IMG/VR virus record: IMGVR_UViG_3300025669_002088
Span: 1 to 64,000 of that record
Source: a virus
DNA: 64,000 nt
Strand: one strand, 5' to 3'
Shown in pieces: positions 1 through 64,000 of the stretch. The notes beneath the pieces were generated by a model, which worked only from the letters and a program-made list of their open reading frames with translations, was not told the origin of the DNA and did not search any database. Each line of letters begins with the position of its first letter. Within the stretch, counting starts at the first letter, position 1. Position numbers and translations under genes: made by a program.

Positions 1-95
1 TGGTCTCTCAGGACTTTGAACTGTAGTTCGGAAGCTACAGCCCACTCCTTGGGGTTGCCTCCGCCGACATGCACAATGGCCTCATCTATCCTCAT
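1..95 (-). CDS. SAM-dependent methyltransferase, N-terminal part only (runs off the window)
   Basis: The minus strand from an ATG at 93-95 encodes MRIDEAIVHVGGG and continues off the left edge. The visible 31 codons are identical at DNA level to the start of the complete class I methyltransferase gene at 45347-45973. It lies downstream of, and on the same strand as, the glycosyltransferase operon at 195-6694, so it would be the operon's next gene. It may be a second copy of the 45347 gene or an alternative context of the same gene; the sequence cannot decide. Confidence 0.6.
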   Translation of the reverse strand, partial: MRIDEAIVHVGGGNPKEWAVASELQFKVLRD

Positions 96-127
96 TTGTT
101 CATCCTTTGTGACTTAGATGTCGCACC
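1..127. repeat. 127-bp exact inverted copy of 45315-45441
   Basis: The reverse complement of bases 1-127 equals 45315-45441 base for base. The match ends at base 128, where this side reads GGGGT next to GCGACATC and the other side has the right end of a miniature IS (ACGGT). The repeat ends exactly at the window edge and has exactly the length of a widely used assembly k-mer. An assembly-graph fork is therefore the likely reason the sequence starts here. Confidence 0.85.
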
Positions 128-170
128 CCAAATCCTTCCCGAAGGGGCGAGGCAGTCACTGTAGGGGTTT

Positions 171-213
171 GGATCCCATTGAGGTTTGATCATCCTAAAC
201 CTCAATGGGATCC
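171..213 (-). terminator. Perfect 17-bp stem hairpin overlapping the stop of the methyltransferase gene
   Basis: The arms at 171-187 and 197-213 (starting GGATCCCATTGAGG) are perfect reverse complements around a 9-nt loop. The TAG stop of the 195-1010 gene lies at the loop/arm edge (195-197), so the last codons form one arm. No T-run follows on the minus strand, so a canonical intrinsic terminator is not proven. A processing or mRNA-stabilising hairpin is equally possible. Confidence 0.5.
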
Positions 214-1010
214 AGATGCGGGTTTTTCAGAAGACTGCTCCCCAATACCGCTGTCAGATCAGAGTCCCGGTGCAGCACTCTCGGTTGGAGAACCTTCTCC
301 CGCCCCATCAGTTTGAGAATCGCTGCCTTATCCCCTGTTACGTTCGGGAGTGGCTCCGGTATAGTCCGGGCGAGCCAGCGAGCGTGGACGGCACCCACGA
401 ACTGACTCTGGGTCAGGTCCAGAATGTGGGATGAGATCGCCCCGTCCCAGGTCTGACCTGGCGCAAGAGTTGGAATCTCCACCAACATCACCTGACTGCG
501 GGCACACACAAAGTCCAGGAGAGCGAGGCAGTCTTCAGTGGAGATGTGTTCTATAGCATGGGAGGATACGAAGATGTCGAATGTTCCCATATCGGACATC
601 TCCCAAAGAGGCTTGTCCGCAGCGATGTTCAGGACCCCTCGTCCGATGGCCTCTGGGCTCGTCTGTTGAACGGCGTAGGGGACCATTTCGTACCCGGTCC
701 ACCCTGCAATGGGGAAGACCCTCATACACTCTGCTGCCAGCCACCCATCATAGGAGCCGAACTCAACGACCCGTGCCTGAGAAAGGTCCATCCCCCAGTC
801 CTTTAGTTGTTGGAAGGACCGGAGGAACCACTGCACGTCAGCGCAGTGCTGCTGTTTGAGTTTGGGGTACAGTGTGTCCCAGATCTCACGGTGCTCAGCA
901 TAGGTGAACTCAGGGTAATGTGCCCGCCAGAGATCCCATATTCGGGACGATGTCAGGAAGTCCTGTGCTCCCTTGATCTTATCGACGATGTTCCGATTTT
1001 CTCCTACCAT
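195..1010 (-). CDS. Class I SAM-dependent methyltransferase
   Basis: This 271-aa protein has a Rossmann-type SAM motif (VVEFGSYDGWLAAE, about residues 83-96), then MGTFDIFVSSHAIEHIS, which is typical of the acidic strand 4 and the following helix in class I methyltransferases. The substrate is not visible. It is the last complete gene of a minus-strand operon with glycosyltransferases, and its start overlaps the upstream gene by 7 nt. A role in modifying a sugar or surface glycan is therefore a reasonable inference. The 3' end is embedded in a perfect hairpin. Confidence 0.75.
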   Translation of the reverse strand: MVGENRNIVDKIKGAQDFLTSSRIWDLWRAHYPEFTYAEHREIWDTLYPKLKQQHCADVQWFLRSFQQLKDWGMDLSQARVVEFGSYDGWLAAECMRVFPIAGWTGYEMVPYAVQQTSPEAIGRGVLNIAADKPLWEMSDMGTFDIFVSSHAIEHISTEDCLALLDFVCARSQVMLVEIPTLAPGQTWDGAISSHILDLTQSQFVGAVHARWLARTIPEPLPNVTGDKAAILKLMGREKVLQPRVLHRDSDLTAVLGSSLLKNPHLDPIEV

Positions 1011-2047
1011 GGTATCAACTCGTCCGGGGTTTCCTCTGCGGGCACCCCGTCTAGAATTTGGGTGAGTCGTTCAGTAAGCAACCCGACCCGTGCCGAACAG
1101 GTGTGGTTTCGTTGGATAAGCCGAGCAGCATTACGAGTGATCCTTCTCCGTTCAGTGTTGTTCTTCAGATAGTATCTTAGCTTGTCCAGGTAATTTAGGT
1201 GGTCAATGACCACCATCGTTTCTCCGTCCACGAACCCGTTGATTGCTGCGTCCTTGGGCAGAGGGGCCATAACGAGGCATCCGCAGGCCATTGACTCATA
1301 GAACTTCTGAACGGGGACATTGATGATGCTCCCACAAAAAAGGATCGTTTTAGACTGTCTCAGACAATCAGCATACCAGTTTTGGTGCTTGTCGAAAACA
1401 GGGATATCGCTGGTCTTCTCTCGGGGCGTTGTGGAAATCAATCTAAAAATGATGTCCTTAGCCTCACGAGACCGGAGATGATTTGTTACAAGGATTCGAA
1501 TGGGATAGAAACGTCCTATGGCTCCGGTAAAAAACACGTCAAAGGGACGCTCTTCCTCCAAGGTTGTGTGGAAAAACCATTCAGGCACACAGAAGGGTAC
1601 CCGGAGGAAAGGGAGATCCGAAGCCGGTTGGAGGATCCGTTTGTAAGGATCCGTCATCCAGGCTGTCATCACGTCCCACCCTTTACCCTTGGTGGGAAAA
1701 GGATTCTGGGGAAAAGGATGCTCATCTATGTTTCTCACCCAGTGCAGCCACTGAGCGAGGAAGGCACTGGAGAGAGTGGGGACCATTTTCACAGCTTGGG
1801 TCATGGCAGGTTCCGCCCAGTCCACGATCATCTCTGAAACAGGCCGAAGGTGTGACAAAGCATGAGGGTCGCTTTGGACACGGAAAACATTCAGGGTTGC
1901 GGGACCTTCATTAAAAGCGACATCAGCGGACTGTCCCTCATCGACTTGTGTCAGATGAGGAGAGCGACCCATTGCTTCGAACAGATGTCGAGAGTGGGAT
2001 CGGTCACTGATGGTTGACACTGGGATGCGTACACGCAGTTTGGTCAT
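1004..2047 (-). CDS. CgeB-like glycosyltransferase (glycosyl transferases group 1 type)
   Basis: The C-terminal half of this 347-aa protein carries KFYESMACGCLVMAPLPKD (about 238-256) and a following YYLKNNTERRRITRNAARL region. That pattern is characteristic of the Glyco_trans_1_2/CgeB family: nucleotide-sugar binding with a conserved E in the ESMACG motif. No membrane segment is visible, so a cytoplasmic enzyme is likely. It overlaps the downstream methyltransferase by 7 nt and follows the ParB-like/methyltransferase fusion by 1 nt, so it is cotranscribed. The sugar donor and acceptor are unknown. Confidence 0.75.
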   Translation of the reverse strand: MTKLRVRIPVSTISDRSHSRHLFEAMGRSPHLTQVDEGQSADVAFNEGPATLNVFRVQSDPHALSHLRPVSEMIVDWAEPAMTQAVKMVPTLSSAFLAQWLHWVRNIDEHPFPQNPFPTKGKGWDVMTAWMTDPYKRILQPASDLPFLRVPFCVPEWFFHTTLEEERPFDVFFTGAIGRFYPIRILVTNHLRSREAKDIIFRLISTTPREKTSDIPVFDKHQNWYADCLRQSKTILFCGSIINVPVQKFYESMACGCLVMAPLPKDAAINGFVDGETMVVIDHLNYLDKLRYYLKNNTERRRITRNAARLIQRNHTCSARVGLLTERLTQILDGVPAEETPDELIPW

Positions 2048-2048
2048 C

Positions 2049-3083
2049 TTAGCGTTTCCATGCCAGCAGCGTTCGCATCAATCCACTACCACGTTCTGCG
2101 ACCACAGAACCTTCTCCAGCGGCCCCCGATTTGCGGCACCAATCGAAGACAGCTTCAGGTTTCACGAATGAGGAGTTTCCTCCTACGGGATCTTCGGGAG
2201 CAGGACAGTCGAGGAACACAGTGGGAGCCTTTGCCACCAACCGCCGGAAGATCTCATGTCCCTGTTCATCCCGCCCATCCACTTGGTGGTGATTGAGCAG
2301 GGATAGGCAGACGATGAAGTCAGTTCGTTTCTGATGTTCGGTCACGTCCGGGATGTTGCCACATTTGTGGAAGCTGGCCCGAGGTGCCTTGTCCTCGTCA
2401 CACCAGGCCCCGATGACCTTCATCCACGCCAGCGCATTGCCCGTGGCGACACACTTGGCGTCGAGATCGATCCCGACCATACTGTGACCCCGCCGGGCGA
2501 GGCCGCATGTCAGTACGCCCGAGTTACACGCCACATCCATACCGTAGGTTGCGTTTGGGAGATGTTTCGCCAGGTAGTCCCCCAGGACGGCAGCCCGGAA
2601 TTCCGAGTCCCTCCGCCATCCCCTCCAGAGAGACAAGTCGGGATGCTCCACCCATTGGTATAGGCTCAGACCCCCGTTCTGGGCAAACAGAGCTTCCTTC
2701 AAACGCCACCACTCCGAGGCTCGGTAAACAACTTCCACGGGTACTTTGGGCAACCCCAGGGCGAGGGCTGTGCAGGATCGGTGCAACCCGTCAGTGATGA
2801 TAATCTGACCATGCGGATTGATCGCCACCTTGATCCGTTGCTTAGGATCGAAACCCTTGGTCTGGATAGACCGCAACAGTTCCTTGACGCCTTCCAGATC
2901 CCGGTCATGACCCGAGGGAGTGTATTCCTCAGGGTCCTTTCCGGCGATGAGTCCTTCTATAACGGAGGACCGGGTGTGTAGGGCCAGTGCCCTGACTCCA
3001 AGGCCACCTTCCTGCCACCAGAGCCAGTGAGGGGGCACTTCGATGTGGTTACCAAAATAGATCTCTGCTTCTTTCGGGTTCAT
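2049..3083 (-). CDS. ParB-like domain fused to a class I methyltransferase
   Basis: The ATG at 3081-3083 (preceded by GGGATAGAG) was chosen because the upstream gene stops at 3086; 344 aa. The N-terminal third contains IKVAINPHGQIIITDGLHRS, the ParB/sulfiredoxin-fold signature with a DG-HR core, which can bind nucleotides. The second half contains GMDVACNSGVLTCGLA and GIDLD, a SAM-binding fold. The pair occurs in phage and bacterial modification enzymes, but the substrate cannot be read here. It sits inside the glycosyltransferase operon, so modification of a nucleotide-linked or glycan substrate is a guess. Confidence 0.6.
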   Translation of the reverse strand: MNPKEAEIYFGNHIEVPPHWLWWQEGGLGVRALALHTRSSVIEGLIAGKDPEEYTPSGHDRDLEGVKELLRSIQTKGFDPKQRIKVAINPHGQIIITDGLHRSCTALALGLPKVPVEVVYRASEWWRLKEALFAQNGGLSLYQWVEHPDLSLWRGWRRDSEFRAAVLGDYLAKHLPNATYGMDVACNSGVLTCGLARRGHSMVGIDLDAKCVATGNALAWMKVIGAWCDEDKAPRASFHKCGNIPDVTEHQKRTDFIVCLSLLNHHQVDGRDEQGHEIFRRLVAKAPTVFLDCPAPEDPVGGNSSFVKPEAVFDWCRKSGAAGEGSVVAERGSGLMRTLLAWKR

Positions 3084-3085
3084 CT

Positions 3086-6000
3086 CTATCCCTTCCAGTT
3101 TCCAAAGCAACCCTGACACGCCGGGTGAGCGTTCGGCTGGTCCCCCGTTACGGACAGCCGCAGTTGAGCATAGTGGTTGTTCTGCCAAGTACCTCCGAGC
3201 CGTATGTTACCGGAGGACTCAGATGGGGGATCTATCCGTCTGCACCCCGAAATCGCTCCCTTGGCGTCCAACCCCAGAGAGACCATCGGTGACATACATT
3301 TGCCTGGGGCACCCTCTGGCCCCAGGATCACCTCAGGCCACACCTCGACCAATTCCGCCCCCGGACAAGTTTTGGCGTGTGCTATTTCCGCTAACGCTTT
3401 GTCAGATCTGGGGGTTAAGACGTCGTTCAAGAAGTCCTTGTCCAATGGGCCATTGTGAGGCAACACATTGATCAGGTGTACGAATTGAACTCTAAGTTCC
3501 TTTGCCAGAGCTAGGAGGGCAGGGATCCTGTGTGCATTGCTATTCGTTACGACATAGGACACTCCCGAGCGGATCGGGGAGGCACTCATTAATCGGATCC
3601 CCTCTAATACCTTGAGCCAGAAATCGGTGCGGGTCGTGGCCTGGTGCTCCTCCGCCGTGGTGGCATTCAAGGACACGGAAAGGTAGCTGATGGGAAGCCC
3701 CTGAAGCTCCGCAGCATTTTTCCAGAGGAGACTGCCGTTGGTGATGAGCCCGACAACAACCTTATGTGACCCGCAGATGCGAATCAACTCCGGCAACTGT
3801 GGATGCAGCAGCGGTTCCCCGAAACCAGCGATACAGCAGCCCCGGATGGTGGGATACCTGTTCAAAGCTGTCGTCAGGGTTGCGGGGGTGATATCCCCTT
3901 GTTGAGGCACGCCTTCGGGAGTTTGTCGTTTGCAGGGGGTTGTACCGAACACACATTTGAAATTGCACTTGTCTGTGAGGTAAAGGGTCATCTCACGGGG
4001 TCCATGGCTGAACTCCCCTACGTAGGAAGCAAGGCGACGGTAGTCCTGATCTGCAGCCCGGAAGTCCATCTCCTTGTCCTCCGGTTGTTCCCCAGTCAGC
4101 CCCACGGTAGCACCCAAAAACTTGGCCTGGCGAATTTCGTTGCCTGGTTCAGCCAACCACTCCTGCATCAACATCTGAGGGTACTTTGACAACCAACCCA
4201 TCCAGGATAACTTCCGATGTTTCTGCATCAGTCGCTTCCAACGGACGAAAGCCATCTCGGGTGTCTGGGATGCGAGATGCGTTCCAAAGATCTCGGCAGT
4301 CCGGGTGTATTCCTCGGTCCACACCCCATTAGTTTCTTTGCGGACTCTACCAGGGGAGTTGTCGGCCACGATCTCGTGGCCGTTTGTACGCAGTAGCTCA
4401 TTCTGGCCCATCTCACAGGAGAGGGCTTCTTTGTACGGGTACTGTTTACAGATAGCGTGATTGTATATTTTGACACCCTGAATGGGTCGGTGAACGTCAT
4501 CGTCCCACAACCACCCAACATACTGAGCAGCTTTCGTTGTCGTGATCTTTTCATAAAGGCGTCTGATAGCAGAGGGATCTAATAGCATATCAGCATCGAT
4601 CTGAACGTAATAGGGTGTCTGACAACGATCCATCATCTGCTGGAAGGCCCGCCACATAGGGGCTACATTACGAATATCCTCCCGAAGAAATAGGGAATCC
4701 TGGTTGTCTAAGTGTTTGTGACAGGTCGGTGTTGATGGTTCTCCGCTAGAGATAACAAATACGGTCACAAAGTTTTGCAGATCCTGTTTGCCATTTGCCA
4801 TTTCTGATTCCTTTGCCGGGTGTGCAGGAGGATTTACCCTAATAGGGTGTACGGGAGGGTTTACCAGGGCAGGAGTGGAAAGCGACAAAGCTGGGGCTGT
4901 GACCGCCGCTGGGACGGGTTCCTGTGGCATCATGGGGAAGCCTAACCCTTGCAGAATGTCAGTAGCCTCCGCCTTGTACTGGAGGGACAACCTGTCAAGC
5001 AGTTCCCTTTGGGCATGAAGCAGTTTAATCCTGTCCGCCGGATGATCAAGAAGATGCTGGGTAAGCCTTCGGATTTCATCACTAGCAATGGCTGGTCGGA
5101 CACAACATAGTTCCTGTGCCCATTTTGGCAGATCCTTGACCCAACGAATAGTATCACACAAAACTACGGGGGTGCCTGCGTAGATGGCCTCCATCACGAG
5201 GTAAGGCCAGGTGTCCGACAGGCTCGTGTGGATCATCACGTCCATAGAGGACACGAGTTTGACGGCTGCTCCACGGGAAAGTACACCGTATGTTTTCCAA
5301 CTCTGAGCGGCAACGAGAAGAGCCTGAACGGCAGCCCCCCGCAGTTCTAATGTTGATGACGTTGACAGGTGTAAGTGTCCACTGGTCTGGGTTGCTCCTG
5401 CAACGCATGCCAAAATATTTTTAGCATTCGAAGGGTAATGTCCGCAAAACCCCACCATCACAGAGCCTGGCTTTTTTGGTGCCCTCCCTAATGACTGAAG
5501 TCGTTGGGAGTCCCATACGGGGACCATTCGGGTAGCTCCTACAGGAAGAACATCTCGGGTTTCAAGCCACAGGAACCGGCCCTGTCCACTGGCTGACATC
5601 CGTAGAGCTTCGCTTAATGTTCCTCCCTCACCCATCAGATCAGAGCCAGCAAAGCCACTGTGCCACAGAATGTGTGCAAGTTTGGGGTAGTAGGCACAGA
5701 GTTTTCGTGCTCCTGTCCACCAGCCATGGAACAAAACGGGTTGACCCGAACGGAGTGCCTCATCCGCTTCTGCACGAGAGACTGCTTTGAACCCGATGCT
5801 CAAAAGACCGTCAGTGAAGGCTTGTTGTCCGGCCCCTCCGGGGACACATGTGAGCGGGACGTTGCCTTGGGGTACGAGGATGGGGGGTGGTCTGGGTGTG
5901 ATCACTTGGGGAGTAGCCGAAATCTTTTTGGGTGCTTCTTTAGGGGGGTTTGGAGCTACCCACGTGCCGTCCAAAACACCTAGCCCCCGGCGAAGGAGTT

Positions 6001-6694
6001 CCTTAGCTTCAGACTCCGCCCATGTTGCTCTGTTTCCTTTACCTGTCACTATAAAGCGACCCCGGACCATTGAGCGTTCTGACTCCAGCACAGGCCGGTC
6101 CCAGATGTTTTCCCCATGCTGAAGGCATACGGGCATCCCTTCGAGCAACGAAGTGATATCCTTGTGCGCTGGTTTCCGGGGGAGCCTGCGGATTCTATAT
6201 GCAGCCTTGGCATCCTTGCCATTCGGGATTGGGGGCCACCCTCGGATTTCCCTCAGGAGCTTCGTGGTGTAGGACATAGAGGTGCCCACCAAGCCATCCT
6301 TGTCCCCCTTCCAGAAGGTTACACAATCGTGGATCATGTCATAGAAGTAACAGTTTCGAGTGCCCGACCATTCATAACCCTCCAAGAAGGCTTGGATAGA
6401 AGCCGCAGCCCTGTTCGGAGGTTGAAGGTCATCATCATCCGCCAGCATCACCAGTTCAGCGTCGGTCCTGGCCACCAAGGCGTTCAGCTTCACCGTGACC
6501 TTGGGATCGGCAACAACCTGATAGGGAACATCTGCTTCAGCGGCCACCTCTTTGCCAGGGTCCTCAGCCTCTCCCGCCACCAAGATCTCAACATCCCAAC
6601 CGTCAGGAATGCCCTGCTGTTGCTGGAGAGAGTCCAGGCACGCTCGGAGAAGCTGCGGCCTGTGATGTGTAGCGACTAGGAAAGCGGCTTTCAT
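3086..6694 (-). CDS. Giant four-module protein: GT2 glycosyltransferase, GT4-like, second GT-A-like module, radical SAM
   Basis: The ATG at 6692-6694 follows a TAAGGGA ribosome-binding site; 1202 aa. Module 1 (about 1-240) starts MKAAFLVATHHRPQLLRACL and has LADDDD, the GT-A metal motif. Module 2 (about 280-590) ends in a GT4-like DTWPYLVMEAIYAGTPVVL. Module 3 (about 630-880) has VQIDADMLLD, another GT-A DxD motif. Module 4 (about 920-1202) starts LYLTDKCNFKCVFGTTPC with a GFGEP motif and a C-terminal Cys cluster, as in radical SAM/SPASM enzymes. The cluster spacing CX3CX6C is not the classical CX3CX2C, so activity is uncertain. It heads the operon and probably builds or edits a glycan. Confidence 0.75.
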   Translation of the reverse strand: MKAAFLVATHHRPQLLRACLDSLQQQQGIPDGWDVEILVAGEAEDPGKEVAAEADVPYQVVADPKVTVKLNALVARTDAELVMLADDDDLQPPNRAAASIQAFLEGYEWSGTRNCYFYDMIHDCVTFWKGDKDGLVGTSMSYTTKLLREIRGWPPIPNGKDAKAAYRIRRLPRKPAHKDITSLLEGMPVCLQHGENIWDRPVLESERSMVRGRFIVTGKGNRATWAESEAKELLRRGLGVLDGTWVAPNPPKEAPKKISATPQVITPRPPPILVPQGNVPLTCVPGGAGQQAFTDGLLSIGFKAVSRAEADEALRSGQPVLFHGWWTGARKLCAYYPKLAHILWHSGFAGSDLMGEGGTLSEALRMSASGQGRFLWLETRDVLPVGATRMVPVWDSQRLQSLGRAPKKPGSVMVGFCGHYPSNAKNILACVAGATQTSGHLHLSTSSTLELRGAAVQALLVAAQSWKTYGVLSRGAAVKLVSSMDVMIHTSLSDTWPYLVMEAIYAGTPVVLCDTIRWVKDLPKWAQELCCVRPAIASDEIRRLTQHLLDHPADRIKLLHAQRELLDRLSLQYKAEATDILQGLGFPMMPQEPVPAAVTAPALSLSTPALVNPPVHPIRVNPPAHPAKESEMANGKQDLQNFVTVFVISSGEPSTPTCHKHLDNQDSLFLREDIRNVAPMWRAFQQMMDRCQTPYYVQIDADMLLDPSAIRRLYEKITTTKAAQYVGWLWDDDVHRPIQGVKIYNHAICKQYPYKEALSCEMGQNELLRTNGHEIVADNSPGRVRKETNGVWTEEYTRTAEIFGTHLASQTPEMAFVRWKRLMQKHRKLSWMGWLSKYPQMLMQEWLAEPGNEIRQAKFLGATVGLTGEQPEDKEMDFRAADQDYRRLASYVGEFSHGPREMTLYLTDKCNFKCVFGTTPCKRQTPEGVPQQGDITPATLTTALNRYPTIRGCCIAGFGEPLLHPQLPELIRICGSHKVVVGLITNGSLLWKNAAELQGLPISYLSVSLNATTAEEHQATTRTDFWLKVLEGIRLMSASPIRSGVSYVVTNSNAHRIPALLALAKELRVQFVHLINVLPHNGPLDKDFLNDVLTPRSDKALAEIAHAKTCPGAELVEVWPEVILGPEGAPGKCMSPMVSLGLDAKGAISGCRRIDPPSESSGNIRLGGTWQNNHYAQLRLSVTGDQPNAHPACQGCFGNWKG

Positions 6695-6723
6695 GTCCCT
6701 TACCTTTGGTAGAGGAACTATAG

Positions 6724-7994
6724 TCAACAATGCTGTAGCAATTTCTTGCTTTCATTGTCTTTTATGGTAACGGGGACTATAGGCTCCCGCCCTTCATCAA
6801 ACAAACCATCAGAAGTCCAGAAGAACCCTTTACGATTTATTTGACTTAGCCGCACCCACCATTGGATCTCAAAGAGATCGAGTTTCAAGTTGGAAGCCGC
6901 ATTCAAGTCAGCATCGGTGATAAAACCACATTTGCCGCATCTGAACGTCTTACCTTTCCTGTTACTCTTACGGACCCAGCCACATTGGCTACACCTCTGA
7001 GACCTAAACTCATTCGCTACCTCCCGAAAAAGGAAACCTTCCTCCTCAGAGAGACGAACAAGTTTGTCTTTGATCAAAGTGTAACGCCAGTGTGACATAT
7101 AACGTGAACTCCGTTCACCCCTACGGAGATGCTTGATCTTCTCAAAACGAACTTCTTTCACGTCCTTGAAGTTAAGTTGATTCAAGGACCAATGGATGTA
7201 GTTCTTGCGATGCTCTTGGGTACGACGAAAGCCATTCGATCCCTTTTGCTTACGAGCAAGTTTTGCTTGGATCGTTTGGAGGTTATGCCCATGGGGACAC
7301 GACAGTGTCGTTGCACCATTTGAAAGAGTCAACGCAGTAACTAATCCCTGGTCTGCCCCAACTATCTGACTTCCTGAAACGTTTTTGTTTGGTACTTCGT
7401 AAATTAGATGTAGTGTGTCTTCAGAGATCCTAACACACACTTTCAGGATTCCTTTAGTCTGCCACTTGTTGGAGCATCGAGTTCTTTTGATGGGGACTCT
7501 AATGTGTGGAATACCAAGGGATGAGAGTTGGACAAACAAAAGATGTCTGTCTCTTGGAAACTCACAAAGCGAGAGTCTAGTTCCAGATTGATTCCTGAAG
7601 CATCTGGCTTAACAAGAGGTTGCCGGTCAACCTTTGACTGAAGTCGTTTGTACTTGCCACCTTCTCGCTGAAGGTTGGCCAACACGAAAAGTTGTTTCCG
7701 TCGTTTCTCTGTGGCTGCCTTGAGCATCATAATGGCTTGTTTTCCAGCAGCTTGCTGAAGCCTTGCTGACATCCACGTTGGGAACTGCTTGAGATATTTT
7801 GTGGGTAAATGATTCTTGCCCTTGAAGTCCAGTCTGTTTGAGCTTGGGAAAATGTTCCACGCTGGAAACCCCTTCTCCCATATGTCGTTTATGATGCATT
7901 GGACAAAAAGGCGGTACTCTCCGATAAGTTCGCCTACCAATCTCACCTTACCTGGGTTTGCAAACCGCAAACTATGGGCAGAAGACCGAATCAT
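6724..7994 (-). pseudogene. tnpB: Frameshifted TnpB (IS200/IS605-type RNA-guided nuclease)
   Basis: Two overlapping reading frames form one TnpB. The N-terminal part lies at about 7545-7994 and the C-terminal part at 6724-about 7545. The C-terminal part keeps the RuvC-like residues: VGADQG (first D), VRFEKIKHL (E), and a CSQC/CGKC zinc ribbon followed by DADLNAASNL (last D). The shift lies near 7540-7550, so the gene is disrupted unless this is a sequence error. The stretch is visibly more AT-rich than its neighbours, consistent with transfer. No tnpA lies nearby, and its ends do not match the other IS elements in this window. Confidence 0.75.
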
Positions 7995-8065
7995 TTAGCC
8001 ACCTTAAGTTCTCAATCCCATGGTTGCAGTTTACTAAAGAAAAACAAAAAACACAAGCCTTCTTA

Positions 8066-8695
8066 TCAAGGTAAGCTATACCACCCAGAGGAGTTCTCAG
8101 CACCTATGAATATGGCGGAGAGTTCCACGGCACGCCTGATGCGGTCAATAGTGTCCTGGATGAGAGCCTTCGCTTTGTCAGACGGTCCTGAAGCGGCCCT
8201 GAGAAGGTACGCCGGATGGTAAATCGGCACGATAGGGATCCCACCAGCCTCATAGATCAGATCCGTTACCTTGAGCAGCGAACCCATCGCACCCCACTGC
8301 TGGGACAATTTACTGGTGGCATGCCTTCCCAACGTGATCAGGACTCTCGGACCGATGGCGGCGATCTGACGTTGGAGGAAGGGGTAGCAAACAGCAACCT
8401 CGTCAGGCTGGGGGTCACGGTTCCCCGGAGGCCGACATTTGAGCACGTTGGCGATGTAACACTCATCCCGTGTCACCCCCGCCCTTGTCAGGAGAACGTC
8501 CAGGATGCCCCCCGCACGGCCCACAAAGGGCACTCCCTGCTCATCCTCGTGTTGACCGGGTGCCTCTCCTACGATCATGATGCGGGCGTTGGGGTCACCG
8601 GCTCCGAAGACGACATTATGTCGATCTTTTTGGAGCCTGCATCGGGGGCAGTTCACCAGGGCTTTCTGGATGTGTTTCAGGGTCTCTTTCGACAT
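8066..8695 (-). CDS. Family 4 (4Fe-4S) uracil-DNA glycosylase
   Basis: This enzyme removes uracil from DNA and starts base excision repair. Of 209 aa, residues about 12-18 give the NCPRC cluster pair. GEAPGQHEDEQGVPFVGRAG (about 44-63) is the uracil-pocket motif. NVLKCRPPGNRDPQP carries another cluster Cys, and IYHPAYLLR the C-terminal HP motif. The start at 8693-8695 is preceded by AAGGAGAA. In phages this gene protects DNA against deaminated cytosine or host counter-defences. It lies alone between the tnpB remnant and hypothetical genes. Confidence 0.9.
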   Translation of the reverse strand: MSKETLKHIQKALVNCPRCRLQKDRHNVVFGAGDPNARIMIVGEAPGQHEDEQGVPFVGRAGGILDVLLTRAGVTRDECYIANVLKCRPPGNRDPQPDEVAVCYPFLQRQIAAIGPRVLITLGRHATSKLSQQWGAMGSLLKVTDLIYEAGGIPIVPIYHPAYLLRAASGPSDKAKALIQDTIDRIRRAVELSAIFIGAENSSGWYSLP

Positions 8696-8842
8696 CATTT
8701 CTCCTTGGGGCGATTTATCATCCATTTGGGAAGGGTTCAAAGGCGACCTTCATTCGTGCCCTTGCAGTAACAGCGGGGACAGACCAGTCCTTGGTTTTTA
8801 TGGCCATTGTGTTCTCTCCCATTGTGATGGGGCCTCTAAGAT

Positions 8843-9526
8843 TCAGGGGGTGACATCGGGCTGAAACGTCGGTGTGACGACGGCGGGTCTCCCTGGGAGC
8901 ATAATTCTGTTGTCCTGAAGGGGGAGGCCCACTACATCCACGAGGGGGCTCTGGGCCAGCAACTCGTTGGCGGAGGATTCGTCCAGATCGAACAGGTACT
9001 CGTCCTCCTCAGCGTAGGCTCGTAACGTGTCGTTCTCCCAACGCACCTCTCGAACCATCTCATAAGGTCCGAGTACCCGACGCCGAGCACGTTCTGCCCA
9101 CTCTGTGTCCACGTAAATCCTATCAGGTGGGGTGCCCGGATCCGCTTGGTGGGTAACGGAGAGAAGGGCAGACCCAAATCGGATTCTGTTCCTGGAGGGG
9201 GGAACCACACCACCGTCCCCTCCCATGGGGCGATTAAGGGTCTGCATGATCGCCCGTGCCTGGATGAACAGCTCGTCTCGGTCGTCCTGGCAGTCAGCGA
9301 TAAGGAAGCAACTTTGACTTTGCCTAAGGTCCATGCACGCTCGGACACACATCCAGGTGCTGGCCCCAAGCTGACGGAAACAATCGTCGGTAGGAACTTG
9401 GGGTTTTGTGGAAAGCAACCCGCCACTACTATGACGAGAGACGTTCATCAGGAAAGCATCCTGCATGAACTCATCCAAGGGACGCAGACCCAGTCTGCTA
9501 TACGCCCTCTCCAATCCACTCCACAT
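8843..9526 (-). CDS. Hypothetical protein, 227 aa
   Basis: Not recognised. The protein is soluble and somewhat acidic at the C-terminus. It has a central segment SCFLIADCQDDRDELFIQAR and a later beta-rich part (NRIRFGSALLSVTHQADPG). No Walker or Zn motif is visible. The start is uncertain: the best Shine-Dalgarno (GGAGG) lies about 25 nt upstream of the ATG. It follows the 9541-10146 gene by 14 nt on the same strand. Confidence 0.6.
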   Translation of the reverse strand: MWSGLERAYSRLGLRPLDEFMQDAFLMNVSRHSSGGLLSTKPQVPTDDCFRQLGASTWMCVRACMDLRQSQSCFLIADCQDDRDELFIQARAIMQTLNRPMGGDGGVVPPSRNRIRFGSALLSVTHQADPGTPPDRIYVDTEWAERARRRVLGPYEMVREVRWENDTLRAYAEEDEYLFDLDESSANELLAQSPLVDVVGLPLQDNRIMLPGRPAVVTPTFQPDVTP

Positions 9527-9540
9527 CGGTGCTTGTTTGA

Positions 9541-10146
9541 TCAGGGATCACCTCCGGTAGTCAATTCCAAAATAGTACGGAGCCGTGGTTCTCTAAACAG
9601 GGGAAAGCCATAGGCCACGTCATCCAGGAACGACCCCGTCGCCCCAATACGGTGCATCCGGGCAAGGAGGGAGTCCGTATCAAAGGTGGCCCCATAGTAG
9701 GCCCAGTCTTCGGGGATGGTACCCCAGATCCGATTTCGTAACCTTCCCCTGTGCCTGGGTTTCTCAGTTTTCCAGGTCAGGTCGACCACTTTGCCGTTGA
9801 TGGAGGCCCACCCGTGGAGGGTGGGGACGCTGTTCAACCCGATGGCCCACCCCTCGCAGTAAATTAGTTCCCGTGATGTATCGAAAGCCACCAAGAGTTG
9901 GGCGTTGTAATAGCAATGCCCCAATCTGAAGTGTTTCTCGGGGCACAGGGTAAGAGCTTGCAGGACTGTGGTCCTTTCCTGCGGGGTCAAAGGACCAGAG
10001 GAAAAGGGTGAACCCCTGTCCAGGACATAATCCTCGCCACCTTGGTAGTTGTAGCCCTCCGGGAAGACGAGTCCGAGCCTCTTCTTGAAACGGACGGTCT
10101 CCCTCAGATACTGGAGCAGTGTTTCCTTGACGGTCCCCACGGACAC
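9541..10146 (-). CDS. Hypothetical protein with a Cys/His pattern reminiscent of transglutaminase-like folds
   Basis: 201 aa. The middle reads HCYYNAQLLV, then YCEGWAIG, HGWASINGKVVDLTW. This Cys - EGWA - HGW - D order resembles small transglutaminase/NlpC-like phage proteins, but the match is by eye and weak. The start is preceded by AGGAGGTGTCCGT. A -10-like CGAGTAGA lies upstream at about 10163-10170 but lacks the GATCATC box. Confidence 0.55.
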   Translation of the reverse strand: MSVGTVKETLLQYLRETVRFKKRLGLVFPEGYNYQGGEDYVLDRGSPFSSGPLTPQERTTVLQALTLCPEKHFRLGHCYYNAQLLVAFDTSRELIYCEGWAIGLNSVPTLHGWASINGKVVDLTWKTEKPRHRGRLRNRIWGTIPEDWAYYGATFDTDSLLARMHRIGATGSFLDDVAYGFPLFREPRLRTILELTTGGDP

Positions 10147-10160
10147 CTCCTGTCACTGTT

Positions 10161-10415
10161 CTACTCGGATGGGATAGAAAAGCGCACCGGCTCAGGAGGA
10201 TTGTCGTCCTCGGTCAGTTCCCAAAACCTGTAGGGGGCCTGGGAGTCATCATCCGTGTGGCTCACCCACCAAGTGTCAGGGTGTCCCTCTACTGGTTTCA
10301 AGACGACCCCGTGTGTTGCCCGGCGTTTGGCGAGACTGGCTTTGACAGCCACAATATCACAGGTGAGGTCGGGATTTGTCAGTACAGGTAAATCTGGCCT
10401 GATTGATGTGACGTT
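10161..10415 (-). CDS. Hypothetical small protein, 84 aa
   Basis: The start at 10413-10415 (MNVTSIRPDLP) was chosen because the preceding gene stops at 10418, leaving a 2-nt gap that suggests translational coupling. The protein has Trp- and Asp-rich segments (WWVSHTDDDSQAP) and no recognisable domain. Confidence 0.6.
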   Translation of the reverse strand, partial: NVTSIRPDLPVLTNPDLTCDIVAVKASLAKRRATHGVVLKPVEGHPDTWWVSHTDDDSQAPYRFWELTEDDNPPEPVRFSIPSE

Positions 10416-10417
10416 CA

Positions 10418-11263
10418 TTAGAAGAGCCACAGAACTTGGCCAGGTAGCGCCCCATGATAACCATCTCTGAAGCGGACATTTGCGGGTACTGGTTCCGGGG
10501 TCACCTGTCCGACCTTGATTGTGTAGGAACACGATCCCGTACAGGTGACGGCAAAATAGTTAGGAACGTGCGCCTGTCGTATCTCTACCAGCTCGTTATA
10601 GAGCACCTCGGGTGTCTGATGTCCCCCATACGGTAGTTCTTCCCAAGCAAAGAGCACCTTTCCTTTGTGGCGCACCTGCCCCAGGAAGACGGCTTGCTTG
10701 TGGGCCTGCAACCCTTTATAGATGCCACCCACGACGAGATCCTTGACCCGTAGCTTCCCACCACGGGGGAGCCGCCGTTGCGCCTCTACTTTCTCCAGAT
10801 CCTTGTAGAGGAGAGAGTTCATCGGGGCCAGTCGCATCGAAGATCCGAGCTTCACCCACCTGAACGGTCCCTCCAGGATCCCGTCCGGGGGAATCCCCTG
10901 GGTGAAGATGATGTAGAGGATCACATCCTCCCGCAGATCCACAAGGTGGTTTTCGGGGGTCATTACCTTCCAGGCACGTCCACCTTCCGCCCGGAGGTCA
11001 AGCCCCACGAGCTTCAGGTAGGGGATCGGGTCATTGTCCCGCAGGTCGAAGGTGGCGTCGTCGGCCCTGTCCACCACACCACCGACGTTACCCAACGTCC
11101 AGTAACGAGCGGTGGTGTCCTTTTTGGACTTGGCGTCAACGACCATGACGGGGGTGGCATGCACCATCCCCACGTACATCTGCTGCTCGATAGGTTCCCT
11201 GGCGAAGACTTTGAGCTTCTCCGGGATGCCCCCGCTGTTGCCTCTCTTGGCGTAGATGTTCAT
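10418..11263 (-). CDS. Hypothetical protein, 281 aa
   Basis: The start at 11261-11263 follows a strong GAGGAGGGGG site. The protein is rich in beta-strand-like stretches (VILYIIFTQG, RWVKLGSSMRL, YFAVTCTGSCSYTIKVGQV) and contains KDLVVGGIYKG. No family recognised. It is part of a minus-strand run (12667 to 10161) with overlapping or nearly touching genes, most likely one operon driven from 12592-12617. Confidence 0.65.
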   Translation of the reverse strand: MNIYAKRGNSGGIPEKLKVFAREPIEQQMYVGMVHATPVMVVDAKSKKDTTARYWTLGNVGGVVDRADDATFDLRDNDPIPYLKLVGLDLRAEGGRAWKVMTPENHLVDLREDVILYIIFTQGIPPDGILEGPFRWVKLGSSMRLAPMNSLLYKDLEKVEAQRRLPRGGKLRVKDLVVGGIYKGLQAHKQAVFLGQVRHKGKVLFAWEELPYGGHQTPEVLYNELVEIRQAHVPNYFAVTCTGSCSYTIKVGQVTPEPVPANVRFRDGYHGALPGQVLWLF

Positions 11264-11273
11264 ATCCCCCTCC

Positions 11274-12116
11274 TCAGCACCAGTAGGCATAGAGCAGCGG
11301 CCTCAACTGATCGAGGAAAGCCGCAGGGTCGATCACACAGTCCAACCACAAGACCAGGGCCACCACGGTCATTGGCAGGGGTGGGCGGAAGTCCCGCTTC
11401 AGGTGCCGTAGGAGGGCTCCTGTGGCCATAGGTCCGTATAGGTCGTCCCCTCGTACCCTTGGACCCCTCCGGACCCCTGTAAGGTAGGAGTAGGTCGAGT
11501 CACAGAGCTTCACCGGCCCCAACTCGTCCACGATGTTCCCCAATTCATCCGGCGAGGGCACGGGGGCGGTGGGATCCAACCTGAAACTCCGTGCTGGTTT
11601 GCGGAACCGGATGCGGAAGCCGTTGTAGGGATAGATGCCGGATTGCCTGAGGCGACGCACCCTCGTCTGTTGTCCGTGCCACTGGGACTCCTCGACCCAA
11701 TCCAGGGTGTTGTCCCTGCGGTGCCACTGGGTGGAGCACTCAGGTGGGACGAACATCAGCACCTGGGGATCGCCACCCTCCGTTTCATGGATGAAACACT
11801 GTTCCGGTGCCACCCCGAACATCCGCTGGGGATCACGCTCCAGCATCTGTTCAATCATCTGGATGTCCCACTGGAAGCTGTGCCCCGAGATCGCACGGGG
11901 ATCCTCCCTGCGGTGAAGCTCGATGATGTCAGCCTTGTTCCGTTGCATCCAGGACATGAAATCCTGAAGGCTCGTGGCACACCGCTCCTCGGCGGTAGCG
12001 GCGAGCTTCTCCCAGTCTAGCCGGGGGTCCAACATCGTTGGATTGAGGGTGTCGGGGGAATCGATCTTCAGGTTGGTGATCCCGTAGCCGACAGTTTTGT
12101 GGACCCGGATACCCAT
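11274..12116 (-). CDS. Hypothetical protein, 280 aa
   Basis: The ATG at 12114-12116 overlaps the TGA of the preceding gene (ATGA), which fixes the start (MGIRVHKTVGYG). The N-terminal part (to about residue 110) is rich in charged residues and Trp, and the C-terminal part ends in a hydrophobic helix (MTVVALVLWLDCVID). No known domain is visible. It is coupled to both neighbours. Confidence 0.65.
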   Translation of the reverse strand: MGIRVHKTVGYGITNLKIDSPDTLNPTMLDPRLDWEKLAATAEERCATSLQDFMSWMQRNKADIIELHRREDPRAISGHSFQWDIQMIEQMLERDPQRMFGVAPEQCFIHETEGGDPQVLMFVPPECSTQWHRRDNTLDWVEESQWHGQQTRVRRLRQSGIYPYNGFRIRFRKPARSFRLDPTAPVPSPDELGNIVDELGPVKLCDSTYSYLTGVRRGPRVRGDDLYGPMATGALLRHLKRDFRPPLPMTVVALVLWLDCVIDPAAFLDQLRPLLYAYWC

Positions 12117-12490
12117 CAGATCTCCCCGATCTTTGCCGCCAGCCACCGGGCCATATTCCAGCCCACCTCGGTGGGTTCAAATCGAGCCGTGGGGGAGAAG
12201 TGTTCCGTGTTTTCCGAGAAGTGAGGGTCGATCTTCCCCTGTCGGAGCAACTGTGCCAGGGTCACGTTCAGGAACAGGAGCACCTTGCGGCCCTCGTAGT
12301 TGGTGCAGTCCAGGTACTCGATCTCGATGATCAACGCCCCTGGGTGGTCTTCATCCCAACGCAGGACTTTGTAGCGGGACGGGTCAGGGTTGGGGAGAGG
12401 AGGCGCAGGGGTTGAGGGTTGGGGGCAACAGCCGCCACGGGGTTTGTCAAAGGAACTCATGCTGTTACTGAACCCAATGTGAAGACCCAT
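12116..12490 (-). CDS. Hypothetical protein, 124 aa
   Basis: The start at 12488-12490 is preceded by GAGAGG; an internal ATG ten codons later is an alternative. A Pro-rich segment (PSTPAPPLPNPDPS) precedes a compact domain with IIEIEYLDC and FLNVTLAQLL. It abuts the small gene at 12491-12667. No family recognised. Confidence 0.6.
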   Translation of the reverse strand: MGLHIGFSNSMSSFDKPRGGCCPQPSTPAPPLPNPDPSRYKVLRWDEDHPGALIIEIEYLDCTNYEGRKVLLFLNVTLAQLLRQGKIDPHFSENTEHFSPTARFEPTEVGWNMARWLAAKIGEI

Positions 12491-12667
12491 CTAAAACCTC
12501 TCGATGAAGACGTGTGTGACGGTGATCCGCCGCACCAATCCTCTTTGAGCGTCCCTGACCTTTCCCGTTTCAGAGAAGCGTATCACCTCATCTACTCGAA
12601 GCCTGCCTTTGATGATCAAAACACGCTGCGTGGAGTGGGTTCCGACCTTGGCTATTATCCATTTCAA
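12491..12667 (-). CDS. Small basic protein with TTG start, 58 aa
   Basis: The TTG at 12665-12667 overlaps the TGA stop of the radical SAM gene. The frame reads MKWIIAKVGTHSTQRVLIIK and ends ITVTHVFIERF before a TAG at 12491-12493, directly abutting the next gene. Lys, Arg and Val/Ile are abundant. Full use of the inter-gene space and the stop/start overlap support it as real. An internal promoter (12592-12617) lies inside it. Confidence 0.6.
   Translation of the reverse strand: MKWIIAKVGTHSTQRVLIIKGRLRVDEVIRFSETGKVRDAQRGLVRRITVTHVFIERF
12592..12617 (-). promoter_or_regulatory. Element-specific promoter motif
   Basis: The minus strand reads GATCATC - 12 nt - CGAGTAG, inside the 58-aa gene and about 100 nt upstream of the 12116-12490 gene. 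It would allow transcription of the downstream block independently of the radical SAM gene. Confidence 0.6.
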
Positions 12668-13377
12668 GGGGCTTCACCGATGGCCTCCTGCTGGAGCTTG
12701 TCCAGGTTGAGTACCAGCCCGCAGCGGTTGCATCTCATGTCGCAGAGGTTGCGGGTCACGGTCTCGGGGCTGTCCCACACGGTCCCGATAGGGTGGCACG
12801 AGGATGCTTCCCCGGCGACCACGGTGCCGTCCGGATTGATAGAGGGCGTACAGAACTTCCCCAGACCCCAGAGGTATGCCAGCGCCTGCCCCACGTTCCC
12901 GAAAGATCGGGCACAGCTTCGAAGGTTGAAGCAGTAAGGGGTGAGCCGGTTGCACAGGAGCTTATTGGTCAAAGCCCGCCCGAAGGGGGCAACCTGTCGG
13001 ATCTGGTTTTCGTATTTGACCTTGGGGTGGGGGAACACCTTGATCGTGTCGGGGTAGAATCGGGGATCGTTGGTGACCTGGACACCCCACACCTGGGGAA
13101 GCACCTGCTCCCGTAGTTCCTCATTGGCCAAGAAGAGTCCGTTGGACATCAGAAGCACCTTCAGCCCCATCGTGTTGGCGACACTCAGGAAGGTCAACAG
13201 ATTGGGGTTCTCCGTGGGCTCCCCGCCGCTCAGGAACACCACGGGGGCGTCCAGACTGCGAAGGAAGTTCAGGGCCATTAGGTACGTGTTGAAGGCCATG
13301 TGCGCCCCGTTGTGGCTGGCCTCAATCAGGCAGTGGGTGCAGCCCATCGTGCAGCAGTTGGTGATTCGGATCAGCAA
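12664..13377 (-). CDS. Radical SAM protein
   Basis: 237 aa. The N-terminal CCTMGCTHC gives the classical CX3CX2C cluster for the SAM-binding 4Fe-4S centre. VVFLSGGEPTENP (about 46-58) is the GGE motif. C-terminal cysteines (CDMRCNRCG, and CYFNLRSC-like pairs earlier) could bind a second cluster, as in SPASM/twitch-type enzymes. The substrate is unknown. The start (MLIRITNCC) is preceded by AGGAGGTAAC. It leads a minus-strand run of hypothetical genes. Confidence 0.8.
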   Translation of the reverse strand: MLIRITNCCTMGCTHCLIEASHNGAHMAFNTYLMALNFLRSLDAPVVFLSGGEPTENPNLLTFLSVANTMGLKVLLMSNGLFLANEELREQVLPQVWGVQVTNDPRFYPDTIKVFPHPKVKYENQIRQVAPFGRALTNKLLCNRLTPYCFNLRSCARSFGNVGQALAYLWGLGKFCTPSINPDGTVVAGEASSCHPIGTVWDSPETVTRNLCDMRCNRCGLVLNLDKLQQEAIGEAP

Positions 13378-13415
13378 AGTTACCTCCTAAAGAGGGGTTT
13401 CCGTTGTGTTGCACA

Positions 13416-13646
13416 TCACGCTTCCCTTAACCGTTCACCCGCTTCATACAGGATAATGCCTCGTCGGTCGTCCCACTCTATGTCCAACGCCATCGTTAAC
13501 AGGATGTCAGCTAGTAGCGTGTTTGGGACAGCCCCCAAGAACGGTGGGTCTATCGTTTTGTCCAGCCATCCTCGTATGCGTTTCTCTTGCAAAGGTTCTA
13601 ACGGAAACCGCCCCAAAAGTACCAGCATTTCTTTGACCGTTGCCAT
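13416..13646 (-). CDS. Hypothetical protein, 76 aa
   Basis: Its ATG overlaps the preceding stop (TAATG) and has a purine-rich AAGGAAG site. It is a small helical protein (MATVKEMLVLLGRF...). No family recognised. Last gene of the 14555-13416 operon. Confidence 0.6.
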   Translation of the reverse strand: MATVKEMLVLLGRFPLEPLQEKRIRGWLDKTIDPPFLGAVPNTLLADILLTMALDIEWDDRRGIILYEAGERLREA

Positions 13647-13966
13647 TAGCAGCTTCCTTTTGGCTGTATGGCCCCGGCCCTCACGGAAACGTCCTGGCCG
13701 TCCAGCGAAAGGGTCACGGCCCCACCCTCACAGAGGCGGCAAAGGAGTTTGTTGGCGTCTTTGACGTAGATGGGGATGCCTGTAATCGCCCGGAACACCA
13801 CGAACCCTTTCCGAGTCTGGCGGTCCTCCTGGTGGTATCTCTCCTGAACCAATCTGGACTCATCGAGGGGTTCCCATTTGGGATGGCCATAGCCAGGAGC
13901 GAACTGACTGACGGAACGAGGGATGAAGTCCCCGATGGAAATCGTATGTTTAGGGAAGCCCGTCAT
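13646..13966 (-). CDS. Hypothetical protein, 106 aa
   Basis: It overlaps the upstream gene by 4 nt and the downstream gene by 1 nt. It has a mixed alpha/beta composition with GFVVFRAITGIPIYVKDANK and a Cys pair (CRLC) near residue 82. No domain recognised. Confidence 0.6.
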   Translation of the reverse strand: MTGFPKHTISIGDFIPRSVSQFAPGYGHPKWEPLDESRLVQERYHQEDRQTRKGFVVFRAITGIPIYVKDANKLLCRLCEGGAVTLSLDGQDVSVRAGAIQPKGSC

Positions 13967-14328
13967 GTGTTTATAGTCCTGTGATAACGGATCTCACAAG
14001 CAGCCACAGCGTCCGCACCCGTATTGTAGCCTTCGAACTCTCTAACCGTATTGAGCCCGCAAGTCCAGTGCTTCCCTACGTTGCAGATCATCCCCACGTG
14101 CCTGTGTCCTTCCAGCACAATGTATGCTTCCTGAGTGTCCTCCTGCCAAGCTCCCGTTTCCGAAGTACCCTCGAAGGACACGGGACGAAGATGGTAACGA
14201 TCAGGCAACTTGGGACGAGACCCCGAAAGCACAGAGCGTGTCAACGCTTTTACTTTGCGCTGGTAGCGGACAACCTCGAACAGGCCAAGGATCAGGAAGG
14301 CAATGCCAACAACGACATAGGCATTCAT
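13963..14328 (-). CDS. Membrane-anchored hypothetical protein, 121 aa
   Basis: The ATG at 14326-14328 overlaps the upstream TGA and follows GGGAGGTAGAG. One N-terminal transmembrane segment (AYVVVGIAFLILGLFEVV) is followed by RYQRK, so the soluble domain probably lies outside if the positive residues stay in the cytoplasm. Cys residues flank VGKHWTCGL. No family recognised. Confidence 0.65.
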   Translation of the reverse strand: MNAYVVVGIAFLILGLFEVVRYQRKVKALTRSVLSGSRPKLPDRYHLRPVSFEGTSETGAWQEDTQEAYIVLEGHRHVGMICNVGKHWTCGLNTVREFEGYNTGADAVAACEIRYHRTINT

Positions 14329-14555
14329 CACTCTACCTCCCAACCGGGCTGGACCCACATGACCTCGTTGCGTTCCTTCACGATGACTTTGCAGATTTCG
14401 TCATCGGCGGACATCTTGATCCCGTCACGGGAACAGCCGACCACTTCCTTCGTGGCGGTGTCCTTGTAAACGGTCGGGACGTCGGACAGGACGAACAGTA
14501 GAGCGACAAAGGCGAACGCCGCCAGGATACCAAGGGTACGAAGGGGATGTTTCAT
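14328..14555 (-). CDS. Small membrane or secreted protein, 75 aa
   Basis: The start at 14553-14555 (MKHPLRTLGILAAF) has GTAGGAGG upstream. One hydrophobic segment (about 7-24) could be a signal anchor, followed by a short polar domain with two Cys. It is first in a four-gene operon and lies about 25 nt downstream of the promoter motif at 14578-14603. Confidence 0.65.
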   Translation of the reverse strand: MKHPLRTLGILAAFAFVALLFVLSDVPTVYKDTATKEVVGCSRDGIKMSADDEICKVIVKERNEVMWVQPGWEVE

Positions 14556-14577
14556 TTTGTTATGCCTCCTACCCTGT

Positions 14578-14603
14578 CTACTCAGGGGTCGGCTCAGATG
14601 ATC
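14578..14603 (-). promoter_or_regulatory. Element-specific promoter motif
   Basis: Minus strand: GATCATC - 12 nt - TGAGTAG. It lies inside the 3' end of the DNA methyltransferase gene and drives the small membrane-protein operon (14555 to 13416). Confidence 0.7.
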
Positions 14604-16296
14604 CCTCATCATCACCCCACAGATCTTGGAACGTTTGTTGGTCCCAAACCCTGTCGTTATCCTTCTTGCGTAAAATGTAAATTGGATCCGGGAGTGGAAC
14701 ATACTCTTCCCGAGGGCGGTAGAGGGGTAACAAAGGCTTCTTCCCCCTCTCATAGTCGTCCCAGGACAAAACCTGGATCCGGGGACACCTCGGATTAGGA
14801 GAAACCGGAAGAGCGTCGTTGGTTTCCTTCAGATACCGTGCATCTGAATCATTCATGGGATACAGGCTGTAGGTTACGAAATAGGGTGGACGAGAACGCA
14901 CACCACGGATCAAACCGTCCTCTAACTTGGCACGAGCCTTCCCAATCTTATTCTGAAGTGACCCGGTCTGTGCCGTGATGTCCACCCAGGCCAGTAAAGT
15001 CCCGTCCTCCCTGTACAACCTTCCGTCTTTACCCCCATCAGCACCAAGGGAGTCTGATCCCTCCGCCTCCAATAAAGCCACCCACACTTGTTCCAGTTTT
15101 TTATGTCCCTTCAACCCTTTGAGCACCTTGCTGTTGAAGGCTGGATTGGTGCTCAATTTATGCGCTCCGGCGTAGGTGCGAGGTGACCCGGTCAATTCGA
15201 TTTTGTCTAACGCAGGTGACTCAGGAAAAGCCTTCGTCAGACGCTCCAATGCAAACTCCGGGAAGTGGATGTTCACATCGGAGACCCAGAACCGGCGGTT
15301 TGTTCTCATCGCAGCCACCGCCGTTGTTCCTGTTCCTCCAAAGGGATCGATAACCAGATCGCCTTCTTTGGTGGTGGCTTTAATGAGGGCCTCCACCAGA
15401 GCTTCCGGTTTCTGTGTACTATTGGCCCATTTGCCTTTCACTTTTTCTTTGGGTGTGAGGAAAAGGTTATCCCAAAAATGGGATGCATTTTTAAGGATGC
15501 CCCCGTCGCCCACGTAAACCTTCTTCCAGGGACGCCGGTAGATCCCTCCGTCCTTTGCCTTACTGTCCGTGTAGTCCAACAGCCCTTGATCCTCGTACTC
15601 TTGCATCGTTTTCCGGGTGATGCCCCTGATGCATTTGTACCCCGTCCATTCATAGGTATAGGCGGGATGTCCTCCGATCAGGTCCGAGCGTGTGTACTCT
15701 CCAATTGCGTCCGTGTAGGTTTGCCTTCGGCACTTTAGGGGGATCTGATGGCTCTCCCAATAGGGTTTGGCTCCCCCCTTCCAGATCACTGTCAACGTGT
15801 CCACGCAACGTCCCTGCCACTGGGTGTTGGGGCGTTCCTTAGAGGTTCTTCTCCAGTAGATGGGCTCTGCTGGGGTGTTGAAAATATAACGGCAGAGGGT
15901 GTGTATGGTAGTCCCGAACTTGTCATCCGCATGGAAGATCAAAGCGTGACCGGGTCTCAGTGCCCGGTGGGACTTCCAGATGATATAGGCCACATTGATC
16001 AGAAAGGCCCATTCTGAATTGGGCCTTAGTACCTTCTCCATCTCAAGGAAGTCCAGTAGGCCCGTACACTTTTGAAGGGCCTTTTCTGCTCTCACTGTTT
16101 CCTCCGAGGCCATTTTGGACAAGGCGCTAAAAGCCTTGTTCTGAGCTTCGTCCGCTCCCTCTAACCCATAAACAGGGTTAAGGGTGTACGGTGGATCCAG
16201 GTAGATGCACCCCGCTACATTCTCGGGCGTTAACAGAGGGGACAGAACGTCCCCAACATGACCGAAACCGAGCCAATTGCCATCATCGTAAAGCAT
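14578..16296 (-). CDS. DNA adenine methyltransferase (N6/N4 type) with C-terminal extension
   Basis: The ATG at 16294-16296 was preferred to an upstream GTG because GGAGG lies 8 nt before it; 572 aa. Catalytic motif IV YLDPPYTLNPVY (about 32-43) comes before the SAM motif DPFGGTGTTAVAA (about 306-318). This order is typical of beta-class N6-adenine or N4-cytosine methyltransferases. The last 200 residues contain a separate part (ALLEAEGSDSLGADGG..) with no clear homology. No restriction gene is adjacent, so a solitary methylase protecting phage DNA is likely. Confidence 0.85.
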   Translation of the reverse strand: MLYDDGNWLGFGHVGDVLSPLLTPENVAGCIYLDPPYTLNPVYGLEGADEAQNKAFSALSKMASEETVRAEKALQKCTGLLDFLEMEKVLRPNSEWAFLINVAYIIWKSHRALRPGHALIFHADDKFGTTIHTLCRYIFNTPAEPIYWRRTSKERPNTQWQGRCVDTLTVIWKGGAKPYWESHQIPLKCRRQTYTDAIGEYTRSDLIGGHPAYTYEWTGYKCIRGITRKTMQEYEDQGLLDYTDSKAKDGGIYRRPWKKVYVGDGGILKNASHFWDNLFLTPKEKVKGKWANSTQKPEALVEALIKATTKEGDLVIDPFGGTGTTAVAAMRTNRRFWVSDVNIHFPEFALERLTKAFPESPALDKIELTGSPRTYAGAHKLSTNPAFNSKVLKGLKGHKKLEQVWVALLEAEGSDSLGADGGKDGRLYREDGTLLAWVDITAQTGSLQNKIGKARAKLEDGLIRGVRSRPPYFVTYSLYPMNDSDARYLKETNDALPVSPNPRCPRIQVLSWDDYERGKKPLLPLYRPREEYVPLPDPIYILRKKDNDRVWDQQTFQDLWGDDEGSSEPTPE

Positions 16297-16437
16297 TTTG
16301 AGCACCTCCTTTTCAGACACTTCTACCCCAACGGGTGTGAAAGGAACGGAAAACCAGCGCTTTGGGTGGCTGTGTTAGGAGGCGGGAGGTACCTTCCGAC
16401 CCGGACCCCAGATGCCGTGCTCAAATCCCGTGGTGCT

Positions 16438-16842
16438 TTACGAGCCCGTATGGTCCCACACACCGTCGCCCAGGTATGTGATGTCGTCCCAGATCGTGCC
16501 ATGGGATTTTCCCACGTCGGTACTGAAACTGTAGATCATCACGGTGCCATCGTTCAGTCGGCAATAGGAGTTGGTCTTTCTGCCCACGAAAGTGCTCAGT
16601 TTAGAGCTTTCCGCCAGGGCCGAAAACCAGAAGGATCTCTGATCAGTCCTATTTCGCATGGGGGTAATCTCCTCTTTGTTGAAGACCGCTGCATCGCAGA
16701 GGGGCTCGAAGAAGCCACCCTCGGACAGTGGTTTGCAAGCGTATTGATCTGGATCTGCCGGAGTCCCTCTGTTCCATTCCGCTGCACAATGGAGAACGTG
16801 CTTGCAGTCCTTACAACGGAGTAGGTCCTTTCGGGACGACAT
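16438..16842 (-). CDS. Hypothetical Cys-rich protein, 134 aa
   Basis: The ATG at 16840-16842 overlaps the preceding stop (ATGA). CKDCKHVLHC near the N-terminus and later Cys residues (YACKPL, PLCDAAVF) suggest a zinc site. The C-terminal part reads NDGTVMIYSFSTDVGKSHG. No family recognised. Confidence 0.65.
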   Translation of the reverse strand: MSSRKDLLRCKDCKHVLHCAAEWNRGTPADPDQYACKPLSEGGFFEPLCDAAVFNKEEITPMRNRTDQRSFWFSALAESSKLSTFVGRKTNSYCRLNDGTVMIYSFSTDVGKSHGTIWDDITYLGDGVWDHTGS

Positions 16843-17246
16843 CACTCCTCGACCTGAACGATGATGACCTTCGCCACGTTGCCCATGGGGAAGGTTTCCT
16901 TCAGGGCCTTGTGCGGACCACGAGCCGGGACCAACACCTCGATGTGGTGCTCCGAGAAGGAGATCAGCGTACCACGGGCACCCGTCGCCCCAGGCCCCTT
17001 GGTCCGGGGGACCACCTCGACGGTGTCGCCCCGCCTGTAGGACACGCAGGTGCTGTATATGGACTTCGAGGGCAGGCTGTCTTTGAGGACCTGGATCAGG
17101 GCCGGTCTCAGTATGTCCCCGAGGATGGTGGCGAAGTGTTTCGTCAGCGTCTTCATCCGTTCCTCGGGGTACCCCCCGAAGATGTCCCACACGGCCCTGC
17201 TAACCCCCGTCCTCACGAGGTCTTTCTGGTCTTCCATCGACAACAT
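16842..17246 (-). CDS. Hypothetical protein, 134 aa
   Basis: The start at 17244-17246 follows GAAGGAGC. A helical N-terminal half is followed by a KOW/SH3-like beta region (VSYRRGDTVEVVP, GTLISFSEHHIEVLVP). This may be a small-barrel domain that binds nucleic acid; that is an inference from the pattern alone. It lies 21 nt downstream of rtcB. Confidence 0.6.
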   Translation of the reverse strand: MLSMEDQKDLVRTGVSRAVWDIFGGYPEERMKTLTKHFATILGDILRPALIQVLKDSLPSKSIYSTCVSYRRGDTVEVVPRTKGPGATGARGTLISFSEHHIEVLVPARGPHKALKETFPMGNVAKVIIVQVEE

Positions 17247-17267
17247 AGCGACGCTCCTTCGGGGCTG

Positions 17268-18440
17268 TTACGCCCCTGCCTTGAAGTTGTAGACCGGCTT
17301 CAACCGGGCCTTGATTTCGACCGTGTCCCCGATGCAGTCCTCAACGGTCTGCGAGTCCTTATATGCCATCGGAGCTTCATCCAAGGTTTTCCGGGTCACA
17401 CAGGAGGTCCAAACGTCCTTCATCGTGTCCCTGAATTCCTCCAGGGACAACTCCCGCTTGGCCCTTCCCCGAGCCATCTTCCGTCCGGCCCCGTGGGGTG
17501 CCGAGTTGTTCCAGTCCTCGTTACCTTTGCCTTCGCCCAAAATACACCCATCCCGCATATTCCAGGGTATGATGAGTTCTTCCCCTGCCTTGGCCGAGAT
17601 GGCACCCTTGCGGATGATGTCGTCGTTCCCGATGAAGTTGTGTACCGATGTGACCATTTCCAGGTCTGCCAGTTTCAACCCGAAAAAGCGTACCAGTTCT
17701 GTAGCCATCACCAAACGGTTCAGGGCTGCCAACTGTTGGGCCAGACGCATTTCACGAAGATAGGACCGAGCGTCATCTCCAGTCAGCCAAGCGAGACCAC
17801 CCCAGGAACCCAACTTGGTCTTGGCAACATTTTGATGCTTCTCAGCTACCCGTAGACCGAAATTCCGGGAACCGGAATGGATAATCAGCCAAACATCTGC
17901 ACCGTCCTTTTCCTGATCCAGTTCTAAGAAGTGGTTCCCTGACCCCAAAGAACCAAGAGAATGCCACACCTTACTCCCATCTCCTCGGGCACTCCAGTCC
18001 ACATCATTCACGGTGTCCTGAAAATCAGACCAGGAAGGGCCTCTCCCCAAGTAGTGTTTGAACAAGTATGGGAGGTCTTTGGACACCTCTGTTCGGTTCC
18101 GAAACCCCGAAGGGACATGGGTTCGCAAATGCTTATCGAAAGCTTCGAAATCAGTCTGATCTTTGGTTGTGCCCGTTAACCGAACAGCGTTTACGCCGCA
18201 CCCAATATCGACCCCAACAAGAGAGGGCACAACAGCCAAGTCCTCCTCATCCAGGGGGCAGGTGAATCCGATCACACAACCAAAGCCTGCGTGATGATCG
18301 GGCATGATCCTCACTTTGGCCCCCGCAAAAGCGGGGAGATCCAAGAGTGCGTAGATCTGCTGAGCCTCCAATTGATCTGGGTAGTCCCCGTAAACAACAG
18401 CCGTTGTCCGGCCTCCCTGAATGGTGTGTCCTATACTCAT
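17268..18440 (-). CDS. rtcB: RNA-splicing ligase RtcB
   Basis: RtcB joins RNA 2',3'-cyclic phosphate or 3'-phosphate ends to 5'-OH ends using GTP and Mn2+. The 390-aa protein has the family motifs in order: MPDHHAGFGCVIGF (metal His), VGVDIGCGV (Asp/Cys metal ligands), SLGSGNHFLEL, IHSGSRNFG and APHGAGRKMARGRA (the guanylated His). All visible metal and active-site residues are present. The ATG at 18438-18440 has GGAGGG upstream. A copy of the promoter motif lies 22 nt ahead. In phages it likely repairs tRNAs or other RNAs cut by host defences. Confidence 0.95.
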   Translation of the reverse strand: MSIGHTIQGGRTTAVVYGDYPDQLEAQQIYALLDLPAFAGAKVRIMPDHHAGFGCVIGFTCPLDEEDLAVVPSLVGVDIGCGVNAVRLTGTTKDQTDFEAFDKHLRTHVPSGFRNRTEVSKDLPYLFKHYLGRGPSWSDFQDTVNDVDWSARGDGSKVWHSLGSLGSGNHFLELDQEKDGADVWLIIHSGSRNFGLRVAEKHQNVAKTKLGSWGGLAWLTGDDARSYLREMRLAQQLAALNRLVMATELVRFFGLKLADLEMVTSVHNFIGNDDIIRKGAISAKAGEELIIPWNMRDGCILGEGKGNEDWNNSAPHGAGRKMARGRAKRELSLEEFRDTMKDVWTSCVTRKTLDEAPMAYKDSQTVEDCIGDTVEIKARLKPVYNFKAGA

Positions 18441-18461
18441 TAAACCCTCCGTCACAAGGGT

Positions 18462-18487
18462 CTACTCAAGTGGGACCACGGATGATC
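18462..18487 (-). promoter_or_regulatory. Element-specific promoter motif upstream of rtcB
   Basis: Minus strand: GATCATC - 12 nt - TGAGTAG. It overlaps the 3' end of the homing endonuclease gene and gives rtcB a short leader. Confidence 0.7.
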
Positions 18488-19274
18488 CCACTTGGTGTTT
18501 TAAACGCCAAGCACGGGCAGTGACACTTTTTTCTGTTCTCCCAAGCCGTTGTGCCGCTACATAAGGGAGTTCGGCCCAAACAACGGCATCTTCTTCCGGG
18601 GTCCACCTTTTGTAGGGTGGCCTTTGTCGCATTTCAGGAGGTCTCTGCCAAAGTAGGACAGTGGCTGATGCCTTCTGTTTGCGCTCTAAGGCCAATGCTC
18701 CTGGATAATAAAAGGCTTGCACCAAGGACTGAGCATCCTCCTTCAAGTACATTATATTGAACATGTTGTCTCTTTTGTTAGGCTGTAATTTTCGGGGCTT
18801 ACCCGTGATGGCTTGACAAAAACTCATGAAGGCGGCAGCGATGTGGGGGCTTTTCGTGCCGAAACTGACAAAAGGAAAACCTTTTCCTGTGATGCCTACG
18901 GATCCATCTGCATCAAGCCACCCCCGAAAATAGTCAGAAGCAGAAAAGGGGGTCTCGGGGGTTTTTACAGAGGTAGACTTTTTACCCGCAGGAAGTCCTA
19001 ATCTCTGCAACTCCTTTCTGAAATGCCAATTGGACACCCTGAGGCTACAGGACTCATAACCCTGTTTGAAGTTTGTGTCCCGGCAACGTGTAGACACACT
19101 AGAGTAAAAAGGGATGAGCTTCTGAAAGGCACACAAAAGAGGCTTATCCGAAATCTGAAGTTCGATTGTTAATTTGCCCTTGTTACCTGGACCTTGCCAC
19201 AGGTGGCCGTCTGCCTGTGTAAAACCGAAAAAGTAGGCCCATTGGGGATCCCTGAGATCAATGTTGTAAGTCAT
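18462..19274 (-). CDS. LAGLIDADG-like homing endonuclease with C-terminal Myb/SANT-like helix-turn-helix
   Basis: 270 aa. Two LAGLIDADG-like helices are visible: YFFGFTQADGHL (about 14-25) and YFRGWLDADGSVG (about 115-127), each with the expected acidic residue. The C-terminus RWTPEEDAVVWAELPYVAAQ followed by RTEKSVTARAWRLK resembles a SANT/Myb DNA-binding repeat. The start follows AGGAGGTTGTCACC. It stands free between the lipoprotein gene and rtcB, so rtcB or its surroundings may be the homing site. Confidence 0.8.
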   Translation of the reverse strand: MTYNIDLRDPQWAYFFGFTQADGHLWQGPGNKGKLTIELQISDKPLLCAFQKLIPFYSSVSTRCRDTNFKQGYESCSLRVSNWHFRKELQRLGLPAGKKSTSVKTPETPFSASDYFRGWLDADGSVGITGKGFPFVSFGTKSPHIAAAFMSFCQAITGKPRKLQPNKRDNMFNIMYLKEDAQSLVQAFYYPGALALERKQKASATVLLWQRPPEMRQRPPYKRWTPEEDAVVWAELPYVAAQRLGRTEKSVTARAWRLKHQVGSSVVPLE

Positions 19275-19333
19275 GGTGACAACCTCCTGTCACCATTTCC
19301 TTGTGGATAGCCATTTTATTGAGATGCCTTTAG

Positions 19334-19375
19334 GACCCGTTCCCTGTTGTAGAACGCTGCAGTGGGGAATGGGAC
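19334..19375 (-). terminator. Possible terminator hairpin
   Basis: The arms at 19334-19344 and 19365-19375 pair nearly perfectly (GACCCGTTCCC against GGGAATGGGAC). They lie between the lipoprotein gene's stop and the homing endonuclease gene. No clear T-run follows on the minus strand, so this is tentative. Confidence 0.3.
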
Positions 19376-19386
19376 TATGGGGTCCG

Positions 19387-20316
19387 CTAACGGACGCAGC
19401 GTGTGCCGATACCGTCGTTGTCTATGTAAACACCGTTGACGCTGGCCTCTAGGAAATTCACGGACCAGGCATACAGATCACTGCCCGCCATCATAGCCGA
19501 AGACCAGTAGGAGGTGCAGCCCCCCTCCATCTCTTCCGGCCAATAGCAGCCCCCTTCTCCGGGGCCGTCCTTCCAGGAGCAGCCAGCGCACTGGTCTCCG
19601 TCATCGCAAAAGACGTCAAGGCAACCATCCTCCTCAACTTCGCAGCTATCACTTCCAAGTTCTGTGTCCGCACAGCCCCGGATCAAACTCCTAAACTCCG
19701 AGATCGTTGGTAGCCGCCAACCTGCACCCTCACCCGCACAGTGCTCCGACGCCCCAGCCCAGGACAGAGCCACAGAGGCAGAGAGCTTTGTCTCCCAGGT
19801 CAGCCCCGTTGCGGAGTCCATCCAAGTACCGTCATCCTGAATCCCCCGATGGTCGGGCTCGTAACAAATACAGACCTCGTAAAACCCATCAGACCCACAT
19901 TGTTGTAGTCCCGCTAGGGCACCGGGACAGGGGCAGGCTATTGTCTCTCCCTGCGAACAAGGACAAGCGCATGTCGTGTAAAAGAACCCGTCAAGATTGC
20001 ACGTTTGATCGGACATATAGCCGTCACTACACACACAGGATTGAGACACCCCCGGAATACACTGTGGGAAACGGGGCTCCTCAACGCAGAAGAAACCCAC
20101 GCACACGTAGTCGCTGTCGCAGTCCGACGTCTTCGTGCAACTCTCCTTCTGATTGACCTCGGGTTCAGGCTCCTCGCAGACAAGGTCCACACAGATCAGA
20201 CCGCTGTCACAGTCATCCGTCCTCGTGCAGCTCTCTCCTTCGCCACTTGTGCGGCCCACCTCCTCGTCACAAGACGTGAAAGCCAACAGAGCCAACAGCA
20301 CAACCAGATACCTCAT
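19387..20316 (-). CDS. Cys-rich lipoprotein with DUF1566-like C-terminal domain
   Basis: The ATG at 20314-20316 has a G-rich ribosome site. The 309-aa product starts MRYLVVLLALLAFTSC, a signal peptide with lipobox Cys at residue 16. Next come two repeats of the CDS-GLIC or CDSDYVC type seen in EGF-like/Dickkopf-like lipoproteins. The C-terminal domain has GLTWE, GWRLPTISEF and a final SVNFLEASVNGVYIDNDG..RCVR pattern, as in DUF1566/Fib_succ-type domains. Proteins of this architecture are common in myxobacteria and relatives. It is probably exported to the host envelope and could change the host surface. Confidence 0.8.
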   Translation of the reverse strand: MRYLVVLLALLAFTSCDEEVGRTSGEGESCTRTDDCDSGLICVDLVCEEPEPEVNQKESCTKTSDCDSDYVCVGFFCVEEPRFPQCIPGVSQSCVCSDGYMSDQTCNLDGFFYTTCACPCSQGETIACPCPGALAGLQQCGSDGFYEVCICYEPDHRGIQDDGTWMDSATGLTWETKLSASVALSWAGASEHCAGEGAGWRLPTISEFRSLIRGCADTELGSDSCEVEEDGCLDVFCDDGDQCAGCSWKDGPGEGGCYWPEEMEGGCTSYWSSAMMAGSDLYAWSVNFLEASVNGVYIDNDGIGTRCVR

Positions 20317-20404
20317 CTCTACCCCCCCCTTTGTTTTATAAATCAGCCACAATGAGCACCACGGTGCCCCAGTGCAATCCCTCATATTCTAATGCATCCA
20401 TCTT

Positions 20405-20947
20405 CTAGCGCTCCTTCGAACCATACGAGATCACAGTACAGGGAGGATCCACCTTGCCATCCAGTCGTGTGAATACGTCAACAGACCAGTGGGGGAGTTT
20501 GGAGGGGACAATCAACATCTTCACCCTTCTCTTACTGTCCAGCCAGAAGTAACGGAGGTTCCAGCGTTCTTGGCCGGAAACGTCCACCCAGCGGGTAGAC
20601 GGTCCAAAGGCCTTGACGTGAGGGAAATCCAGCCCTCTCTGGTAGATGACTCGGTTCAGTACCCGACTTCCGGTGCGGAAATCGAAGTGGCCTTCGGGAG
20701 TTCTCCCCCGGTAGATGGGTCGTTCCTTCTCACAAAAGATAGGGCCACCCTTTAACGAACGACCCCAGGCGTCCTTGTCCTGCTCCTTTGCACTCCTGGA
20801 TGTCAACGTTCGGAGCACCCTGGCGTGTGGCGTGGCCAAGCATTCCTGGGCCTTCCTCCTGAAACCGTCGAGGGACACCAACGTGCCCTCCTTGTAGTCT
20901 TCTAGGAGAACCTCCCATACTCTCTTGTTCTTTTTAGCCTGTCCCAT
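20405..20947 (-). CDS. Hypothetical protein, 180 aa
   Basis: The ATG at 20945-20947 (MGQAKKNKRVWEVL) follows CCTGGAGGTCAAG. The N-terminus is basic. The rest has YRGRTPEGHFDFRTGSR and a Trp-rich strand region (RWNLRYFWLDSKRRVKML). No family recognised. The promoter motif at 20982-21007 lies just upstream. Confidence 0.65.
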   Translation of the reverse strand: MGQAKKNKRVWEVLLEDYKEGTLVSLDGFRRKAQECLATPHARVLRTLTSRSAKEQDKDAWGRSLKGGPIFCEKERPIYRGRTPEGHFDFRTGSRVLNRVIYQRGLDFPHVKAFGPSTRWVDVSGQERWNLRYFWLDSKRRVKMLIVPSKLPHWSVDVFTRLDGKVDPPCTVISYGSKER

Positions 20948-20981
20948 CTTGACCTCCAGGATCATTCGTCCCTTACACCTA

Positions 20982-21007
20982 CTACTCTGCGGGTCAGGGA
21001 GATGATC
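20982..21007 (-). promoter_or_regulatory. Element-specific promoter motif
   Basis: Minus strand: GATCATC - 12 nt - AGAGTAG. It overlaps the 3' end of the 20994-21218 gene and serves the 20405-20947 gene. Confidence 0.75.
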
Positions 21008-21218
21008 CCTCGACCTTGGGCAGGACAGGCGAATACCGGGTGTTATCCAGGCACTCACGGAGGAGGGCGTCCAGGGTGGCATCGTTATCCTCGGTGAACT
21101 CTACGGCAACAGCGTCCCGCAGGAGTCTGAGGCACTCGGTGATGTTGACCACGTGCGGTCCTTGGCGAACCTCCTCCTTGAAGATCTTGCGGAGCATCCA
21201 TCGTTGGAAACGGGTCAT
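20994..21218 (-). CDS. Hypothetical protein, 74 aa
   Basis: Start preceded by GAGGAGGGCTGAC. It has a basic helical N-terminus (MTRFQRWMLRKIFKEE) and an acidic middle. It follows the upstream gene by 1 nt, so it belongs to the 22321-20994 operon. Confidence 0.6.
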   Translation of the reverse strand: MTRFQRWMLRKIFKEEVRQGPHVVNITECLRLLRDAVAVEFTEDNDATLDALLRECLDNTRYSPVLPKVEGSSP

Positions 21219-21219
21219 G

Positions 21220-21474
21220 TCAGCCCTCCTCGATGTCGTCGTTGCCCCGTCCGGAAAAGCGCTTGCCCTCGTGTATCACGGTCCCAGACGGATCGACATA
21301 GATGCGCCCGGTCTGACAGAGGTCCCCGTTCACGGAGATGGTCCTCGGTCCCCTGACACATACCTCGTGAGCAACCAGCCACGCCTCTATTGCCGTGGCC
21401 ACCTCCTCGCCCGTAAATTCGATGTTCACACCGGGGCCGAACTCGGTTTCCCCACTCCCCAGTTGCACCTTCAT
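21220..21474 (-). CDS. Hypothetical protein, 84 aa
   Basis: The ATG at 21472-21474 overlaps the preceding TGA. A compact domain contains VNIEFTGEEVATAIEAWLV and GRIYVDPSGTVIHE. Similar short segments occur in phage hypothetical proteins, but no function can be assigned. Confidence 0.6.
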   Translation of the reverse strand: MKVQLGSGETEFGPGVNIEFTGEEVATAIEAWLVAHEVCVRGPRTISVNGDLCQTGRIYVDPSGTVIHEGKRFSGRGNDDIEEG

Positions 21475-21830
21475 TGGGACACCTTCACCTTGTGGGTGCT
21501 CATCCACCTGGGGCCGTCCTTGTGGTACCCGCCTGTCACGACCTCATAGTAGCGGTCGCCTGCCTTGATGCGCCCACCCTTATGGTCCTTCCGGGCCGTC
21601 CGCACTTTGCTCTGGCGGGAGAAGGTCTCGACCATGAAGCCGAGGTCGCACCGGCAGTTGTCTTGGGTTTCGTCACAAAAGGCACAACGTGCGCCGTCAC
21701 CTTCCCCGTCGAAACAACCACACTCGGGGGCGTCGCCATCGGTGTAGTCATACCATCCGCAATGCGGGCAACGCATCCGGCGGTATCCGTGGTCGTCAGC
21801 CCATTGCTCTCTGTCGGTGTGTGTGCTCAT
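21471..21830 (-). CDS. Zinc-ribbon-type hypothetical protein, 119 aa
   Basis: The ATG at 21828-21830 (MSTHTDREQW) follows AGGAGAACAC. The first half is Cys-rich: CPHCGW, PECGCF, CAFCDE, NCRCDLG, enough for two zinc sites. The second half is basic (RTARKDHKGGR). It may bind nucleic acid; that is inferred from composition. Confidence 0.65.
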   Translation of the reverse strand: MSTHTDREQWADDHGYRRMRCPHCGWYDYTDGDAPECGCFDGEGDGARCAFCDETQDNCRCDLGFMVETFSRQSKVRTARKDHKGGRIKAGDRYYEVVTGGYHKDGPRWMSTHKVKVSQ

Positions 21831-21841
21831 CGTGTGTTCTC

Positions 21842-22321
21842 CTATGCCTCGGTCAGGATGTCTATGGTCCGATAGGACCCCTTGTTGTCCCACCCTGCGA
21901 TGGTGCTGATGCTGATGTCGACGTTGCACATGTCGTTGAGGAATTCGAGAGTGCCGTGCGGACCTTCCCCGCTGTAGCCCCATCCGAATCCCGTGTAGAC
22001 CATCAGGACAATCTCCTGTATGTCTGTGTCACGATACGCCGCTTCCGTGCGGTAATCCGAACCATCAGTGTGGAATACCACGGTCTCAGGTATCCCGTAA
22101 CGGGCCTGCATGTAGCGAGCGTTATCCAAGGAGATGTTGGTCACACCGCACTCATCCTTGAGGGACTTGGGAACCTTGCGGTTGGCCCGTCTCCAGGAAC
22201 GGGCAGCAGCCTCGGCTTTCCTTTTGGTCCTCATGGTCACAACACCGTGGGGAGAGCGGAACTTCCACTCGTGGTCCCGTTCCTTCCACACTTCATAGAG
22301 TTCCTTGGTGTGTTTCTTCAC
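21842..22321 (-). CDS. Hypothetical protein, 159 aa
   Basis: Start GTG at 22319-22321, preceded by GGGGAGACACC. A basic Arg/Lys-rich N-terminal third precedes a more acidic alpha/beta part. First gene of a four-gene operon under the promoter at 22360-22385. Its leader carries the conserved GGGGCAAATGACCCC hairpin. Confidence 0.65.
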   Translation of the reverse strand: MKKHTKELYEVWKERDHEWKFRSPHGVVTMRTKRKAEAAARSWRRANRKVPKSLKDECGVTNISLDNARYMQARYGIPETVVFHTDGSDYRTEAAYRDTDIQEIVLMVYTGFGWGYSGEGPHGTLEFLNDMCNVDISISTIAGWDNKGSYRTIDILTEA

Positions 22322-22359
22322 GGTGTCTCCCCTGCGGGGTCATTTGCCCCTCACCCTTA

Positions 22360-22385
22360 CTACTCTGAGGTCGGAGGAGATGATC
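22360..22385 (-). promoter_or_regulatory. Element-specific promoter motif plus leader hairpin
   Basis: Minus strand: GATCATC - 12 nt - AGAGTAG, followed by the leader GGGGCAAATGACCCC at about 22338-22352 and the operon 22321 to 20994. Confidence 0.8.
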
Positions 22386-22388
22386 CCA

Positions 22389-22661
22389 CTACTTTGTTTC
22401 CCAAGGTCCTCGGGGAAGTCGTTCCTTCCACGAATCCTGGACGGCCTCGCTCTCGTACTTCCGGCACCCACAAACGAATGCCTCCTCCCCGCTGGGGGAA
22501 AGCTCGGTGTGGCCGAAACTGTCCTGGAGCCACCCATGATGGATCAAGGACCGCCACGTTGCGATGTAGGTCTTTTGCTTGGCCAGGGAGGTGCTAAGGA
22601 CACGCCTGAGGGCCTGGTACTGACGTTTGGTGGGTTTCAGGTTTTTGCTTGTGATCGTCAT
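22389..22661 (-). CDS. Small basic protein, 90 aa
   Basis: The ATG at 22659-22661 (MTITSKNLKPTKRQ) follows CAAGGAGCACC. An in-frame ATG in the leader eight codons upstream is an alternative start. The protein is basic and helical (RQYQALRRVLSTSLAKQK). No domain recognised. Confidence 0.6.
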   Translation of the reverse strand: MTITSKNLKPTKRQYQALRRVLSTSLAKQKTYIATWRSLIHHGWLQDSFGHTELSPSGEEAFVCGCRKYESEAVQDSWKERLPRGPWETK

Positions 22662-22700
22662 CAAGGTGCTCCTTGCAGGGATCATTTGCCCTCACAAGTA

Positions 22701-22726
22701 CTACTCTGGTCCTGACAACGATGATC
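22701..22726 (-). promoter_or_regulatory. Element-specific promoter motif
   Basis: Minus strand: GATCATC - 12 nt - AGAGTAG, with a GGGCAAATGATCCC leader hairpin. Serves the 90-aa gene. A plus-strand TAGAGTAGATGATATAAGG at about 22764 looks like a -10 region for the divergent operon but lacks GATCATC. Confidence 0.75.
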
Positions 22727-22794
22727 CCACCTTGATCCCACCTTGTGCCAGGGACACGACGGTAGAGTAGATGATATAAGGCTGGGGGGCATCT

Positions 22795-23313
22795 ATGGGA
22801 AACAAAGAGCAGGAGAAAGAGAAACGGCGTAGGAAGGCAGCACAGCGCCGTGCAACCAAGCGTAAGGAAAGGACAGCCAAGGCCAGACAAACAAAGCCCA
22901 AGGGGCTTGCCGATGTGACCCTGGAGGAGTTTCCAGATGAGCAATTGCTTTTCTGGCTGGCTCAGGGTGTCAACTATCTCGTATCCGACTACGACAATGG
23001 AGTCTGGTCCCCGTTGGTAGAGGGCATCTACGAAGGCAAGGTACCTTCAGCGGAGGAGCTTGCCCGGCTGGTGATGGCTCGGTTCGCTGACGAAAAGGAA
23101 TGGCCCATAGAGGCTAAGGCTGCAGTTGCCTGGTCCGTGAGTGACCGGAACATCGTCTACATCTACTACAAGGAGGTGCTCCGCCGCCTCCGAACAACCT
23201 ATCCCGATGTGGATGACATCGAGGCACTCGCACGGCAACCGCATCAACCCCAGGTCTGGCAAGTGTTCAAATTCCTCCGTGACAAGCTGCTGAAGAAGAG
23301 TGTTGGCCGATGA
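22795..23313 (+). CDS. Hypothetical protein with very basic N-terminus, 172 aa
   Basis: Starts after GGGGGGCATCT. Residues 1-36 are nearly all Lys, Arg, Glu, Gln and Ala (predicted long helix). The remainder is an acidic/neutral helical domain (EEFPDEQLLFWLAQG, YIYYKEVLRRLRTTYPD). No family recognised. First gene of the plus-strand operon that contains thyX. Confidence 0.65.
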   Translation: MGNKEQEKEKRRRKAAQRRATKRKERTAKARQTKPKGLADVTLEEFPDEQLLFWLAQGVNYLVSDYDNGVWSPLVEGIYEGKVPSAEELARLVMARFADEKEWPIEAKAAVAWSVSDRNIVYIYYKEVLRRLRTTYPDVDDIEALARQPHQPQVWQVFKFLRDKLLKKSVGR

Positions 23314-23603
23314 GTGACGGAACAGGCTCCACCAACCGTTTGGCCCGTAAAATCCGAGCAGGAGGCTGTTGCCCTGTTGGCAGTTACGAGCATCAGGTGC
23401 CCATGGCCCTTCGGGGACGTCGGCAGGAGATTGACATCTGTATTGCTGATATTGTAGCCGCCCTGAACGCAGCCAACATCATCACCGTGGCAAGTTGCTG
23501 TGGGCACGGCGGGGAGAGGCTCGGAGACATCCTGTTGGAGGATGGGCGTGTGCTGTCTATTCAGATGCCCGAAAGGTCTACGGACACAACGGAGATCAGG
23601 TAA
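23310..23603 (+). CDS. Phage-type hypothetical protein, 97 aa
   Basis: The ATG overlaps the upstream TGA. The C-terminal part VASCCGHGGERLGDILLEDGRVL is a pattern frequent in small phage proteins, with a conserved C-GHG and LxDGR. Function unknown. It is coupled to the next gene through TAATG. Confidence 0.7.
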   Translation: MSDGTGSTNRLARKIRAGGCCPVGSYEHQVPMALRGRRQEIDICIADIVAALNAANIITVASCCGHGGERLGDILLEDGRVLSIQMPERSTDTTEIR

Positions 23604-24196
23604 TGAGCACAGGAATTCGATTCGTAGACGTTCTTTTGCCTAAGCTGAGAGATGACAGCAAGACCCAAACCCGTAGGGTGGTGAAACCGCAACCCGACCA
23701 AGGGGGTGTCATTCGTCAGGGGCAAAACGAAGATGATCAACCTGTGTTTGTTGTGACCGAGTCTGGTTGCGGCGGGGAGTGGCACCACAACATCCAACCC
23801 CGTTATCTTACTGGTGACAGTGTCTACCTTCAGGAGCCCTTTTGGAGTAATGTGACAGGAAGCTCTATTCGGTTCTACCAGCCAAAGGGCAATGGTTGGG
23901 TTCCTGTATCTGGAAAGGGCTTGTCGGCGGCATATGCCCGCACCTGGCTCCGCATCACCAACGTGAGTGTCGAACGGTTGCAGGACATTAGCGAGGACGA
24001 CTGCATTGCGGAAGGGATCGAGATGCAGGACGTGCGCCCCGGCAAATGGTTATTTCACGCTCCGGGTGTTGACGCTGATTTCTACTCAGCCCAAACTGCC
24101 TTCGCAGCCCTTTGGGACAGCCTCGCCAAACCTGATTTCCGTTGGAAGGACAACCCCTGGGTCTGGGTCTACACCTTCAAAAGGAAGACCTCATGA
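23603..24196 (+). CDS. ASCH-like (PUA-fold) phage protein
   Basis: 197 aa. The start MSTGIRFVDVLLPKLRDDSK with TQTRRVVKPQ is the typical N-terminus of phage ASCH-domain proteins. A conserved LTGDSVYLQEPFW and a WLRITNVSVERLQDISEDD segment complete the pattern. ASCH domains are PUA-related and are thought to bind RNA or modified nucleosides. The target is unknown. It lies directly before thyX (ATGA overlap), suggesting a link to nucleotide supply or mRNA control. Confidence 0.8.
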   Translation: MSTGIRFVDVLLPKLRDDSKTQTRRVVKPQPDQGGVIRQGQNEDDQPVFVVTESGCGGEWHHNIQPRYLTGDSVYLQEPFWSNVTGSSIRFYQPKGNGWVPVSGKGLSAAYARTWLRITNVSVERLQDISEDDCIAEGIEMQDVRPGKWLFHAPGVDADFYSAQTAFAALWDSLAKPDFRWKDNPWVWVYTFKRKTS

Positions 24197-24918
24197 TCCT
24201 GTTGAAACCCAGCTTCCACATCGAAGAGGGACTGTTCGGTGATGATGCACTGCGTCTCATCGAGCGTGCCGGGCGTATCTGCTACAAGAGCGAGCCGAGG
24301 GGCAACCCGAAGGCCTTCGTGCGGAAGCGCCTCAGGCAAGGTCACGAATCCATCCTGGAGCACGCTGGGTTCACCGTGCGGTTCGTGGTTGATCGGGGGA
24401 TCTCGCACGAGTTGGTTCGACACAGGCTTGCGTCCTTCTCCCAGGAAAGCAGCCGTTACGTGGATTACACAGGAATGAAGTCGGACGGCCACTGCCAGTT
24501 CATCATCCCATCTTGGTTCGGTTCCGAGTACGAGGGTGGCTACTGGTTACATTGGGAACAGGACAACTACCGCCGGGTCTGGCAGACGAAGGAAGGCGAA
24601 GCTTTCTATCAGGACGTCTGGTTGATGCCCGAGGACCCTGTCAGAATGTGGCTGAACGCTATGCTCCAGGCTGAAGGTCACTACCAGGCCCTTCGGGGAG
24701 CACAGTGGACACCACAGCAGGCCCGGAGCGTTCTACCCAACTCCACCAAGACCGAGATCTTTGTCACGGCAAACATCAGGGAATGGCGTCTCATAAGGAA
24801 ACAACGGACAGCCCACGCTGCCCACCCGCAGATGCGGGAGGTGACGATCCCCCTGTTGAAGGAGCTACGAACACGGACCCCTGTCCTGTTTGAGGACATC
24901 GAAGGAGCACCTGAATGA
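24193..24918 (+). CDS. thyX: Flavin-dependent thymidylate synthase ThyX
   Basis: ThyX makes dTMP from dUMP with FAD, NADPH and methylene-THF. The 241-aa protein shows the signature RHRLASFSQESSRYVDY (about 76-92), matching RHRx5SxxSxR-type ThyX motifs. ESILEHAGFTVRFVVDRGIS lies before it and EWRLIRKQRT-AHPQMR near the C-terminus. The ATG overlaps the upstream stop. It follows the ASCH-like gene and precedes a small helical gene, and is common in large phages. Confidence 0.95.
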   Translation: MILLKPSFHIEEGLFGDDALRLIERAGRICYKSEPRGNPKAFVRKRLRQGHESILEHAGFTVRFVVDRGISHELVRHRLASFSQESSRYVDYTGMKSDGHCQFIIPSWFGSEYEGGYWLHWEQDNYRRVWQTKEGEAFYQDVWLMPEDPVRMWLNAMLQAEGHYQALRGAQWTPQQARSVLPNSTKTEIFVTANIREWRLIRKQRTAHAAHPQMREVTIPLLKELRTRTPVLFEDIEGAPE

Positions 24919-25097
24919 CACTGGATGAGGCAATAGAGCACGCTGAGGACACAGCCCGCCAGAAGCACAAGGATGGCCCCGACTGCACCTGTGCGGTGGA
25001 GCACCAGCAATTGGCTGAGTGGCTCAAAGAACTCAAGGCCCTCCGGGAACGGGACGCTACAAAAATCGGCTCCGAGGTGGTCACCGAGACCCCTTAA
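24915..25097 (+). CDS. Small helical phage protein, 60 aa
   Basis: The ATG overlaps the thyX stop. The AIEHAEDTARQKH and CAVEHQQLAEWLKELK pattern is common in uncharacterised phage proteins, with a CxC pair in between. Last gene of the thyX operon. Five bases after its stop a CRISPR-repeat-like sequence begins. Confidence 0.7.
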   Translation: MTLDEAIEHAEDTARQKHKDGPDCTCAVEHQQLAEWLKELKALRERDATKIGSEVVTETP

Positions 25098-25102
25098 AGT
25101 AG

Positions 25103-25138
25103 GTCGTGTCCTTTAGAAATGGATGCGTGGATTGAAAT
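25103..25138 (+). repeat. Orphan CRISPR-repeat-like sequence at the end of the thyX operon
   Basis: 36 nt long like the array repeat and matching it at 29 of 36 positions, including the whole 3' half (GGATGCGTGGATTGAAA). The 5' stem half changes GCATCC to GTGTCC, which still pairs with GGATGC in RNA through two G-U wobbles. Structure therefore seems conserved. The orientation equals that of the array. What follows is the 3' end of the opposite-strand gene. Confidence 0.85.
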
Positions 25139-25714
25139 CTAGCCCAGCATCACCTTGTCCCGCCAGTAGTAGTAGGAGGCCTTCAGAGCGGCCTCGAAAG
25201 CCTCCGGCGACATCCCCGTGGCCGAGCCACCGTCATCCCCGAAGTGGTTGGCCATCAGGGTTTGAGGGATCATCGGCTCCTCATCCTCCGCAGAACAGAA
25301 CTTCCCCAGCACACAGATGACGTTCCACTCGGTCTCGACGTAGGTTTCGTCCTCGGCCAGGACATCCCGATGGTAGAGCACGACGTCCACCGACCGGGGC
25401 GTCACCTTGGCCTCCGAGATGGGCGTGGGGCACTCGTACCCAACGGACATGCGGGGCGTCTCGCCGTCCCTCCGGGCCTTGTAGGACCCCCGGAGCTTGT
25501 CCCCCTCCTGGAGCACACGGATCCCTGCTTTGAAACCATCGGGTGAGACGGGCACCAAGACGACGCCGTCCCGGTAGCCAGGGCGCTGGAGGTCGAAGTT
25601 CTCCTGGACCCGTTTGAGCAGTTCCTCGTCCGTGATCTCCCAGTGGGTGAGTCCGCTGTTGGGATCCCGTTGCCGGTCCACGAAAGGGCTCATTGCGATG
25701 CTTGGTGTCTTCAT
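25139..25714 (-). CDS. Hypothetical protein, 191 aa (possibly DUF3228-like)
   Basis: A single-domain protein with GVVLVPVSPDGFKAGI, ECPTPISEAKVTPRSVDVVLYHRD, then a C-terminal helix ending SYYYWRDKVMLG. The pattern recalls the DUF3228 family, from memory only. Start preceded by AGGAGGAAAC. It converges on the thyX operon and stops at the orphan CRISPR repeat, so a read-through transcript of that repeat would be antisense to it. Confidence 0.6.
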   Translation of the reverse strand: MKTPSIAMSPFVDRQRDPNSGLTHWEITDEELLKRVQENFDLQRPGYRDGVVLVPVSPDGFKAGIRVLQEGDKLRGSYKARRDGETPRMSVGYECPTPISEAKVTPRSVDVVLYHRDVLAEDETYVETEWNVICVLGKFCSAEDEEPMIPQTLMANHFGDDGGSATGMSPEAFEAALKASYYYWRDKVMLG

Positions 25715-25772
25715 GTTTCCTCCTGCCTGACAGGACGGACGGGGCTGTCAGGTTGTGACAGTTATACTGCCG

Positions 25773-26198
25773 TCACCTGTCTTCTAGGGGGATGCACGTT
25801 GCACGGGATGCCCCCCGAAGGCGACCATCGGCACCTTTCCACAGGAGCACCCAGGAGGAATGCTCCTTCTCAAGCCAAGGGAGACGTCCATTAACGGCCC
25901 CTCTGGTTCGCACGATGGTCGAGCTTTCGCTGTCCCCTTGTGCTACGAGACCTTCCACATCCCAGATGTAGATGTGTGTGCCTCGTGGGACTCGGAAGAA
26001 ACGGGTTTCCATAAAGATGTCGAAATACCCCGCTACCACCATGTCTTTGCGAGATGGGATCTTATCCGGTTCATACCCCATGTCCTCCATGCATTCAGCC
26101 CATTCCTCGTCTGTGTAGGAAGCAGGGGCTACTGTGATTTCGTTAATGCAGCGGCCATCCACTATTTTGTTTGGGCAGCGAGCACTACAGGGTATCAT
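25773..26198 (-). CDS. Hypothetical protein, 141 aa
   Basis: CSARCPNKIVDGRC at the N-terminus suggests a metal site. The remainder has TRFFRVPRGTHIYIWDVEG. The start is preceded by CAGGAGACAAA and overlaps the 3' end of the interrupted gene at 26195. The promoter at 26251-26276 serves it. Confidence 0.6.
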   Translation of the reverse strand: MIPCSARCPNKIVDGRCINEITVAPASYTDEEWAECMEDMGYEPDKIPSRKDMVVAGYFDIFMETRFFRVPRGTHIYIWDVEGLVAQGDSESSTIVRTRGAVNGRLPWLEKEHSSWVLLWKGADGRLRGASRATCIPLEDR

Positions 26199-26250
26199 TT
26201 TGTCTCCTGGCCCTTCGGGTATCCATTAGCGTCCTCATGTACACCATTAA

Positions 26251-26276
26251 CTACTCGGACGGTCCCCCAGATGATC
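26251..26276 (-). promoter_or_regulatory. Element-specific promoter motif
   Basis: Minus strand: GATCATC - 12 nt - CGAGTAG, inside the 3' part of the interrupted gene. It keeps the 141-aa gene transcribable despite the upstream insertion. Confidence 0.7.
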
Positions 26277-26427
26277 CCACTAGTCGCCTTGGTGCGACTT
26301 CCCCGTCGTCTGAACTCCTGGTAGCGGGTGACCCCCAGGTGTTCCTTGAGGTACCTCGCCGTGTCTTTCCTTGGGATTGTGAAACTGAGGGTTAACGACA
26401 AGTCTCCGTCGTCCTCAAAGAAGGGGT

Positions 26428-26777
26428 ACTTGACAGTACCCCTCAAACTTACTAAAGTCTAATTGTTCCTGCTTGAAACAGGAGGCTGTTATGGCAGGAA
26501 GGCTTATGCTGATTGGGTAGGAGGTTCTGGTGTGCCCAGATGTTCTGGGGGTGAACACATTGGTACTAACGATCACCCACGAGGCGTAAAACGAGTGCTG
26601 AGAGAGCGATTCCGTCTTCGACGGACCAGTTCCTTGGGATTCGGACGGAAGGAGCAACCGTCATCCGAGCCCTTACCGTTGGGCCGGAAGTTTACTACCG
26701 AGGTACTTGGGTCACCAAGATTCGGCACAGCTTCAAACTTGATGCCTGTTACATTCTAGCAGGTTTTAAGGAACGGT
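26428..26777 (+). mobile_element. 350-bp miniature IS605-type element (PATE-like) with omega-RNA region
   Basis: The left end has the hairpin GTACTTGACAGTACC and then CTGCTTGAAACAGG. It then jumps to the last part of tnpB (AGGCTTATGCTGATTGGG onwards) and continues to the right end TTTTAAGGAACGGT. It is thus an internal deletion of the 34223-35733 element that keeps both ends and the 3' omega-RNA-type region. The left flank is GGGGT and the right flank AGGGTTTG. It has no transposase and must move in trans. Confidence 0.85.
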
Positions 26778-26864
26778 AGGGTTTGTCCGTGAGGATTTCC
26801 ACCCGATCTACCCCGTCAGCGAAGTGCAACACCTGGATCCGGTCGATAGAAATGGTCTGACTCA

Positions 26865-27881
26865 TTACGCCTCCATCGCAGCCGTCAGGTATTCGATGAG
26901 CTTGTCCCGCCCCCAGGCGTGGATCAGGGCATCGTCATTCCCGACCTCGTAGGTGACCTTGTCACGTTTCCCGAGCTTCCCGAAGACCGCCGTCTGCCGT
27001 TTCAGGGGGAAGCGGGTACCCTTCCTCATGTGAATGGAATAGACCCGCTTACGGGGGCCGAGGAGATATCCGGTTTTGCCGTGGGTGAAGGTGAACCAAG
27101 GCTCCGTTTTGTTCGAATCCTTCCAGTAGCAGTTCTGCGTTTCTTCCGGCTCGCTGAAGGCGTAGCCTTTACCCCGCAACTCATCGAAGACGCCCTTCCA
27201 GAACTCCAGGTTCTTGCGCCGCCGAGGGTCTTCGGGGATGGGGATGTCCTTGGTCTCAGTGTGGCTGACGAGAGGACTCCAGGCGACGTTCTCACCGAGG
27301 CCGCTGACATAGAACCCGACCCGCACGCTGAGACACTCGGGCACATGAGGCGGCAGGCGGGTGCCTGGGGAGAAGGGGCACGCCCTCTCCAGGTCACGCC
27401 AGCGGTCCCGGAACTTGTCCACCAGCTCTTGGTCCGTGGTCTCGGGGATCTTCGTCTCGGACACATCCTGCAGGAAGTTGACCCCGTTATGGCCCGCCGT
27501 CCGCTCCTCCTCGGGGAGGGCCTCCCACCCCACAGTAGTCCCGTGCGGGAAGCCCTGCTCGTCGCAGACGGCGTCCCAGGCGAAGGTCTTCGCCCAGTGC
27601 TTCGCAGCCGTGCTGTAACGGTCGTTCCGGTCAGCGATGTGGACGTTGAGGATCGTGTTCGCCCAGTCAAGCCCCTCCTGAGGGAACTCGGACAGGGGGA
27701 GCTTCGGGGTAAGGGACGCTGTGAGCAAATGGACAACCCCCGCATCTGCGATGGTCAGCACCGGACGCCCGCACTCCTCGCAGAAAAACCACTGGGAGGA
27801 TCGATCTGGGCCGATGTGGGCACCCCCGGATCGGTAGTTGAAGTGCCCGCAGGGACACAGGGGGAGGCTTGATTCCAGCAT
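26865..27881 (-). CDS. Hypothetical protein with N-terminal zinc ribbon, 338 aa
   Basis: CPCGHF and CEECGRP (about residues 9-14 and 34-40) form a likely zinc ribbon. The rest is a Trp-rich alpha/beta protein (WANTILNVHIADRNDRYS, TTVGWEALPEEERTAG) without a known motif. The start follows GGAGGATAACCC. Its stop overlaps the start of the interrupted gene (TAATG). Confidence 0.65.
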   Translation of the reverse strand: MLESSLPLCPCGHFNYRSGGAHIGPDRSSQWFFCEECGRPVLTIADAGVVHLLTASLTPKLPLSEFPQEGLDWANTILNVHIADRNDRYSTAAKHWAKTFAWDAVCDEQGFPHGTTVGWEALPEEERTAGHNGVNFLQDVSETKIPETTDQELVDKFRDRWRDLERACPFSPGTRLPPHVPECLSVRVGFYVSGLGENVAWSPLVSHTETKDIPIPEDPRRRKNLEFWKGVFDELRGKGYAFSEPEETQNCYWKDSNKTEPWFTFTHGKTGYLLGPRKRVYSIHMRKGTRFPLKRQTAVFGKLGKRDKVTYEVGNDDALIHAWGRDKLIEYLTAAMEA

Positions 27882-27884
27882 GGG

Positions 27885-28109
27885 TTATCCTCCAAAGTGG
27901 TGGGCGACCGAGAGCACAACGCCGATGGCGGCGAGGATGAACCCGCTTACCACGATCAGCATTGCGGTGAGGTGCTTGCCGAAGCCCTTCAGCACGTCGG
28001 CGCTGCTCATGTCCCGGTCGATGCGGAAGTTCTTCTTGAAGTTCAGGACAGCGAAAACGAAACCGATAAACACGATGCTGAGGCCAGCAATGATCAGCGC
28101 AGTTCCCAT
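27885..28109 (-). CDS. Small membrane protein with two transmembrane segments, 74 aa
   Basis: The ATG at 28107-28109 follows AGGAGGAACGTC. Hydrophobic segments at about 3-22 and 51-69 flank a charged loop (NFKKNFRIDRD). Size and topology would suit a holin-like or other inner-membrane phage protein, but no lysis gene is adjacent, so this is only a possibility. Confidence 0.65.
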   Translation of the reverse strand: MGTALIIAGLSIVFIGFVFAVLNFKKNFRIDRDMSSADVLKGFGKHLTAMLIVVSGFILAAIGVVLSVAHHFGG

Positions 28110-28119
28110 GACGTTCCTC

Positions 28120-28404
28120 CTAGAAGCGGACGGTGCAGCCCTTGGCCACCGCTCCGCAGCAAACGGTGAAATTGACCTTCTCGCCCGCAACGTTCATACC
28201 CGCCATCTTAAAGGCGGCGTCGTCCGACCCGGAGCAGCCTCCGAACCAGTGCGGGGAGAGCTGGTGTGTGCTGAGTACAGTCACGTCAGACATCCCCGAG
28301 GAGGTCGCCGCCTTGACGGCGTCATCCTCGCCCACCATGTAGCCGCAGCCACCCACAGCCAGCCCGAACGCCAGCAGACACAGGATCACCAAGATCTTCC
28401 TCAT
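28120..28404 (-). CDS. Small lipoprotein, 94 aa
   Basis: The ATG at 28402-28404 follows GAGGAGGACGAG. MRKILVILCLLAFGLAVGGC is a signal peptide with lipobox. The mature part is Cys-containing (GCSGSDDAAFKM, FTVCCGAVAKGC). Similar short lipoproteins occur in phages and may alter host receptors. Function unknown. Confidence 0.75.
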   Translation of the reverse strand: MRKILVILCLLAFGLAVGGCGYMVGEDDAVKAATSSGMSDVTVLSTHQLSPHWFGGCSGSDDAAFKMAGMNVAGEKVNFTVCCGAVAKGCTVRF

Positions 28405-28415
28405 CTCGTCCTCCT

Positions 28416-28727
28416 CTATGAGTGGAGACCAGCATCGCAGGGCTTTCCTGGTGCTGCTCCACAAATGTGACAGTAACAGCCCTCTTCCGAGGGCGGCTTC
28501 GTGTGATCGACCTCGCTATTGCAAGGCTGCTTGAACCGATTGACTCCGCAGTAGAGGCAGTACGTGTTCGTTTCCGGGTGGCTGATGGCCTCTAGCCTAT
28601 ACTCCAGGTGCTTCACCATCCGATGCAGGATGGCCTCGTTCCGGTAGCTCCTAATGTAAAGGAACAGGAACACGAAGAAACCCACCTCGAAAGCTATCAT
28701 CACGATGCGGTGTACGGTGTCGTTCAT
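28416..28727 (-). CDS. Membrane-anchored zinc-site protein, 103 aa
   Basis: The ATG at 28725-28727 overlaps the preceding TGA. One N-terminal transmembrane helix (VMIAFEVGFFVFLFLYI) is followed by a basic segment and Cys pairs (CLYCGV, CYCHICG), likely a zinc ribbon in the cytoplasm. No family recognised. Confidence 0.65.
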   Translation of the reverse strand: MNDTVHRIVMIAFEVGFFVFLFLYIRSYRNEAILHRMVKHLEYRLEAISHPETNTYCLYCGVNRFKQPCNSEVDHTKPPSEEGCYCHICGAAPGKPCDAGLHS

Positions 28728-29422
28728 CCCGTCCCCTTCATTTCCAGTGTGTCCCACTCCGGGGGCATTTCCGGGTCGTCCACACACCAGACAGTGTCAA
28801 AATCCACACTTTCAGGGGTGCCAGGACCGTGGTCAGTCGGGATTTGCCATCCCAACAGCAAACCGTACCCTGTCCGTTCTGGGTAACCCTCAGGCCAAGG
28901 ACTGAAGAAGTGGGGGCCTGTGGTCTCTGTCATTTGCCAAATGGAACCATCGGACAGGCGCACCTTGCAGACAACCCCGACGTTGACGTGCCTCAGCACA
29001 TCCAAGCTGGCACAGGGATATTCCTGGCACAGCGTTTCATAGTCCACAGGGGTGATCTGACACTCTATGAGAGTCCCATCGGCACACTCAGACTCAGGCC
29101 AGCCTATCTCCCCCTCAGCGTAAGCGTCTTGATCGACCTCCCCCCCGTACCACGGAGGGGTGATGTCTGCGGGGTCGATCTCCATGTTGTGATTCCTACT
29201 CACACAACAGGGCTTACCCTTGAGCTGCTGGAAGAGATTGTTCCACCTTTCGATGTTTTCCTGCCGCTGGGTGGCCCAAACAGGGGCTTTGTCGGCGTCA
29301 GCCTTAGCGTCAGCCTTGGCCTTAGCGTCAGCTTCGGCCTGTTCCCTTTGCAGCAGCGCAATCTGCTCTTCACAGGTCTTGATCAGGGACTGACACTCTC
29401 CGATGGTCTGGGGAGCCCTCAC
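28724..29422 (-). CDS. Hypothetical protein with N-terminal coiled coil, 232 aa
   Basis: Start GTG overlapping the upstream stop. Residues about 10-45 form an Ala/Lys/Asp/Glu-rich coiled coil with repeated AKADA units. The C-terminal part is a Cys/Trp-containing domain (CCVSRNHNM, TEDGTLIECQ-like). Part of the 29742-27885 operon. Confidence 0.65.
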   Translation of the reverse strand: MRAPQTIGECQSLIKTCEEQIALLQREQAEADAKAKADAKADADKAPVWATQRQENIERWNNLFQQLKGKPCCVSRNHNMEIDPADITPPWYGGEVDQDAYAEGEIGWPESECADGTLIECQITPVDYETLCQEYPCASLDVLRHVNVGVVCKVRLSDGSIWQMTETTGPHFFSPWPEGYPERTGYGLLLGWQIPTDHGPGTPESVDFDTVWCVDDPEMPPEWDTLEMKGTG

Positions 29423-29742
29423 TTGACGCTTCCCAGGGCGGCGTCAATACACTCCAACCCGAGGGCGAGGGTGTTGACCAGCCGGGTACCGAGGCGTGCG
29501 CTGACAGTCTCCAGGCGCATTAGGGCGTGCCTCATTTCCAGAGGCGGGTCGTAGGACACAAACGTGCTCCAAGCCTGCAACGCCCGAGCCACCTCGGTGG
29601 CCTTGTCCGGGTCCACGTCGACCCAACCCCGCTCGGAGGCTTCCTTGGTCTCCTTGAGACCCATCTGTGTGGCCCCCCTGAGCGCCTTGATGAAGGGGAG
29701 CTTGGCATCGAACTTGAAATGGATACGGGTCTGGGTATTCAT
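29419..29742 (-). CDS. Protein with a region resembling the ribosomal L7/L12 C-terminal domain, 107 aa
   Basis: LPFIKALRGATQMGLKETKE (about 15-34) resembles the L7/L12 C-terminal motif (IKxVRxxTGLGLKEAK). The following DPDKATEVARALQ fits its second helix. Such stand-alone domains occur in phages. No role is known here. The start follows AAGGAGTACCCG. The leader has the conserved hairpin. Confidence 0.65.
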   Translation of the reverse strand: MNTQTRIHFKFDAKLPFIKALRGATQMGLKETKEASERGWVDVDPDKATEVARALQAWSTFVSYDPPLEMRHALMRLETVSARLGTRLVNTLALGLECIDAALGSVK

Positions 29743-29784
29743 CGGGTACTCCTTCCCTTCGGGTCATTTGTCCCGTTACAAGGT

Positions 29785-29810
29785 CTACTCCGTGGCCGAG
29801 TCAGATGATC
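29785..29810 (-). promoter_or_regulatory. Element-specific promoter motif plus leader hairpin
   Basis: Minus strand: GATCATC - 12 nt - GGAGTAG. The leader includes CGGGACAAATGACCCG (about 29761-29776). Drives the 29742-27885 operon. Overlaps the end of the next gene. Confidence 0.75.
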
Positions 29811-30261
29811 CCGTTTCGACTTTGACCATATAGCCATCCCGGATCTCCCACTGTGGATCCACGCAGAGACCCGCCACATGATCCTCTAAACAAAAATGAC
29901 ACAGGGGGGTTCGTCCGCAAAGATCACAGGACTCAAGAACACAACTGGGAGCCAGCAATTGGGAGCATTGGCAACACCGCTGCGGGGCACCTCTGTCAAT
30001 GACGTCAGCAAGCTCTCGGATCGAACAACCGCCCCAATGGCGACGTACCCACTTCCCCCAACCTGTCCGTTTGCTGGCTTTCTTATACAACTGACAGACA
30101 TAAAAGCTGATCACCTGAGGCTGTTCTAGAGTGTCCCTGTACAAGGTAGCGAGAACATCGAACGCTTCCTCGCTGTCTGCTGCCCAGACGTAGCCAAGTA
30201 CCCGAGGGTGTGCCTCTGCTGTTTGGTAAAAACCAGTCCAGAAGTTTGGTTTTTCAGGCAT
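29785..30261 (-). CDS. Hypothetical zinc-site protein, 158 aa
   Basis: The ATG at 30259-30261 (MPEKPNFWTGFY) follows GGGAGCACGAG. Cys pairs (CCQCSQ, CDLCGR, CHFCLE) in the second half suggest a zinc finger, possibly cross-brace. The N-terminal half is a Trp/Tyr-rich domain. No family recognised. Confidence 0.6.
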   Translation of the reverse strand: MPEKPNFWTGFYQTAEAHPRVLGYVWAADSEEAFDVLATLYRDTLEQPQVISFYVCQLYKKASKRTGWGKWVRRHWGGCSIRELADVIDRGAPQRCCQCSQLLAPSCVLESCDLCGRTPLCHFCLEDHVAGLCVDPQWEIRDGYMVKVETGSSDSATE

Positions 30262-30303
30262 GCTCGTGCTCCCACCCTGCAAAACGGTAACTCTCCACTC
30301 TGT

Positions 30304-30329
30304 CTACTCTGAAGCGTCCCCAGATGATC
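30304..30329 (-). promoter_or_regulatory. Element-specific promoter motif
   Basis: Minus strand: GATCATC - 12 nt - AGAGTAG, about 40 nt upstream of the 158-aa gene. Confidence 0.7.
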
Positions 30330-30385
30330 CCGGTGAAAGGCCTATAAAGGACGGAAGCTGTAAACCAGTCCGGGGAGGCTTAACA

Positions 30386-31618
30386 ATGGCCAAAAACAAA
30401 CCACAAAGACACTCGTTAGTGGGGCAACGTTTTGGTAAACTCTTGGCCCTGGAGAGGATTCCCGAAGGGCAAACCAAATATCGCTGTCTATGTGACTGCG
30501 GGAAAGAAGTTACCGTTGCCAGAGGCAGCCTTCAGCAAGGCGTAACACGTAGTTGCGGCTGTCTTCGTTCCCCCGATCTCATAGGACAAAAATTCCATCG
30601 GTTAACAGTCCTGGCCCTAACCCGAAAAATGAAACAGGGTCGGAAGTTGCCCCACTACATCTGTCGATGCGACTGCGGAAACGAGCACATCGTAGACAGA
30701 ACCGACCTCACCAAAGGGCGAGTAAAAAGCTGTGGCTGCCTACGGGGGTCTCATTATGGTACTGCCCGACCCATATGCAAGGGAGATCATTTCGGACGGT
30801 TGACAGTAGTTGCACAGGCTGGGAAGGGGGAGCATCTTTGCAACTGCTCTTGCGGAGGAACAAAAATCGTCCCCTATGTCCGTTTGAGAGCAGGTTCCGT
30901 GCAAAGCTGTGGGTGCCTACGAGGTTCGCCCCTGCCTTGGGGACAGGCGGCGCAGAATGCTGTTTTTCTGAGGAATCGAAAAAACGCACAGCTAAGAGGG
31001 TTGTCCTTTACCTTGATCCGAAACGACACACTGCCTCTTTTCAAACAAAACTGCTACTACTGTGGTGCGCCCCCGACAATGATTTACAAACACCCCAGAG
31101 GAAACTGCATCTACAATGGATTGGATCGGGTGGACAACACCGAGGGTTACACACCCTCAAACGTGGTGCCCTGCTGCTGGAAGTGCAATAGAGCCAAGAG
31201 AGAGGCAACTAGAGAAGACTTTCTGAACTGGGTGATGTTACTACATGACCCAATACCACCCATCTCTGCCTCAGGTCTGGCCCGTGTAGTGGTCACCCCC
31301 AAAGACAAACAAATTTACCGGAAATATCAAGGAGACGCTACTCGACGAGGCATCTCCTTTAGTCTTGATCTCACTCCTTTTGCAGCCCTGATTCAGTCCA
31401 ACTGTGGGTACTGTGGAACACCCCCTGCATCTCGGTACAGAAAACATGTTTACACAGGGATAGACCGAGTCGACAATGTTTTGGGCTATGCCGCAGATAA
31501 CTGTGTGCCTGCCTGCATCAGGTGCAATCGGGCAAAGAACACCGATGAATTAGCTGACTTCCTGGCTTGGGCAAAACGGATCCAGACCTTTCAAACCACC
31601 GCAATTTCCACCAAATAG
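30386..31618 (+). CDS. Homing-type endonuclease: three Cys-rich repeats and two HNH domains
   Basis: The ATG at 30386 follows GGGGAGGC; 410 aa. Residues 1-165 hold three repeats of the type GQRFGKLLAL..CDCG....SCGCL (each with CxCG and SCGCL), found in phage HNH endonucleases. Two HNH domains follow: CYYCGAPP...NGLDRVDN...CCWKCN (about 225-275) and CGYCGTPP...IDRVDN...ACIRCNRAK (about 335-390). It is more AT-rich than the flanks and is a free-standing plus-strand gene among minus genes, as expected of a mobile endonuclease. Its 3' end overlaps that of the PARP gene. Confidence 0.8.
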   Translation: MAKNKPQRHSLVGQRFGKLLALERIPEGQTKYRCLCDCGKEVTVARGSLQQGVTRSCGCLRSPDLIGQKFHRLTVLALTRKMKQGRKLPHYICRCDCGNEHIVDRTDLTKGRVKSCGCLRGSHYGTARPICKGDHFGRLTVVAQAGKGEHLCNCSCGGTKIVPYVRLRAGSVQSCGCLRGSPLPWGQAAQNAVFLRNRKNAQLRGLSFTLIRNDTLPLFKQNCYYCGAPPTMIYKHPRGNCIYNGLDRVDNTEGYTPSNVVPCCWKCNRAKREATREDFLNWVMLLHDPIPPISASGLARVVVTPKDKQIYRKYQGDATRRGISFSLDLTPFAALIQSNCGYCGTPPASRYRKHVYTGIDRVDNVLGYAADNCVPACIRCNRAKNTDELADFLAWAKRIQTFQTTAISTK

Positions 31619-33132
31619 CGGAACACCTGAGCATCCTGGTTGAAGGTAACCAACTCGTCATGCACAAAGCCCCCCTGACTTTGTTTCCCGCAGGCAAAGA
31701 TGAAGTCCTTAGTCGGCCACCCTGCCGGGCGATGCCTGTCCCAGCAAGCCGAGCCCCGTATGTCCGCTAACCCGAGGGCAACTTCCTGAAGGTACATGAA
31801 AGCATTGCGAGAGGCGTTGCCTGACCCGTAGTAGGCTCCTCTAGCGCTGGTGTAGTTCATCGACTTAAGTGCCCCATTCGTACCATCCGTAGGCGAACCC
31901 CCGACGAGCTTGTGTCCTGTGGCGTTCCAAGCGGGGGCGTGGTAAATGCCTCGTCCGAAGGCTGCTCCCGCCTTGTGGACACCCCGAGGAAGATTCTCAG
32001 GCATCAGGAGTCCCTGCTTGCTGATACCCAACAAGTTTTCGGTGCGTGTGCCATGCCACGCCATGATCCGTCCTGTTGCCCCCGGCTTTTTGGCGGTTTG
32101 AGTGGCATAGGTACTAAAGCGGCTGTCTGTACCGTTGCGTGTGAACTTGAACACCCTGGCAACCCGCAACACCGAACGGCCTCCTCGCCACCAGTTTTGA
32201 TTCCGCTGTGACTGTGCCGTGTTGAAGATCTCCACGACTTTGCGGAAGTCCTGGGTGCTTGGTTCACAAATTTCAATGGAGCAGCCGAGGCCATCGTACC
32301 ATATCTGTTCTTTGCCCGCTGTGCTGGACGTGTGTGCTGCAGCTTGAAACACCTCCTTGGTCAGGTGGGCATCCCGAAGAAGCTGGAGGAATTTGCGCTG
32401 TTCCTGCAACCGAGCATAGCTGGAGAGCACCACTAGATGCAGGTTGTCCTGCCCCCGCTGATCACGTCTGATCTCTCTCGGAACATTGGACATGAAACGG
32501 TTGGTCAGGTCAATGACCCCATCTCGGGGCACACCCTTTACGAGGGGCAGCGTCTGTTCCCGGTTTCGGGAACTCTCCCGCCCGAACTCCTGTTCTAAGG
32601 TGGTCTCGATCTCATCGAGGATGGAGCCTCCGATGTCTAATTGCCTATCTGATAAATTACCGATGGGGTTGTCCGCCGTTGCCCCGGCCTGAGCGGAAAG
32701 ACCAGCCCGAACTACCCGACTCGTCTCGTTGTAGATGACGCTCAGAAGTTGCCCGACTTCGGGGTTAAGGGAAGAAGTTACGGGGGCGGGTGTTAAAGCG
32801 ACGGGCACAGCCGTCCCATTGGCAGCGGCTTTATTCATCTCCTCTTGATCAGAACGAGTTTCCAGCCGGGTGTACCCTTTACGTTCCTTCCCCTGCACCT
32901 TTTTGGAAAGCAGCGACTGTGCCTGCCCCAAGCTGATGCCCCGTTTGCTGCCCTTGTCAGATCCGGCTTTGCCAGTCGGACCCCATCGACACTCGAAGTT
33001 CGCCATCCCCCCTCCGAGATCCTCCACCCACCCCTTCCAGAATTTGTTACTGCCGAGGGTCACACAGCCGGTCTTAGCCCCCGTCAAATCTGTGAAATTC
33101 AGGGTCACACTCTCAACAATTGTCCCGGCCAT
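31591..33132 (-). CDS. Poly(ADP-ribose) polymerase: WGR, PARP regulatory and catalytic domains
   Basis: PARPs transfer ADP-ribose from NAD+ to proteins or nucleic acids when activated by DNA breaks. The 513-aa protein has an N-terminal WGR domain (FECRWGPTGKAGSDKG, about 48-63). The helical regulatory domain includes PIGNLSDRQLDIGGSILDEI. The ART domain has WHGTRTENLLGI, GAAFGRGIYHA and FVHDELVTFN, giving the H-Y-E triad of true polymerases. The ATG at 33130-33132 follows AGGAGGATTGACG, under the promoter at 33173-33198. The layout matches eukaryotic PARP2/3 and is rare in phages. Confidence 0.9.
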   Translation of the reverse strand: MAGTIVESVTLNFTDLTGAKTGCVTLGSNKFWKGWVEDLGGGMANFECRWGPTGKAGSDKGSKRGISLGQAQSLLSKKVQGKERKGYTRLETRSDQEEMNKAAANGTAVPVALTPAPVTSSLNPEVGQLLSVIYNETSRVVRAGLSAQAGATADNPIGNLSDRQLDIGGSILDEIETTLEQEFGRESSRNREQTLPLVKGVPRDGVIDLTNRFMSNVPREIRRDQRGQDNLHLVVLSSYARLQEQRKFLQLLRDAHLTKEVFQAAAHTSSTAGKEQIWYDGLGCSIEICEPSTQDFRKVVEIFNTAQSQRNQNWWRGGRSVLRVARVFKFTRNGTDSRFSTYATQTAKKPGATGRIMAWHGTRTENLLGISKQGLLMPENLPRGVHKAGAAFGRGIYHAPAWNATGHKLVGGSPTDGTNGALKSMNYTSARGAYYGSGNASRNAFMYLQEVALGLADIRGSACWDRHRPAGWPTKDFIFACGKQSQGGFVHDELVTFNQDAQVFRYLVEIAVV

Positions 33133-33172
33133 CGTCAATCCTCCTGGTGGGCGTCAGTGCCCCTCACCTTAA

Positions 33173-33198
33173 CTACTCTGCAGGTTGCCCAGATGATC
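33173..33198 (-). promoter_or_regulatory. Element-specific promoter motif upstream of the PARP gene
   Basis: Minus strand: GATCATC - 12 nt - AGAGTAG, leader GAGGGGCACTGACGCCC, then the PARP start. Confidence 0.75.
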
Positions 33199-33204
33199 CC
33201 TGGA

Positions 33205-33459
33205 TTAATCCAGGAGCAGATCCGCCAGGGTGCGGAGCCAACCGTGAACTGTGTCGAACCCAAAGGCGTGCCCCTCACCCCAGGCGACGTCAAACGCTCT
33301 GTCTGCCTTGGGGTGTCCCGTCAGTCCGACATCCCTCAGGGCGTCCTGCTTGAACAAGGTCTTGAGCCGAAAAGACTCATCCTGGTAAGCACGGAAGATG
33401 CTGGGGCTGCGTCGGAGTGTCAGAAAAGGCTTGTGGTTGATGTACTTGTCGAAATCCAT
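33205..33459 (-). CDS. Hypothetical protein, 84 aa
   Basis: The ATG at 33457-33459 (MDFDKYINHKPFL) follows AAAGGAGCACCC. An in-frame ATG eight codons upstream in the leader is an alternative. It is a small acidic/aromatic protein ending WLRTLADLLLD. No family recognised. Driven by the promoter at 33501-33526. Confidence 0.6.
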   Translation of the reverse strand: MDFDKYINHKPFLTLRRSPSIFRAYQDESFRLKTLFKQDALRDVGLTGHPKADRAFDVAWGEGHAFGFDTVHGWLRTLADLLLD

Positions 33460-33500
33460 TGGGTGCTCCTTTTTCGGGGTCATTTGCCCCTCACCCTTGT

Positions 33501-33526
33501 CTACTCTGTGGGTCGGGGAGATGATC
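33501..33526 (-). promoter_or_regulatory. Element-specific promoter motif plus leader hairpin
   Basis: Minus strand: GATCATC - 12 nt - AGAGTAG, then GGGGCAAATGACCCC. It lies in the 3' end of the DNA-polymerase-like mini-gene. Confidence 0.8.
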
Positions 33527-33698
33527 CCTGAAAGTCAGAAGGCACAACCCCTCTTTCAAGGAGGTGCCGTTCAAGAGTGGCATAGTCCACATGAGGAAGG
33601 GGACGGCGGAACGCATCACGAATACGCCTTCCCTCAGGTGTCCTGATAGGGATGTTTTGAAGGTTTGGCCCCTTTTTCCGGTCCCCTGTTTTTCCCAT
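33501..33698 (-). CDS. 65-aa protein resembling the motif A region of family A DNA polymerase
   Basis: GPNLQNIPIRTPEGRRIRDA and then VDYATLERHL closely follow the polymerase I signature (PNLQNIPxRxxxGRxIRxAF...VDYSQIELR), including the catalytic Asp of motif A. The rest of a polymerase is absent: the frame starts at 33698 right after the preceding gene and ends 65 codons later. It is either a fragment left by gene loss or a small functional peptide. The start is ATG, overlapping a GTG. Confidence 0.65.
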   Translation of the reverse strand: MGKTGDRKKGPNLQNIPIRTPEGRRIRDAFRRPLPHVDYATLERHLLERGVVPSDFQGSSPRPTE

Positions 33699-34222
33699 CA
33701 CCTAGTCCTTTTCGTTTTCCGGAAGAGCGTGAGCCGTGGCCCTACAAATGTCCCGCAGGATCCCTCGGAGCACTTTGGCTTTGTTGTCTGCTTGTAAGGC
33801 CCTGTTCAGGGCCTTTTCCTGTCGATCCTTTTCCTGTACCCTGTCTGCTGTGGCCTTTGCCCGAATTGCCCGCTTTTCCGCTGACCTTATAGCTTCCACC
33901 ACTATTGTTAGCGCCACATCGAGTGGTTCAGAGGGAAAGGGAACAGCGCACTGGACATGCTCATAGTCCCAACCCTCGTACTCGTAACTTCCACGAGTAG
34001 TGAGCAACTCCAGAGCAGCCTCAGCGTCCCCTTCTGACGCCTTCTGCGCCAGTTCAAAATGTTTCCTTCTGGTCTCCCAAATCTTGAGGGACTGCCTGTC
34101 ATTTTGCAGTGCTCTTAGGTAGGGGTTGTGCTGGGCGTCCACAGCGAATTCCAGAGAACGTGTTTGGAGGTCGGAACGGGTCTCCTCGGAAAGGCTCGAA
34201 GGCTCTGGCCCTGGGTCGGGGT

Positions 34223-35733
34223 CCTTGACAGTACCCAATTTAGTTGCTAAAATCTAACTATTCCTGCTTGAAACAAGAAGCAGAGGTCAGTAAATGAAGT
34301 GTCGCATCTTCCGACTTCACAAGGACACCAACCGATCTAAGATCGATAAGTTGGAAGCCCTGCACAAAGCATATGTCAAGTACGTCCGTATCTGCGTACA
34401 GACGATGCTCAACCAGCAAACCCTCAACCTCCCGAAAGCCGCCAAACAAACGTTCTTCCCACGGGCTACTGATCTTACGTCTCAAATCGAAAAGATCGCA
34501 CGAGACCATGCAATTCAAATCGTAAGTGCTTGGGCCAAAGCTACTTACGCTCGTAAATTAAAGCCGACTATCACCAATCTCAAGCATGACGGTACCCTCA
34601 CCGATCAGGACGCCAAAGCACTCTGTGTCATCGGGTTGAAGTCCATCAGCAAGCCATGGGAGTTCATCACCCAAGACCATCTCGATGCTTATCACACCCT
34701 GTTGGACACCTACGGAGGCAACAAGCCTATCGTAAGGGACAACCTACCCATGAGGTTGTCAGAAATGACGGCTCGATTGGAAGACACAACTAAAGCTCCT
34801 TTGGGGGGTTTTTGGCTGAGGGTGTCCTCGTTGGAAGCTCGGAAATCCGTCTGGTTGCCTCTTGTTGGGAATCCTTACATCCAGCAGGCTGATCAGGTTA
34901 ACAAGGGGATATCAGCCCGTAAAACCAAGAAGGGGTTCTGGCGCTTTGAGGCAGTTAGCAAGGCTGAGTGGACCATTCCTGAAGCACAGGAAGATTGGCC
35001 TAAGTTGGGTGTGGATGTGGGCTTGAACGTGCTTGCAGCTACTTCAGATGGCGTGACCTATGGTGAACACGTCAAACCTAAGTTCGACAAGCTCTACGCT
35101 CGTGTCAGAAATCTCCGAGCAAACCGCCAACGACAGGACCTGAAGGACAACAGCCCAAAGTTGGATCACCTTGAAAGCAAGCTGAGTGGGTTGATCAAGA
35201 CAGAAACGGGTCGTGTAGTAAACACCCTTATCGTCCGCCATCCTGAGACAGTGTTCGTGGTCGAGGATCTCGACCTTCGAGGTTGCCGAGGCCAAAAGCG
35301 GTTTGCTTACAGGGCGTTACAGACCAACTTGGAGAGAAAAGCCCCAACAGAGAAGGTGAACCCGGCTTATACGTCGCAGGAGTGCCCCTCCTGCGGTTAC
35401 ATTCATCGAGGCAACCGAAGTTCAATAAGGTTCCATTGCCGCTCGTGCGGTAGGAAGGCTCACGCTGATTGGGTGGGAAGTTCTGGTGTGCTCAGACGTT
35501 CTGAAGACGAACACATCAAAGCTGGCGATCATCCAAGAGGTGTAAAACGAGTGCTAAGAGAGCGATTCCGTGTTAAACGGACCAGTTCCTTGGGATTCGG
35601 GCGGAAGGAGCAACCGTCATTCGAGCCCTTACCGTTGGGCCAGAGGCTTACTACCGTTGGATCAGAGTCATTTGGCAGCGGCACAGCTTCAAACTTGATG
35701 CCTGTTACATTCCAGCAGGTTTTAAGGAACGGT
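34223..35733 (+). mobile_element. IS605-type element with tnpB and no tnpA (1511 bp)
   Basis: The left end starts CCTTGACAGTACCC, preceded by GGGGT. The right end is TTTTAAGGAACGGT, followed by ACCAGTG. Both ends match the two 350-bp elements in this window. There is no target duplication and the cut follows GGGT, as expected of single-strand IS200/IS605 transposition. The 3' part of tnpB plus the right end is conserved in the minis and probably encodes the omega-RNA. With no tnpA here, movement needs a transposase elsewhere. Confidence 0.88.
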
Positions 35734-35802
35734 ACCAGTGTCCATCAGCGAACCGCCTGTTCACCACCTGGATCATTGCAGCCTGAGCCATCTCGTCCGT
35801 AG
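34294..35802 (+). CDS. tnpB: TnpB RNA-guided endonuclease
   Basis: TnpB cuts DNA guided by an omega-RNA from its own 3' end, helping the element persist. RuvC residues are intact: LGVDVGLNVLAATSDG (first D), VFVVEDLDLRG (E), and a CPSC/CRSC zinc ribbon followed by RKAHADW (last D). The conserved core ends at about residue 410. The frame has no stop before the right end and runs 69 nt into the interrupted gene, giving 502 aa. That tail is probably a by-product of omega-RNA conservation. The start follows AGAGGTCAGTAA. Confidence 0.9.
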   Translation: MKCRIFRLHKDTNRSKIDKLEALHKAYVKYVRICVQTMLNQQTLNLPKAAKQTFFPRATDLTSQIEKIARDHAIQIVSAWAKATYARKLKPTITNLKHDGTLTDQDAKALCVIGLKSISKPWEFITQDHLDAYHTLLDTYGGNKPIVRDNLPMRLSEMTARLEDTTKAPLGGFWLRVSSLEARKSVWLPLVGNPYIQQADQVNKGISARKTKKGFWRFEAVSKAEWTIPEAQEDWPKLGVDVGLNVLAATSDGVTYGEHVKPKFDKLYARVRNLRANRQRQDLKDNSPKLDHLESKLSGLIKTETGRVVNTLIVRHPETVFVVEDLDLRGCRGQKRFAYRALQTNLERKAPTEKVNPAYTSQECPSCGYIHRGNRSSIRFHCRSCGRKAHADWVGSSGVLRRSEDEHIKAGDHPRGVKRVLRERFRVKRTSSLGFGRKEQPSFEPLPLGQRLTTVGSESFGSGTASNLMPVTFQQVLRNGTSVHQRTACSPPGSLQPEPSRP

Positions 35803-35892
35803 TGGCATCATAGTACAGGTCCCCGTGCTTTTCCCTGAAAACCAGTAGACGTCCGGTTACGGTCGATTTGTCGGTCATTGAGAACCTCCGTC

Positions 35893-36055
35893 GTGTGTAC
35901 CGACCAGCTTATTAAACTACCACTCAGTCGGTGGAATTGAACCACACCTTGGCTTTATCAGAGCCACGCTCGAACACGAGCTACGACCTTGTAGTAGGAC
36001 TGGCTACCTACATCTTCGGTTTATCAGACCGCTGTTCTAGCCGGTCGGTACACAC
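35893..36055 (-). ncRNA. tRNA-like structured leader with two tRNA-Ile-type anticodon arms
   Basis: A 16-nt outer stem (35893-35908 with 36040-36055, one mismatch) encloses the region. On the minus strand two hairpins carry the loop CUGAUAA (anticodon GAU): CGGU-loop-ACCG and UGGCU-loop-AGCCA. The second is followed by GUGG-UUCAAUU-CCAC, a T-arm, and preceded by GUAGCUC-GUGUUC-GAGC, a D-arm with a short loop. Overall it resembles tRNA-Ile but lacks a clean acceptor stem. It starts near the predicted transcription start of the promoter at 36059-36084 and is the leader of the interrupted gene. Confidence 0.5.
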
Positions 36056-36058
36056 TGT

Positions 36059-36084
36059 CTACTCAGAGAGGTTCCGAGATGATC
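36059..36084 (-). promoter_or_regulatory. Element-specific promoter motif ahead of the tRNA-like leader
   Basis: Minus strand: GATCATC - 12 nt - TGAGTAG. The predicted transcript begins almost exactly at the outer stem of the tRNA-like structure. Confidence 0.75.
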
Positions 36085-36124
36085 CCTTTTGCTCGGTACG
36101 GTAGAGAAACACAGGAGGAAGACC

Positions 36125-36442
36125 ATGCCGGATATTCACATTCTCACAGCAACAGACCACACGCCGGAACAGGTTCAGGCGTTCCGGGACGAGGTCGCCA
36201 AAGCCTCGCAGGATCCTGACTACATCGTGGTCACCAACTTCGACGTCACCCTACAGACTGTAGAACAGCAGGAGGGGATGGTCCCCCTGGTTACTGCGGA
36301 GGGAGCCGACGCTGACGAGTTGGAGGCCCTGATGAAGGATTTGGACAGGGCGAGGAAGGATCCCTCCTACATCGTCGTGACCCATCTGGACGTCTATGTT
36401 GTCCACCTTCCGGTCCTGCCGCCAGTACCCACCACGGACTAA
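36125..36442 (+). CDS. Acidic hypothetical protein upstream of cas3, 105 aa
   Basis: The ATG at 36125 follows CAGGAGGAAG. The protein has two similar halves: DYIVVTNFDVTLQ and SYIVVTHLDVYVV, each preceded by an acidic helix (a duplicated small alpha/beta unit). It lies 36 nt before the cas3 promoter motif on the same strand. The position would suit a regulator or inhibitor of the CRISPR system, but nothing in the sequence proves it. No family recognised. Confidence 0.65.
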   Translation: MPDIHILTATDHTPEQVQAFRDEVAKASQDPDYIVVTNFDVTLQTVEQQEGMVPLVTAEGADADELEALMKDLDRARKDPSYIVVTHLDVYVVHLPVLPPVPTTD

Positions 36443-36477
36443 CTCGACACATCTGACGAGATCCCAGTCCCCCAATT

Positions 36478-36503
36478 GATCATCGCCGGTCTTCCCCGAG
36501 TAG
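36478..36503 (+). promoter_or_regulatory. Element-specific promoter motif upstream of cas3
   Basis: Plus strand: GATCATC - 12 nt - CGAGTAG, 22 nt before the cas3 ATG. This puts the cas operon under the same promoter family as the other genes of the element. Confidence 0.75.
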
Positions 36504-36525
36504 CTGTGTGTATAGGGGGGGACAG

Positions 36526-38886
36526 ATGCCCAACTGGAACCGAATAGCCCACAGCGCCAGCAAAGTAACCGGCAAGGTCCAAACGATGGTGGAACATCTG
36601 TTGGGGGTTGAAGCGCTGACTCTCCGTTTCCTGGGCACCCACTTCCCACCCCAGCACGTCAGAGAGGTTTCTTTCGCCAGCCGGGGGCATGACATCGGCA
36701 AATACAGTCCCCTGTTCCCTGATGTACTGAACGGGGTAGCCCGAGGGGTGCTGGATCATTCCTCACCTGGAGCCTGGGTTGCTTACGACCGAGGATCCCT
36801 CCTCGCTTCCCTGTTGATCGCCGGACACCATAGGGGTCTGCCGGATTTCTCACGCGTCTATTTGGGGTGTGTCCTACGCCCCTCTGCACAGCCGATGGGT
36901 AGCGGGACTCATCCTAACCCCGGTGTCTTCCATGTCTATCCGGGGCCAGCGAAAGACTTGTTGGTTCCCCTACGTGAGGATGGCATCGAGCTTCCTGAAA
37001 TCAATATAAATGATGATGAGACCTTCTTTTCTTTTTCTGAACTGGTGAAAGGCTGGCAGTTGTCCATTGCCAAGGGCTTGGATGTCCGAATGGCCTTTTC
37101 TGCGCTCGTTGACGCCGACTTCCTGGACACCGCCGAGCACTTCAAACCAGGGCGCACCTGTCCCAACCCCCCGTTGGACGCCGGTCTCGCCCTTGACGTT
37201 TTGAACAAATACATCGACGGCCTCAGTGCCAAGAGCAAACGCAGCGATGGTGCTTCCCCTGTGGTGCAACAGGAACGGGACCGTCTACGACAGGACTGCC
37301 TCAGAGCCGCCCAGGGGCCTCCAGGACGCATTTTGACCTGTACAGCCCCCACCGGTGTAGGCAAAACTCTAGCGCTGGTCTCGTTCGCCCTGGCGCACTG
37401 TCAGGCCCACCAACTTAAACGGGTGATCATCGCTGTACCCTACAAAAGCATCATTCAACAGACGGCGAAAACCCTGAAGGAGCTTTTCAAGGACCGGGCC
37501 TTCGGTCCCCACTTTGTGTTGGAGCATCACACGGACGCCACGCAGTGGGTCGAAGAGGAGGATCTCCAACAGGATGGTAGATCAAATGAGATTGACCGAC
37601 GAGGGCTCACTGAAAACTGGGATGCACCAATCATCCTCACCACGAACGTTCAACTATTGGAGTCCTTGTTTTCCAATCGGCCAGGGAGATGCCGGAAACT
37701 CCACAACATCCAGGACTGCGTGATCATTTTTGATGAGGGCCAGTCTTTGCCCAGCCACCTTATGCTCCCCACAATAGCAATGCTCGACCGACTCAGCCGT
37801 CAGTATCAGGTCACGGTGGTGTCTGCCACGGCCACCCAGCCTGCCTTCCAGAGCATCCTGCCTCAGGTAGAAACACTCGTGGGGGAACCGCTCCAGCCCT
37901 ACGAGGAGATTGCCTCCGCCCCCGTAGCCTCGGCCAAGGCGATGGTCCGCAACAAGTTTCACTGGCCGCACAACGACGACGAGAGGTGGACCTGGGCGCA
38001 GTTGGCTGACCGGGTGTGTTCGGAAAGGATGTCAAACCTCGTGCTTCTCAACAGGAAGGACCATGCGGAAGCGGCCTGGAGGGAAATACAGACACGGTGG
38101 GGGGCGGATCGAGCTATCTATTTGACTTCCAACCTGTGTCCAGCCCACCGGAAGGGGCTACTCAAAGAGGTGGTTCGTCGGTTGAAGACCGTTGGGGACT
38201 ACTTCGTTCTGGCAGCTACTCCTTGTGTGAACTCAGGGACGGACTTCGACTTCAACAGGGGCTTCCCGGCCATGGGACCGTTGGATGGGACGGCACAAAC
38301 CGCTGGGCGGGTAAACCGGGAGGGCTTGCGGGTACTAGGGGACATCTTCGTTTTCCGCCCGGACGTTGAATACAAGGACATGTTCCCGCATGACGAGTGG
38401 TTCCAGGCTGCTGCCCGGATCACGGAGCGGTTCCTCCGGCGCTACGGACAACGTCTCGACCCGACGAACCCGGAAATCTTGACCCAGTACTATGAGGCCC
38501 TCTATCGGGAAGCAGGGCTAGATCACCCGGCCACCAAAAAGATCATCGAGGCGTACCAGGAGGGTTCCTTCGAGAAGGTCAGTCGACGCTACCGGGTCAT
38601 TCCCGACAAAGGGGTCCAGGTCGTCGTTCCCTACCTGGAAGGAGGGTGTGGGGAGCAGTACAGGAAACTCAACAAGGAGCGGCCCACCCGGAAAAGCTTC
38701 CGGATGTGGATGAACCGAGCGGCCCTGCTATCGGTCTCTGTTCTGTCACTGAAGAAGGATCACCCCCTCTGGCTCAGCCTTGACCCCGTCACGCTGAAAA
38801 GGAAGGACGGCTCCATCACCGAAACGGGCTGGTACATCTGCACTGACCCAAGAGCCTACCACCCGGAACTTGGGCTGGTGCAATGA
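36526..38886 (+). CDS. cas3: Cas3, CRISPR type I helicase-nuclease (HD plus DExH)
   Basis: Cas3 is recruited by Cascade and shreds target DNA. The 786-aa protein has an N-terminal HD domain: VEHLL, SRGHDIGKYSPLF, LDHSSPGA and IAGHHRGLPDF, all metal ligands visible. The SF2 helicase has Walker A APTGVGKTLAL (about 275), DEGQSLP (motif II), SATAT (motif III) and GRVNREG (motif VI). The ATG at 36526 follows AGGGGGGGACAG. Nothing looks inactivated. It heads cas3-cas5-cas8c-cas7. Confidence 0.95.
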   Translation: MPNWNRIAHSASKVTGKVQTMVEHLLGVEALTLRFLGTHFPPQHVREVSFASRGHDIGKYSPLFPDVLNGVARGVLDHSSPGAWVAYDRGSLLASLLIAGHHRGLPDFSRVYLGCVLRPSAQPMGSGTHPNPGVFHVYPGPAKDLLVPLREDGIELPEININDDETFFSFSELVKGWQLSIAKGLDVRMAFSALVDADFLDTAEHFKPGRTCPNPPLDAGLALDVLNKYIDGLSAKSKRSDGASPVVQQERDRLRQDCLRAAQGPPGRILTCTAPTGVGKTLALVSFALAHCQAHQLKRVIIAVPYKSIIQQTAKTLKELFKDRAFGPHFVLEHHTDATQWVEEEDLQQDGRSNEIDRRGLTENWDAPIILTTNVQLLESLFSNRPGRCRKLHNIQDCVIIFDEGQSLPSHLMLPTIAMLDRLSRQYQVTVVSATATQPAFQSILPQVETLVGEPLQPYEEIASAPVASAKAMVRNKFHWPHNDDERWTWAQLADRVCSERMSNLVLLNRKDHAEAAWREIQTRWGADRAIYLTSNLCPAHRKGLLKEVVRRLKTVGDYFVLAATPCVNSGTDFDFNRGFPAMGPLDGTAQTAGRVNREGLRVLGDIFVFRPDVEYKDMFPHDEWFQAAARITERFLRRYGQRLDPTNPEILTQYYEALYREAGLDHPATKKIIEAYQEGSFEKVSRRYRVIPDKGVQVVVPYLEGGCGEQYRKLNKERPTRKSFRMWMNRAALLSVSVLSLKKDHPLWLSLDPVTLKRKDGSITETGWYICTDPRAYHPELGLVQ

Positions 38887-38980
38887 AAAAGTCTGCGGAC
38901 AGGGGTTCCTTTTGCGACTTCATTGAGTAGTAAGAAGTGCCGCCGAAGAAACTCGGCTGGATAAACAGACGGAGGGACAG

Positions 38981-39652
38981 ATGAAAAAAGGTATGCTGCA
39001 CGGGTTGGAAGTGTGGGGGGACAATGCCTGCTTCTCCCGCCCAGAGGTGACGGAGCGGACCACCTACCCCATCCCAACCCACTCAGCCTGTCGGGGGATC
39101 TTCGACGCTATCTACTGGAAAAGGTCCGCCAACTTCTACTGGCAGATCGTCGGGGTAGAGGTTGTGAACCCGATCCGGTACATGGGGATCATGCGGAACG
39201 AGATGAAAGACAAGGTCACCCGCCGCACTCTTCAGGTTGATCTTACAACCCAGAAGCACCGGACCCAAAAGCACACCAGGACTCTCCTGGACCCCCGGTA
39301 CCGCATCTTCGCACGGGCGGTCTGCCGGAATCCTGATGGGAACACCAACGCCATCGACGCCCAATTCCGTCGTCGGGCGGAGAGGGGCCAATGTTTCCAC
39401 CAGCCCTTCTTAGGTTGCAAGGAGTTTATGGCCAACTTCCAGCTTGTCCCGGTGGATGAGCATGATCCATCACAGGGACTCGCAGACCTTCAGGTGGACG
39501 TGGGGGTGATGGTCTACGACACCTTCAATCTGCTGGTGCCCGATGGAGATCCTTCGGTCAGCGTGTTCCACGCACAGATCAAGGATGGGGCCGTGGCCTA
39601 CCCGGAGTTCACTGATAGTGCCGCCGTGTTCCGGCCAGGGGGTGCAGCATGA
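38981..39652 (+). CDS. cas5: Cas5d (type I-C), pre-crRNA processing endonuclease
   Basis: In type I-C, Cas5 replaces Cas6 and cuts the repeat hairpin to leave the 5' handle. The 223-aa protein starts MKKGMLHGLEVWGDNACFSR and has PIPTHSACRGIFDAIYWK, a Cas5d hallmark. The TQKHRTQKHT segment and the Tyr in DAIYWK match the Tyr/Lys/His set used for cleavage in Cas5d. Start preceded by GGAGGGACAG. It overlaps cas8c by ATGA. Confidence 0.95.
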   Translation: MKKGMLHGLEVWGDNACFSRPEVTERTTYPIPTHSACRGIFDAIYWKRSANFYWQIVGVEVVNPIRYMGIMRNEMKDKVTRRTLQVDLTTQKHRTQKHTRTLLDPRYRIFARAVCRNPDGNTNAIDAQFRRRAERGQCFHQPFLGCKEFMANFQLVPVDEHDPSQGLADLQVDVGVMVYDTFNLLVPDGDPSVSVFHAQIKDGAVAYPEFTDSAAVFRPGGAA

Positions 39653-41481
39653 GTGGTATCGGACAGAGCCTCCTCAACTATGCCGCACACTATATGCCCC
39701 AGCAGGCTCCGGTGGGGTACGAGTACCTGACCGTCGTGGAAACCGTAGTGTGCCTGACCCCGGACGGGAAGTACCAGGACTGTCACCTCAGGGACACCAA
39801 GACGGCCTCCCCGATCCTGACACCTCGGGTGCCCTCCAATTTGCTCAGGGCCACGCCCCCCAAGACTCACTTCTTCATCGGGTATGTCCCCCAGGTGTTC
39901 CCTCTCCTCGTGGCCGAACCGCACGACAACACCAAGAACGAGGTGAAGAGGGGCCTCTTCCTGGAGCAGATCAGAACGGTCATCAAGGAGGTTCCCTGCA
40001 CTCGGAAGTACCTGACCCCCATCCAGACCTTCCTGGAGGACGACGAGCAGGTCGCCCTTGTGGTTCAGGCTCTGACGAAGATGGAGGCAGACCTCAAGCG
40101 GGCTGTGATCTTCCAGACCGAGGGGAAGAAACTCGGCATCCCGTTCCAGGACAAGAAGGAATGGCGGGAGTGGTGGGCGACCTACCTTTCAGGAGCGGAC
40201 AAAAAGAAGAAGACCAGCGATAAGACGTTCCGCTGCGTCGTCACCGGGGACGAGATCACGAACCCCTGCCGCATCCATCCTGACGGCATTGCCTTCGGCA
40301 CAACGAAGACGAAGCTGGTTGCCGCCAAGCAGACCTCCAGTCACCACTATGGCCAGGAGTCTGGCCTCGTTGCTCCGATGTCAGACCAGACGGCGAGCAC
40401 AATGACCCAGGCTCTGGTTCATGCCGCCCAAAACGCCGGGACGGCCTTTGGGGATCTTCGAATCCTTGTGTGGGCTTGTTCCAGGGGAGAAACCCTTACG
40501 GGGAAGGCTGGACTGCTGGCGGGCCAAGGGCCGGTTCTTGAAGGGGGCGAGTGGACCCAGATCCTGTCCGACGTTATGTCCGACCTCTTGAACTCGGGAT
40601 TGACGGATGGGGAACTCCGGGGTGCCACCCGGAAGGTGAAGGAATACCTGGACACGGGCACCGGACCGGGAGGTGTCCTAGACATGGACTGCACCTTGGG
40701 CATCGTTTCTAGCAACGGTCCCCGGTTGGCTGTCCGGCACTGGGAGACTGGACCCCTGTCCGTCCTGTTCAAGAACATCTATCGATGGTATCAGGATATG
40801 ACCATCAGCAACAACCGCAATGACACGGGGATCGCCCGCCTTTCTGCACTCTGGCAGATCCTTTCCGCTGTCAACGGCCCAAGGGGCAAAGCTTCCGAAC
40901 TGGAGCGTGAGATGCTCGTTCAGGTAGCCCTGCGGGGCCAGTCGGTCCCAATGAGCATTGTCAAAAAGGCCCTGGTGCAGTTCCGGTCACAGTTGCACCT
41001 GTCCATCAAACCGTCAACCAACATGGGGATCGCTCCGGCATTGCCGGGAATCCTCAAAACCTTCATCAACAGGAGAGGGAACACCATGTGTGAAGCAGGA
41101 TTGAACAAGGACCACCCGAGTGTGGCGTACCAGTGTGGGCGGTTGTTGTCCGTCCTGTCCGAACTCCAGAGCCTCGCCATCGGTGGGAGGAACCCCCCGA
41201 TGGCCCTGGCTGCTCAGTTCTCGTCCGCAACGATGCAGAACCCGGCCCGTGCGCTGGCCCGGTTACTGCTCCGTTCCGAGAAGCACGTCAACAAGCTCGT
41301 CCGACAGGGAAAGGGATGGGCGGATCACAAACGGCAGGAGATCGTCGACCGCCTGCCCACAGACCTTCCGACCCGCCTCGGCATCGAGGATCAAGCTTTG
41401 TTTGCCATGGGGTTGCTCCACCAGCGCTCGTCCTGGAAGAAGCAGGACAAGCCCGCAGGGACACCCCCGATTAAGGCATAG
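39649..41481 (+). CDS. cas8c: Cas8c (Csd1), large subunit of type I-C Cascade
   Basis: 610 aa, normal for Csd1. The N-terminus has MSGIGQSLLNYAAHYMP and YEYLTVVETVVCLTPDG. The family-typical FRCVVTGDEITNPCRIHPDG (about 198-217) and the ARALARLLLRSEKHV region near the C-terminus are present. It recognises the PAM and holds the complex. In I-C an internal start can yield Cas11c; an in-frame ATG near 41087 (MCEAGLNKDHPSVAY), preceded by GGAGAGGGAACACC, is a good candidate. Confidence 0.95.
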   Translation: MSGIGQSLLNYAAHYMPQQAPVGYEYLTVVETVVCLTPDGKYQDCHLRDTKTASPILTPRVPSNLLRATPPKTHFFIGYVPQVFPLLVAEPHDNTKNEVKRGLFLEQIRTVIKEVPCTRKYLTPIQTFLEDDEQVALVVQALTKMEADLKRAVIFQTEGKKLGIPFQDKKEWREWWATYLSGADKKKKTSDKTFRCVVTGDEITNPCRIHPDGIAFGTTKTKLVAAKQTSSHHYGQESGLVAPMSDQTASTMTQALVHAAQNAGTAFGDLRILVWACSRGETLTGKAGLLAGQGPVLEGGEWTQILSDVMSDLLNSGLTDGELRGATRKVKEYLDTGTGPGGVLDMDCTLGIVSSNGPRLAVRHWETGPLSVLFKNIYRWYQDMTISNNRNDTGIARLSALWQILSAVNGPRGKASELEREMLVQVALRGQSVPMSIVKKALVQFRSQLHLSIKPSTNMGIAPALPGILKTFINRRGNTMCEAGLNKDHPSVAYQCGRLLSVLSELQSLAIGGRNPPMALAAQFSSATMQNPARALARLLLRSEKHVNKLVRQGKGWADHKRQEIVDRLPTDLPTRLGIEDQALFAMGLLHQRSSWKKQDKPAGTPPIKA

Positions 41482-41541
41482 TCTCTAATGGCCTAAGGTG
41501 GGCCTTAGAGTTGGATTAGGCATAAAGTGAGGAGAAGTATC

Positions 41542-42552
41542 ATGAAGGATCTTTTGATGTGGCTGAAGAGTGGGACGGCGGCAATCGGATACAGGTTCGA
41601 GATCTTGTTCCTGTTCGATTGTCTGATGGGGAATCCCAACGGTGACCCCGACTTCGGCAACCTGCCCCGGACCATCCCGGACACGGGACACGGGTTCGTC
41701 ACCGACGTCGCCATCAAGCGGCGTCTCCGCAACTACGTGAGTCTCCGCAAGGCAGGCAAGACCCCGTACCAGATTTTGCTGATGATGAACACCTGTACCA
41801 ACAGGCTCATCGCCAAGGCCCACGAGGACTCCCACGGGACCGTCCCGGCGAAGGCTACCAAGCAGGAGGAGCGGGCGGCGGGTGACCGGATGTGCCAGGA
41901 CTATTGGGATGTCCGCACCTTCGGCGGTGTTCTCAACACAGGTGCCAAGGCGGGCCAGATTCGTGGACCCGTCCAGGTGGTGAGTGCCCGGTCCCTCGAT
42001 CCGGTATCCATCCAGGAGATCACCATCACCCGCATGACCGACACCAAGGGCTCCCCTGATCCCAAGAAGGTCAAGACCCCCAAGGATCAGGGTTTCTCCT
42101 CCGCCCAGTGGCAGGAGTATGAGGACGGGGCCGAGGCGGCGGCTCTCCGCACGATGGGAACCAAGGCGATCATCCCCTACGGTCTCTTCGCTGCCAACAT
42201 CACGGTGAGCGCTTTCGTGGCGGAACAGACGGGCTTCTCGGCGGAGGATCTGGCCCTGATGATCGAGGGTCTGGAAAACATGTACGACCATGATCGGACC
42301 TCCAGCAAGGGTTTGATGACCTGTCGGGGCATCTACATCTTCAAGCACGTCGGGACGGCGGACGACCCCGAAGAGCGGGCACAGCAGGCCAAGCTCGGGT
42401 GCGCCCCGGCCCATAAGCTGCTGGACAACGGACGCATCGTGACTGTGGTCAAAAAGGACGGGGTAGAGGCCCCGATGTCCTTCGACGACTACACTGTCAC
42501 CGTGGACGAGTCCAAGCTCCCGGAAGGTGTCGAGTTCCGGGCCATCCAGTAA
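41542..42552 (+). CDS. cas7: Cas7c (Csd2), crRNA-backbone subunit of type I-C Cascade
   Basis: The ATG at 41542 follows GAGGAGAAGTATC; 336 aa. It has YRFEILFLFDCLMGNPNGDP, then NTGAKAGQIRGPVQVVSARS (RAMP-type G-rich region) and MYDHDRTSSKGLM (about 250), all typical of Csd2. Six copies wrap the crRNA. The next element downstream is the array leader; cas4, cas1 and cas2, which normally follow in I-C, are absent. Confidence 0.95.
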   Translation: MKDLLMWLKSGTAAIGYRFEILFLFDCLMGNPNGDPDFGNLPRTIPDTGHGFVTDVAIKRRLRNYVSLRKAGKTPYQILLMMNTCTNRLIAKAHEDSHGTVPAKATKQEERAAGDRMCQDYWDVRTFGGVLNTGAKAGQIRGPVQVVSARSLDPVSIQEITITRMTDTKGSPDPKKVKTPKDQGFSSAQWQEYEDGAEAAALRTMGTKAIIPYGLFAANITVSAFVAEQTGFSAEDLALMIEGLENMYDHDRTSSKGLMTCRGIYIFKHVGTADDPEERAQQAKLGCAPAHKLLDNGRIVTVVKKDGVEAPMSFDDYTVTVDESKLPEGVEFRAIQ

Positions 42553-42748
42553 GGCCCTTTGCGAGCGGTTCCGTGGCGACGAAAACCCCGGAGTCGCTCG
42601 CAACCCAGAAAACCCCGTGATCTGGGGTCGTTATACCGCAGCCGTTCTTTGATAACCGAACCAAACGGCTTGAAAAGTGACGGTTGGGAAGGACCGCTCG
42701 CAAAGGGGGCGGGAAAGCTGCGTCCCACAACGGTTTGCGAGGGGCACT
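42553..42748 (+). promoter_or_regulatory. CRISPR leader
   Basis: 196 nt between the cas7 stop and the first repeat, with no gene. The segment GCGAGCGG recurs in inverted form near the other end (CCGCTCGC), and GTTTGCGAGGGGCACT directly precedes repeat 1. It likely carries the array promoter. No copy of GATCATC-N12-NGAGTAG was found in it. Confidence 0.7.
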
Positions 42749-43933
42749 GTCGCATCCTCTAACAAAGGATGCGTGGATTGAAACAGAGGTTCCGCCGGAG
42801 ACCTATAACGTCAGGCTGGTCGTCGCATCCTCTAACAAAGGATGCGTGGATTGAAACGTTACTGCCCGCATGACACCCCGGATGAGATCACCAGTCGCAT
42901 CCTCTAACAAAGGATGCGTGGATTGAAACACTGTGGACCTGGCGGGGAAGAAGCCGACCTATGGTGGTGTCGCATCCTCTAACAAAGGATGCGTGGATTG
43001 AAACTTTCAAACAGCGACCCAGTCGAGTGCGACTTGGTGGGTGTCGCATCCTCTAACAAAGGATGCGTGGATTGAAACAAGTGCCTCGCCGTCAAGGATC
43101 CAGAGGGGAAGCTGAAGTCGCATCCTCTAACAAAGGATGCGTGGATTGAAACAGGCCCACAGAACGGCTCCCACGGCCTGGGGACGCCGTGTCGCATCCT
43201 CTAACAAAGGATGCGTGGATTGAAACGCTCAGAGGACTGCTCGACGGGACAAGACGGTCTTCCTCGTCGCATCCTCTAACAAAGGATGCGTGGATTGAAA
43301 CTCGAAGTTGGGCGAAATCCAGGAATGACGGTCACAAGTCGCATCCTCTAACAAAGGATGCGTGGATTGAAACAATCCGATGACACTTCCCTTTCCTGTC
43401 CGCCCTTGGAGCGTCGCATCCTCTAACAAAGGGTGCGTGGATTGAAACGAGATCCCCCTTGCGACTCCCGCCCTGAAGGCGCTGGCGAAGTCGCATCCTC
43501 TAACAAAGGGTGCGTGGATTGAAACGTAAGCGAACTCCACCCCTGGTCCGTGGGTGACCGGTCGCATCCTCTAACAAAGGGTGCGTGGATTGAAACGCAG
43601 TGAGCCAGCGCCCCACGAGCCATGCCTGCCTTACTGTCGCATCCTCTGAAAAAAGGATGCGTGGATTGAAACTAAATCCGATTTACGGGGAACTGGCTGG
43701 TCGGCTCACGTCGCATCCTCTAACAAGGGGTGCGTGGATTGAAACGCTGATTCGGACTGATCCCTGAGAAGGCGCAACCCTGCCGTCGTACCATCTAACA
43801 AGGGGATGCGTGGATTGAAACGAAACCGCAGCGAGGCAGAAGGGGTCACTCCCTCACGGGTGTGTGGATTGAAACATTAGGGTAGTAAGTGTAGACAACC
43901 TCGTCGTTCCCATGAGGGGGCGTGGATTGAAAC
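42749..43933 (+). CRISPR. Type I-C CRISPR array, 17 repeats and 16 spacers
   Basis: The repeat is 36 nt, beginning GTCGCATCCTCTAACAAAGG and ending ATGCGTGGATTGAAAC, with a GCATCC/GGATGC hairpin and the I-C-type 3' tag ATTGAAAC. Repeats start at 42749, 42822, 42894, 42969, 43043, 43117, 43191, 43266, 43338, 43413, 43490, 43561, 43636, 43710, 43785, about 43843 and 43903. Spacers 1-14 are 35-41 nt; the last two are shorter (21-27 nt). Repeats 1-9 are identical. From repeat 10 variants appear (GGGTGC), and the last five are degenerate, marking the leader-distal old end. No spacer matched this window by eye. Confidence 0.98.
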
Positions 43934-44016
43934 ATCGGTGATCCAGTTATACTCCCGATCCAGGCACGCCCCTTCCCCTAGAACGGAGTAGACAAGGGGC
44001 CTGAAAGGAGGTTCAA

Positions 44017-44916
44017 ATGATGACGCTTTGGATGAAACTGGCGGTCTTAGCCGTCCTGGGGACAACGACCCCGGAGCAGACCACCCACCCTGCATATACC
44101 CCGTACTCTTACGACCAGACCCTCACTGCAGTGGCGGAGACCATCACAGCGGAAGAGGCTGAGTTGATCCTCACCGTTGACGTGGAGGAGGAGATCAACT
44201 ACTGGATGATCAAGGAGCACTTCGGGTTCGATGACACCGTAATAGAGGACATCCTACATGTGGCCTTGCACACGGCAGAGGAGCCGATGCTCATCGCCCA
44301 CATTGTTTCCACGGAAAGCGGTGGGGACCGTGACGTCATCAACTACTGTAAGGTGTGGGGTGAGCCCTTCTACAACGAGAGCAAAGAACGCTGGGAGAAG
44401 AAGTGCGTCAAGCTCGGCTCCTGCTACACGAACTGCCGGAAAAAGCGGCATGTTTGGAGGAACCACCTCGACGTCGGTCTGTATCAGCTTCGGGACGTGG
44501 TCGAGCGGGTCGGTGGCCCTGAGGACTCCAAGCGGTTCTGCGGGTGGTCCTGGTTGCGAGACTTTGAACGGGACACGGGTCGGGATGTGTCCTCTGAGTG
44601 CGCCCTGGAGCGTTTCTGTGCCCGTGACGCAATGATCCACGCCGTACACACCCTCCGGGAGGAACAGCTTGCAGCGGCCCACAGGGGCGTTGGTAAGGCC
44701 AACTGCCGGGGTCTCCCTGACGAATGGAAGTGGATGGGCCTGTGGAACGGTTGCAAGAGCGCCAGGAACCATGCAGACCACACTGCTCCCCTGGTTGAGA
44801 TGCGGGACTTCCACGTCCGTCTGACGATGTTGCGGTACCGTATTGATGAGATTGCCGAGAAATGGCCGCTCTTGGGCTACCTCATTGTGCCCCTGAAAGG
44901 ACAAAAGGTAGTTTGA
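44017..44916 (+). CDS. Lytic-transglycosylase-like protein, possibly secreted
   Basis: 299 aa. N-terminal hydrophobic stretch MMTLWMKLAVLAVLGTTT could be a signal peptide. IVSTESGGDRDVINYCKVWG contains a candidate catalytic Glu in the ES-GG context of SLT-type lysozyme folds, and HLDVGLYQLRDVV fits the GLxQ motif. A Cys-rich insertion (KKCVKLGSCYTNCRKK) is unusual. It could cleave peptidoglycan for entry or release. The start follows AAAGGAGGTTC, with GGAGTAGACAAGG upstream but without GATCATC. Confidence 0.6.
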   Translation: MMTLWMKLAVLAVLGTTTPEQTTHPAYTPYSYDQTLTAVAETITAEEAELILTVDVEEEINYWMIKEHFGFDDTVIEDILHVALHTAEEPMLIAHIVSTESGGDRDVINYCKVWGEPFYNESKERWEKKCVKLGSCYTNCRKKRHVWRNHLDVGLYQLRDVVERVGGPEDSKRFCGWSWLRDFERDTGRDVSSECALERFCARDAMIHAVHTLREEQLAAAHRGVGKANCRGLPDEWKWMGLWNGCKSARNHADHTAPLVEMRDFHVRLTMLRYRIDEIAEKWPLLGYLIVPLKGQKVV

Positions 44917-44945
44917 AGCAGGGCAGACGCAATATAAAGAGTCGA

Positions 44946-44967
44946 GTCGTATCCTTTGACAAAGGGT
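44946..44967 (+). repeat. Half of a degenerate CRISPR repeat cut by the miniature IS
   Basis: GTCGTATCCTTTGACAAAGG matches the 5' part of the array repeat (18 of 22 positions over 44946-44967). It stops at GGGT, exactly where the 350-bp element begins. The expected other half (GCGTGGATTGAAAC) is not on the far side of the element. Confidence 0.75.
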
Positions 44968-45317
44968 ACTTGACAGTGCCCTTCATACCTGCTAAAGTCT
45001 AACTGTTCCTGCTTGAAACAGGGAGCTGTTGCGGCAGGAAAGCTCATGCTGATTGGGTAGGAGGTTCTGGTGTGCCCAGATGTTCTGGGGACGAACGCAT
45101 CAAAACTAACGATCATCCGAGAGGCATAAAACGAGTGCTAAGAGAGCGATTCCGTGTTAAACGGACCAGTTCCTTGGGATTCGGACGGAAGGAGCAACCG
45201 TCATTCGAGCCCTTACCGTTGGGCCGGAAGTTTACTACCGAGGTACTTGGGACACCAAGATTCGGCACAGCTTCAAACTTGATGCCTGTTACATTTTAGC
45301 AGGTTTTAAGGAACGGT
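44968..45317 (+). mobile_element. 350-bp miniature IS605-type element (PATE-like), second copy
   Basis: Same length, ends and internal deletion junction as the element at 26428-26777, with scattered base changes. The left flank is a CRISPR half repeat ending GGGT. The right flank, GCGACATC, is the methyltransferase leader. At the window start the same GCGACATC is preceded directly by GGGGT, as expected of an empty site. The two flanks therefore do not belong together, suggesting recombination through element copies. Confidence 0.85.
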
Positions 45318-45346
45318 GCGACATCTAAGTCACAAAGGATGAACAA

Positions 45347-45973
45347 ATGAGGATAGATGAGGCCATTGTGCATGTCGGCGGAGGCAACCCCAAGGAGTGG
45401 GCTGTAGCTTCCGAACTACAGTTCAAAGTCCTGAGAGACCACGGACTGACACCTTCGTCTTCGGTTTTGGAGGTGGGTGCCGGATGCCTCGGCCTTGCCC
45501 GTTTGCTGGTTCCCTACCTGAATGAGGGGGGGTACACCGGAATCGAGCCGAACGAGGACGTAACGGGCGCTGTGGCCCCCCTGGACCCGGATCGGGACAC
45601 CATCCTGCTGACCTGTTCCGATTTCGACTCATCAGAGGCAGAGCGGACCTTTGATATCGTGTTTGCACACTCCGTACTGACGCACATTGGGGCACCCCAG
45701 TTACCTGAGTTCCTCCACAACATCCGGCCTCATTTGCGGGAAGGTAGCCTCATCCTGGCATCCTTACGCCTTGGGGAGAAGGACACCGCTACCGATACTT
45801 GGACGTATCCCAGGGCAGTCGAGTTCAGCCTTGAAACGCTGGAAGCGACGTCTAAGCAGGAGGGCTACACCGTTGAACTGCGGAGTGCTATCCGTGACAA
45901 GTGCGAAGCAGCGCTGCCTCGGATGTTCCACGACTGGGTCCTCTTCCGTCCGGTGGCACCCGCATCGGAGTAG
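45347..45973 (+). CDS. Class I SAM-dependent methyltransferase
   Basis: 208 aa. SAM motif VLEVGAGCLGLARLL (about 40-54), acidic IEPNEDV, and TFDIVFAHSVLTHIGAPQLP, all typical of small-molecule class I methyltransferases. The start follows AAAGGATGAAC. It precedes the UDP-sugar dehydrogenase, so a role in making a methylated sugar is plausible. Its first 95 bases are duplicated in inverse orientation at the window start, next to the glycosyltransferase operon. Confidence 0.8.
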   Translation: MRIDEAIVHVGGGNPKEWAVASELQFKVLRDHGLTPSSSVLEVGAGCLGLARLLVPYLNEGGYTGIEPNEDVTGAVAPLDPDRDTILLTCSDFDSSEAERTFDIVFAHSVLTHIGAPQLPEFLHNIRPHLREGSLILASLRLGEKDTATDTWTYPRAVEFSLETLEATSKQEGYTVELRSAIRDKCEAALPRMFHDWVLFRPVAPASE

Positions 45974-45992
45974 GAGAGCAAAGGGGGGATCC

Positions 45993-46805
45993 ATGTCACA
46001 GCTTCTGGGTGGACTCATCGGAAACGGTTACGTGGGGGGTGCTGTCCACGCTTTCCTACGAAGCAAAGGCTATATCGTCCGGGTACACGACACCAACCCG
46101 GACAGATCTACCTACGCCATGGGGACGGTCAAAGAGTGTCCTTTGATCTTCGTCTGTGTCCCAACCCCGACTGGGGAACAAGGTCAGGATCTGAAACACG
46201 TCTACGAAGCCTTCCGCCACCTCCAGGGGACGAGCAGCATCGTGGTGCTGAAGAGCACTGTGTTGCCGGGGACGTGTTTCAAGCTGGCCTCCCAGTTTGA
46301 TCTTCCGAACCTCGTGTTCAGCCCTGAGTTCCTGACCGCCCGGACTGCGGACCAGGACTTTGCGTCACCGACCAGCATAATCCTCGGCACTGAAGGCCCA
46401 CAGCCGCCCACTGTGGGCCTTTTCCAGGAACTGTGGCCGGACGTACCGATCCTCCAGATGACGTGGGAGGAGGCCGAACTGGTGAAGTACGCCCGTAACA
46501 CGTTCTACACTACCAAGGTGGCGTGGTGGAACGAGATGTATGCCCTGTGCCAGAAACTCGGCGTGACGTTTGACAGGGTGAAGCAGGGCGCTCTGGCGGG
46601 AGGTTGGATCAACCCTATGCACTGTGACGTGCCTGGACCGGACGGGAAGCTCGGTTTCGGGGGTGCCTGCCTACCCAAAGACTCAGAAGCCCTGGTGGAG
46701 TTCGCCTTCGCCAACGGTGTCCAACTGTCCATCCTAGAACAGGCACTGAAAAGCAACAAAAGGCACCGGCTAGGGGATATCAGTAATCCCACCCAGCAAA
46801 CCTGA
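45993..46805 (+). CDS. Short UDP-glucose/GDP-mannose dehydrogenase-like protein
   Basis: These enzymes oxidise nucleotide sugars to uronic acids with NAD+. The 270-aa protein has GLIGNGYVGGAV (Rossmann), CVPTPTGEQG, VLKSTVLPGT, FSPEFLTA and GFGGACLPKDSEA with the catalytic Cys. It ends shortly after, so the C-terminal UDP-binding domain is missing compared with about 400-450 aa in the family. Whether it is active alone is open. It follows the methyltransferase by 19 nt. Start preceded by AAGGGGGGATCC. Confidence 0.8.
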   Translation: MSQLLGGLIGNGYVGGAVHAFLRSKGYIVRVHDTNPDRSTYAMGTVKECPLIFVCVPTPTGEQGQDLKHVYEAFRHLQGTSSIVVLKSTVLPGTCFKLASQFDLPNLVFSPEFLTARTADQDFASPTSIILGTEGPQPPTVGLFQELWPDVPILQMTWEEAELVKYARNTFYTTKVAWWNEMYALCQKLGVTFDRVKQGALAGGWINPMHCDVPGPDGKLGFGGACLPKDSEALVEFAFANGVQLSILEQALKSNKRHRLGDISNPTQQT

Positions 46806-47180
46806 AGGATGATCGAACGGGTCAACCTGTGACATTGCGATGGCAGCGGCGACGCCGTTGACGTATTCCTGGAGCCACCGTAGGGCCTCCTCTATGCCTC
46901 TCATATCATTGATGTCCTGAAGGGCACGGATGGGCTGGTGCCCCCGCTGGTCAACCCACCGGAAGCGCACCTCATTGCGTCCTGTGCCCACCTTGTCCTT
47001 GTGATGCATCTTGGCCGTGACCACGGTGAAGATGACCTCGAAGTTCCAGACCCAGAAGGCCACCCACACCACCCCAGCACTTTCGGTCACATGTATGTCA
47101 ACACCGGGGAAGGCTTTCTCACAGGCCGTTCGGAGGGCTGTAGGAGTGACGGGCCTGGGAGTAGGAGGGGTCTTCGCCAT
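46770..47180 (-). CDS. Hypothetical protein, 136 aa
   Basis: A Pro-rich start (MAKTPPTPRPVTPT) is followed by a small alpha/beta domain with VVWVAFWVWNFEVIFTVV. Its last 12 codons overlap the end of the dehydrogenase gene on the other strand. No family recognised. Confidence 0.6.
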   Translation of the reverse strand: MAKTPPTPRPVTPTALRTACEKAFPGVDIHVTESAGVVWVAFWVWNFEVIFTVVTAKMHHKDKVGTGRNEVRFRWVDQRGHQPIRALQDINDMRGIEEALRWLQEYVNGVAAAIAMSQVDPFDHPSGLLGGITDIP

Positions 47181-47227
47181 GCCTTACCCTACCCGACCCG
47201 GATTGCTCCGAGTCGGGTGGTCGGTCG

Positions 47228-48100
47228 TTACACGGCCTGGGACAGGTCCACCGTGATCTCGGTCGGGCTGACCGTGACCTTGTAGTACTTCCCGCAGGGG
47301 AAGGGGTTGGCCTTGTCGCCGCTGGAGAACAGTACACAGCCTTTTTCCGAGGAGATGTTGCACGCCTTGGCCCCGATGCCGGGATCCGTCAGGGTGACAA
47401 TGACATTGCTGTCGGTCTCCACCTGGACGAACACCGGCTGGCCTGCCCGGATGCTGGTCCCGCTCATGTGGCAGAGGGCCTCGAAGATCCCCCGCCCCAG
47501 GTGCATCCGGGGTTCCTGGCGGGTCTCGGTCCGCACGGAGGCGACGTAGTCGTCTGCCTTGAGCTTGGAGGCCGCTCCGGCGATGACCACGTTCTTCGTG
47601 TACGCTGCCTGGGCGTTGGCGTGGGCAAGGGTACCGGGTGCGCTGGCGGCGCTGGTCGTGGTCAGGGAAGGGGGAGGGGCGTCCGCCATCGTCTCCATCC
47701 GTCCCTGGTCCCAGCGGGGGACAAAGATCTCGAACTCGTGGGCGTCGCAGGCATCGGTGTTCGGTCCGTACACGAACACCTCGACACCCGGCTCGGTCCG
47801 GTCCGGATACAGGCCCACCGTGAAGCGGCTGCGCTGCACCGGGGAGCAGGGACCGTTGCCGTTCCCGTACTGCGGGAGGGTGTCCCCGTAGAACAGGTCA
47901 CGCAGGTAGGAACCGAGGATGGTGGTCCTGAAAGCGAAGTCCGAACGATGGACCCGCAGGACTGCGGTGACCTCACCGCTGGAGTAGCAACGACCTGCTT
48001 CCGCCCAGAGGGCAAGAAGGTCCTCCACTGCGGTCTTCCAGTCGGGGGAGTTGGCGATGGCGTCGGCGTTGCGGGTGTCTTCGATCTCGATTGCACTCAT
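47228..48100 (-). CDS. Hypothetical protein with a CRISPR-repeat-like mRNA leader, 290 aa
   Basis: The ATG at 48098-48100 (MSAIEIEDTRN) follows GAGGAGGCACCAA. N-terminal domain to about residue 140, an Ala/Pro/Ser-rich linker (PPPSLTTTSAASAPG), then a beta-rich C-terminal domain with VFVQVETDSNVIVTLTDPG. No family recognised. Between promoter (48162-48187) and ribosome site lies a degenerate CRISPR repeat in sense orientation. Cas5d might therefore cut this mRNA; that is a hypothesis. Confidence 0.65.
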   Translation of the reverse strand: MSAIEIEDTRNADAIANSPDWKTAVEDLLALWAEAGRCYSSGEVTAVLRVHRSDFAFRTTILGSYLRDLFYGDTLPQYGNGNGPCSPVQRSRFTVGLYPDRTEPGVEVFVYGPNTDACDAHEFEIFVPRWDQGRMETMADAPPPSLTTTSAASAPGTLAHANAQAAYTKNVVIAGAASKLKADDYVASVRTETRQEPRMHLGRGIFEALCHMSGTSIRAGQPVFVQVETDSNVIVTLTDPGIGAKACNISSEKGCVLFSSGDKANPFPCGKYYKVTVSPTEITVDLSQAV

Positions 48101-48118
48101 TTGGTGCCTCCTCATTTG

Positions 48119-48150
48119 GTTTCAATCCATGCACCCTCAGCGAGTGCAAC
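48119..48150 (-). repeat. CRISPR-repeat-like hairpin at the 5' end of an mRNA
   Basis: The minus strand reads GTTGCACTCGCTGAGGGTGC then ATGGATTGAAAC. The 3' half matches the array repeat, including the full ATTGAAAC tag. The 5' half forms its own 6-bp stem (GCACUC with GGGUGC, one G-U). The predicted transcription start from the promoter at 48162-48187 falls about 2 nt before it. Confidence 0.8.
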
Positions 48151-48161
48151 TGCTACCTTGT

Positions 48162-48187
48162 CTACTCCAACGGTCCTGGAGATGATC
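48162..48187 (-). promoter_or_regulatory. Element-specific promoter motif
   Basis: Minus strand: GATCATC - 12 nt - GGAGTAG, feeding directly into the CRISPR-repeat-like hairpin and the 290-aa gene. Confidence 0.75.
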
Positions 48188-48231
48188 CTTTCTTTTGGCT
48201 CCGTGTCCTCATTGCGTCCTCAAAGCGTTCA

Positions 48232-48807
48232 CTAAATCAGGGACCAGTCAGCGATGCAGCAGGGGACCGCCCGTGTGCCAACTTCGTACTGGAGGGCATC
48301 CGGTGCCCACTCCATCGGCCCCAGGGACGTGGCCAACATTTCCTTAAGGGATCGTGCGTCCGCATAGGTCAACCCCTTGAAGGTGTCAGGCTGTACCAAG
48401 CGGGAACGAAGCTGCCCCATGTCCGAGTTATCATCCAGGATAGCGATCTTCAGCGTTTCCGGTTCCGGGTGATAGGTGCGGAGGAACCACTGGATCTCCA
48501 TCCCACGCCCGGCAGTCCTGTGAAGTTCAGCATCATCTAGATGGATGACAGGAGTCCGTCCGATGATGGGTGCTGTGAGACCCTTGTCACCCAGCATATC
48601 GACCAGTTCGTTCATGTGCCACAGGTGCCTCCAGGTAGAGGAGATCACCACAGCAGCGTCCACAGGGGCCAACACTCGCTGGAGCCTGCGGCATAGGACC
48701 GGGTCGAGATGGTCCCGTCCGAGGTTCAACCGTTTCGCTTTCTTGAACCAGGAGGTGCGGTTTAACACTCCATCGATGTCCAGGAAACATAGGGTGTCGG
48801 GGTTCAT
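48232..48807 (-). CDS. HAD-like phosphatase (HAD_SAK-type)
   Basis: The ATG at 48805-48807 overlaps the upstream stop (ATGA). Of 191 aa, the start CFLDIDGVLNRTSW is HAD motif I with both Asp. VVISSTWRHLWHMNELVDML provides motif II (Ser/Thr) in the SSTWR form typical of the HAD_SAK group. KIAILDDNSDMG gives motif IV. The group is associated with RNA repair enzymes, so it may act on nucleic-acid ends; this fits RtcB and the cREC-like protein in the window. Confidence 0.8.
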   Translation of the reverse strand: MNPDTLCFLDIDGVLNRTSWFKKAKRLNLGRDHLDPVLCRRLQRVLAPVDAAVVISSTWRHLWHMNELVDMLGDKGLTAPIIGRTPVIHLDDAELHRTAGRGMEIQWFLRTYHPEPETLKIAILDDNSDMGQLRSRLVQPDTFKGLTYADARSLKEMLATSLGPMEWAPDALQYEVGTRAVPCCIADWSLI

Positions 48808-49091
48808 CCTGTCTTCTTCACGGAGGCCCCCCAGCCGGGACGGGCCAAAACTGAGCGGATTTCCCGTTGCCTGGTCTTCGGGTGCATCCGGTGCCGGAAC
48901 TGGTGCCATGCTGTTGCCGGGATACCCTGCACGTTCTCGTACACGGTTCCCATGTACTGCCAGATTTCACCACACTCGGGGTGCTCGCAGGCAATGGGAT
49001 CCGCTTGGCCCAGGTTGATGTCCGCTGTCGCCAACTGGTCCCAGGCGTAGTCCCACTCGGGGGTGCCCTGATCGATGAAGTGAATGCTCAT
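48804..49091 (-). CDS. Hypothetical protein, 95 aa
   Basis: Overlaps its neighbours at both ends. CEHPECGEIW suggests a metal site, followed by the basic C-terminal HRMHPKTRQREIRS. No family recognised. Confidence 0.6.
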   Translation of the reverse strand: MSIHFIDQGTPEWDYAWDQLATADINLGQADPIACEHPECGEIWQYMGTVYENVQGIPATAWHQFRHRMHPKTRQREIRSVLARPGWGASVKKTG

Positions 49092-49306
49092 GTCGGTTCC
49101 TTCGAGACCTTCAGGAAGCTGTCAGGAACCTCGACGGGGTCAGCCGTGAATCGGATGTCTCCCTTTACGAGAGGCGTCCCCTCCTGCACCGAGCGAATCT
49201 CTTCCGGGGTGAGCTTGAACCGAGCTTCCCCCTGCCAGTCCAACTCGTAAGAACCCCATTTGTCCCCGAACTTTCGCTGCACATACCAGTTGTAGGCGGT
49301 TGCCAT
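49088..49306 (-). CDS. Hypothetical protein, 72 aa
   Basis: The ATG at 49304-49306 (MATAYNWYVQRKFG) follows AGGAGAGTTGACG. A small domain with KLTPEEIRSVQEGTPLVKGD. No family recognised. It lies between two overlapping genes of the 49764-48232 operon. Confidence 0.6.
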   Translation of the reverse strand: MATAYNWYVQRKFGDKWGSYELDWQGEARFKLTPEEIRSVQEGTPLVKGDIRFTADPVEVPDSFLKVSKEPT

Positions 49307-49308
49307 CG

Positions 49309-49764
49309 TCAACTCTCCTTATGCGTTCCTGTTATTGGATTGGTGTCCGCCTGCAGGGCGTAAAGTGCCCACTCTCCCCCAGGGGAGGTGACGTAGCCCT
49401 CACCATCACAACGGTCACAGTCAACTTCGTCCCCCTCACAGGAACATTCCCGTTCACTTTCGTTCACGGTGCCATCTCGTACAAGGTAGAAGGTGTCCTC
49501 ACCGACCTTGTACTTGGATGGCCACACCGTGCGCTGGAAATGACCACTGTTGGGGGCAAAGGCATACAGGGGGGCTGACAGTCCGAAGAACTCCCGGCGG
49601 CTGTGATGATCGTCATCCCCGACGACCCATGGGATGTAGTCTGTGTCCGGATCCTCCCAGACTACGACACCGAGGTTCCCGAGAGCTTCAGGGGGTGGCT
49701 CAAAGGAATAACCCCCTCCGTCAAGGTCGTAACCGATGTTGCAGTAGCGGATTTGTTCCTCCAT
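49309..49764 (-). CDS. Hypothetical protein with DnaJ-like Cys motif, 151 aa
   Basis: CSCEGDEVDCDRCDGEGYV near residue 115 carries CxC and CxxCxGxG-type spacing, as in zinc-binding DnaJ-like loops. The rest is aromatic and acidic. First gene of a four-gene operon driven by the promoter at 49784-49809. Start preceded by GAGGGCGTA. Confidence 0.65.
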   Translation of the reverse strand: MEEQIRYCNIGYDLDGGGYSFEPPPEALGNLGVVVWEDPDTDYIPWVVGDDDHHSRREFFGLSAPLYAFAPNSGHFQRTVWPSKYKVGEDTFYLVRDGTVNESERECSCEGDEVDCDRCDGEGYVTSPGGEWALYALQADTNPITGTHKES

Positions 49765-49783
49765 TACGCCCTCCTCACTTCAG

Positions 49784-49809
49784 CTACTCTGGACGCCCGC
49801 CAGATGATC
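49784..49809 (-). promoter_or_regulatory. Element-specific promoter motif (divergent pair, minus)
   Basis: Minus strand: GATCATC - 12 nt - AGAGTAG, 20 nt upstream of the 151-aa gene and back to back with the plus-strand copy. Confidence 0.75.
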
Positions 49810-49824
49810 CCTGTAACATTGCGG

Positions 49825-49850
49825 GATCATCTCGCCGGGTGGCGGAGTAG
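49825..49850 (+). promoter_or_regulatory. Element-specific promoter motif (divergent pair, plus) with leader hairpin
   Basis: Plus strand: GATCATC - 12 nt - GGAGTAG. The leader contains GGGGGCAAATGACCCC (about 49862-49877). Drives 49894 onwards. The two GATCATC boxes of the pair are 15 nt apart. Confidence 0.8.
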
Positions 49851-49893
49851 TCAGTGTGAACGGGGGCAAATGACCCCACTACAGGAGGGCACG

Positions 49894-50271
49894 ATGGATA
49901 AACCGCAAGTGAATCAGATCGTGGAGAAAGCGAAGGAAGCGATGAGCGAACTGGCGGCAGCCCTTGGGATACAGATCATCTATCGGGGCGGACGGTACGG
50001 TGAGGACACGCTTACCGTGAAGTTCGAGTTCCAGGAGATGACGGCCCACGCTGATGGTGCCTCCGATGCCGTTCCCGCTGCCTTCGCCCGCACGGCTCAG
50101 ATGTTGGGTGTCCCCACCGACAGTTTCGGCAAAACCTTCAAACAGGGGCAACGCACCTACACGGTGGTGGGCCTGAGCACCCGACGCCCCAAGTTCCCCG
50201 TGTCCGCCACCCGTGACGATGGCAAACAGTTCAAGTTCCCGATGCATGTGTTGAACCGGGTGGCAGTATGA
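49894..50271 (+). CDS. Phage conserved hypothetical protein, 125 aa
   Basis: The ATG at 49894 follows ACAGGAGGGCACG; an in-frame ATG in the leader is an alternative. The pattern MDKPQVNQIVEKAKEAMSEL, IIYRGGRYGEDTLTVKFEF, AARTAQMLGVP-like and GQRTYTVVGLSTRRPKFPV recalls a family of uncharacterised phage proteins. It overlaps the DUF2924 gene by ATGA and belongs to the same operon. Confidence 0.7.
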   Translation: MDKPQVNQIVEKAKEAMSELAAALGIQIIYRGGRYGEDTLTVKFEFQEMTAHADGASDAVPAAFARTAQMLGVPTDSFGKTFKQGQRTYTVVGLSTRRPKFPVSATRDDGKQFKFPMHVLNRVAV

Positions 50272-50939
50272 AGGCCCGTGACCCCAGGCTCCCAGCGGCT
50301 GGTGTCTTCCTCACCAGGGATTTCAAGGGGGCCAACGTCCTGGTTCAGGTGCTGGAGGACCACTTCATTTATGACGGGTCGTCTTATGGCTCCCTCTCCA
50401 AGGTCGCCTCCGTCATTACAGGGAAGGCATCGATCAACGGCTACGCCTTCTTCGGGCTGACGGACACGCAACAGCGAGAACCCAAGCGGAAAACCGCAGC
50501 GGACAGGCCGGTGCTGGACTACCCCAAAGGTTTGGACTTCAACGTGAAGGACCGAGTACATCTGACAACACTATATGGCAAAGTCCACGGGATCGTCAGT
50601 TGGTACACCACGGGGCGGGGTTACAACATCCTGACGTGCAAAGGCGATCGCAACAGCGATGTCGACAACCTCGAACTGGTCAAGGGTGATCGTTCCGAGC
50701 ACGAGATCCTGGAGAACATCACCGAGTGCTACGATGGCCTGTCCGGGGAACGCCTCACCTGTGATGGTGAAGCGTCCGCTGCTCACATACGCACCCAAAA
50801 GTGCAGCCTCAACCGGATGCTGATCTACCTGTTTGGAGAACTCGGGCGGAAGGTCACCGAAGACGAGGCATACGAGTGGGCATCGGTCCACTCCAAGGTG
50901 AACGCAGCGGTAGACGCAGCGATGGACGCACCCCGGTGA
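50268..50939 (+). CDS. DUF2924-like protein, 223 aa
   Basis: DPRLPAAGVFLTRDFKGANV, VLEDHFIYDGSSYGSLSKVAS and ITGKASINGYAFFGL are the DUF2924 core pattern (small beta-rich domain found in phages and proteobacteria). The second half, about 100-223, is specific, with a C-terminal helical segment. Function of the family is unknown. Start overlaps the preceding stop. Confidence 0.75.
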   Translation: MKARDPRLPAAGVFLTRDFKGANVLVQVLEDHFIYDGSSYGSLSKVASVITGKASINGYAFFGLTDTQQREPKRKTAADRPVLDYPKGLDFNVKDRVHLTTLYGKVHGIVSWYTTGRGYNILTCKGDRNSDVDNLELVKGDRSEHEILENITECYDGLSGERLTCDGEASAAHIRTQKCSLNRMLIYLFGELGRKVTEDEAYEWASVHSKVNAAVDAAMDAPR

Positions 50940-51124
50940 TGAAAACCGTCTCCCTGAACTTCAACGTGCCTGAGGGCATCGAGACCACGTCCGAGAACCT
51001 CGCTGCGATGAGGCAGCTTCTCCTTTCCGCTTTGGCGGAAACCCGTGACAATCAGGTGGAGGATTTCCCACAGCTTCGGAAACAACACCCGGAGTTGATA
51101 GACGCCCTCCTGACGGAGTGTTGA
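50939..51124 (+). CDS. Small acidic protein, 61 aa
   Basis: The ATG overlaps the preceding TGA. Sequence MKTVSLNFNVPEGIETTSEN then LAAMRQLLLSALAETRD. It resembles the next gene product (VxFxxP...MxQLLLxxL), suggesting a tandem duplication. No family recognised. Confidence 0.6.
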   Translation: MKTVSLNFNVPEGIETTSENLAAMRQLLLSALAETRDNQVEDFPQLRKQHPELIDALLTEC

Positions 51125-51125
51125 C

Positions 51126-51296
51126 GTGAGGGCCGTTTTCATCTCCTTCGAGACTCCCGGTGACGTGGACATCCTCCCGGACGACCCAGCCAAGATGAAA
51201 CAGCTTCTCCTGGAGGGCCTCATCGACTACAACGTTGGGGTGGCTTTGACTCAGGATGAGCTGCGGTGTGTAAACCTTTTGCTGACGGAGAATTAA
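51126..51296 (+). CDS. Small acidic protein with GTG start, 56 aa, paralogue of the previous gene
   Basis: GTG at 51126, one base after the previous stop. Reads MRAVFISFETPGDVDILPDD, then AKMKQLLLEGLIDY, and ends NLLLTEN at a TAA (51294-51296). Shares spacing and the QLLL helix with the 61-aa protein upstream. Continuous operon spacing supports expression. Confidence 0.6.
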   Translation: MRAVFISFETPGDVDILPDDPAKMKQLLLEGLIDYNVGVALTQDELRCVNLLLTEN

Positions 51297-51297
51297 C

Positions 51298-51678
51298 ATG
51301 GGTATGTCTACAGACGGCCACATCTGTTTCGGGATATTGTTCCCCGAGGACCATCCCTTCCCCTGGGAAAATGACGAGGAAGAGGAGTGGTGGGAGGAGC
51401 ACGGTCCGGGCGGGCCTCTGCCCGTGGAGTTCGTTAACGTGTGCAGTGCTGAGTACCCCCACTACGTCATTGCCGTTCCTTCCACACCTTCCACAAGTCT
51501 GATTGCGAACCGGGGATACCCCCAGGCATTCGACCCCTCAGCCTTGACGGTGACCCAGGAAGAAACCGAGGTGCTCATCCGTTTTTGCCAGGACCATTGC
51601 CTCAGCGAGATGGACCTGGTGTTTGACAAGCCGGTCGACCTGACCCCGAAATGGTATCTCGGCAGCTACTTGGGCTGA
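51298..51678 (+). CDS. Phage-type acidic hypothetical protein, 126 aa
   Basis: Begins MGMSTDGHICFGILFPED, a start seen in many phage proteins (MGxSTDGxxxYG). Very acidic and Trp-rich segment ENDEEEEWWEEHG follows. Starts 1 nt after the previous stop. Function unknown. Confidence 0.65.
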   Translation: MGMSTDGHICFGILFPEDHPFPWENDEEEEWWEEHGPGGPLPVEFVNVCSAEYPHYVIAVPSTPSTSLIANRGYPQAFDPSALTVTQEETEVLIRFCQDHCLSEMDLVFDKPVDLTPKWYLGSYLG

Positions 51679-51795
51679 TCGATGCTTCCTTGGATCCAAA
51701 CGGGGTAGTCCAAAGTGGACAGCCCGGTATTTCAAACTCCAGGAACAGATCGAAACGTTGGAGTGGGAAGTCCTCCACAAAGAAAAGGAGCCGTC

Positions 51796-52020
51796 ATGTT
51801 CGCAATCCTGATCAAAGGCAAATGGTGGAAGGTGCCCCCACGGGAGGGACACGCCACGCCCGTCACGCTGATGGATGTTCCCTGGTCAATCTCCCTGGCG
51901 CACGGTGCCGACATCATCTATGACATGGATACGGGGACGTGCCTCAAAGGATGGCCCCACCCCGACCTCGGGTGCATCCCCGTCATGCAGGGCTTCACAC
52001 CGGAGACAGGTCCTCGTTAG
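51796..52020 (+). CDS. Hypothetical protein, 74 aa
   Basis: The ATG at 51796 follows AAAAGGAGCCGTC. It is a compact protein (MFAILIKGKWWKVPPREG). The 117-nt gap before it contains a frame encoding ARYFKLQEQIETLEWEVLHK but with no good start, so it is left unannotated. Confidence 0.6.
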   Translation: MFAILIKGKWWKVPPREGHATPVTLMDVPWSISLAHGADIIYDMDTGTCLKGWPHPDLGCIPVMQGFTPETGPR

Positions 52021-52051
52021 CCCACCCGAGTCTCTTCTCGTTAGGCTGGCT

Positions 52052-52089
52052 ATAAGGCCACCTCATTGTAGAAATGGAGGTGGCCTTAT
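52052..52089 (+). promoter_or_regulatory. Hairpin covering the ribosome-binding site and start codon of the next gene
   Basis: ATAAGGCCACCTC (52052-52064) pairs perfectly over 13 bp with GAGGTGGCCTTAT (52077-52089). The second arm contains the GGAGG ribosome site and the first two bases of the ATG. Translation should be off unless the hairpin is opened. This suggests autoregulation or a leader-controlled switch. Confidence 0.7.
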
Positions 52090-52408
52090 GAGCCTACGCA
52101 AAGAGATCCTGAAACTCGCCAAAGCGAACCCCGATGGCATCCGTGCCCATCTCGTTCCTATCCTGAAGGAAGCCGTCGCAGACAAGATCTGGAAGATGAT
52201 CGGGGATCTGAAGAAGACCCCTGACGGTTCCATGACCCTGCGGGTTGGGATGCGAAGCGGCGGGAACGCCTCCACGCTCTGGCGCAAATTCCAGATGGCC
52301 AACCAGCAGCGCAAGCTCCAGGTGACCTTCGATGACACGGCACTGATCCTGACGCTCAACAGCGGCAGGGGTCCGGCACCGACGATGGATGAAGAGCCTC
52401 AGTTCTAG
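52088..52408 (+). CDS. Hypothetical protein with occluded start, 106 aa
   Basis: Basic helical N-terminus (MSLRKEILKLAKANPDGIRA and HLVPILKEAVADKIWKMIG) then TLRVGMRSGGNASTLWRKFQ. The pattern resembles small phage proteins. The start lies in a 13-bp hairpin. Its 3' end overlaps the stop of the opposite-strand gene. Confidence 0.65.
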   Translation: MSLRKEILKLAKANPDGIRAHLVPILKEAVADKIWKMIGDLKKTPDGSMTLRVGMRSGGNASTLWRKFQMANQQRKLQVTFDDTALILTLNSGRGPAPTMDEEPQF

Positions 52409-52698
52409 GCACTGTCCTCTTCGTCGTCGTTGTCCGTCTCCGTTTCCCACAGATTTCCCACAGGGAAGCTGAAAGTATCATGGTCATAGTCCGAGCACAT
52501 GGCGAGGCGCATCAGGCAGTGGACGTGAACCTCGCCATCCTCGAAGGTGATGTGATCGACCTCGGGACGGTAAACCGCTCCCTTCCTGAATTCCCGGTCG
52601 TTGTCCCACCGTGCCCAGAAACGCTTTTCGGCCAGGACCTGAAGCGATGCCGATGCCTCCAGCATCGCTTCGACCTGGGCCTTCGTGTACCCGCTCAC
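52405..52698 (-). CDS. Hypothetical protein, 97 aa, paralogue of the upstream gene
   Basis: GTG at 52696-52698 overlaps the preceding TGA. Begins SGYTKAQVEAMLEASASLQV. Shares the layout YTxxQxxAMxE...FWxRxxxDxxFR...DHDTFSFPVGNLW with the 52695-53192 product, so the two arose by duplication. Acidic tail. Function unknown. Confidence 0.65.
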   Translation of the reverse strand: MSGYTKAQVEAMLEASASLQVLAEKRFWARWDNDREFRKGAVYRPEVDHITFEDGEVHVHCLMRLAMCSDYDHDTFSFPVGNLWETETDNDDEEDSA

Positions 52699-53192
52699 GG
52701 GGTGCTCCCGTCGAGCACGTCGGGGTGCTTCTTGGCAAGCTCCTGAAGCTGTTTGCGTTCGGCCTTCTCCCGTTCCTTCCGGCGACGTTCCTCCGCCGCT
52801 TCCAGTTCCTTTTTGCGACGCTCCTCGGCCTCCTTCTGCCGCCGAGCCATGTCCACCAAGACTTCCATCTGGTCCTGCCAGAGGTAGGACAGGGGGAACT
52901 CGAAGGTGTGGTTGTCGTAACCGCAGCAGCCACACCCGCAAGCCCTGGCCTCGCAGTAAATGAAGACCGTGTCCGCATAGAAGTTGATGTTGTTGATGGA
53001 GGGAGTATGGAGGAACTCTCTCCCTTCGTAGTCCTCCTCATCCTTCGCCGCATCATCCTCATCCCATTCGAGGCAGCGGAACCTGGGGTCGGCGTGATAC
53101 CGATCCCAGAAATAGTCCTGGGCCAGTTTGTTGAGCTTGTCCTGCCCTTCGACCATTGCCCGGATCTGTTCCTCGGTGTACTCAGCGTTCAT
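52695..53192 (-). CDS. Hypothetical protein with Cys cluster and C-terminal coiled coil, 165 aa
   Basis: The N-terminal domain (YTEEQIRAMVEGQDKLN, FWDRYHADPRFR) ends with CEARACGCGCCGYDNHTF, a possible zinc site. Then about 50 residues of Glu/Lys/Arg-rich coiled coil (EERRKKELEAAEERRRKERE). The paralogue downstream lacks both Cys cluster and coiled coil. Promoter at 53244-53269. Confidence 0.7.
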   Translation of the reverse strand: MNAEYTEEQIRAMVEGQDKLNKLAQDYFWDRYHADPRFRCLEWDEDDAAKDEEDYEGREFLHTPSINNINFYADTVFIYCEARACGCGCCGYDNHTFEFPLSYLWQDQMEVLVDMARRQKEAEERRKKELEAAEERRRKEREKAERKQLQELAKKHPDVLDGSTP

Positions 53193-53243
53193 GATGCCAC
53201 CGCCTTTAGGTTCCCCAGGGGATCCCCGTTGTCAACACACCAT

Positions 53244-53269
53244 CTACTCTGTCCGGCCCAGCGATGATC
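53244..53269 (-). promoter_or_regulatory. Element-specific promoter motif overlapped by a palindrome
   Basis: Minus strand: GATCATC - 12 nt - AGAGTAG. The -35-like box lies within an inverted repeat AGCGATGATC/GATCATCGCT (53260-53287, 10-bp arms, 8-nt loop), a possible operator. Confidence 0.75.
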
Positions 53270-53355
53270 CACCAATCGATCATCGCTGACTTTGGGAGAG
53301 ACGGTGAAAGGACAATACGGAGTAGAAGGAACGTGATTAGCGGCGGCTGGTAGGT

Positions 53356-53811
53356 CTATTTGCCGGGTGGTGTCTCGCCCGTGAGTAAGAAGTAGATCAG
53401 CGCCGCCAGTATCGTAAGCACTGCCGTGCCACCCCCCCCGATCAAACCATAACGCATGGCCGTCTTCTTCAGGGTACCCGTTGCTTCCTTCAGAGTCGCA
53501 ATGTCGGTCACTGCTGTGTCCGTCTTGATGCGAAGGTCCAACAGACCGATGTCCTCGATCCGTTGGTTAAATGAGGTCTCGGCCTTCTGGTATGCATCGG
53601 TGACGGCCTTCTGGACGGCACCAGGGATGTCGTCCACGGTCTTCTGTAGTCTCGTGACCTTATCGCAGAGAGACTTGTAGTCTCGGCTGGTGGTCCTGTC
53701 AGTCTCTATCTTCTCAACCGACTCCTTCAGGTGTTCTAGAGCTTGGGTCACTTGTCCTTGCCATTTCCAGAAGGTACGATCCGCATCAATGGGGGGTGTG
53801 CCAGTCATCAT
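53356..53811 (-). CDS. Coiled-coil protein with C-terminal membrane anchor, 151 aa
   Basis: A long coiled coil (about 25-105) is followed by KKTAMRYGLIGGGGTAVLTI and LAALIYFLL, a single C-terminal transmembrane segment. Length and topology resemble XhlA-like phage membrane proteins (holin-associated), without proof. It begins within 1 nt of the cupin gene's end. Confidence 0.65.
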   Translation of the reverse strand: MMTGTPPIDADRTFWKWQGQVTQALEHLKESVEKIETDRTTSRDYKSLCDKVTRLQKTVDDIPGAVQKAVTDAYQKAETSFNQRIEDIGLLDLRIKTDTAVTDIATLKEATGTLKKTAMRYGLIGGGGTAVLTILAALIYFLLTGETPPGK

Positions 53812-54336
53812 CTACTCCACGGGTATTAGCTTGAGTTTGACGCAGTCAACAGCGACAGAAGCAGAAGCAGCGCAACGACCAGATCGGTGTAGGAGACAGA
53901 ACCGTGGCTCTTTGGAACCCTTTTCCTCCTCTCGTAGCACAAAGTTTTGCTCGGGGGGTGCGAGAAGAACCCAACCAGAACAAGGGCCATCCTCAGGTTT
54001 ACAGAGCACCTCGTGGGGAGTGTTGGCACGGACAATGAGGCTGTCCCCAGGTCGGGACAACACAGTGGTCCCCTCCTCGGTTTTACAGATGAATTTCCCA
54101 CCCCTCAGAAGTCCAATGGTTTCGATTACGTCCTTGTGTACGTGCTTGGGGAAGGTGGTAGGCTCTACCCCCTTGTAGTCCCACAACAGAAGCATGACGT
54201 GTCCGTTGCAGAAAGCCGCTGAGATAGTCATCCCATGGAGGTTGAAGGACAATTCGTCCTCGGGCAACGCCGTATCCAATGCATCGGATAGCGTTCGCAA
54301 CTCCTGGAACAGCACCTCTCGTTCTAACTCGGCCAT
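53812..54336 (-). CDS. Cupin-domain protein, 174 aa
   Basis: FPKHVHKDVIETIGLLRGGK then RPGDSLIVRANTPHEVL are the two conserved cupin motifs with His, His, Glu and the second His. A small-molecule-binding or enzyme role is possible. The N-terminal helix precedes the barrel and the C-terminus has two Cys. Start MAELEREVLFQELR. Substrate unknown. Confidence 0.75.
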   Translation of the reverse strand: MAELEREVLFQELRTLSDALDTALPEDELSFNLHGMTISAAFCNGHVMLLLWDYKGVEPTTFPKHVHKDVIETIGLLRGGKFICKTEEGTTVLSRPGDSLIVRANTPHEVLCKPEDGPCSGWVLLAPPEQNFVLREEEKGSKEPRFCLLHRSGRCAASASVAVDCVKLKLIPVE

Positions 54337-54437
54337 GCCACACCCCAGTGCCTCCAGCAGTCTAAGCGTCGAGCGGCGTTTGAACCTCTACTGGAGGGGC
54401 ACTATTGAAGGGAAAACGGGGCCGGGTGTCCTTTTGG

Positions 54438-54463
54438 GATCATCTCCTCCGACCCCAGAGTAG
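54438..54463 (+). promoter_or_regulatory. Element-specific promoter motif plus leader hairpin
   Basis: Plus strand: GATCATC - 12 nt - AGAGTAG, then GAGGGGCAAATGACCCT (about 54471-54487), then the gene at 54501. Drives a four-gene operon to 56654. Confidence 0.8.
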
Positions 54464-54500
54464 TAGAGGTGAGGGGCAAATGACCCTGAAGGAGAACGAG

Positions 54501-55265
54501 ATGAAAACCAACGCCAACAGCAAACTGCTCGCCGTCATGCTCGAAAAGGCTCACGCTGGTTTCACCGGATTGCAGATCACAAAAAAGGGAACGGTCCGGG
54601 GCGGTCTCGTGTACGGAGATGAAAGGGTTTGGGTTACACTCATTACGGGGTTCCACTATGATCGCCTCGTGCAGCGCAGTCTGAATGTCCTCCCGGACGT
54701 GTGGGCCACGGACATGATCACCAAGGCCGCAGCCGAGGGCCACACAATCACGGTAGCGGACGTTGAGCAGGCACGGGGCGAGTTGATTGCCTCCTTCGAG
54801 AGGAGCCTCGCCGGGAACAACACCTCGGACAGCACCGCAACCAACAGTCACGTATTCGAACCGCTGGTGGTTGACGGGGAGACCGTCCGGGGGAGCAAGG
54901 TCTATCATTGCGTAAAGGGAACACGGGACAGGAATGGAGCCTACCGGATGTGCCACTGCCGGAACTGTACGGGAGAACCCCGTGCCGCCTTGCCGGGAAC
55001 CATTTATCTCCACGCTCTCAAGACACATTCCAAGGTGCTGGAACCTGCCCCAAATGGTCCAATCCCGGAGCCCAACAGCAAACCCAAAACCATCGCCAAG
55101 AACACCCTGCGGTCAATGCTCCCGGTCAGCCGCTACGTCAGCTATGTCCTGGAGCCGGGTACAGGCTTCATTCTCGCTGCAGGCGGGGTGGCGAAAATCA
55201 TGGCAGCGGAAAATGGCTTCATTGCAACCGACGAGGTTGTCCAGATCGTACAGCAGGTGATCTGA
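54501..55265 (+). CDS. Hypothetical protein, 254 aa, paralogue of 57319-58137
   Basis: The ATG at 54501 follows GAAGGAGAACGAG; an in-frame ATG in the leader is an alternative. Shared with the gene at 57319-58137: KKGxVRGGxxYGDxxVxVxxxTGFHYxxLVxRS and a C-terminal AKxxIRxxLPVxxYVxYxL. An insertion with CHCRNCTGEP may bind metal. The conserved middle (ALPGTIYLHALKTH) is also shared. Function unknown. Confidence 0.7.
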   Translation: MKTNANSKLLAVMLEKAHAGFTGLQITKKGTVRGGLVYGDERVWVTLITGFHYDRLVQRSLNVLPDVWATDMITKAAAEGHTITVADVEQARGELIASFERSLAGNNTSDSTATNSHVFEPLVVDGETVRGSKVYHCVKGTRDRNGAYRMCHCRNCTGEPRAALPGTIYLHALKTHSKVLEPAPNGPIPEPNSKPKTIAKNTLRSMLPVSRYVSYVLEPGTGFILAAGGVAKIMAAENGFIATDEVVQIVQQVI

Positions 55266-55450
55266 TGAAGGGCACTGACAAACACCAGTGTAAATGGTGC
55301 AAGCAAAGGAAAGCGGTCTCCTCTGTCCGAGGGCGAAACTTCCGGTGGCGGCAGGATCACCCTCTCTGTTTCCAGTGTTACCGTTCACTACAAGAACGTC
55401 TGAAGCAACAATTGATCGTAGCCCAAACCCAGGAACAGGTGGCTGTCTGA
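55265..55450 (+). CDS. Small zinc-finger-like protein, 61 aa
   Basis: The ATG overlaps the preceding stop (TGATG). CKWCKQRKAV and PLCFQCYRSL provide four Cys of a treble-clef-like finger, within a basic protein. May bind nucleic acid. Confidence 0.65.
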   Translation: MKGTDKHQCKWCKQRKAVSSVRGRNFRWRQDHPLCFQCYRSLQERLKQQLIVAQTQEQVAV

Positions 55451-56085
55451 TGGTTACATTCATCCAGATCGTCCTGAGCTGGTTTGTGGTCGGGGGGTTT
55501 GTCCAGATGCTGTTGTTCCTCGCAGGACTGGCTGGGAGTTACACCCGAGGACCCGAGTACGCCACCTGGGTGAACGAGCACCCCCACAGGCCCAAGGACA
55601 GACCGATGACCCCGAAGACCCTCTTCCTTCTCCTGGGGATGTGGCCGGTCTTCCTGTTCATCTTCCTCAGGGCATGTCAGGCACACCAGACCCCTGACGA
55701 GTGGGTGCTGCGGACAGCAGAGCGACAGGACCAACGACAACGAGACCAGATCGAAGCTGCTGTGGTCCGTATCCATTGGTGGAGTAATTTCACTACCAGG
55801 ATAGCCACCGAGGGCAACCCCTTGATCTACGTTCGGACGGTGTTTTACAAAGACGGTTCCGGGGCCACCACCCACATGGTTCTCGGAGGCCCTGACAGCG
55901 TGTACCTGCCCGTGAGGCTGTCAGACCAGGACCGACCGCTAGTTGCACCAATGAAACCTGTGCGGACGTTAGACGCAGCCAAGCGGCTGTGTGACGAGGA
56001 CATCAAATGGTTGACAGCATGCCTTCCTGGGAACGAGGTTTCGAGGAGTGTCCTGTCCCGTCAAAGCAAGGAGATCCCCATATGA
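55450..56085 (+). CDS. Membrane protein with two transmembrane segments, 211 aa
   Basis: Starts at the overlapping stop. Transmembrane helices at about 3-30 (FIQIVLSWFVVGGFVQMLLF) and 55-75 (TLFLLLGMWPVFLFIFL) are followed by a soluble C-terminal domain (VRIHWWSNFTTRIATEG, TVFYKDGSGATTHMVLG). No family recognised. Confidence 0.65.
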   Translation: MVTFIQIVLSWFVVGGFVQMLLFLAGLAGSYTRGPEYATWVNEHPHRPKDRPMTPKTLFLLLGMWPVFLFIFLRACQAHQTPDEWVLRTAERQDQRQRDQIEAAVVRIHWWSNFTTRIATEGNPLIYVRTVFYKDGSGATTHMVLGGPDSVYLPVRLSDQDRPLVAPMKPVRTLDAAKRLCDEDIKWLTACLPGNEVSRSVLSRQSKEIPI

Positions 56086-56654
56086 CCGCTTCCAACAGAT
56101 GCCCCCTGTGTGGCAACCCTCAGATCGGCTGTAACCTGGACTGTTCCCACTGTCGTGTGGTGGCCCGGAAGAACTACCGGGGCCGTCCAACGAAGATCAA
56201 CCTCTACCTGGATGACGTCCGGGGTTGTCCCTTTCCCGGCGACACGGAAGGTCCCTGGTACGAATCAAGACACATGAAGATCATCCCAGACGAACCAGGT
56301 GAGGGTATCGATTGGTTCGTCGTCCGCACCTACGCACGGTGCATCGAGATGCTCCAGCAGGAGGCCATCGGGACCCTGTCCCTGGACCACGACATCGCTG
56401 ACTACAGTCCCGAGAAGGGGCGTGAGGTGACGGGATATGATGTCCTGTGCTGGCTGGAAGAGCAACTCGATCGAGACATCAATTTCCCGATCCCGAACGA
56501 TATCAGGGTCCACTCCGCCAACCCGGTAGGACGGAAGCGCATGGCCTCTGTGATCGAGCGGCTGGCCCGGAAACGGGATCTGCTGGCACGGATGAACAGA
56601 CGACAGGAAGACACCCCCTCACCAAGTCGGTGGGGAAATGGGCTGAACAAGTGA
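56082..56654 (+). CDS. Cyclic-phosphate-processing receiver-like (cREC) protein with zinc ribbon
   Basis: Of 190 aa, CPLCGN and CSHCRV at the N-terminus form a zinc ribbon. Then INLYLDDVRGCPFP, RTYARCIEMLQQEAIGTLSL with DHDIAD, GYDVLCWLEE and IRVHSANPVGRKRM match the cREC family pattern (LDD-R..., LDHDL, GYD, HSANP-G-RM). That family is predicted to act on cyclic-phosphate ends. With RtcB and a HAD_SAK-like phosphatase in the same window, RNA-end repair is a coherent inference. Confidence 0.75.
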   Translation: MTASNRCPLCGNPQIGCNLDCSHCRVVARKNYRGRPTKINLYLDDVRGCPFPGDTEGPWYESRHMKIIPDEPGEGIDWFVVRTYARCIEMLQQEAIGTLSLDHDIADYSPEKGREVTGYDVLCWLEEQLDRDINFPIPNDIRVHSANPVGRKRMASVIERLARKRDLLARMNRRQEDTPSPSRWGNGLNK

Positions 56655-56672
56655 GCAAACGATAGGTACCGG

Positions 56673-56698
56673 GATCATCTGACCGACCTACAGAGTAG
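56673..56698 (+). promoter_or_regulatory. Element-specific promoter motif upstream of the macrodomain gene
   Basis: Plus strand: GATCATC - 12 nt - AGAGTAG. The leader has GAGGGCAAAGGACCCCC, the hairpin variant without ATG. Confidence 0.8.
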
Positions 56699-56739
56699 TC
56701 TAGGTGAGGGCAAAGGACCCCCGCAAGGAGACACGCAAA

Positions 56740-57312
56740 ATGAGGCTGCATTACTACCGGGGGAACATCGTCCACGCACAGGTGGACGCCATCGTGAACG
56801 CTGCCAACCCCAGGATGCTTGGCGGTGGGGGGGTCGACGGGGCCATTCACCGAGCGGCGGGTCCGGGGCTGAGGGCTGCGTGCAGGGAGTTCCCCGAGTT
56901 GGAACAGGGTGTCCGCATTCGGGTCGGACAGGTTCGGACGACCGAGGGCTTCGACCTGGACGCCGATTTCGTCATCCACACGGCGGGGCCGATCTTCGCT
57001 GGGTACGGCATACGAAGCCTCCGACCGGGCGAGCGGGTCGAACCCCGGCCCCTCAATGAACTCATGCACTGCATCGTCAACTGCCTGAAGGAAGCGGCCC
57101 GGATCGGAGCCAACAGGGTCGCCTTCCCCGCCATCTCAGCAGGGGTCTACGGGGGCAGCGTGTCGGCCTTTGCCCACGCCCTCCACGAGGCCATGAAACA
57201 GGAAGCCCGCCTCCCCATCGAGGAGGTCCAGGTCGTCCTGTTCCAGGACAACGAGTTCCAGGAGTTTAGCGACTGGCAGGAAACAGCGGACGACGCTCCG
57301 CCCATCCCCTGA
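56740..57312 (+). CDS. Macrodomain (ADP-ribose-binding) protein
   Basis: The ATG at 56740 follows CAAGGAGACACGC; 190 aa. IVHAQVDAIVNAANPRMLGG then GGVDGAIHRAAGPGL is the macrodomain ADP-ribose loop with the NAAN and GGGVxxAI motifs. VAFPAISAGVYGG is the second binding loop. Such proteins read or remove ADP-ribose or bind its derivatives. A PARP is encoded at 31591-33132, so the element has both a likely writer and a likely eraser. Confidence 0.92.
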   Translation: MRLHYYRGNIVHAQVDAIVNAANPRMLGGGGVDGAIHRAAGPGLRAACREFPELEQGVRIRVGQVRTTEGFDLDADFVIHTAGPIFAGYGIRSLRPGERVEPRPLNELMHCIVNCLKEAARIGANRVAFPAISAGVYGGSVSAFAHALHEAMKQEARLPIEEVQVVLFQDNEFQEFSDWQETADDAPPIP

Positions 57313-57318
57313 GCAGGG

Positions 57319-58137
57319 TCACGGGGCGATCTTGAACAGGGACCGGATAGCTTCAGGATCGATGGGAACGCCCGCTTCCTTTGCGTGTGCCGACGCTTCC
57401 TTCCCCACCTTGCATGTGACCAGCTTCTCCCGATCCAGGCTGTAACGGACGTACAGGCCCACAGGGAGGCGTTTGCGGATAATCTCCTTGGCCACGGTCT
57501 TGGCACTCTGCTTCGGAGACCATTTACCGTTCGGTGCAGGCTCCCGGACGATTTCCCCGAGCTTCACCCCATCAATATAGATGGTACCCGGAGTAGGTGC
57601 CCTGGGGTTCCCCTCCTCCCCTTCTCCGACGTAGACCTTGGCCCCCAAGATGACGTTGCCGTCCACCTTGAGCGTCTCGAAGACGGGCTTGGACACGGGA
57701 GGACCACCCAGCGTAGTACCCTCGTCCATCTCCTTCCCCGGAAGAGTCAAAGGTTCCACCCCCGAGTCCAGCATCCTGTCAGCCTTGAGACCCCCCATTA
57801 CCTCCCTGAAGTTGTCCTGAATTTCCTGAACAGCTTCGGAAACGTCCCGGATTGTAGCCTCCAGGTGCCCTGTGGCGTGAACCTCACCGAGAAGATCAGT
57901 AAGAAAATGGCCCCTCCACTCCGCTGTGAGCTTGGCGTTGCTCCGCTCTACCAGCGCCTGATAATGGAATCCCGTCCACATGAGAACTTGGACGAAGTCG
58001 TCACCGTAGATCTGTCCGCCCCGGACGACCCCCTTCTTCCGTAGGGTGAGGGACACCAACGTTCCCTGACCAAGGGAACCGATGTCAGTCAAAGTCTGGG
58101 CCATTTCCGTATCCGTTGCAATCACTTGTGTCGTCAT
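57319..58137 (-). CDS. Hypothetical protein, 272 aa, paralogue of 54501-55265
   Basis: The ATG at 58135-58137 follows AGGAGGTGCAGCAA. Shared core with the 54501 product (RKKGVVRGGQIYGDDFVQV then WTGFHYQALVERS; LPVGLYVRYSL). It lacks the Cys insertion. A weak promoter-like GGAGTAG lies at about 58149-58155 on the minus strand with a poor -35 box. Convergent with the macrodomain gene. Confidence 0.7.
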   Translation of the reverse strand: MTTQVIATDTEMAQTLTDIGSLGQGTLVSLTLRKKGVVRGGQIYGDDFVQVLMWTGFHYQALVERSNAKLTAEWRGHFLTDLLGEVHATGHLEATIRDVSEAVQEIQDNFREVMGGLKADRMLDSGVEPLTLPGKEMDEGTTLGGPPVSKPVFETLKVDGNVILGAKVYVGEGEEGNPRAPTPGTIYIDGVKLGEIVREPAPNGKWSPKQSAKTVAKEIIRKRLPVGLYVRYSLDREKLVTCKVGKEASAHAKEAGVPIDPEAIRSLFKIAP

Positions 58138-58180
58138 TTGCTGCACCTCCTGTCTGTACTACTCCATCGGGAAACGAAGG

Positions 58181-58206
58181 GATCATCTGAGAGGCCCACT
58201 GAGTAG
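58181..58206 (+). promoter_or_regulatory. Element-specific promoter motif
   Basis: Plus strand: GATCATC - 12 nt - TGAGTAG, 22 nt before the 58228 gene. Drives the helicase and HA-repeat operon. Confidence 0.75.
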
Positions 58207-58227
58207 ACTTGGTAGGAGGGTCTGACT

Positions 58228-58560
58228 ATGGCGGAAAAGGACGACACCAAAGAACTGAAGATGTGGTACGCTTTTGGGTTTCGGTCTCCCACGCAGTCAC
58301 ACCACCTCTATGAGGGGCGTATCGAGGCCGAGACCATAGAGGACGCCTTCGACTTCGTGTTCCGCCACGCTGACAACAGGAACAGGTTCAAACGCTATGT
58401 CGGTTTTTGGGTGCAGGAAAACATGATGAGCCGCACAGGGGATCTGCGTGTCGGATGGATCACCCCCTCAAGATACATGTCCCCCTCCTACCAGTGGAGA
58501 TTACGAAAACCCGAAGACGTCCCGTTGAGGACGGAGGTGACAGCAAATGAAAACCCCTGA
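58228..58560 (+). CDS. Hypothetical protein, 110 aa
   Basis: Follows GTAGGAGGGTCTGACT. Contains YEGRIEAETIEDAFDFVFRH and WVQENMMSRTGDLRVGW. Overlaps the helicase start by 14 nt, so it belongs to the helicase operon. No family recognised. Confidence 0.65.
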   Translation: MAEKDDTKELKMWYAFGFRSPTQSHHLYEGRIEAETIEDAFDFVFRHADNRNRFKRYVGFWVQENMMSRTGDLRVGWITPSRYMSPSYQWRLRKPEDVPLRTEVTANENP

Positions 58561-60526
58561 AACTCGTACCTTGCGCCCCTATCAGCAGGACTGTTTCCGG
58601 CACTTGTTCCGGCACGTCACCAACGGGAGACGAGAGGTAGTGCTGAGTGGTCCCACCGGAAGCGGCAAATCCCTCATGGTGACCTATCTGGCCGAACGGT
58701 TGCTCAACACGGAGATGTTTCGGTTAGCCGTTGTTCTCGCCCCACAGTGTCAGATTTCGGATGCCTTCATCTATGAGGGAGACCTGAAGATCCGCCCCAG
58801 CGAGGAAGTACCCCAGGGAAGAGTGTCTGTTGGGGGGCCACTCACGGTAGCGGCCCTTCAGTGGTTCCAAGTTCGGGATGGTAAGCGCCGGGAGTACCTC
58901 AAAGATCACGTCAGAAGTGTCCGCCCGGTTAACCGGGTGCTGGTCACGACACATATGGCGGCGGCAGTCTGGTTTGCCCCTGACCTTCTCCCCAAGGACA
59001 TGACCGGGCGTCTCCTGATCGTGGACGAGGCACACCACACAGCCCCCGAGAACGGTGTGGGTACCTTCGTCAAGGAGTGGCAGACCCGAGGGGGCACAGT
59101 CATTCACGTGACTGCCACGCCCTTCCGCACGGACGGTGATACCCTTATTGATGACAACGCCCCCCGCTGGGACCGCACGCTGGCATCCCACATGGAGGGA
59201 GGCCAGTACGCACCGGGGCAGCTTTCTTTCCGCACACATCCTCTGGGCATAAAGGCGAACACGACGAATCAGCTTGCTGGCGAGTCCATGACCAGTACTG
59301 CCCCACTCCAAACCTGTATCGACATCGTGGACTTGTGGGTCAAGGACAAGCGCCCCAAGGCTGTCATCATCGTCCCCGCTAACAGTGCCGATGCGTGGTC
59401 TAAACGGCTGGAGGACGAGTTCACCAGGCAGGGAGCGAGGGTACACAACGCCATCAAGGGGGGGCAACGAGCCACCGACGCCCTCAAGCACCTCCTCCGA
59501 AAGGAACGTCGGGTCCGAGCCTACGAGGACTCCACCGTAGACGTGATCCTTGCCTGTGCCCGGTTCAATGAGGGAACCGACTGGCCCCTGTGCAGCCATG
59601 TCTACAACATCGGCCTGACCAGTTCCTTCGTCCGCATCCTTCAACGCCTGGGGCGGGCGTTGCGCTTCAAGGGAGCCATCGATGGCTACCCCGAGGAGCA
59701 CAAGAACACGGCCACCTTCACCTTCCTGGTACCCTGTGTGACCGAGAACTTGTTTGCCCAGTTCGAACAGCAGCACCAGGATCATGCCTTCCTGACGGCG
59801 TGCTTCATGGCGGATTTTAGTGTCGGCCAGGACTACATCCTGGGGGACATCCAGCGACGTTTGGAGGACATCGGGCACAAGCGTCAGGGCAAAAAGCATC
59901 GCCCGGCGGAGGAAACCTGGGAGGATGTCACCCAGTTCATCGGGGCTGATGTTCAACAGTGCCGGGAGGCCATGGGTCTCATGGTCAAGGCCGTTATCCT
60001 TCTCCGTGAGAGTGGGGTCAAGAAACCGACCAACAAAGAGGTGGCCCACTACCTGAGGACAGCGATGCGGTTGTCCAAGGAGCAGATGGAACAGGCTGAA
60101 CGAGCACTGGCGTACAGCATCCTCAAAAAACAAACCCGAGCCTTCTCCTACTTTCACAAGACCCTGTGGAGGAAGGCCCAGGGCGGGGATTTGTCTGACT
60201 ACCGCATCATCCGAGAGGAGTTGAGGCCGGTCTTCGACGCAGTGATCCAAGAGTTCGAAGGGGCGACGGCGGACATTGGTCAGGCGGACAGGGTCGTTGA
60301 CTTCCTGTCCCGTTTCGAGGGCAGGACAGCGAAGCAGGTCGCTGAACGTCTGAAAGCTGCGATACCTCCGCCACAGTTCACCTTGGCTCAGATAGATGAC
60401 GCCTTGATGTCCTACTTTGAGGAGCACAAAGTTGAACCCCCTATTGATAACACCGACGCTTCCCCTCACTTCAAGCTCCCCCCGATCACAATCAACTGGA
60501 AGCAGGTCTACGGGCAGATGCCATGA
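58547..60526 (+). CDS. SF2 DEAD/DEAH-type DNA helicase
   Basis: 659 aa. TLRPYQQDCFRHLF (Q-motif-like), SGPTGSGKSLMV (Walker A, about 35), VTTHMAAAV, IVDEAHHTAPE (motif II), HVTATPFRTDG (motif III), ACARFNEGTDWPLC and RILQRLGRALRF (motif VI) identify an SF2 helicase of the restriction-helicase/XPB-like group. About 250 C-terminal residues are helical and unassigned. Related bacterial helicases often end in HA repeats; here the repeats are instead on the following four genes. Confidence 0.9.
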   Translation: MKTPETRTLRPYQQDCFRHLFRHVTNGRREVVLSGPTGSGKSLMVTYLAERLLNTEMFRLAVVLAPQCQISDAFIYEGDLKIRPSEEVPQGRVSVGGPLTVAALQWFQVRDGKRREYLKDHVRSVRPVNRVLVTTHMAAAVWFAPDLLPKDMTGRLLIVDEAHHTAPENGVGTFVKEWQTRGGTVIHVTATPFRTDGDTLIDDNAPRWDRTLASHMEGGQYAPGQLSFRTHPLGIKANTTNQLAGESMTSTAPLQTCIDIVDLWVKDKRPKAVIIVPANSADAWSKRLEDEFTRQGARVHNAIKGGQRATDALKHLLRKERRVRAYEDSTVDVILACARFNEGTDWPLCSHVYNIGLTSSFVRILQRLGRALRFKGAIDGYPEEHKNTATFTFLVPCVTENLFAQFEQQHQDHAFLTACFMADFSVGQDYILGDIQRRLEDIGHKRQGKKHRPAEETWEDVTQFIGADVQQCREAMGLMVKAVILLRESGVKKPTNKEVAHYLRTAMRLSKEQMEQAERALAYSILKKQTRAFSYFHKTLWRKAQGGDLSDYRIIREELRPVFDAVIQEFEGATADIGQADRVVDFLSRFEGRTAKQVAERLKAAIPPPQFTLAQIDDALMSYFEEHKVEPPIDNTDASPHFKLPPITINWKQVYGQMP

Positions 60527-61230
60527 ACAAGTTCCGCAAAAGACTGGCCGAAATGGGGCTGGTGGAACCCGTATCCGAATGGTTCCTGGACTACGTGGCC
60601 CGTATGACACGGTACATGGAGGAAAATGACGGGAGGACACCCCCTCAGACGTATGCCTGCGAAGATGGGTACAAGCTAGGGTCGAAAACCAACTCCATCC
60701 GAACTAGCTACCGCCGAGGAACTGGTCATAAGCTTACGTCCGAGATGATTCGGATGCTCGATGACATTGGCTTCCCGTGGAACGGGAACGGGTGGTTCAA
60801 AGGTGTCCTTCGCCGTCTGATTGAGTACAAGGCGGAACACGGTCACTGCGCCCCCCCTGGCACGCATGTCCACCATGACGGATACAAGCTGGGGAAACGA
60901 GTACAAGTGATCCGTTCCGGAAGGAGGGGCATAGGTAGTCTCAAGGTCACCTCCGAGATGGTCGAGCAGCTTGACGCTATAGGGTTTGTCTGGGACGCCT
61001 GCAACACTGGCAAATGGTGGCCAGAGTTCTACGCCCACATCAAAGCGGTGCTGGAAAAGTACCCCGTGGGCCACATCCCGAAGGACTACGTGTGCCCCGA
61101 TGGGTACAAGTTGGGAGAAAAGGCGAGCCATGTTCGATGCGGGAGACGAGGCAAAGGTTTCCTCCAAGTGATCCCCGAGATGATCGCCAAACTTGATGCC
61201 CTCGGTTTCCTCTGGGTGGTTCCGAGATGA
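60523..61230 (+). CDS. HA-repeat protein 1 (three helicase-associated domains)
   Basis: The ATG overlaps the helicase stop. The 235-aa protein consists of three units of about 70 aa, each with W-F...L..Y...HG-P..Y.C.DGYKLG, then VR..R.G...T.EM...LD.IGF-W. These are HA domains (PF03457 type), three-helix modules thought to bind nucleic acid. Nothing else is in the protein. It is probably a partner of the helicase. Confidence 0.85.
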   Translation: MNKFRKRLAEMGLVEPVSEWFLDYVARMTRYMEENDGRTPPQTYACEDGYKLGSKTNSIRTSYRRGTGHKLTSEMIRMLDDIGFPWNGNGWFKGVLRRLIEYKAEHGHCAPPGTHVHHDGYKLGKRVQVIRSGRRGIGSLKVTSEMVEQLDAIGFVWDACNTGKWWPEFYAHIKAVLEKYPVGHIPKDYVCPDGYKLGEKASHVRCGRRGKGFLQVIPEMIAKLDALGFLWVVPR

Positions 61231-62153
61231 ACAAGTTCCGGCAACGCCTCAGTGTGTTGGGTTATGTGCCTTCCTGGCCAGCTTGGTTTGACCTCTTCCT
61301 GGAGAAACTGAAGGAATACAAAAAGGAGCGTGGGCACTGTCAGGTGCCTAAATCCTACAAGTGTCCCGAGGACGGGTACCATCTGGGGGAACGGGTAATG
61401 GTTGTTCGGTCAGCTAAGAGAGGCAAAGGGAACGTCACACTGACCGACGAGATGACCAAGGAACTCGACGCCATCGGTTTCGTATGGGATCCGAGGGAGT
61501 GGTTCCCTGAGTTCCTGGAGAAACTGAAGGAATACAAAAAGGAGCGTGGGCACTGTCAGGTGCCTAAATCCTACAAGTGTCCCGAGGACGGGTACAAGCT
61601 CGGGGGCAGAGTAGATAATGTCCGACAAGCTAAGAGAGACAAAGGGAGACTCAAAATAGCCCCCGAAATGATCAAGGAACTCGACGCCATTGGGATCGTG
61701 TGGGATCCGAGGGAGTGGTTCCCTGAGTTCCTGGTGAGGCTGAGGGAATACAAAAGGGAGCATGGCCACTGTCAGGTGCCGACGTCCTACAAGTGGCCCG
61801 AGGACGGATACCATCTGGGGGAACGGGTAAGGGGTGTTCGGTCAGCTAAGAGAGGCAAAGGGACGGTCATCCTGACCGACGAGATGACCAAGGAACTCGA
61901 TGCCATCGGGTTCGTGTGGGATCCGAAGGAGTGGTTCCCTGAGTTCCTGGTGAGGCTGAAGGAATACAAAAAGGAGCACGGGGACTATCAGGTGCCCACA
62001 TCCTACAAGTGTCCCGAGGACGGGTACAAGCTCGGGACACGGGTAAAGGGTGTCCGACAAGCTAAGAGAGGCATAGGCAGGATCAAAGTGACTCCCGAGA
62101 TGATCAAGGAACTCGACGCCATCGGTTTCGTGTGGGAGGTCATCCGTGCGTAG
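61227..62153 (+). CDS. HA-repeat protein 2 (four near-identical helicase-associated domains)
   Basis: 308 aa with four HA units. At DNA level the units repeat with an exact 216-bp period (anchor GGAGAAACTGAAGG-type sequence at 61301, 61517, 61733 and 61949), and long stretches are identical, so the duplication is recent. Variation is concentrated after GxRV (MV, DN, RG, KG) and in the following VR.AKR.KG segment, likely the surface that contacts DNA or RNA. Start overlaps the previous stop. Confidence 0.88.
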   Translation: MNKFRQRLSVLGYVPSWPAWFDLFLEKLKEYKKERGHCQVPKSYKCPEDGYHLGERVMVVRSAKRGKGNVTLTDEMTKELDAIGFVWDPREWFPEFLEKLKEYKKERGHCQVPKSYKCPEDGYKLGGRVDNVRQAKRDKGRLKIAPEMIKELDAIGIVWDPREWFPEFLVRLREYKREHGHCQVPTSYKWPEDGYHLGERVRGVRSAKRGKGTVILTDEMTKELDAIGFVWDPKEWFPEFLVRLKEYKKEHGDYQVPTSYKCPEDGYKLGTRVKGVRQAKRGIGRIKVTPEMIKELDAIGFVWEVIRA

Positions 62154-63150
62154 GAGGAGCAACAAATTCAGACTGCGGCTCGTTGAGCTTGGGCGGATGA
62201 AACCTTGGCCAGCGTGGTTCGATGAGTTCCACTCCCACCTTCAGACGTACAAGGCGGAGCACGGGGATTGTGAAGTGCCCCACAACTACAAGTGTGAAGA
62301 CGGGTACCGCTTAGGGAACAAGGTGGGGCGAATCCGTTCCGCAAGGAAGCGCCCATCAAACCGTGTGTTGACGGAGGAGATGAGTACTGCCCTCGATGCC
62401 ATCGGTTTTGACTGGCTGGCTCCAAAAGATCGCTGGTTCCAAAAGTTCCGGGTTCGTCTGGTGGAATATATGACCGCTCACGACGGCCAAAACCCACCCG
62501 TTCCTTATGAGTGCCCCGATGGATACACCCTGGGTAAAACTGCCGCCGCTGTTCGGGCAGCGAAACGGGCAAGGGCACTGAATAAGAAGGCGTTCCGGCA
62601 ACTCACGGATGAGATAATTGCTGACCTGGACGCACTTGGATTTGAATGGGAACCCTCGGAATGGTTCCCCGACTTTGTGCAGCGTTTGCGTGAATACAAG
62701 GCGGAACATGGGAACTGTTCGATCCCTGTCAAATTTGAATGTGCGGATGGACACAAGTTAGGCCTGAGGGTCCAACGCATCCGAACGAGCATCCGCCGGT
62801 TGGAGGAGGGCAGCGATGAGTCGATGCCCCTCCAGGTCACCCCAGAGATGGTCTTAAAACTGGATGCCCTCGGGTTCGAGCGGGACCGGAACCTGACGGG
62901 CAAATGGTTCCCCAAGTACCTCAGTCACCTGACGAAGTTCTACCGGGAGCACGGCGACAGCATGGTGCCCAGGGGATATTGCTGTCGGGATGGGTACAAG
63001 TTAGGGGCCATGACGAACAGCGTTAGAGAGGGCCGTAGGGACGCAACAGGTCGGAGGAAAATCACCCTGCCCATGGTTGCTGATCTAGCTGCCCTCGACT
63101 TTATGTGGGATGTTCGAATAACGGGATCATCTCGGCCACCTACAGAGTAG
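62146..63150 (+). CDS. HA-repeat protein 3 (about four to five helicase-associated domains)
   Basis: GTG start overlapping the preceding TAG; 334 aa. Opens NKFRLRLVELGRMKPWPAWF, then HA units of about 70-80 aa, more diverged from each other than in protein 2. One unit has an expanded loop (RRLEEGSDESMPL). The next promoter copy lies within its last codons. Confidence 0.85.
   Translation: MRRRSNKFRLRLVELGRMKPWPAWFDEFHSHLQTYKAEHGDCEVPHNYKCEDGYRLGNKVGRIRSARKRPSNRVLTEEMSTALDAIGFDWLAPKDRWFQKFRVRLVEYMTAHDGQNPPVPYECPDGYTLGKTAAAVRAAKRARALNKKAFRQLTDEIIADLDALGFEWEPSEWFPDFVQRLREYKAEHGNCSIPVKFECADGHKLGLRVQRIRTSIRRLEEGSDESMPLQVTPEMVLKLDALGFERDRNLTGKWFPKYLSHLTKFYREHGDSMVPRGYCCRDGYKLGAMTNSVREGRRDATGRRKITLPMVADLAALDFMWDVRITGSSRPPTE
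63125..63150 (+). promoter_or_regulatory. Element-specific promoter motif
   Basis: Plus strand: GATCATC - 12 nt - AGAGTAG at the end of HA-repeat gene 3, 20 nt before the GTG of gene 4, which can thus be transcribed alone. Confidence 0.8.
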
Positions 63151-63169
63151 TCTTGGTAGGAGGTCGTCC

Positions 63170-63970
63170 GTGGGCAAAAGGAACAACAAATTCCGTGAAC
63201 GTCTCGCCAAGCTTGGGCTGATGAAACCTTGGCCAGCGTGGTTCGATGTGTTCCTGGCACATCTGAAGGCGTACAAGGAAGAACACGGGGACTGTAAGGT
63301 GCCGCAGCTTTACAAGTGTACTGACGGGTACACATTGGGGAACAGGGTCGGGGACATTCGCAGGTTTCGACAAGGGAAAAGTGTTCGGACAGTGACTCCC
63401 TCAATGGTGCCTGTACTGGATCAACTCGGTTTCCTTTGGGAGATCCCCTGTTGGTTCGACGAGTTCCTCCGGCGTCTGAAGGACTATAAAGCCGAGTACG
63501 GCCATTGTCAGGTGCCCACCCAGTACAGATGTCAGGACGGGTATAGACTTGGCCCAAAAGTGAATGCTGTTCGGACAGGCAAAAGGCACAAAGTGGGCGT
63601 CCAAATCACCCCGAGCAGGGCGGAGAAACTTGAGCAACTAGGTTTCCTGTGGGATGTCCCGACAGAGTGGTTCCCGGAGTTCCTGGAACATTTGAAGGCG
63701 TACAAGGCCGTGCATGGCCGTTGTCAGGTGCGTGGCACCTATGTATGCGATGATGGCTACAAACTAGGCCATCACACAGCGGGGGTACGAAATCACCGGG
63801 TCTTGACCCCCACTATGCGGAGCCAACTCGGTGCTCTCGGCTTTGTCTGGGACGCCACCACGAAAGGGCAGTGGTGGCCGGAGTTCCTTTGTCACCTCAG
63901 AGAGTACATGGACGCACACGGGGGACAGACACCCCCCCAAAAATACGTCTGCCCCGGCGGATGGCCGTAA
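63170..63970 (+). CDS. HA-repeat protein 4, apparently frameshifted at its 3' end
   Basis: GTG start after AGGAGGTCGTCC. Three full HA units and part of a fourth (266 aa). At about 63950 the unit should read CPxDGxKL, but the frame reads CPGGWP and stops. One base less in the CCCC run near 63950 restores ADGRKLTPTQINQI, a normal HA continuation to the window end. So this is either a real frameshift or a sequence error; the gene continues beyond the window. Confidence 0.75.
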   Translation: MGKRNNKFRERLAKLGLMKPWPAWFDVFLAHLKAYKEEHGDCKVPQLYKCTDGYTLGNRVGDIRRFRQGKSVRTVTPSMVPVLDQLGFLWEIPCWFDEFLRRLKDYKAEYGHCQVPTQYRCQDGYRLGPKVNAVRTGKRHKVGVQITPSRAEKLEQLGFLWDVPTEWFPEFLEHLKAYKAVHGRCQVRGTYVCDDGYKLGHHTAGVRNHRVLTPTMRSQLGALGFVWDATTKGQWWPEFLCHLREYMDAHGGQTPPQKYVCPGGWP

Positions 63971-64000
63971 ACTGACACCCACTCAGATCAACCAGATTGA

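Follow-up and report, generated by a model that had tools for sequence, protein, structure and literature searches.

What does a phage gain from a series of proteins made of nothing but HA units, encoded directly behind a helicase that has none? The window analysed here, the 64,000 nucleotides at positions 1 to 64,000 of the viral record IMGVR_UViG_3300025669_002088, raises this question for a domain (PF03457) on which the Pfam text offers only a guess, namely that it 'may bind nucleic acid'. No paper on HA function was found among the literature matches listed, and neither 'HA domain' nor 'helicase-associated' occurs as a term in the jumbo-phage papers checked. We see an even chance that the locus supplies a phage translocase with detached subunits that read targets and are retuned by evolution, where DNA as the ligand, the helicase as the partner and the target itself are putative.

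Organization of the locus

The locus comprises the following features (window coordinates, unless the record is named):

58180..58206, + strand: promoter-like motif GATCATC-N13-GAGTAG, preceded by one G, at the head of the locus
58228..58560, + strand: 110-aa ORF, no Pfam match; GGAGG upstream of its ATG, 14-bp overlap with the helicase start
58547..60526, + strand: SF2 helicase/translocase of 659 aa without HA unit (Pfam ResIII 1.6e-11, DEAD 3.7e-7, Helicase_C 1.4e-5)
60523..61230, + strand: H1, stand-alone HA protein of three units (HA 3.8e-24); start in an ATGA overlap with the helicase stop
61227..62153, + strand: H2, stand-alone HA protein of four units, 216-bp tandem array (HA 2.8e-53); ATGA overlap with H1
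62146..63150, + strand: H3, stand-alone HA protein of four units (HA 5.4e-39); 8-bp overlap with the H2 end
63124..63150, + strand: second promoter-like motif, which doubles as coding sequence for the H3 C-terminus
63170..63970, + strand: H4, stand-alone HA protein of three units and a broken fourth (HA 4.2e-36)
Record 64716-65435, beyond the window end: H5, HA protein of three units
Record 65459-65794, beyond the window end: H6, HA protein of one unit plus half

The sequence-only reading of this stretch had described a helicase followed by four stand-alone HA proteins, which is indeed what the window holds; the locus is larger, as H5 and H6 lie past the window end. Its description of these proteins as made only of HA units also stands, whereas the three to five units it gave to each become three, four, four, and three plus a broken fourth. 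All 18 matches to PF03457 in the 125,741-bp record fall within 60592-65773. Seventeen of them score above the curated cut-off of 28.4 bits (15 alone and two together with their frame neighbours) and one below it, and the whole-protein HA scores of H1-H6 range from 73 to 178.5 bits. The six proteins are all basic (pI 9.3-10.1), and none matches a zinc-finger family in Pfam scans.

The promoter-like motif occurs in 27 exact copies in the record and in 48 in the linked record G004, with 0 copies in the reversed-sequence control; when the spacer of 13 is replaced by 11, 12, 14 or 15, the copies number 0, 1, 1 and 0, respectively. The HA gene copies have a common N-terminal start (leader). Together, the gene overlaps, this shared start and three copies of the motif mark the locus as phage-controlled.

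Repeat units and their duplication

Each HA unit spans about 72 aa and is predicted to form three helices. TRF finds a period of 216 at 61296-62137 (3.9 copies, 82% matches, 0% indels), confirming the 216-bp tandem periodicity that had been noticed in one gene, H2. A period of 432 scores even higher in the same array (87% matches), which suggests duplication of unit pairs. Some units are damaged: the fourth unit of H4 is broken by a deletion and a frameshift near 63,960, and the first unit of H6 is halved. Growth of the arrays by unit duplication, as first proposed from the letters, is supported by the tandem copies at 216 and 432 bp, by gene copies with the same leader and by these decaying units. 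Between H2 unit pairs, dN/dS is 0.35-0.70.

When the H2 model was compared with 980 chains, 89 reached a Z of at least 2 and only one a Z of at least 5. The best structural row is 2kta (Z 5.7, rmsd 4.8, 74 aligned), a domain of solved structure from a putative helicase, which an HA unit of the bacterial protein L086 matches in sequence (E 0.01); 2kta is unlisted for the single-unit model. Foldseek against the PDB returned nothing at E<=0.001 for either model.

A variable face on predicted helix 2

The four fastest of the 65 columns in the four similar units of H2 are positions i, i+3, i+4 and i+7 of predicted helix 2, and they lie in that helix in all four units. These face positions have a pN of 0.63 versus 0.11 elsewhere, with a permutation p of 0.00005 that is partly circular, because the columns were first picked by the entropy of all 18 phage units. 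Against neutral simulation, the face excess has a p of 0.0005 at a dS of 0.33, 0.0007 at 0.45 and 0.0045 at 0.60, and the remaining helix-2 positions show a pN of 0.00 at a pS of 0.38. In H2, one helix face is under diversifying selection: variation is concentrated at a few positions, as the sequence-only reading had it, and is not purely neutral from unit to unit. Outside H2, the closest phage unit pairs listed are saturated (dS >1 or not computable), so selection is demonstrated in this one gene only. The face signal in the other phage arrays is weaker and older; by the entropy of the phage units without H2, offset -13 comes first, +2, +6 and +9 rank 2, 6 and 7, and +5 falls outside the top ten.

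The same test was applied to arrays of other origin, with arrays of fewer than three units left out, giving 29 arrays (24 from elsewhere and five from the phage, one of these with the broken H4 unit); units for this test and for the entropy ranks were placed by profile alignment. Of the 24 arrays outside the locus, 23 have a higher pN at the face than in the rest of the unit, L141 being the sole exception, and 12 reach p<0.05; this comparison is free of the circularity mentioned above, and the arrays are not all mutually independent. Several Streptomyces arrays have a weak face excess and show a pN close to pS outside the face too. An entropy ranking of 133 units, taken from bacterial genomes and plasmids, places offsets +2, +6 and +9 at 1-3 and +5 at 7. 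The suggestion of a changeable specificity gains indirect support from the selection on the H2 face and from the raised nonsynonymous change in 23 of these 24 arrays.

Over all 157 units, the face is rich in Ser (14.4%), Asn (10.4%), Thr (9.9%) and Gln (8.4%), compared with 3.4, 2.4, 3.9 and 4.3% off the face, while Asp and Glu together make up 5.8% at the face and 12.8% elsewhere. The four sites tolerate many residues, and no restricted code is visible. Such faster-than-chance change of the H2 face suggests repeats that recognise specific targets, of which DNA is the probable one. The i, i+3, i+4, i+7 spacing is that of positions -1, 2, 3 and 6 of C2H2 fingers. C2H2 arrays such as PRDM9 resemble HA arrays in their tandem unit turnover, although H1-H6 have no zinc-finger match and DNA reading by HA is putative. 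In PRDM9, such turnover comes with positive selection at the DNA-recognition positions, according to PMC3890296.

HA proteins outside the locus

HA domains had been regarded as short C-terminal tails of helicases, a view that proves too narrow, given proteins with 9 and 13 units and stand-alone HA proteins. The former are two bacterial proteins whose HA units come after a segment resembling Type ISP/IIG restriction enzymes and replace the methylase and target recognition of such enzymes. The segment of L086 that precedes its 13 HA units can be aligned to LlaBIII (E 1.9e-93) as far as LlaBIII residue 657 of 1578, and both L085 and L086 match the PADLOC Type IIG model up to about 645 of 1646. 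HA occurs in 16 of 396 and 7 of 377 genomes of two phyla, and 190 plasmid records match H2. Four of seven plasmid neighbourhoods contain a long single gene (919-1093 codons), in two the annotation divides the helicase part and the HA part into two overlapping genes, and one contains a stand-alone HA gene.

The bacterial HA helicases (L085, L086 and the plasmid proteins) are like the phage locus in PF03457, in tandem arrays and in raised change at the helix-2 columns. However, they combine array and helicase in one protein, whereas the phage encodes six separate HA proteins and a helicase without HA. Compared with an HA nuclease-helicase, the phage locus has neither an array in the helicase polypeptide nor an N-terminal nuclease part or LlaBIII-like core. 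The units differ as well, most phage units following [RK]V..[VI]R and having a longer loop, and the bacterial type following WV..QR. Stand-alone HA proteins are also encoded on the Streptomyces plasmid NZ_CP108001 (223 aa), in L078 (219 aa, three units) and on the viral contig L023 (116 aa, one unit), and those of Siphoviridae ctNU74 (414 aa) and Hyperionvirus (377 aa) are judged stand-alone by length and name. Elsewhere such proteins are single genes in the stretches covered (L078, L099 and L023), while the phage locus has several.

Among viral contigs, an alignment scan gave L023 and L024 (a helicase fused to four HA units), and single-protein scans that used H2 and the helicase as queries yielded no confirmed match. 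A tblastn search with H2 against 50,697 phage records had no match at E<=1e-3. Three candidates found by two DNA patterns for HA motifs contain no HA, L092 by family search and our own profile, L093 and L094 by our own profile on the fetched stretch. Neither HA nor a similar helicase was found in G003 and G004, which share the phage CRISPR repeat, or in 15 further records with the promoter-like motif, an absence that is weak since these are fragments and the controls gave no signal. These searches brought up no relative that has the locus.

The helicase

The helicase domain starts at residue 8 of the protein, contains the motifs GPTGSGKS, DEAH, TATP and QRLGRALR, and leaves a C-terminal part of about 260 aa of no assigned family. 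HA has no Pfam match in this protein, its best stretch reaching -3.9 bits with our own HA profile and filters off, and Pfam finds no nuclease or methylase family in it. It resembles the phage helicase family phrog_16 (4e-29), its best PADLOC match is PbeA (2.1e-9), and a PDB sequence search at E<=0.001 returned two DHX58 chains alone (8.6e-4). There is no match to LlaBIII at E<=0.001, and kinship to the HA helicases compared is at noise level, with none detectable beyond general SF2 motifs. The idea of a split HA helicase was rejected: the last residues, INWKQVYGQM, look like the start of HA helix 1 by eye only, and the profile search was unsupportive. Gene order, the overlaps of 4 bp and 8 bp and common control make the helicase the putative partner of the HA proteins.

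How the locus might work

In the target-reading model, helix 2 of each HA unit would carry four variable positions on one, presumably exposed, face. Because the face residues differ from unit to unit, we propose that a row of three or four units reads a composite target, which would be a nucleic acid and most likely duplex DNA. Tandem copying of units and whole genes would supply copies whose four positions diversify under selection, while some copies decay. The upstream HA-less SF2 helicase would be the probable motor, recruited to or halted at array-marked sites, and may depend on the arrays as restriction motors rely on their specificity part. The arrangement can be likened to the Type ISP enzymes LlaBIII and LlaGI, which have a motor plus a separate target-reading part (Type ISP domain order according to PMC4666363). 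The phage would probably use such proteins against changing targets, which might be modified sites, the DNA of the host or that of rival mobile elements.

It is also conceivable, though unlikely, that the HA proteins act as clamps or loading factors on nucleic acid of any sequence and lend processivity to a phage recombination or repair helicase, their copies being dosage or length variants. Their basic character, the likeness of the helicase to phrog_16 (4e-29) and the naming of HA after helicases in Pfam would suit this role, but a sequence-blind clamp would not be expected to show a nonsynonymous excess at four positions within a single helix. Selection of this kind names no ligand and would look the same if the face bound proteins, with arrays capturing different host or rival-phage proteins, e.g. 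defence components; the PARP with WGR and macro domain of this phage, other likely host-interaction genes, would fit. We nevertheless find a protein ligand quite unlikely, as a face rich in Asn, Ser, Thr and Gln and poor in Asp and Glu, the basic HA proteins and the two bacterial arrays behind a restriction-type nuclease-helicase part all point to nucleic acid.

Bacteria do possess HA nuclease-helicases, and diversification fits an arms race, so the detached arrays might be counter-defence decoys that take up the sites or partners of these host enzymes and thereby block them. This is improbable, since the phage units are unlike the bacterial type, HA is found in few genomes of the two phyla, and a decoy has no need of a helicase in its operon. 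Hardly credible is a duplicate family in birth and death without present function: the broken H4 unit and the halved H6 unit are what it predicts, yet the dN/dS of H2 unit pairs, the rejection of the neutral model at the H2 face, and the retention of long open frames and phage promoter-like motifs speak against it.

Beyond the target-reading model for this locus, we tentatively raise a wider one, which we would not yet bet on: HA repeats may be a previously unrecognised modular class of DNA readers, in which every unit of about 70 aa contributes a single helix with four variable residues. They would serve bacterial nuclease-helicases as a changeable recognition array and the phage as a stock of separate, interchangeable specificity proteins that share a motor, comparable to restriction specificity subunits made of zinc-finger-like modules. 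Modular DNA reading by HA units, if real, would place a natural changeable-specificity repeat system of bacteria and phages beside TALEs and zinc fingers, and would account for the way in which HA nuclease-helicases could select targets in the absence of a methylase. The four-residue face provides a hypothesis that can be tested directly on a domain present in bacterial genomes and in the 190 records among the plasmids searched.

The phage and its host

The virus may be a huge tailed phage, a class marked by phage genes, capsid and terminase and by a size over 200 kb; the lengths of 125.7 kb (this record) and 188.2 kb belong to fragments. Among the proteins scanned in the record, none matched a capsid, and terminase families gave weak partial matches only. 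The phage CRISPR repeat is absent from the genome contigs searched for a host. Relatives of the phage TnpB occur at three loci, two in one Myxococcota bin (72%) and one in an Actinomycetota bin (61%), matches that are too weak to name a host. Phage-type families in the record include DNA polymerase, a DnaB-like helicase/primase and a DNA helicase, and those of the linked G004 include rIIA, DNA ligase and the '2-aminooxy adenylosuccinate synthetase' family. Other genes of the phage likely to act in host interaction encode a PARP with WGR and a macro domain.

A helicase followed by six stand-alone HA proteins

The unusual feature of this phage is a locus in which a helicase is followed by six stand-alone proteins (H1-H6) made of HA units, the repeat described by Pfam family PF03457. 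The sequence-only reading had described the helicase and four HA-only proteins, an arrangement that we confirm; H5 and H6 lie further on in the virus record, which totals 125,741 bp and of which the window covers bases 1-64000. The locus comprises:

58547-60526, SF2 helicase of 659 aa, helicase motifs present
60523-61230, H1, HA units alone
61227-62153, H2, HA units alone
62146-63150, H3, HA units alone
63170-63970, H4, HA units alone
between the window end and H5, ORF of 229 aa without a Pfam family
record 64716-65435 (beyond the window), H5, three units
record 65459-65794 (beyond the window), H6, one and a half units

The helicase carries GPTGSGKS at residue 35, DEAH at 160, TATP at 189 and QRLGRALR at 366, and its C-terminal ~260 residues matched no family in the Pfam scan. 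All 18 PF03457 matches in the whole record (17 above cut-off) fall at this locus. H1-H5 begin alike with NKFR-RL....G, to which four of them add WPAWF, and thus look like one paralogous family. Units have been duplicated and have decayed here, in keeping with the earlier proposal that the arrays grow by unit duplication. ATGA overlaps connect the helicase to H1 and H1 to H2, the H2-H3 overlap is 8 bp long, and an identical leader, GGTAGGAGGTCGTCCGTGGGCA, precedes H4 and H5.

Directly 5′ of a ribosome-binding site, the motif GATCATC-N13-GAGTAG occurs at 58180, 63124 and, beyond the window, 65409. Exact copies number 27 in this record and 48 in the linked viral record G004 (75 altogether), with none in reversed sequences or in 77 kb of other loci; spacings of 11, 12, 14 and 15 give 0, 1, 1 and 0 copies. 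The motif also stands 5′ of cas3, a PARP gene, a macro-domain gene and rtcB. Window copies outside the HA locus include those at 56672, 36477, 33199 and 18488. From its position and fixed spacing, we read it as a putative promoter of this phage, which a phage-specific sigma factor or RNA polymerase may recognize. In GC and GC3 the HA genes differ from the average of 46 window genes by less than two standard deviations, so composition gives no mark of a recent foreign insert. Adjoining the locus 3′ of the HA genes is a LAGLIDADG homing-endonuclease-like ORF with helix-turn-helix parts (record 66339-67589); a second LAGLIDADG match lies inside a long DNA-helicase ORF (record 112298-116479).

Fold of the HA unit

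W1, D30, G31, L34, G35 and L61 are invariant in the 18-unit alignment. In the predicted structure of H2 (mean pLDDT 79.2, pTM 0.41, 5 sequences) each unit contains three helices, and a single-unit prediction from 36 sequences places helices at 2-16, 34-45 and 55-64 (pLDDT 82.6). The top match of the H2 model in a second look is 2kta (Z 5.7, rmsd 4.8), a domain of 74 residues from a putative helicase; in sequence, 2kta is also matched by an HA unit of L086, a bacterial nuclease-helicase protein (E 0.01). Since 2kta was not recovered with the single-unit model and neither model has a Foldseek match at E<=0.001, we take the fold match as no more than supportive.

Diversification at one face of helix 2

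The earlier observation that unit variation concentrates at a few positions is borne out in H2. Overall dN/dS between its unit pairs is 0.35-0.70. Broken down by position, the four sites of one helix-2 face (offsets +2, +5, +6 and +9 from the conserved Leu) have pN 0.63 and pS 0.14, the remaining helix-2 positions 0.00 and 0.38, and positions outside helix 2 0.09 and 0.22. Of the 64 columns that are complete, 39 do not vary and just five hold at least three residues, three of these being face positions. Nonsynonymous change at this face exceeds neutral simulation, which attains the H2 value with p 0.0005 to 0.0045 across dS 0.33 to 0.60.

Since H2 had contributed to the pooled entropies that first drew attention to the face columns, 24 arrays outside the locus were tested: face pN is higher than elsewhere in 23, with permutation p<0.05 in 12, and the concentration is only weak in some Streptomyces arrays. 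For 66 close unit pairs outside the locus, the pooled values of pN and pS are 0.65 and 0.48 at the face, 0.32 and 0.46 at the other helix-2 positions, and 0.34 and 0.39 elsewhere. The remaining four arrays of this phage have a face excess too (p 0.0066-0.035). Across all units, Ser, Asn, Thr and Gln are over-represented at the face positions, and Asp and Glu are under-represented. Positions beyond the face vary too, as offset -13 has the highest entropy among the phage units without H2; +2 comes next, +6 and +9 have ranks 6 and 7, and +5 is absent from the ten top positions listed.

HA arrays in other bacteria and viruses

HA units occur in 16 of 396 genomes in one phylum and 7 of 377 in another, the two samples being drawn around genomes with the record titles Actinomycetota and Myxococcota. 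Stand-alone forms are found in a bacterial genome (219 aa, three units), on a Streptomyces plasmid (223 aa) and on a viral contig (116 aa); judged by name and length, entries for Siphoviridae ctNU74 and Hyperionvirus in a structure database are of this kind too. No close relative with the HA locus was found in viral-contig scans or among records sharing the CRISPR repeat or the promoter-like motif. Contigs G029 C1 and G134 C1, which are 9.2 and 9.5 Mb long, have HA genes within ~7 kb of both ends, as though linear chromosomes ended there.

Two bacterial HA nuclease-helicase proteins, L085 (9 HA units) and L086 (13), match the PADLOC Type IIG model, which has 1646 positions, as far as position ~645. 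The part of L086 before its HA units aligns over ~600 residues to the Type ISP enzyme LlaBIII (1.9e-93) and partially to LlaGI (8.2e-70). Type ISP enzymes are described as a single chain of nuclease, helicase-like ATPase, coupler, methylase and DNA-recognition domain (PMC4666363). In L085 and L086 the HA array thus takes the place of methylase and target recognition, a main reason for regarding HA as a target-recognition part. Both proteins are candidate defence enzymes.

A possible recognition system

HA-unit arrays would mark targets, at which the HA-less phage helicase, their presumed partner, would then act. We infer that the ligand is DNA and that the selective pressure comes from rival DNA, host DNA or defence. 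Zinc-finger positions -1, 2, 3 and 6 are spaced like the four HA face positions. In PRDM9, positive selection at DNA-recognition positions has been described (PMC3890296). The resemblance to HA arrays would be one of working, not of kinship.

The phage genome and its linked records

This record encodes a DNA polymerase, a DnaB-like helicase, a DNA primase and further DNA-helicase families, with weak, partial terminase-family matches. The linked record G003 (54.6 kb) shows 100% identity to window 1-28325 and 45315-57116, and 99.86% to 28326-42946. G004 (188 kb) matches 42821-45317 at 100%, has the GATCATC-N13-GAGTAG motif in common and encodes rIIA, a DNA ligase and a '2-aminooxy adenylosuccinate synthetase' family protein. 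A 127-bp perfect inverted repeat lies at window 1-127, the record start, and 45315-45441; beside it is a dispersed ~355-bp repeat (44961-45317), also common to TnpB-like genes. As G003 joins its matched segments differently at these places, an assembly misjoin probably accounts for the window order at ~45.3 kb. TnpB-like genes lie at window 34294-35802, at record 68905-70326 (with a family match) and in G004; copies are about 76-89% identical in DNA, and shorter copies of ~290-355 bp are also present.

We take these records to come from Ace Lake, and they likely represent its 'huge' phage. That phage, of ~528 kb and found in this Antarctic lake, is described as having a type I-C CRISPR-Cas system without cas1, cas2 and cas4 (PMC7416419). 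The window holds a Type I-C-like system (36508-43930), the likeness being one of Cas3, Cas5, Csd1, Cas7 and an array; the array has at least 13 repeats, decaying at its far end. Its repeat pattern is found in two other viral records and in no genome contig searched. The phage also encodes a PARP carrying a WGR domain, a protein with a macro domain, and an ORF that by eye resembles an ADP-ribosylglycohydrolase (window 31591-33138 and 56704-57312 and record 74116-75027). Together the three might serve to write and erase ADP-ribose marks.
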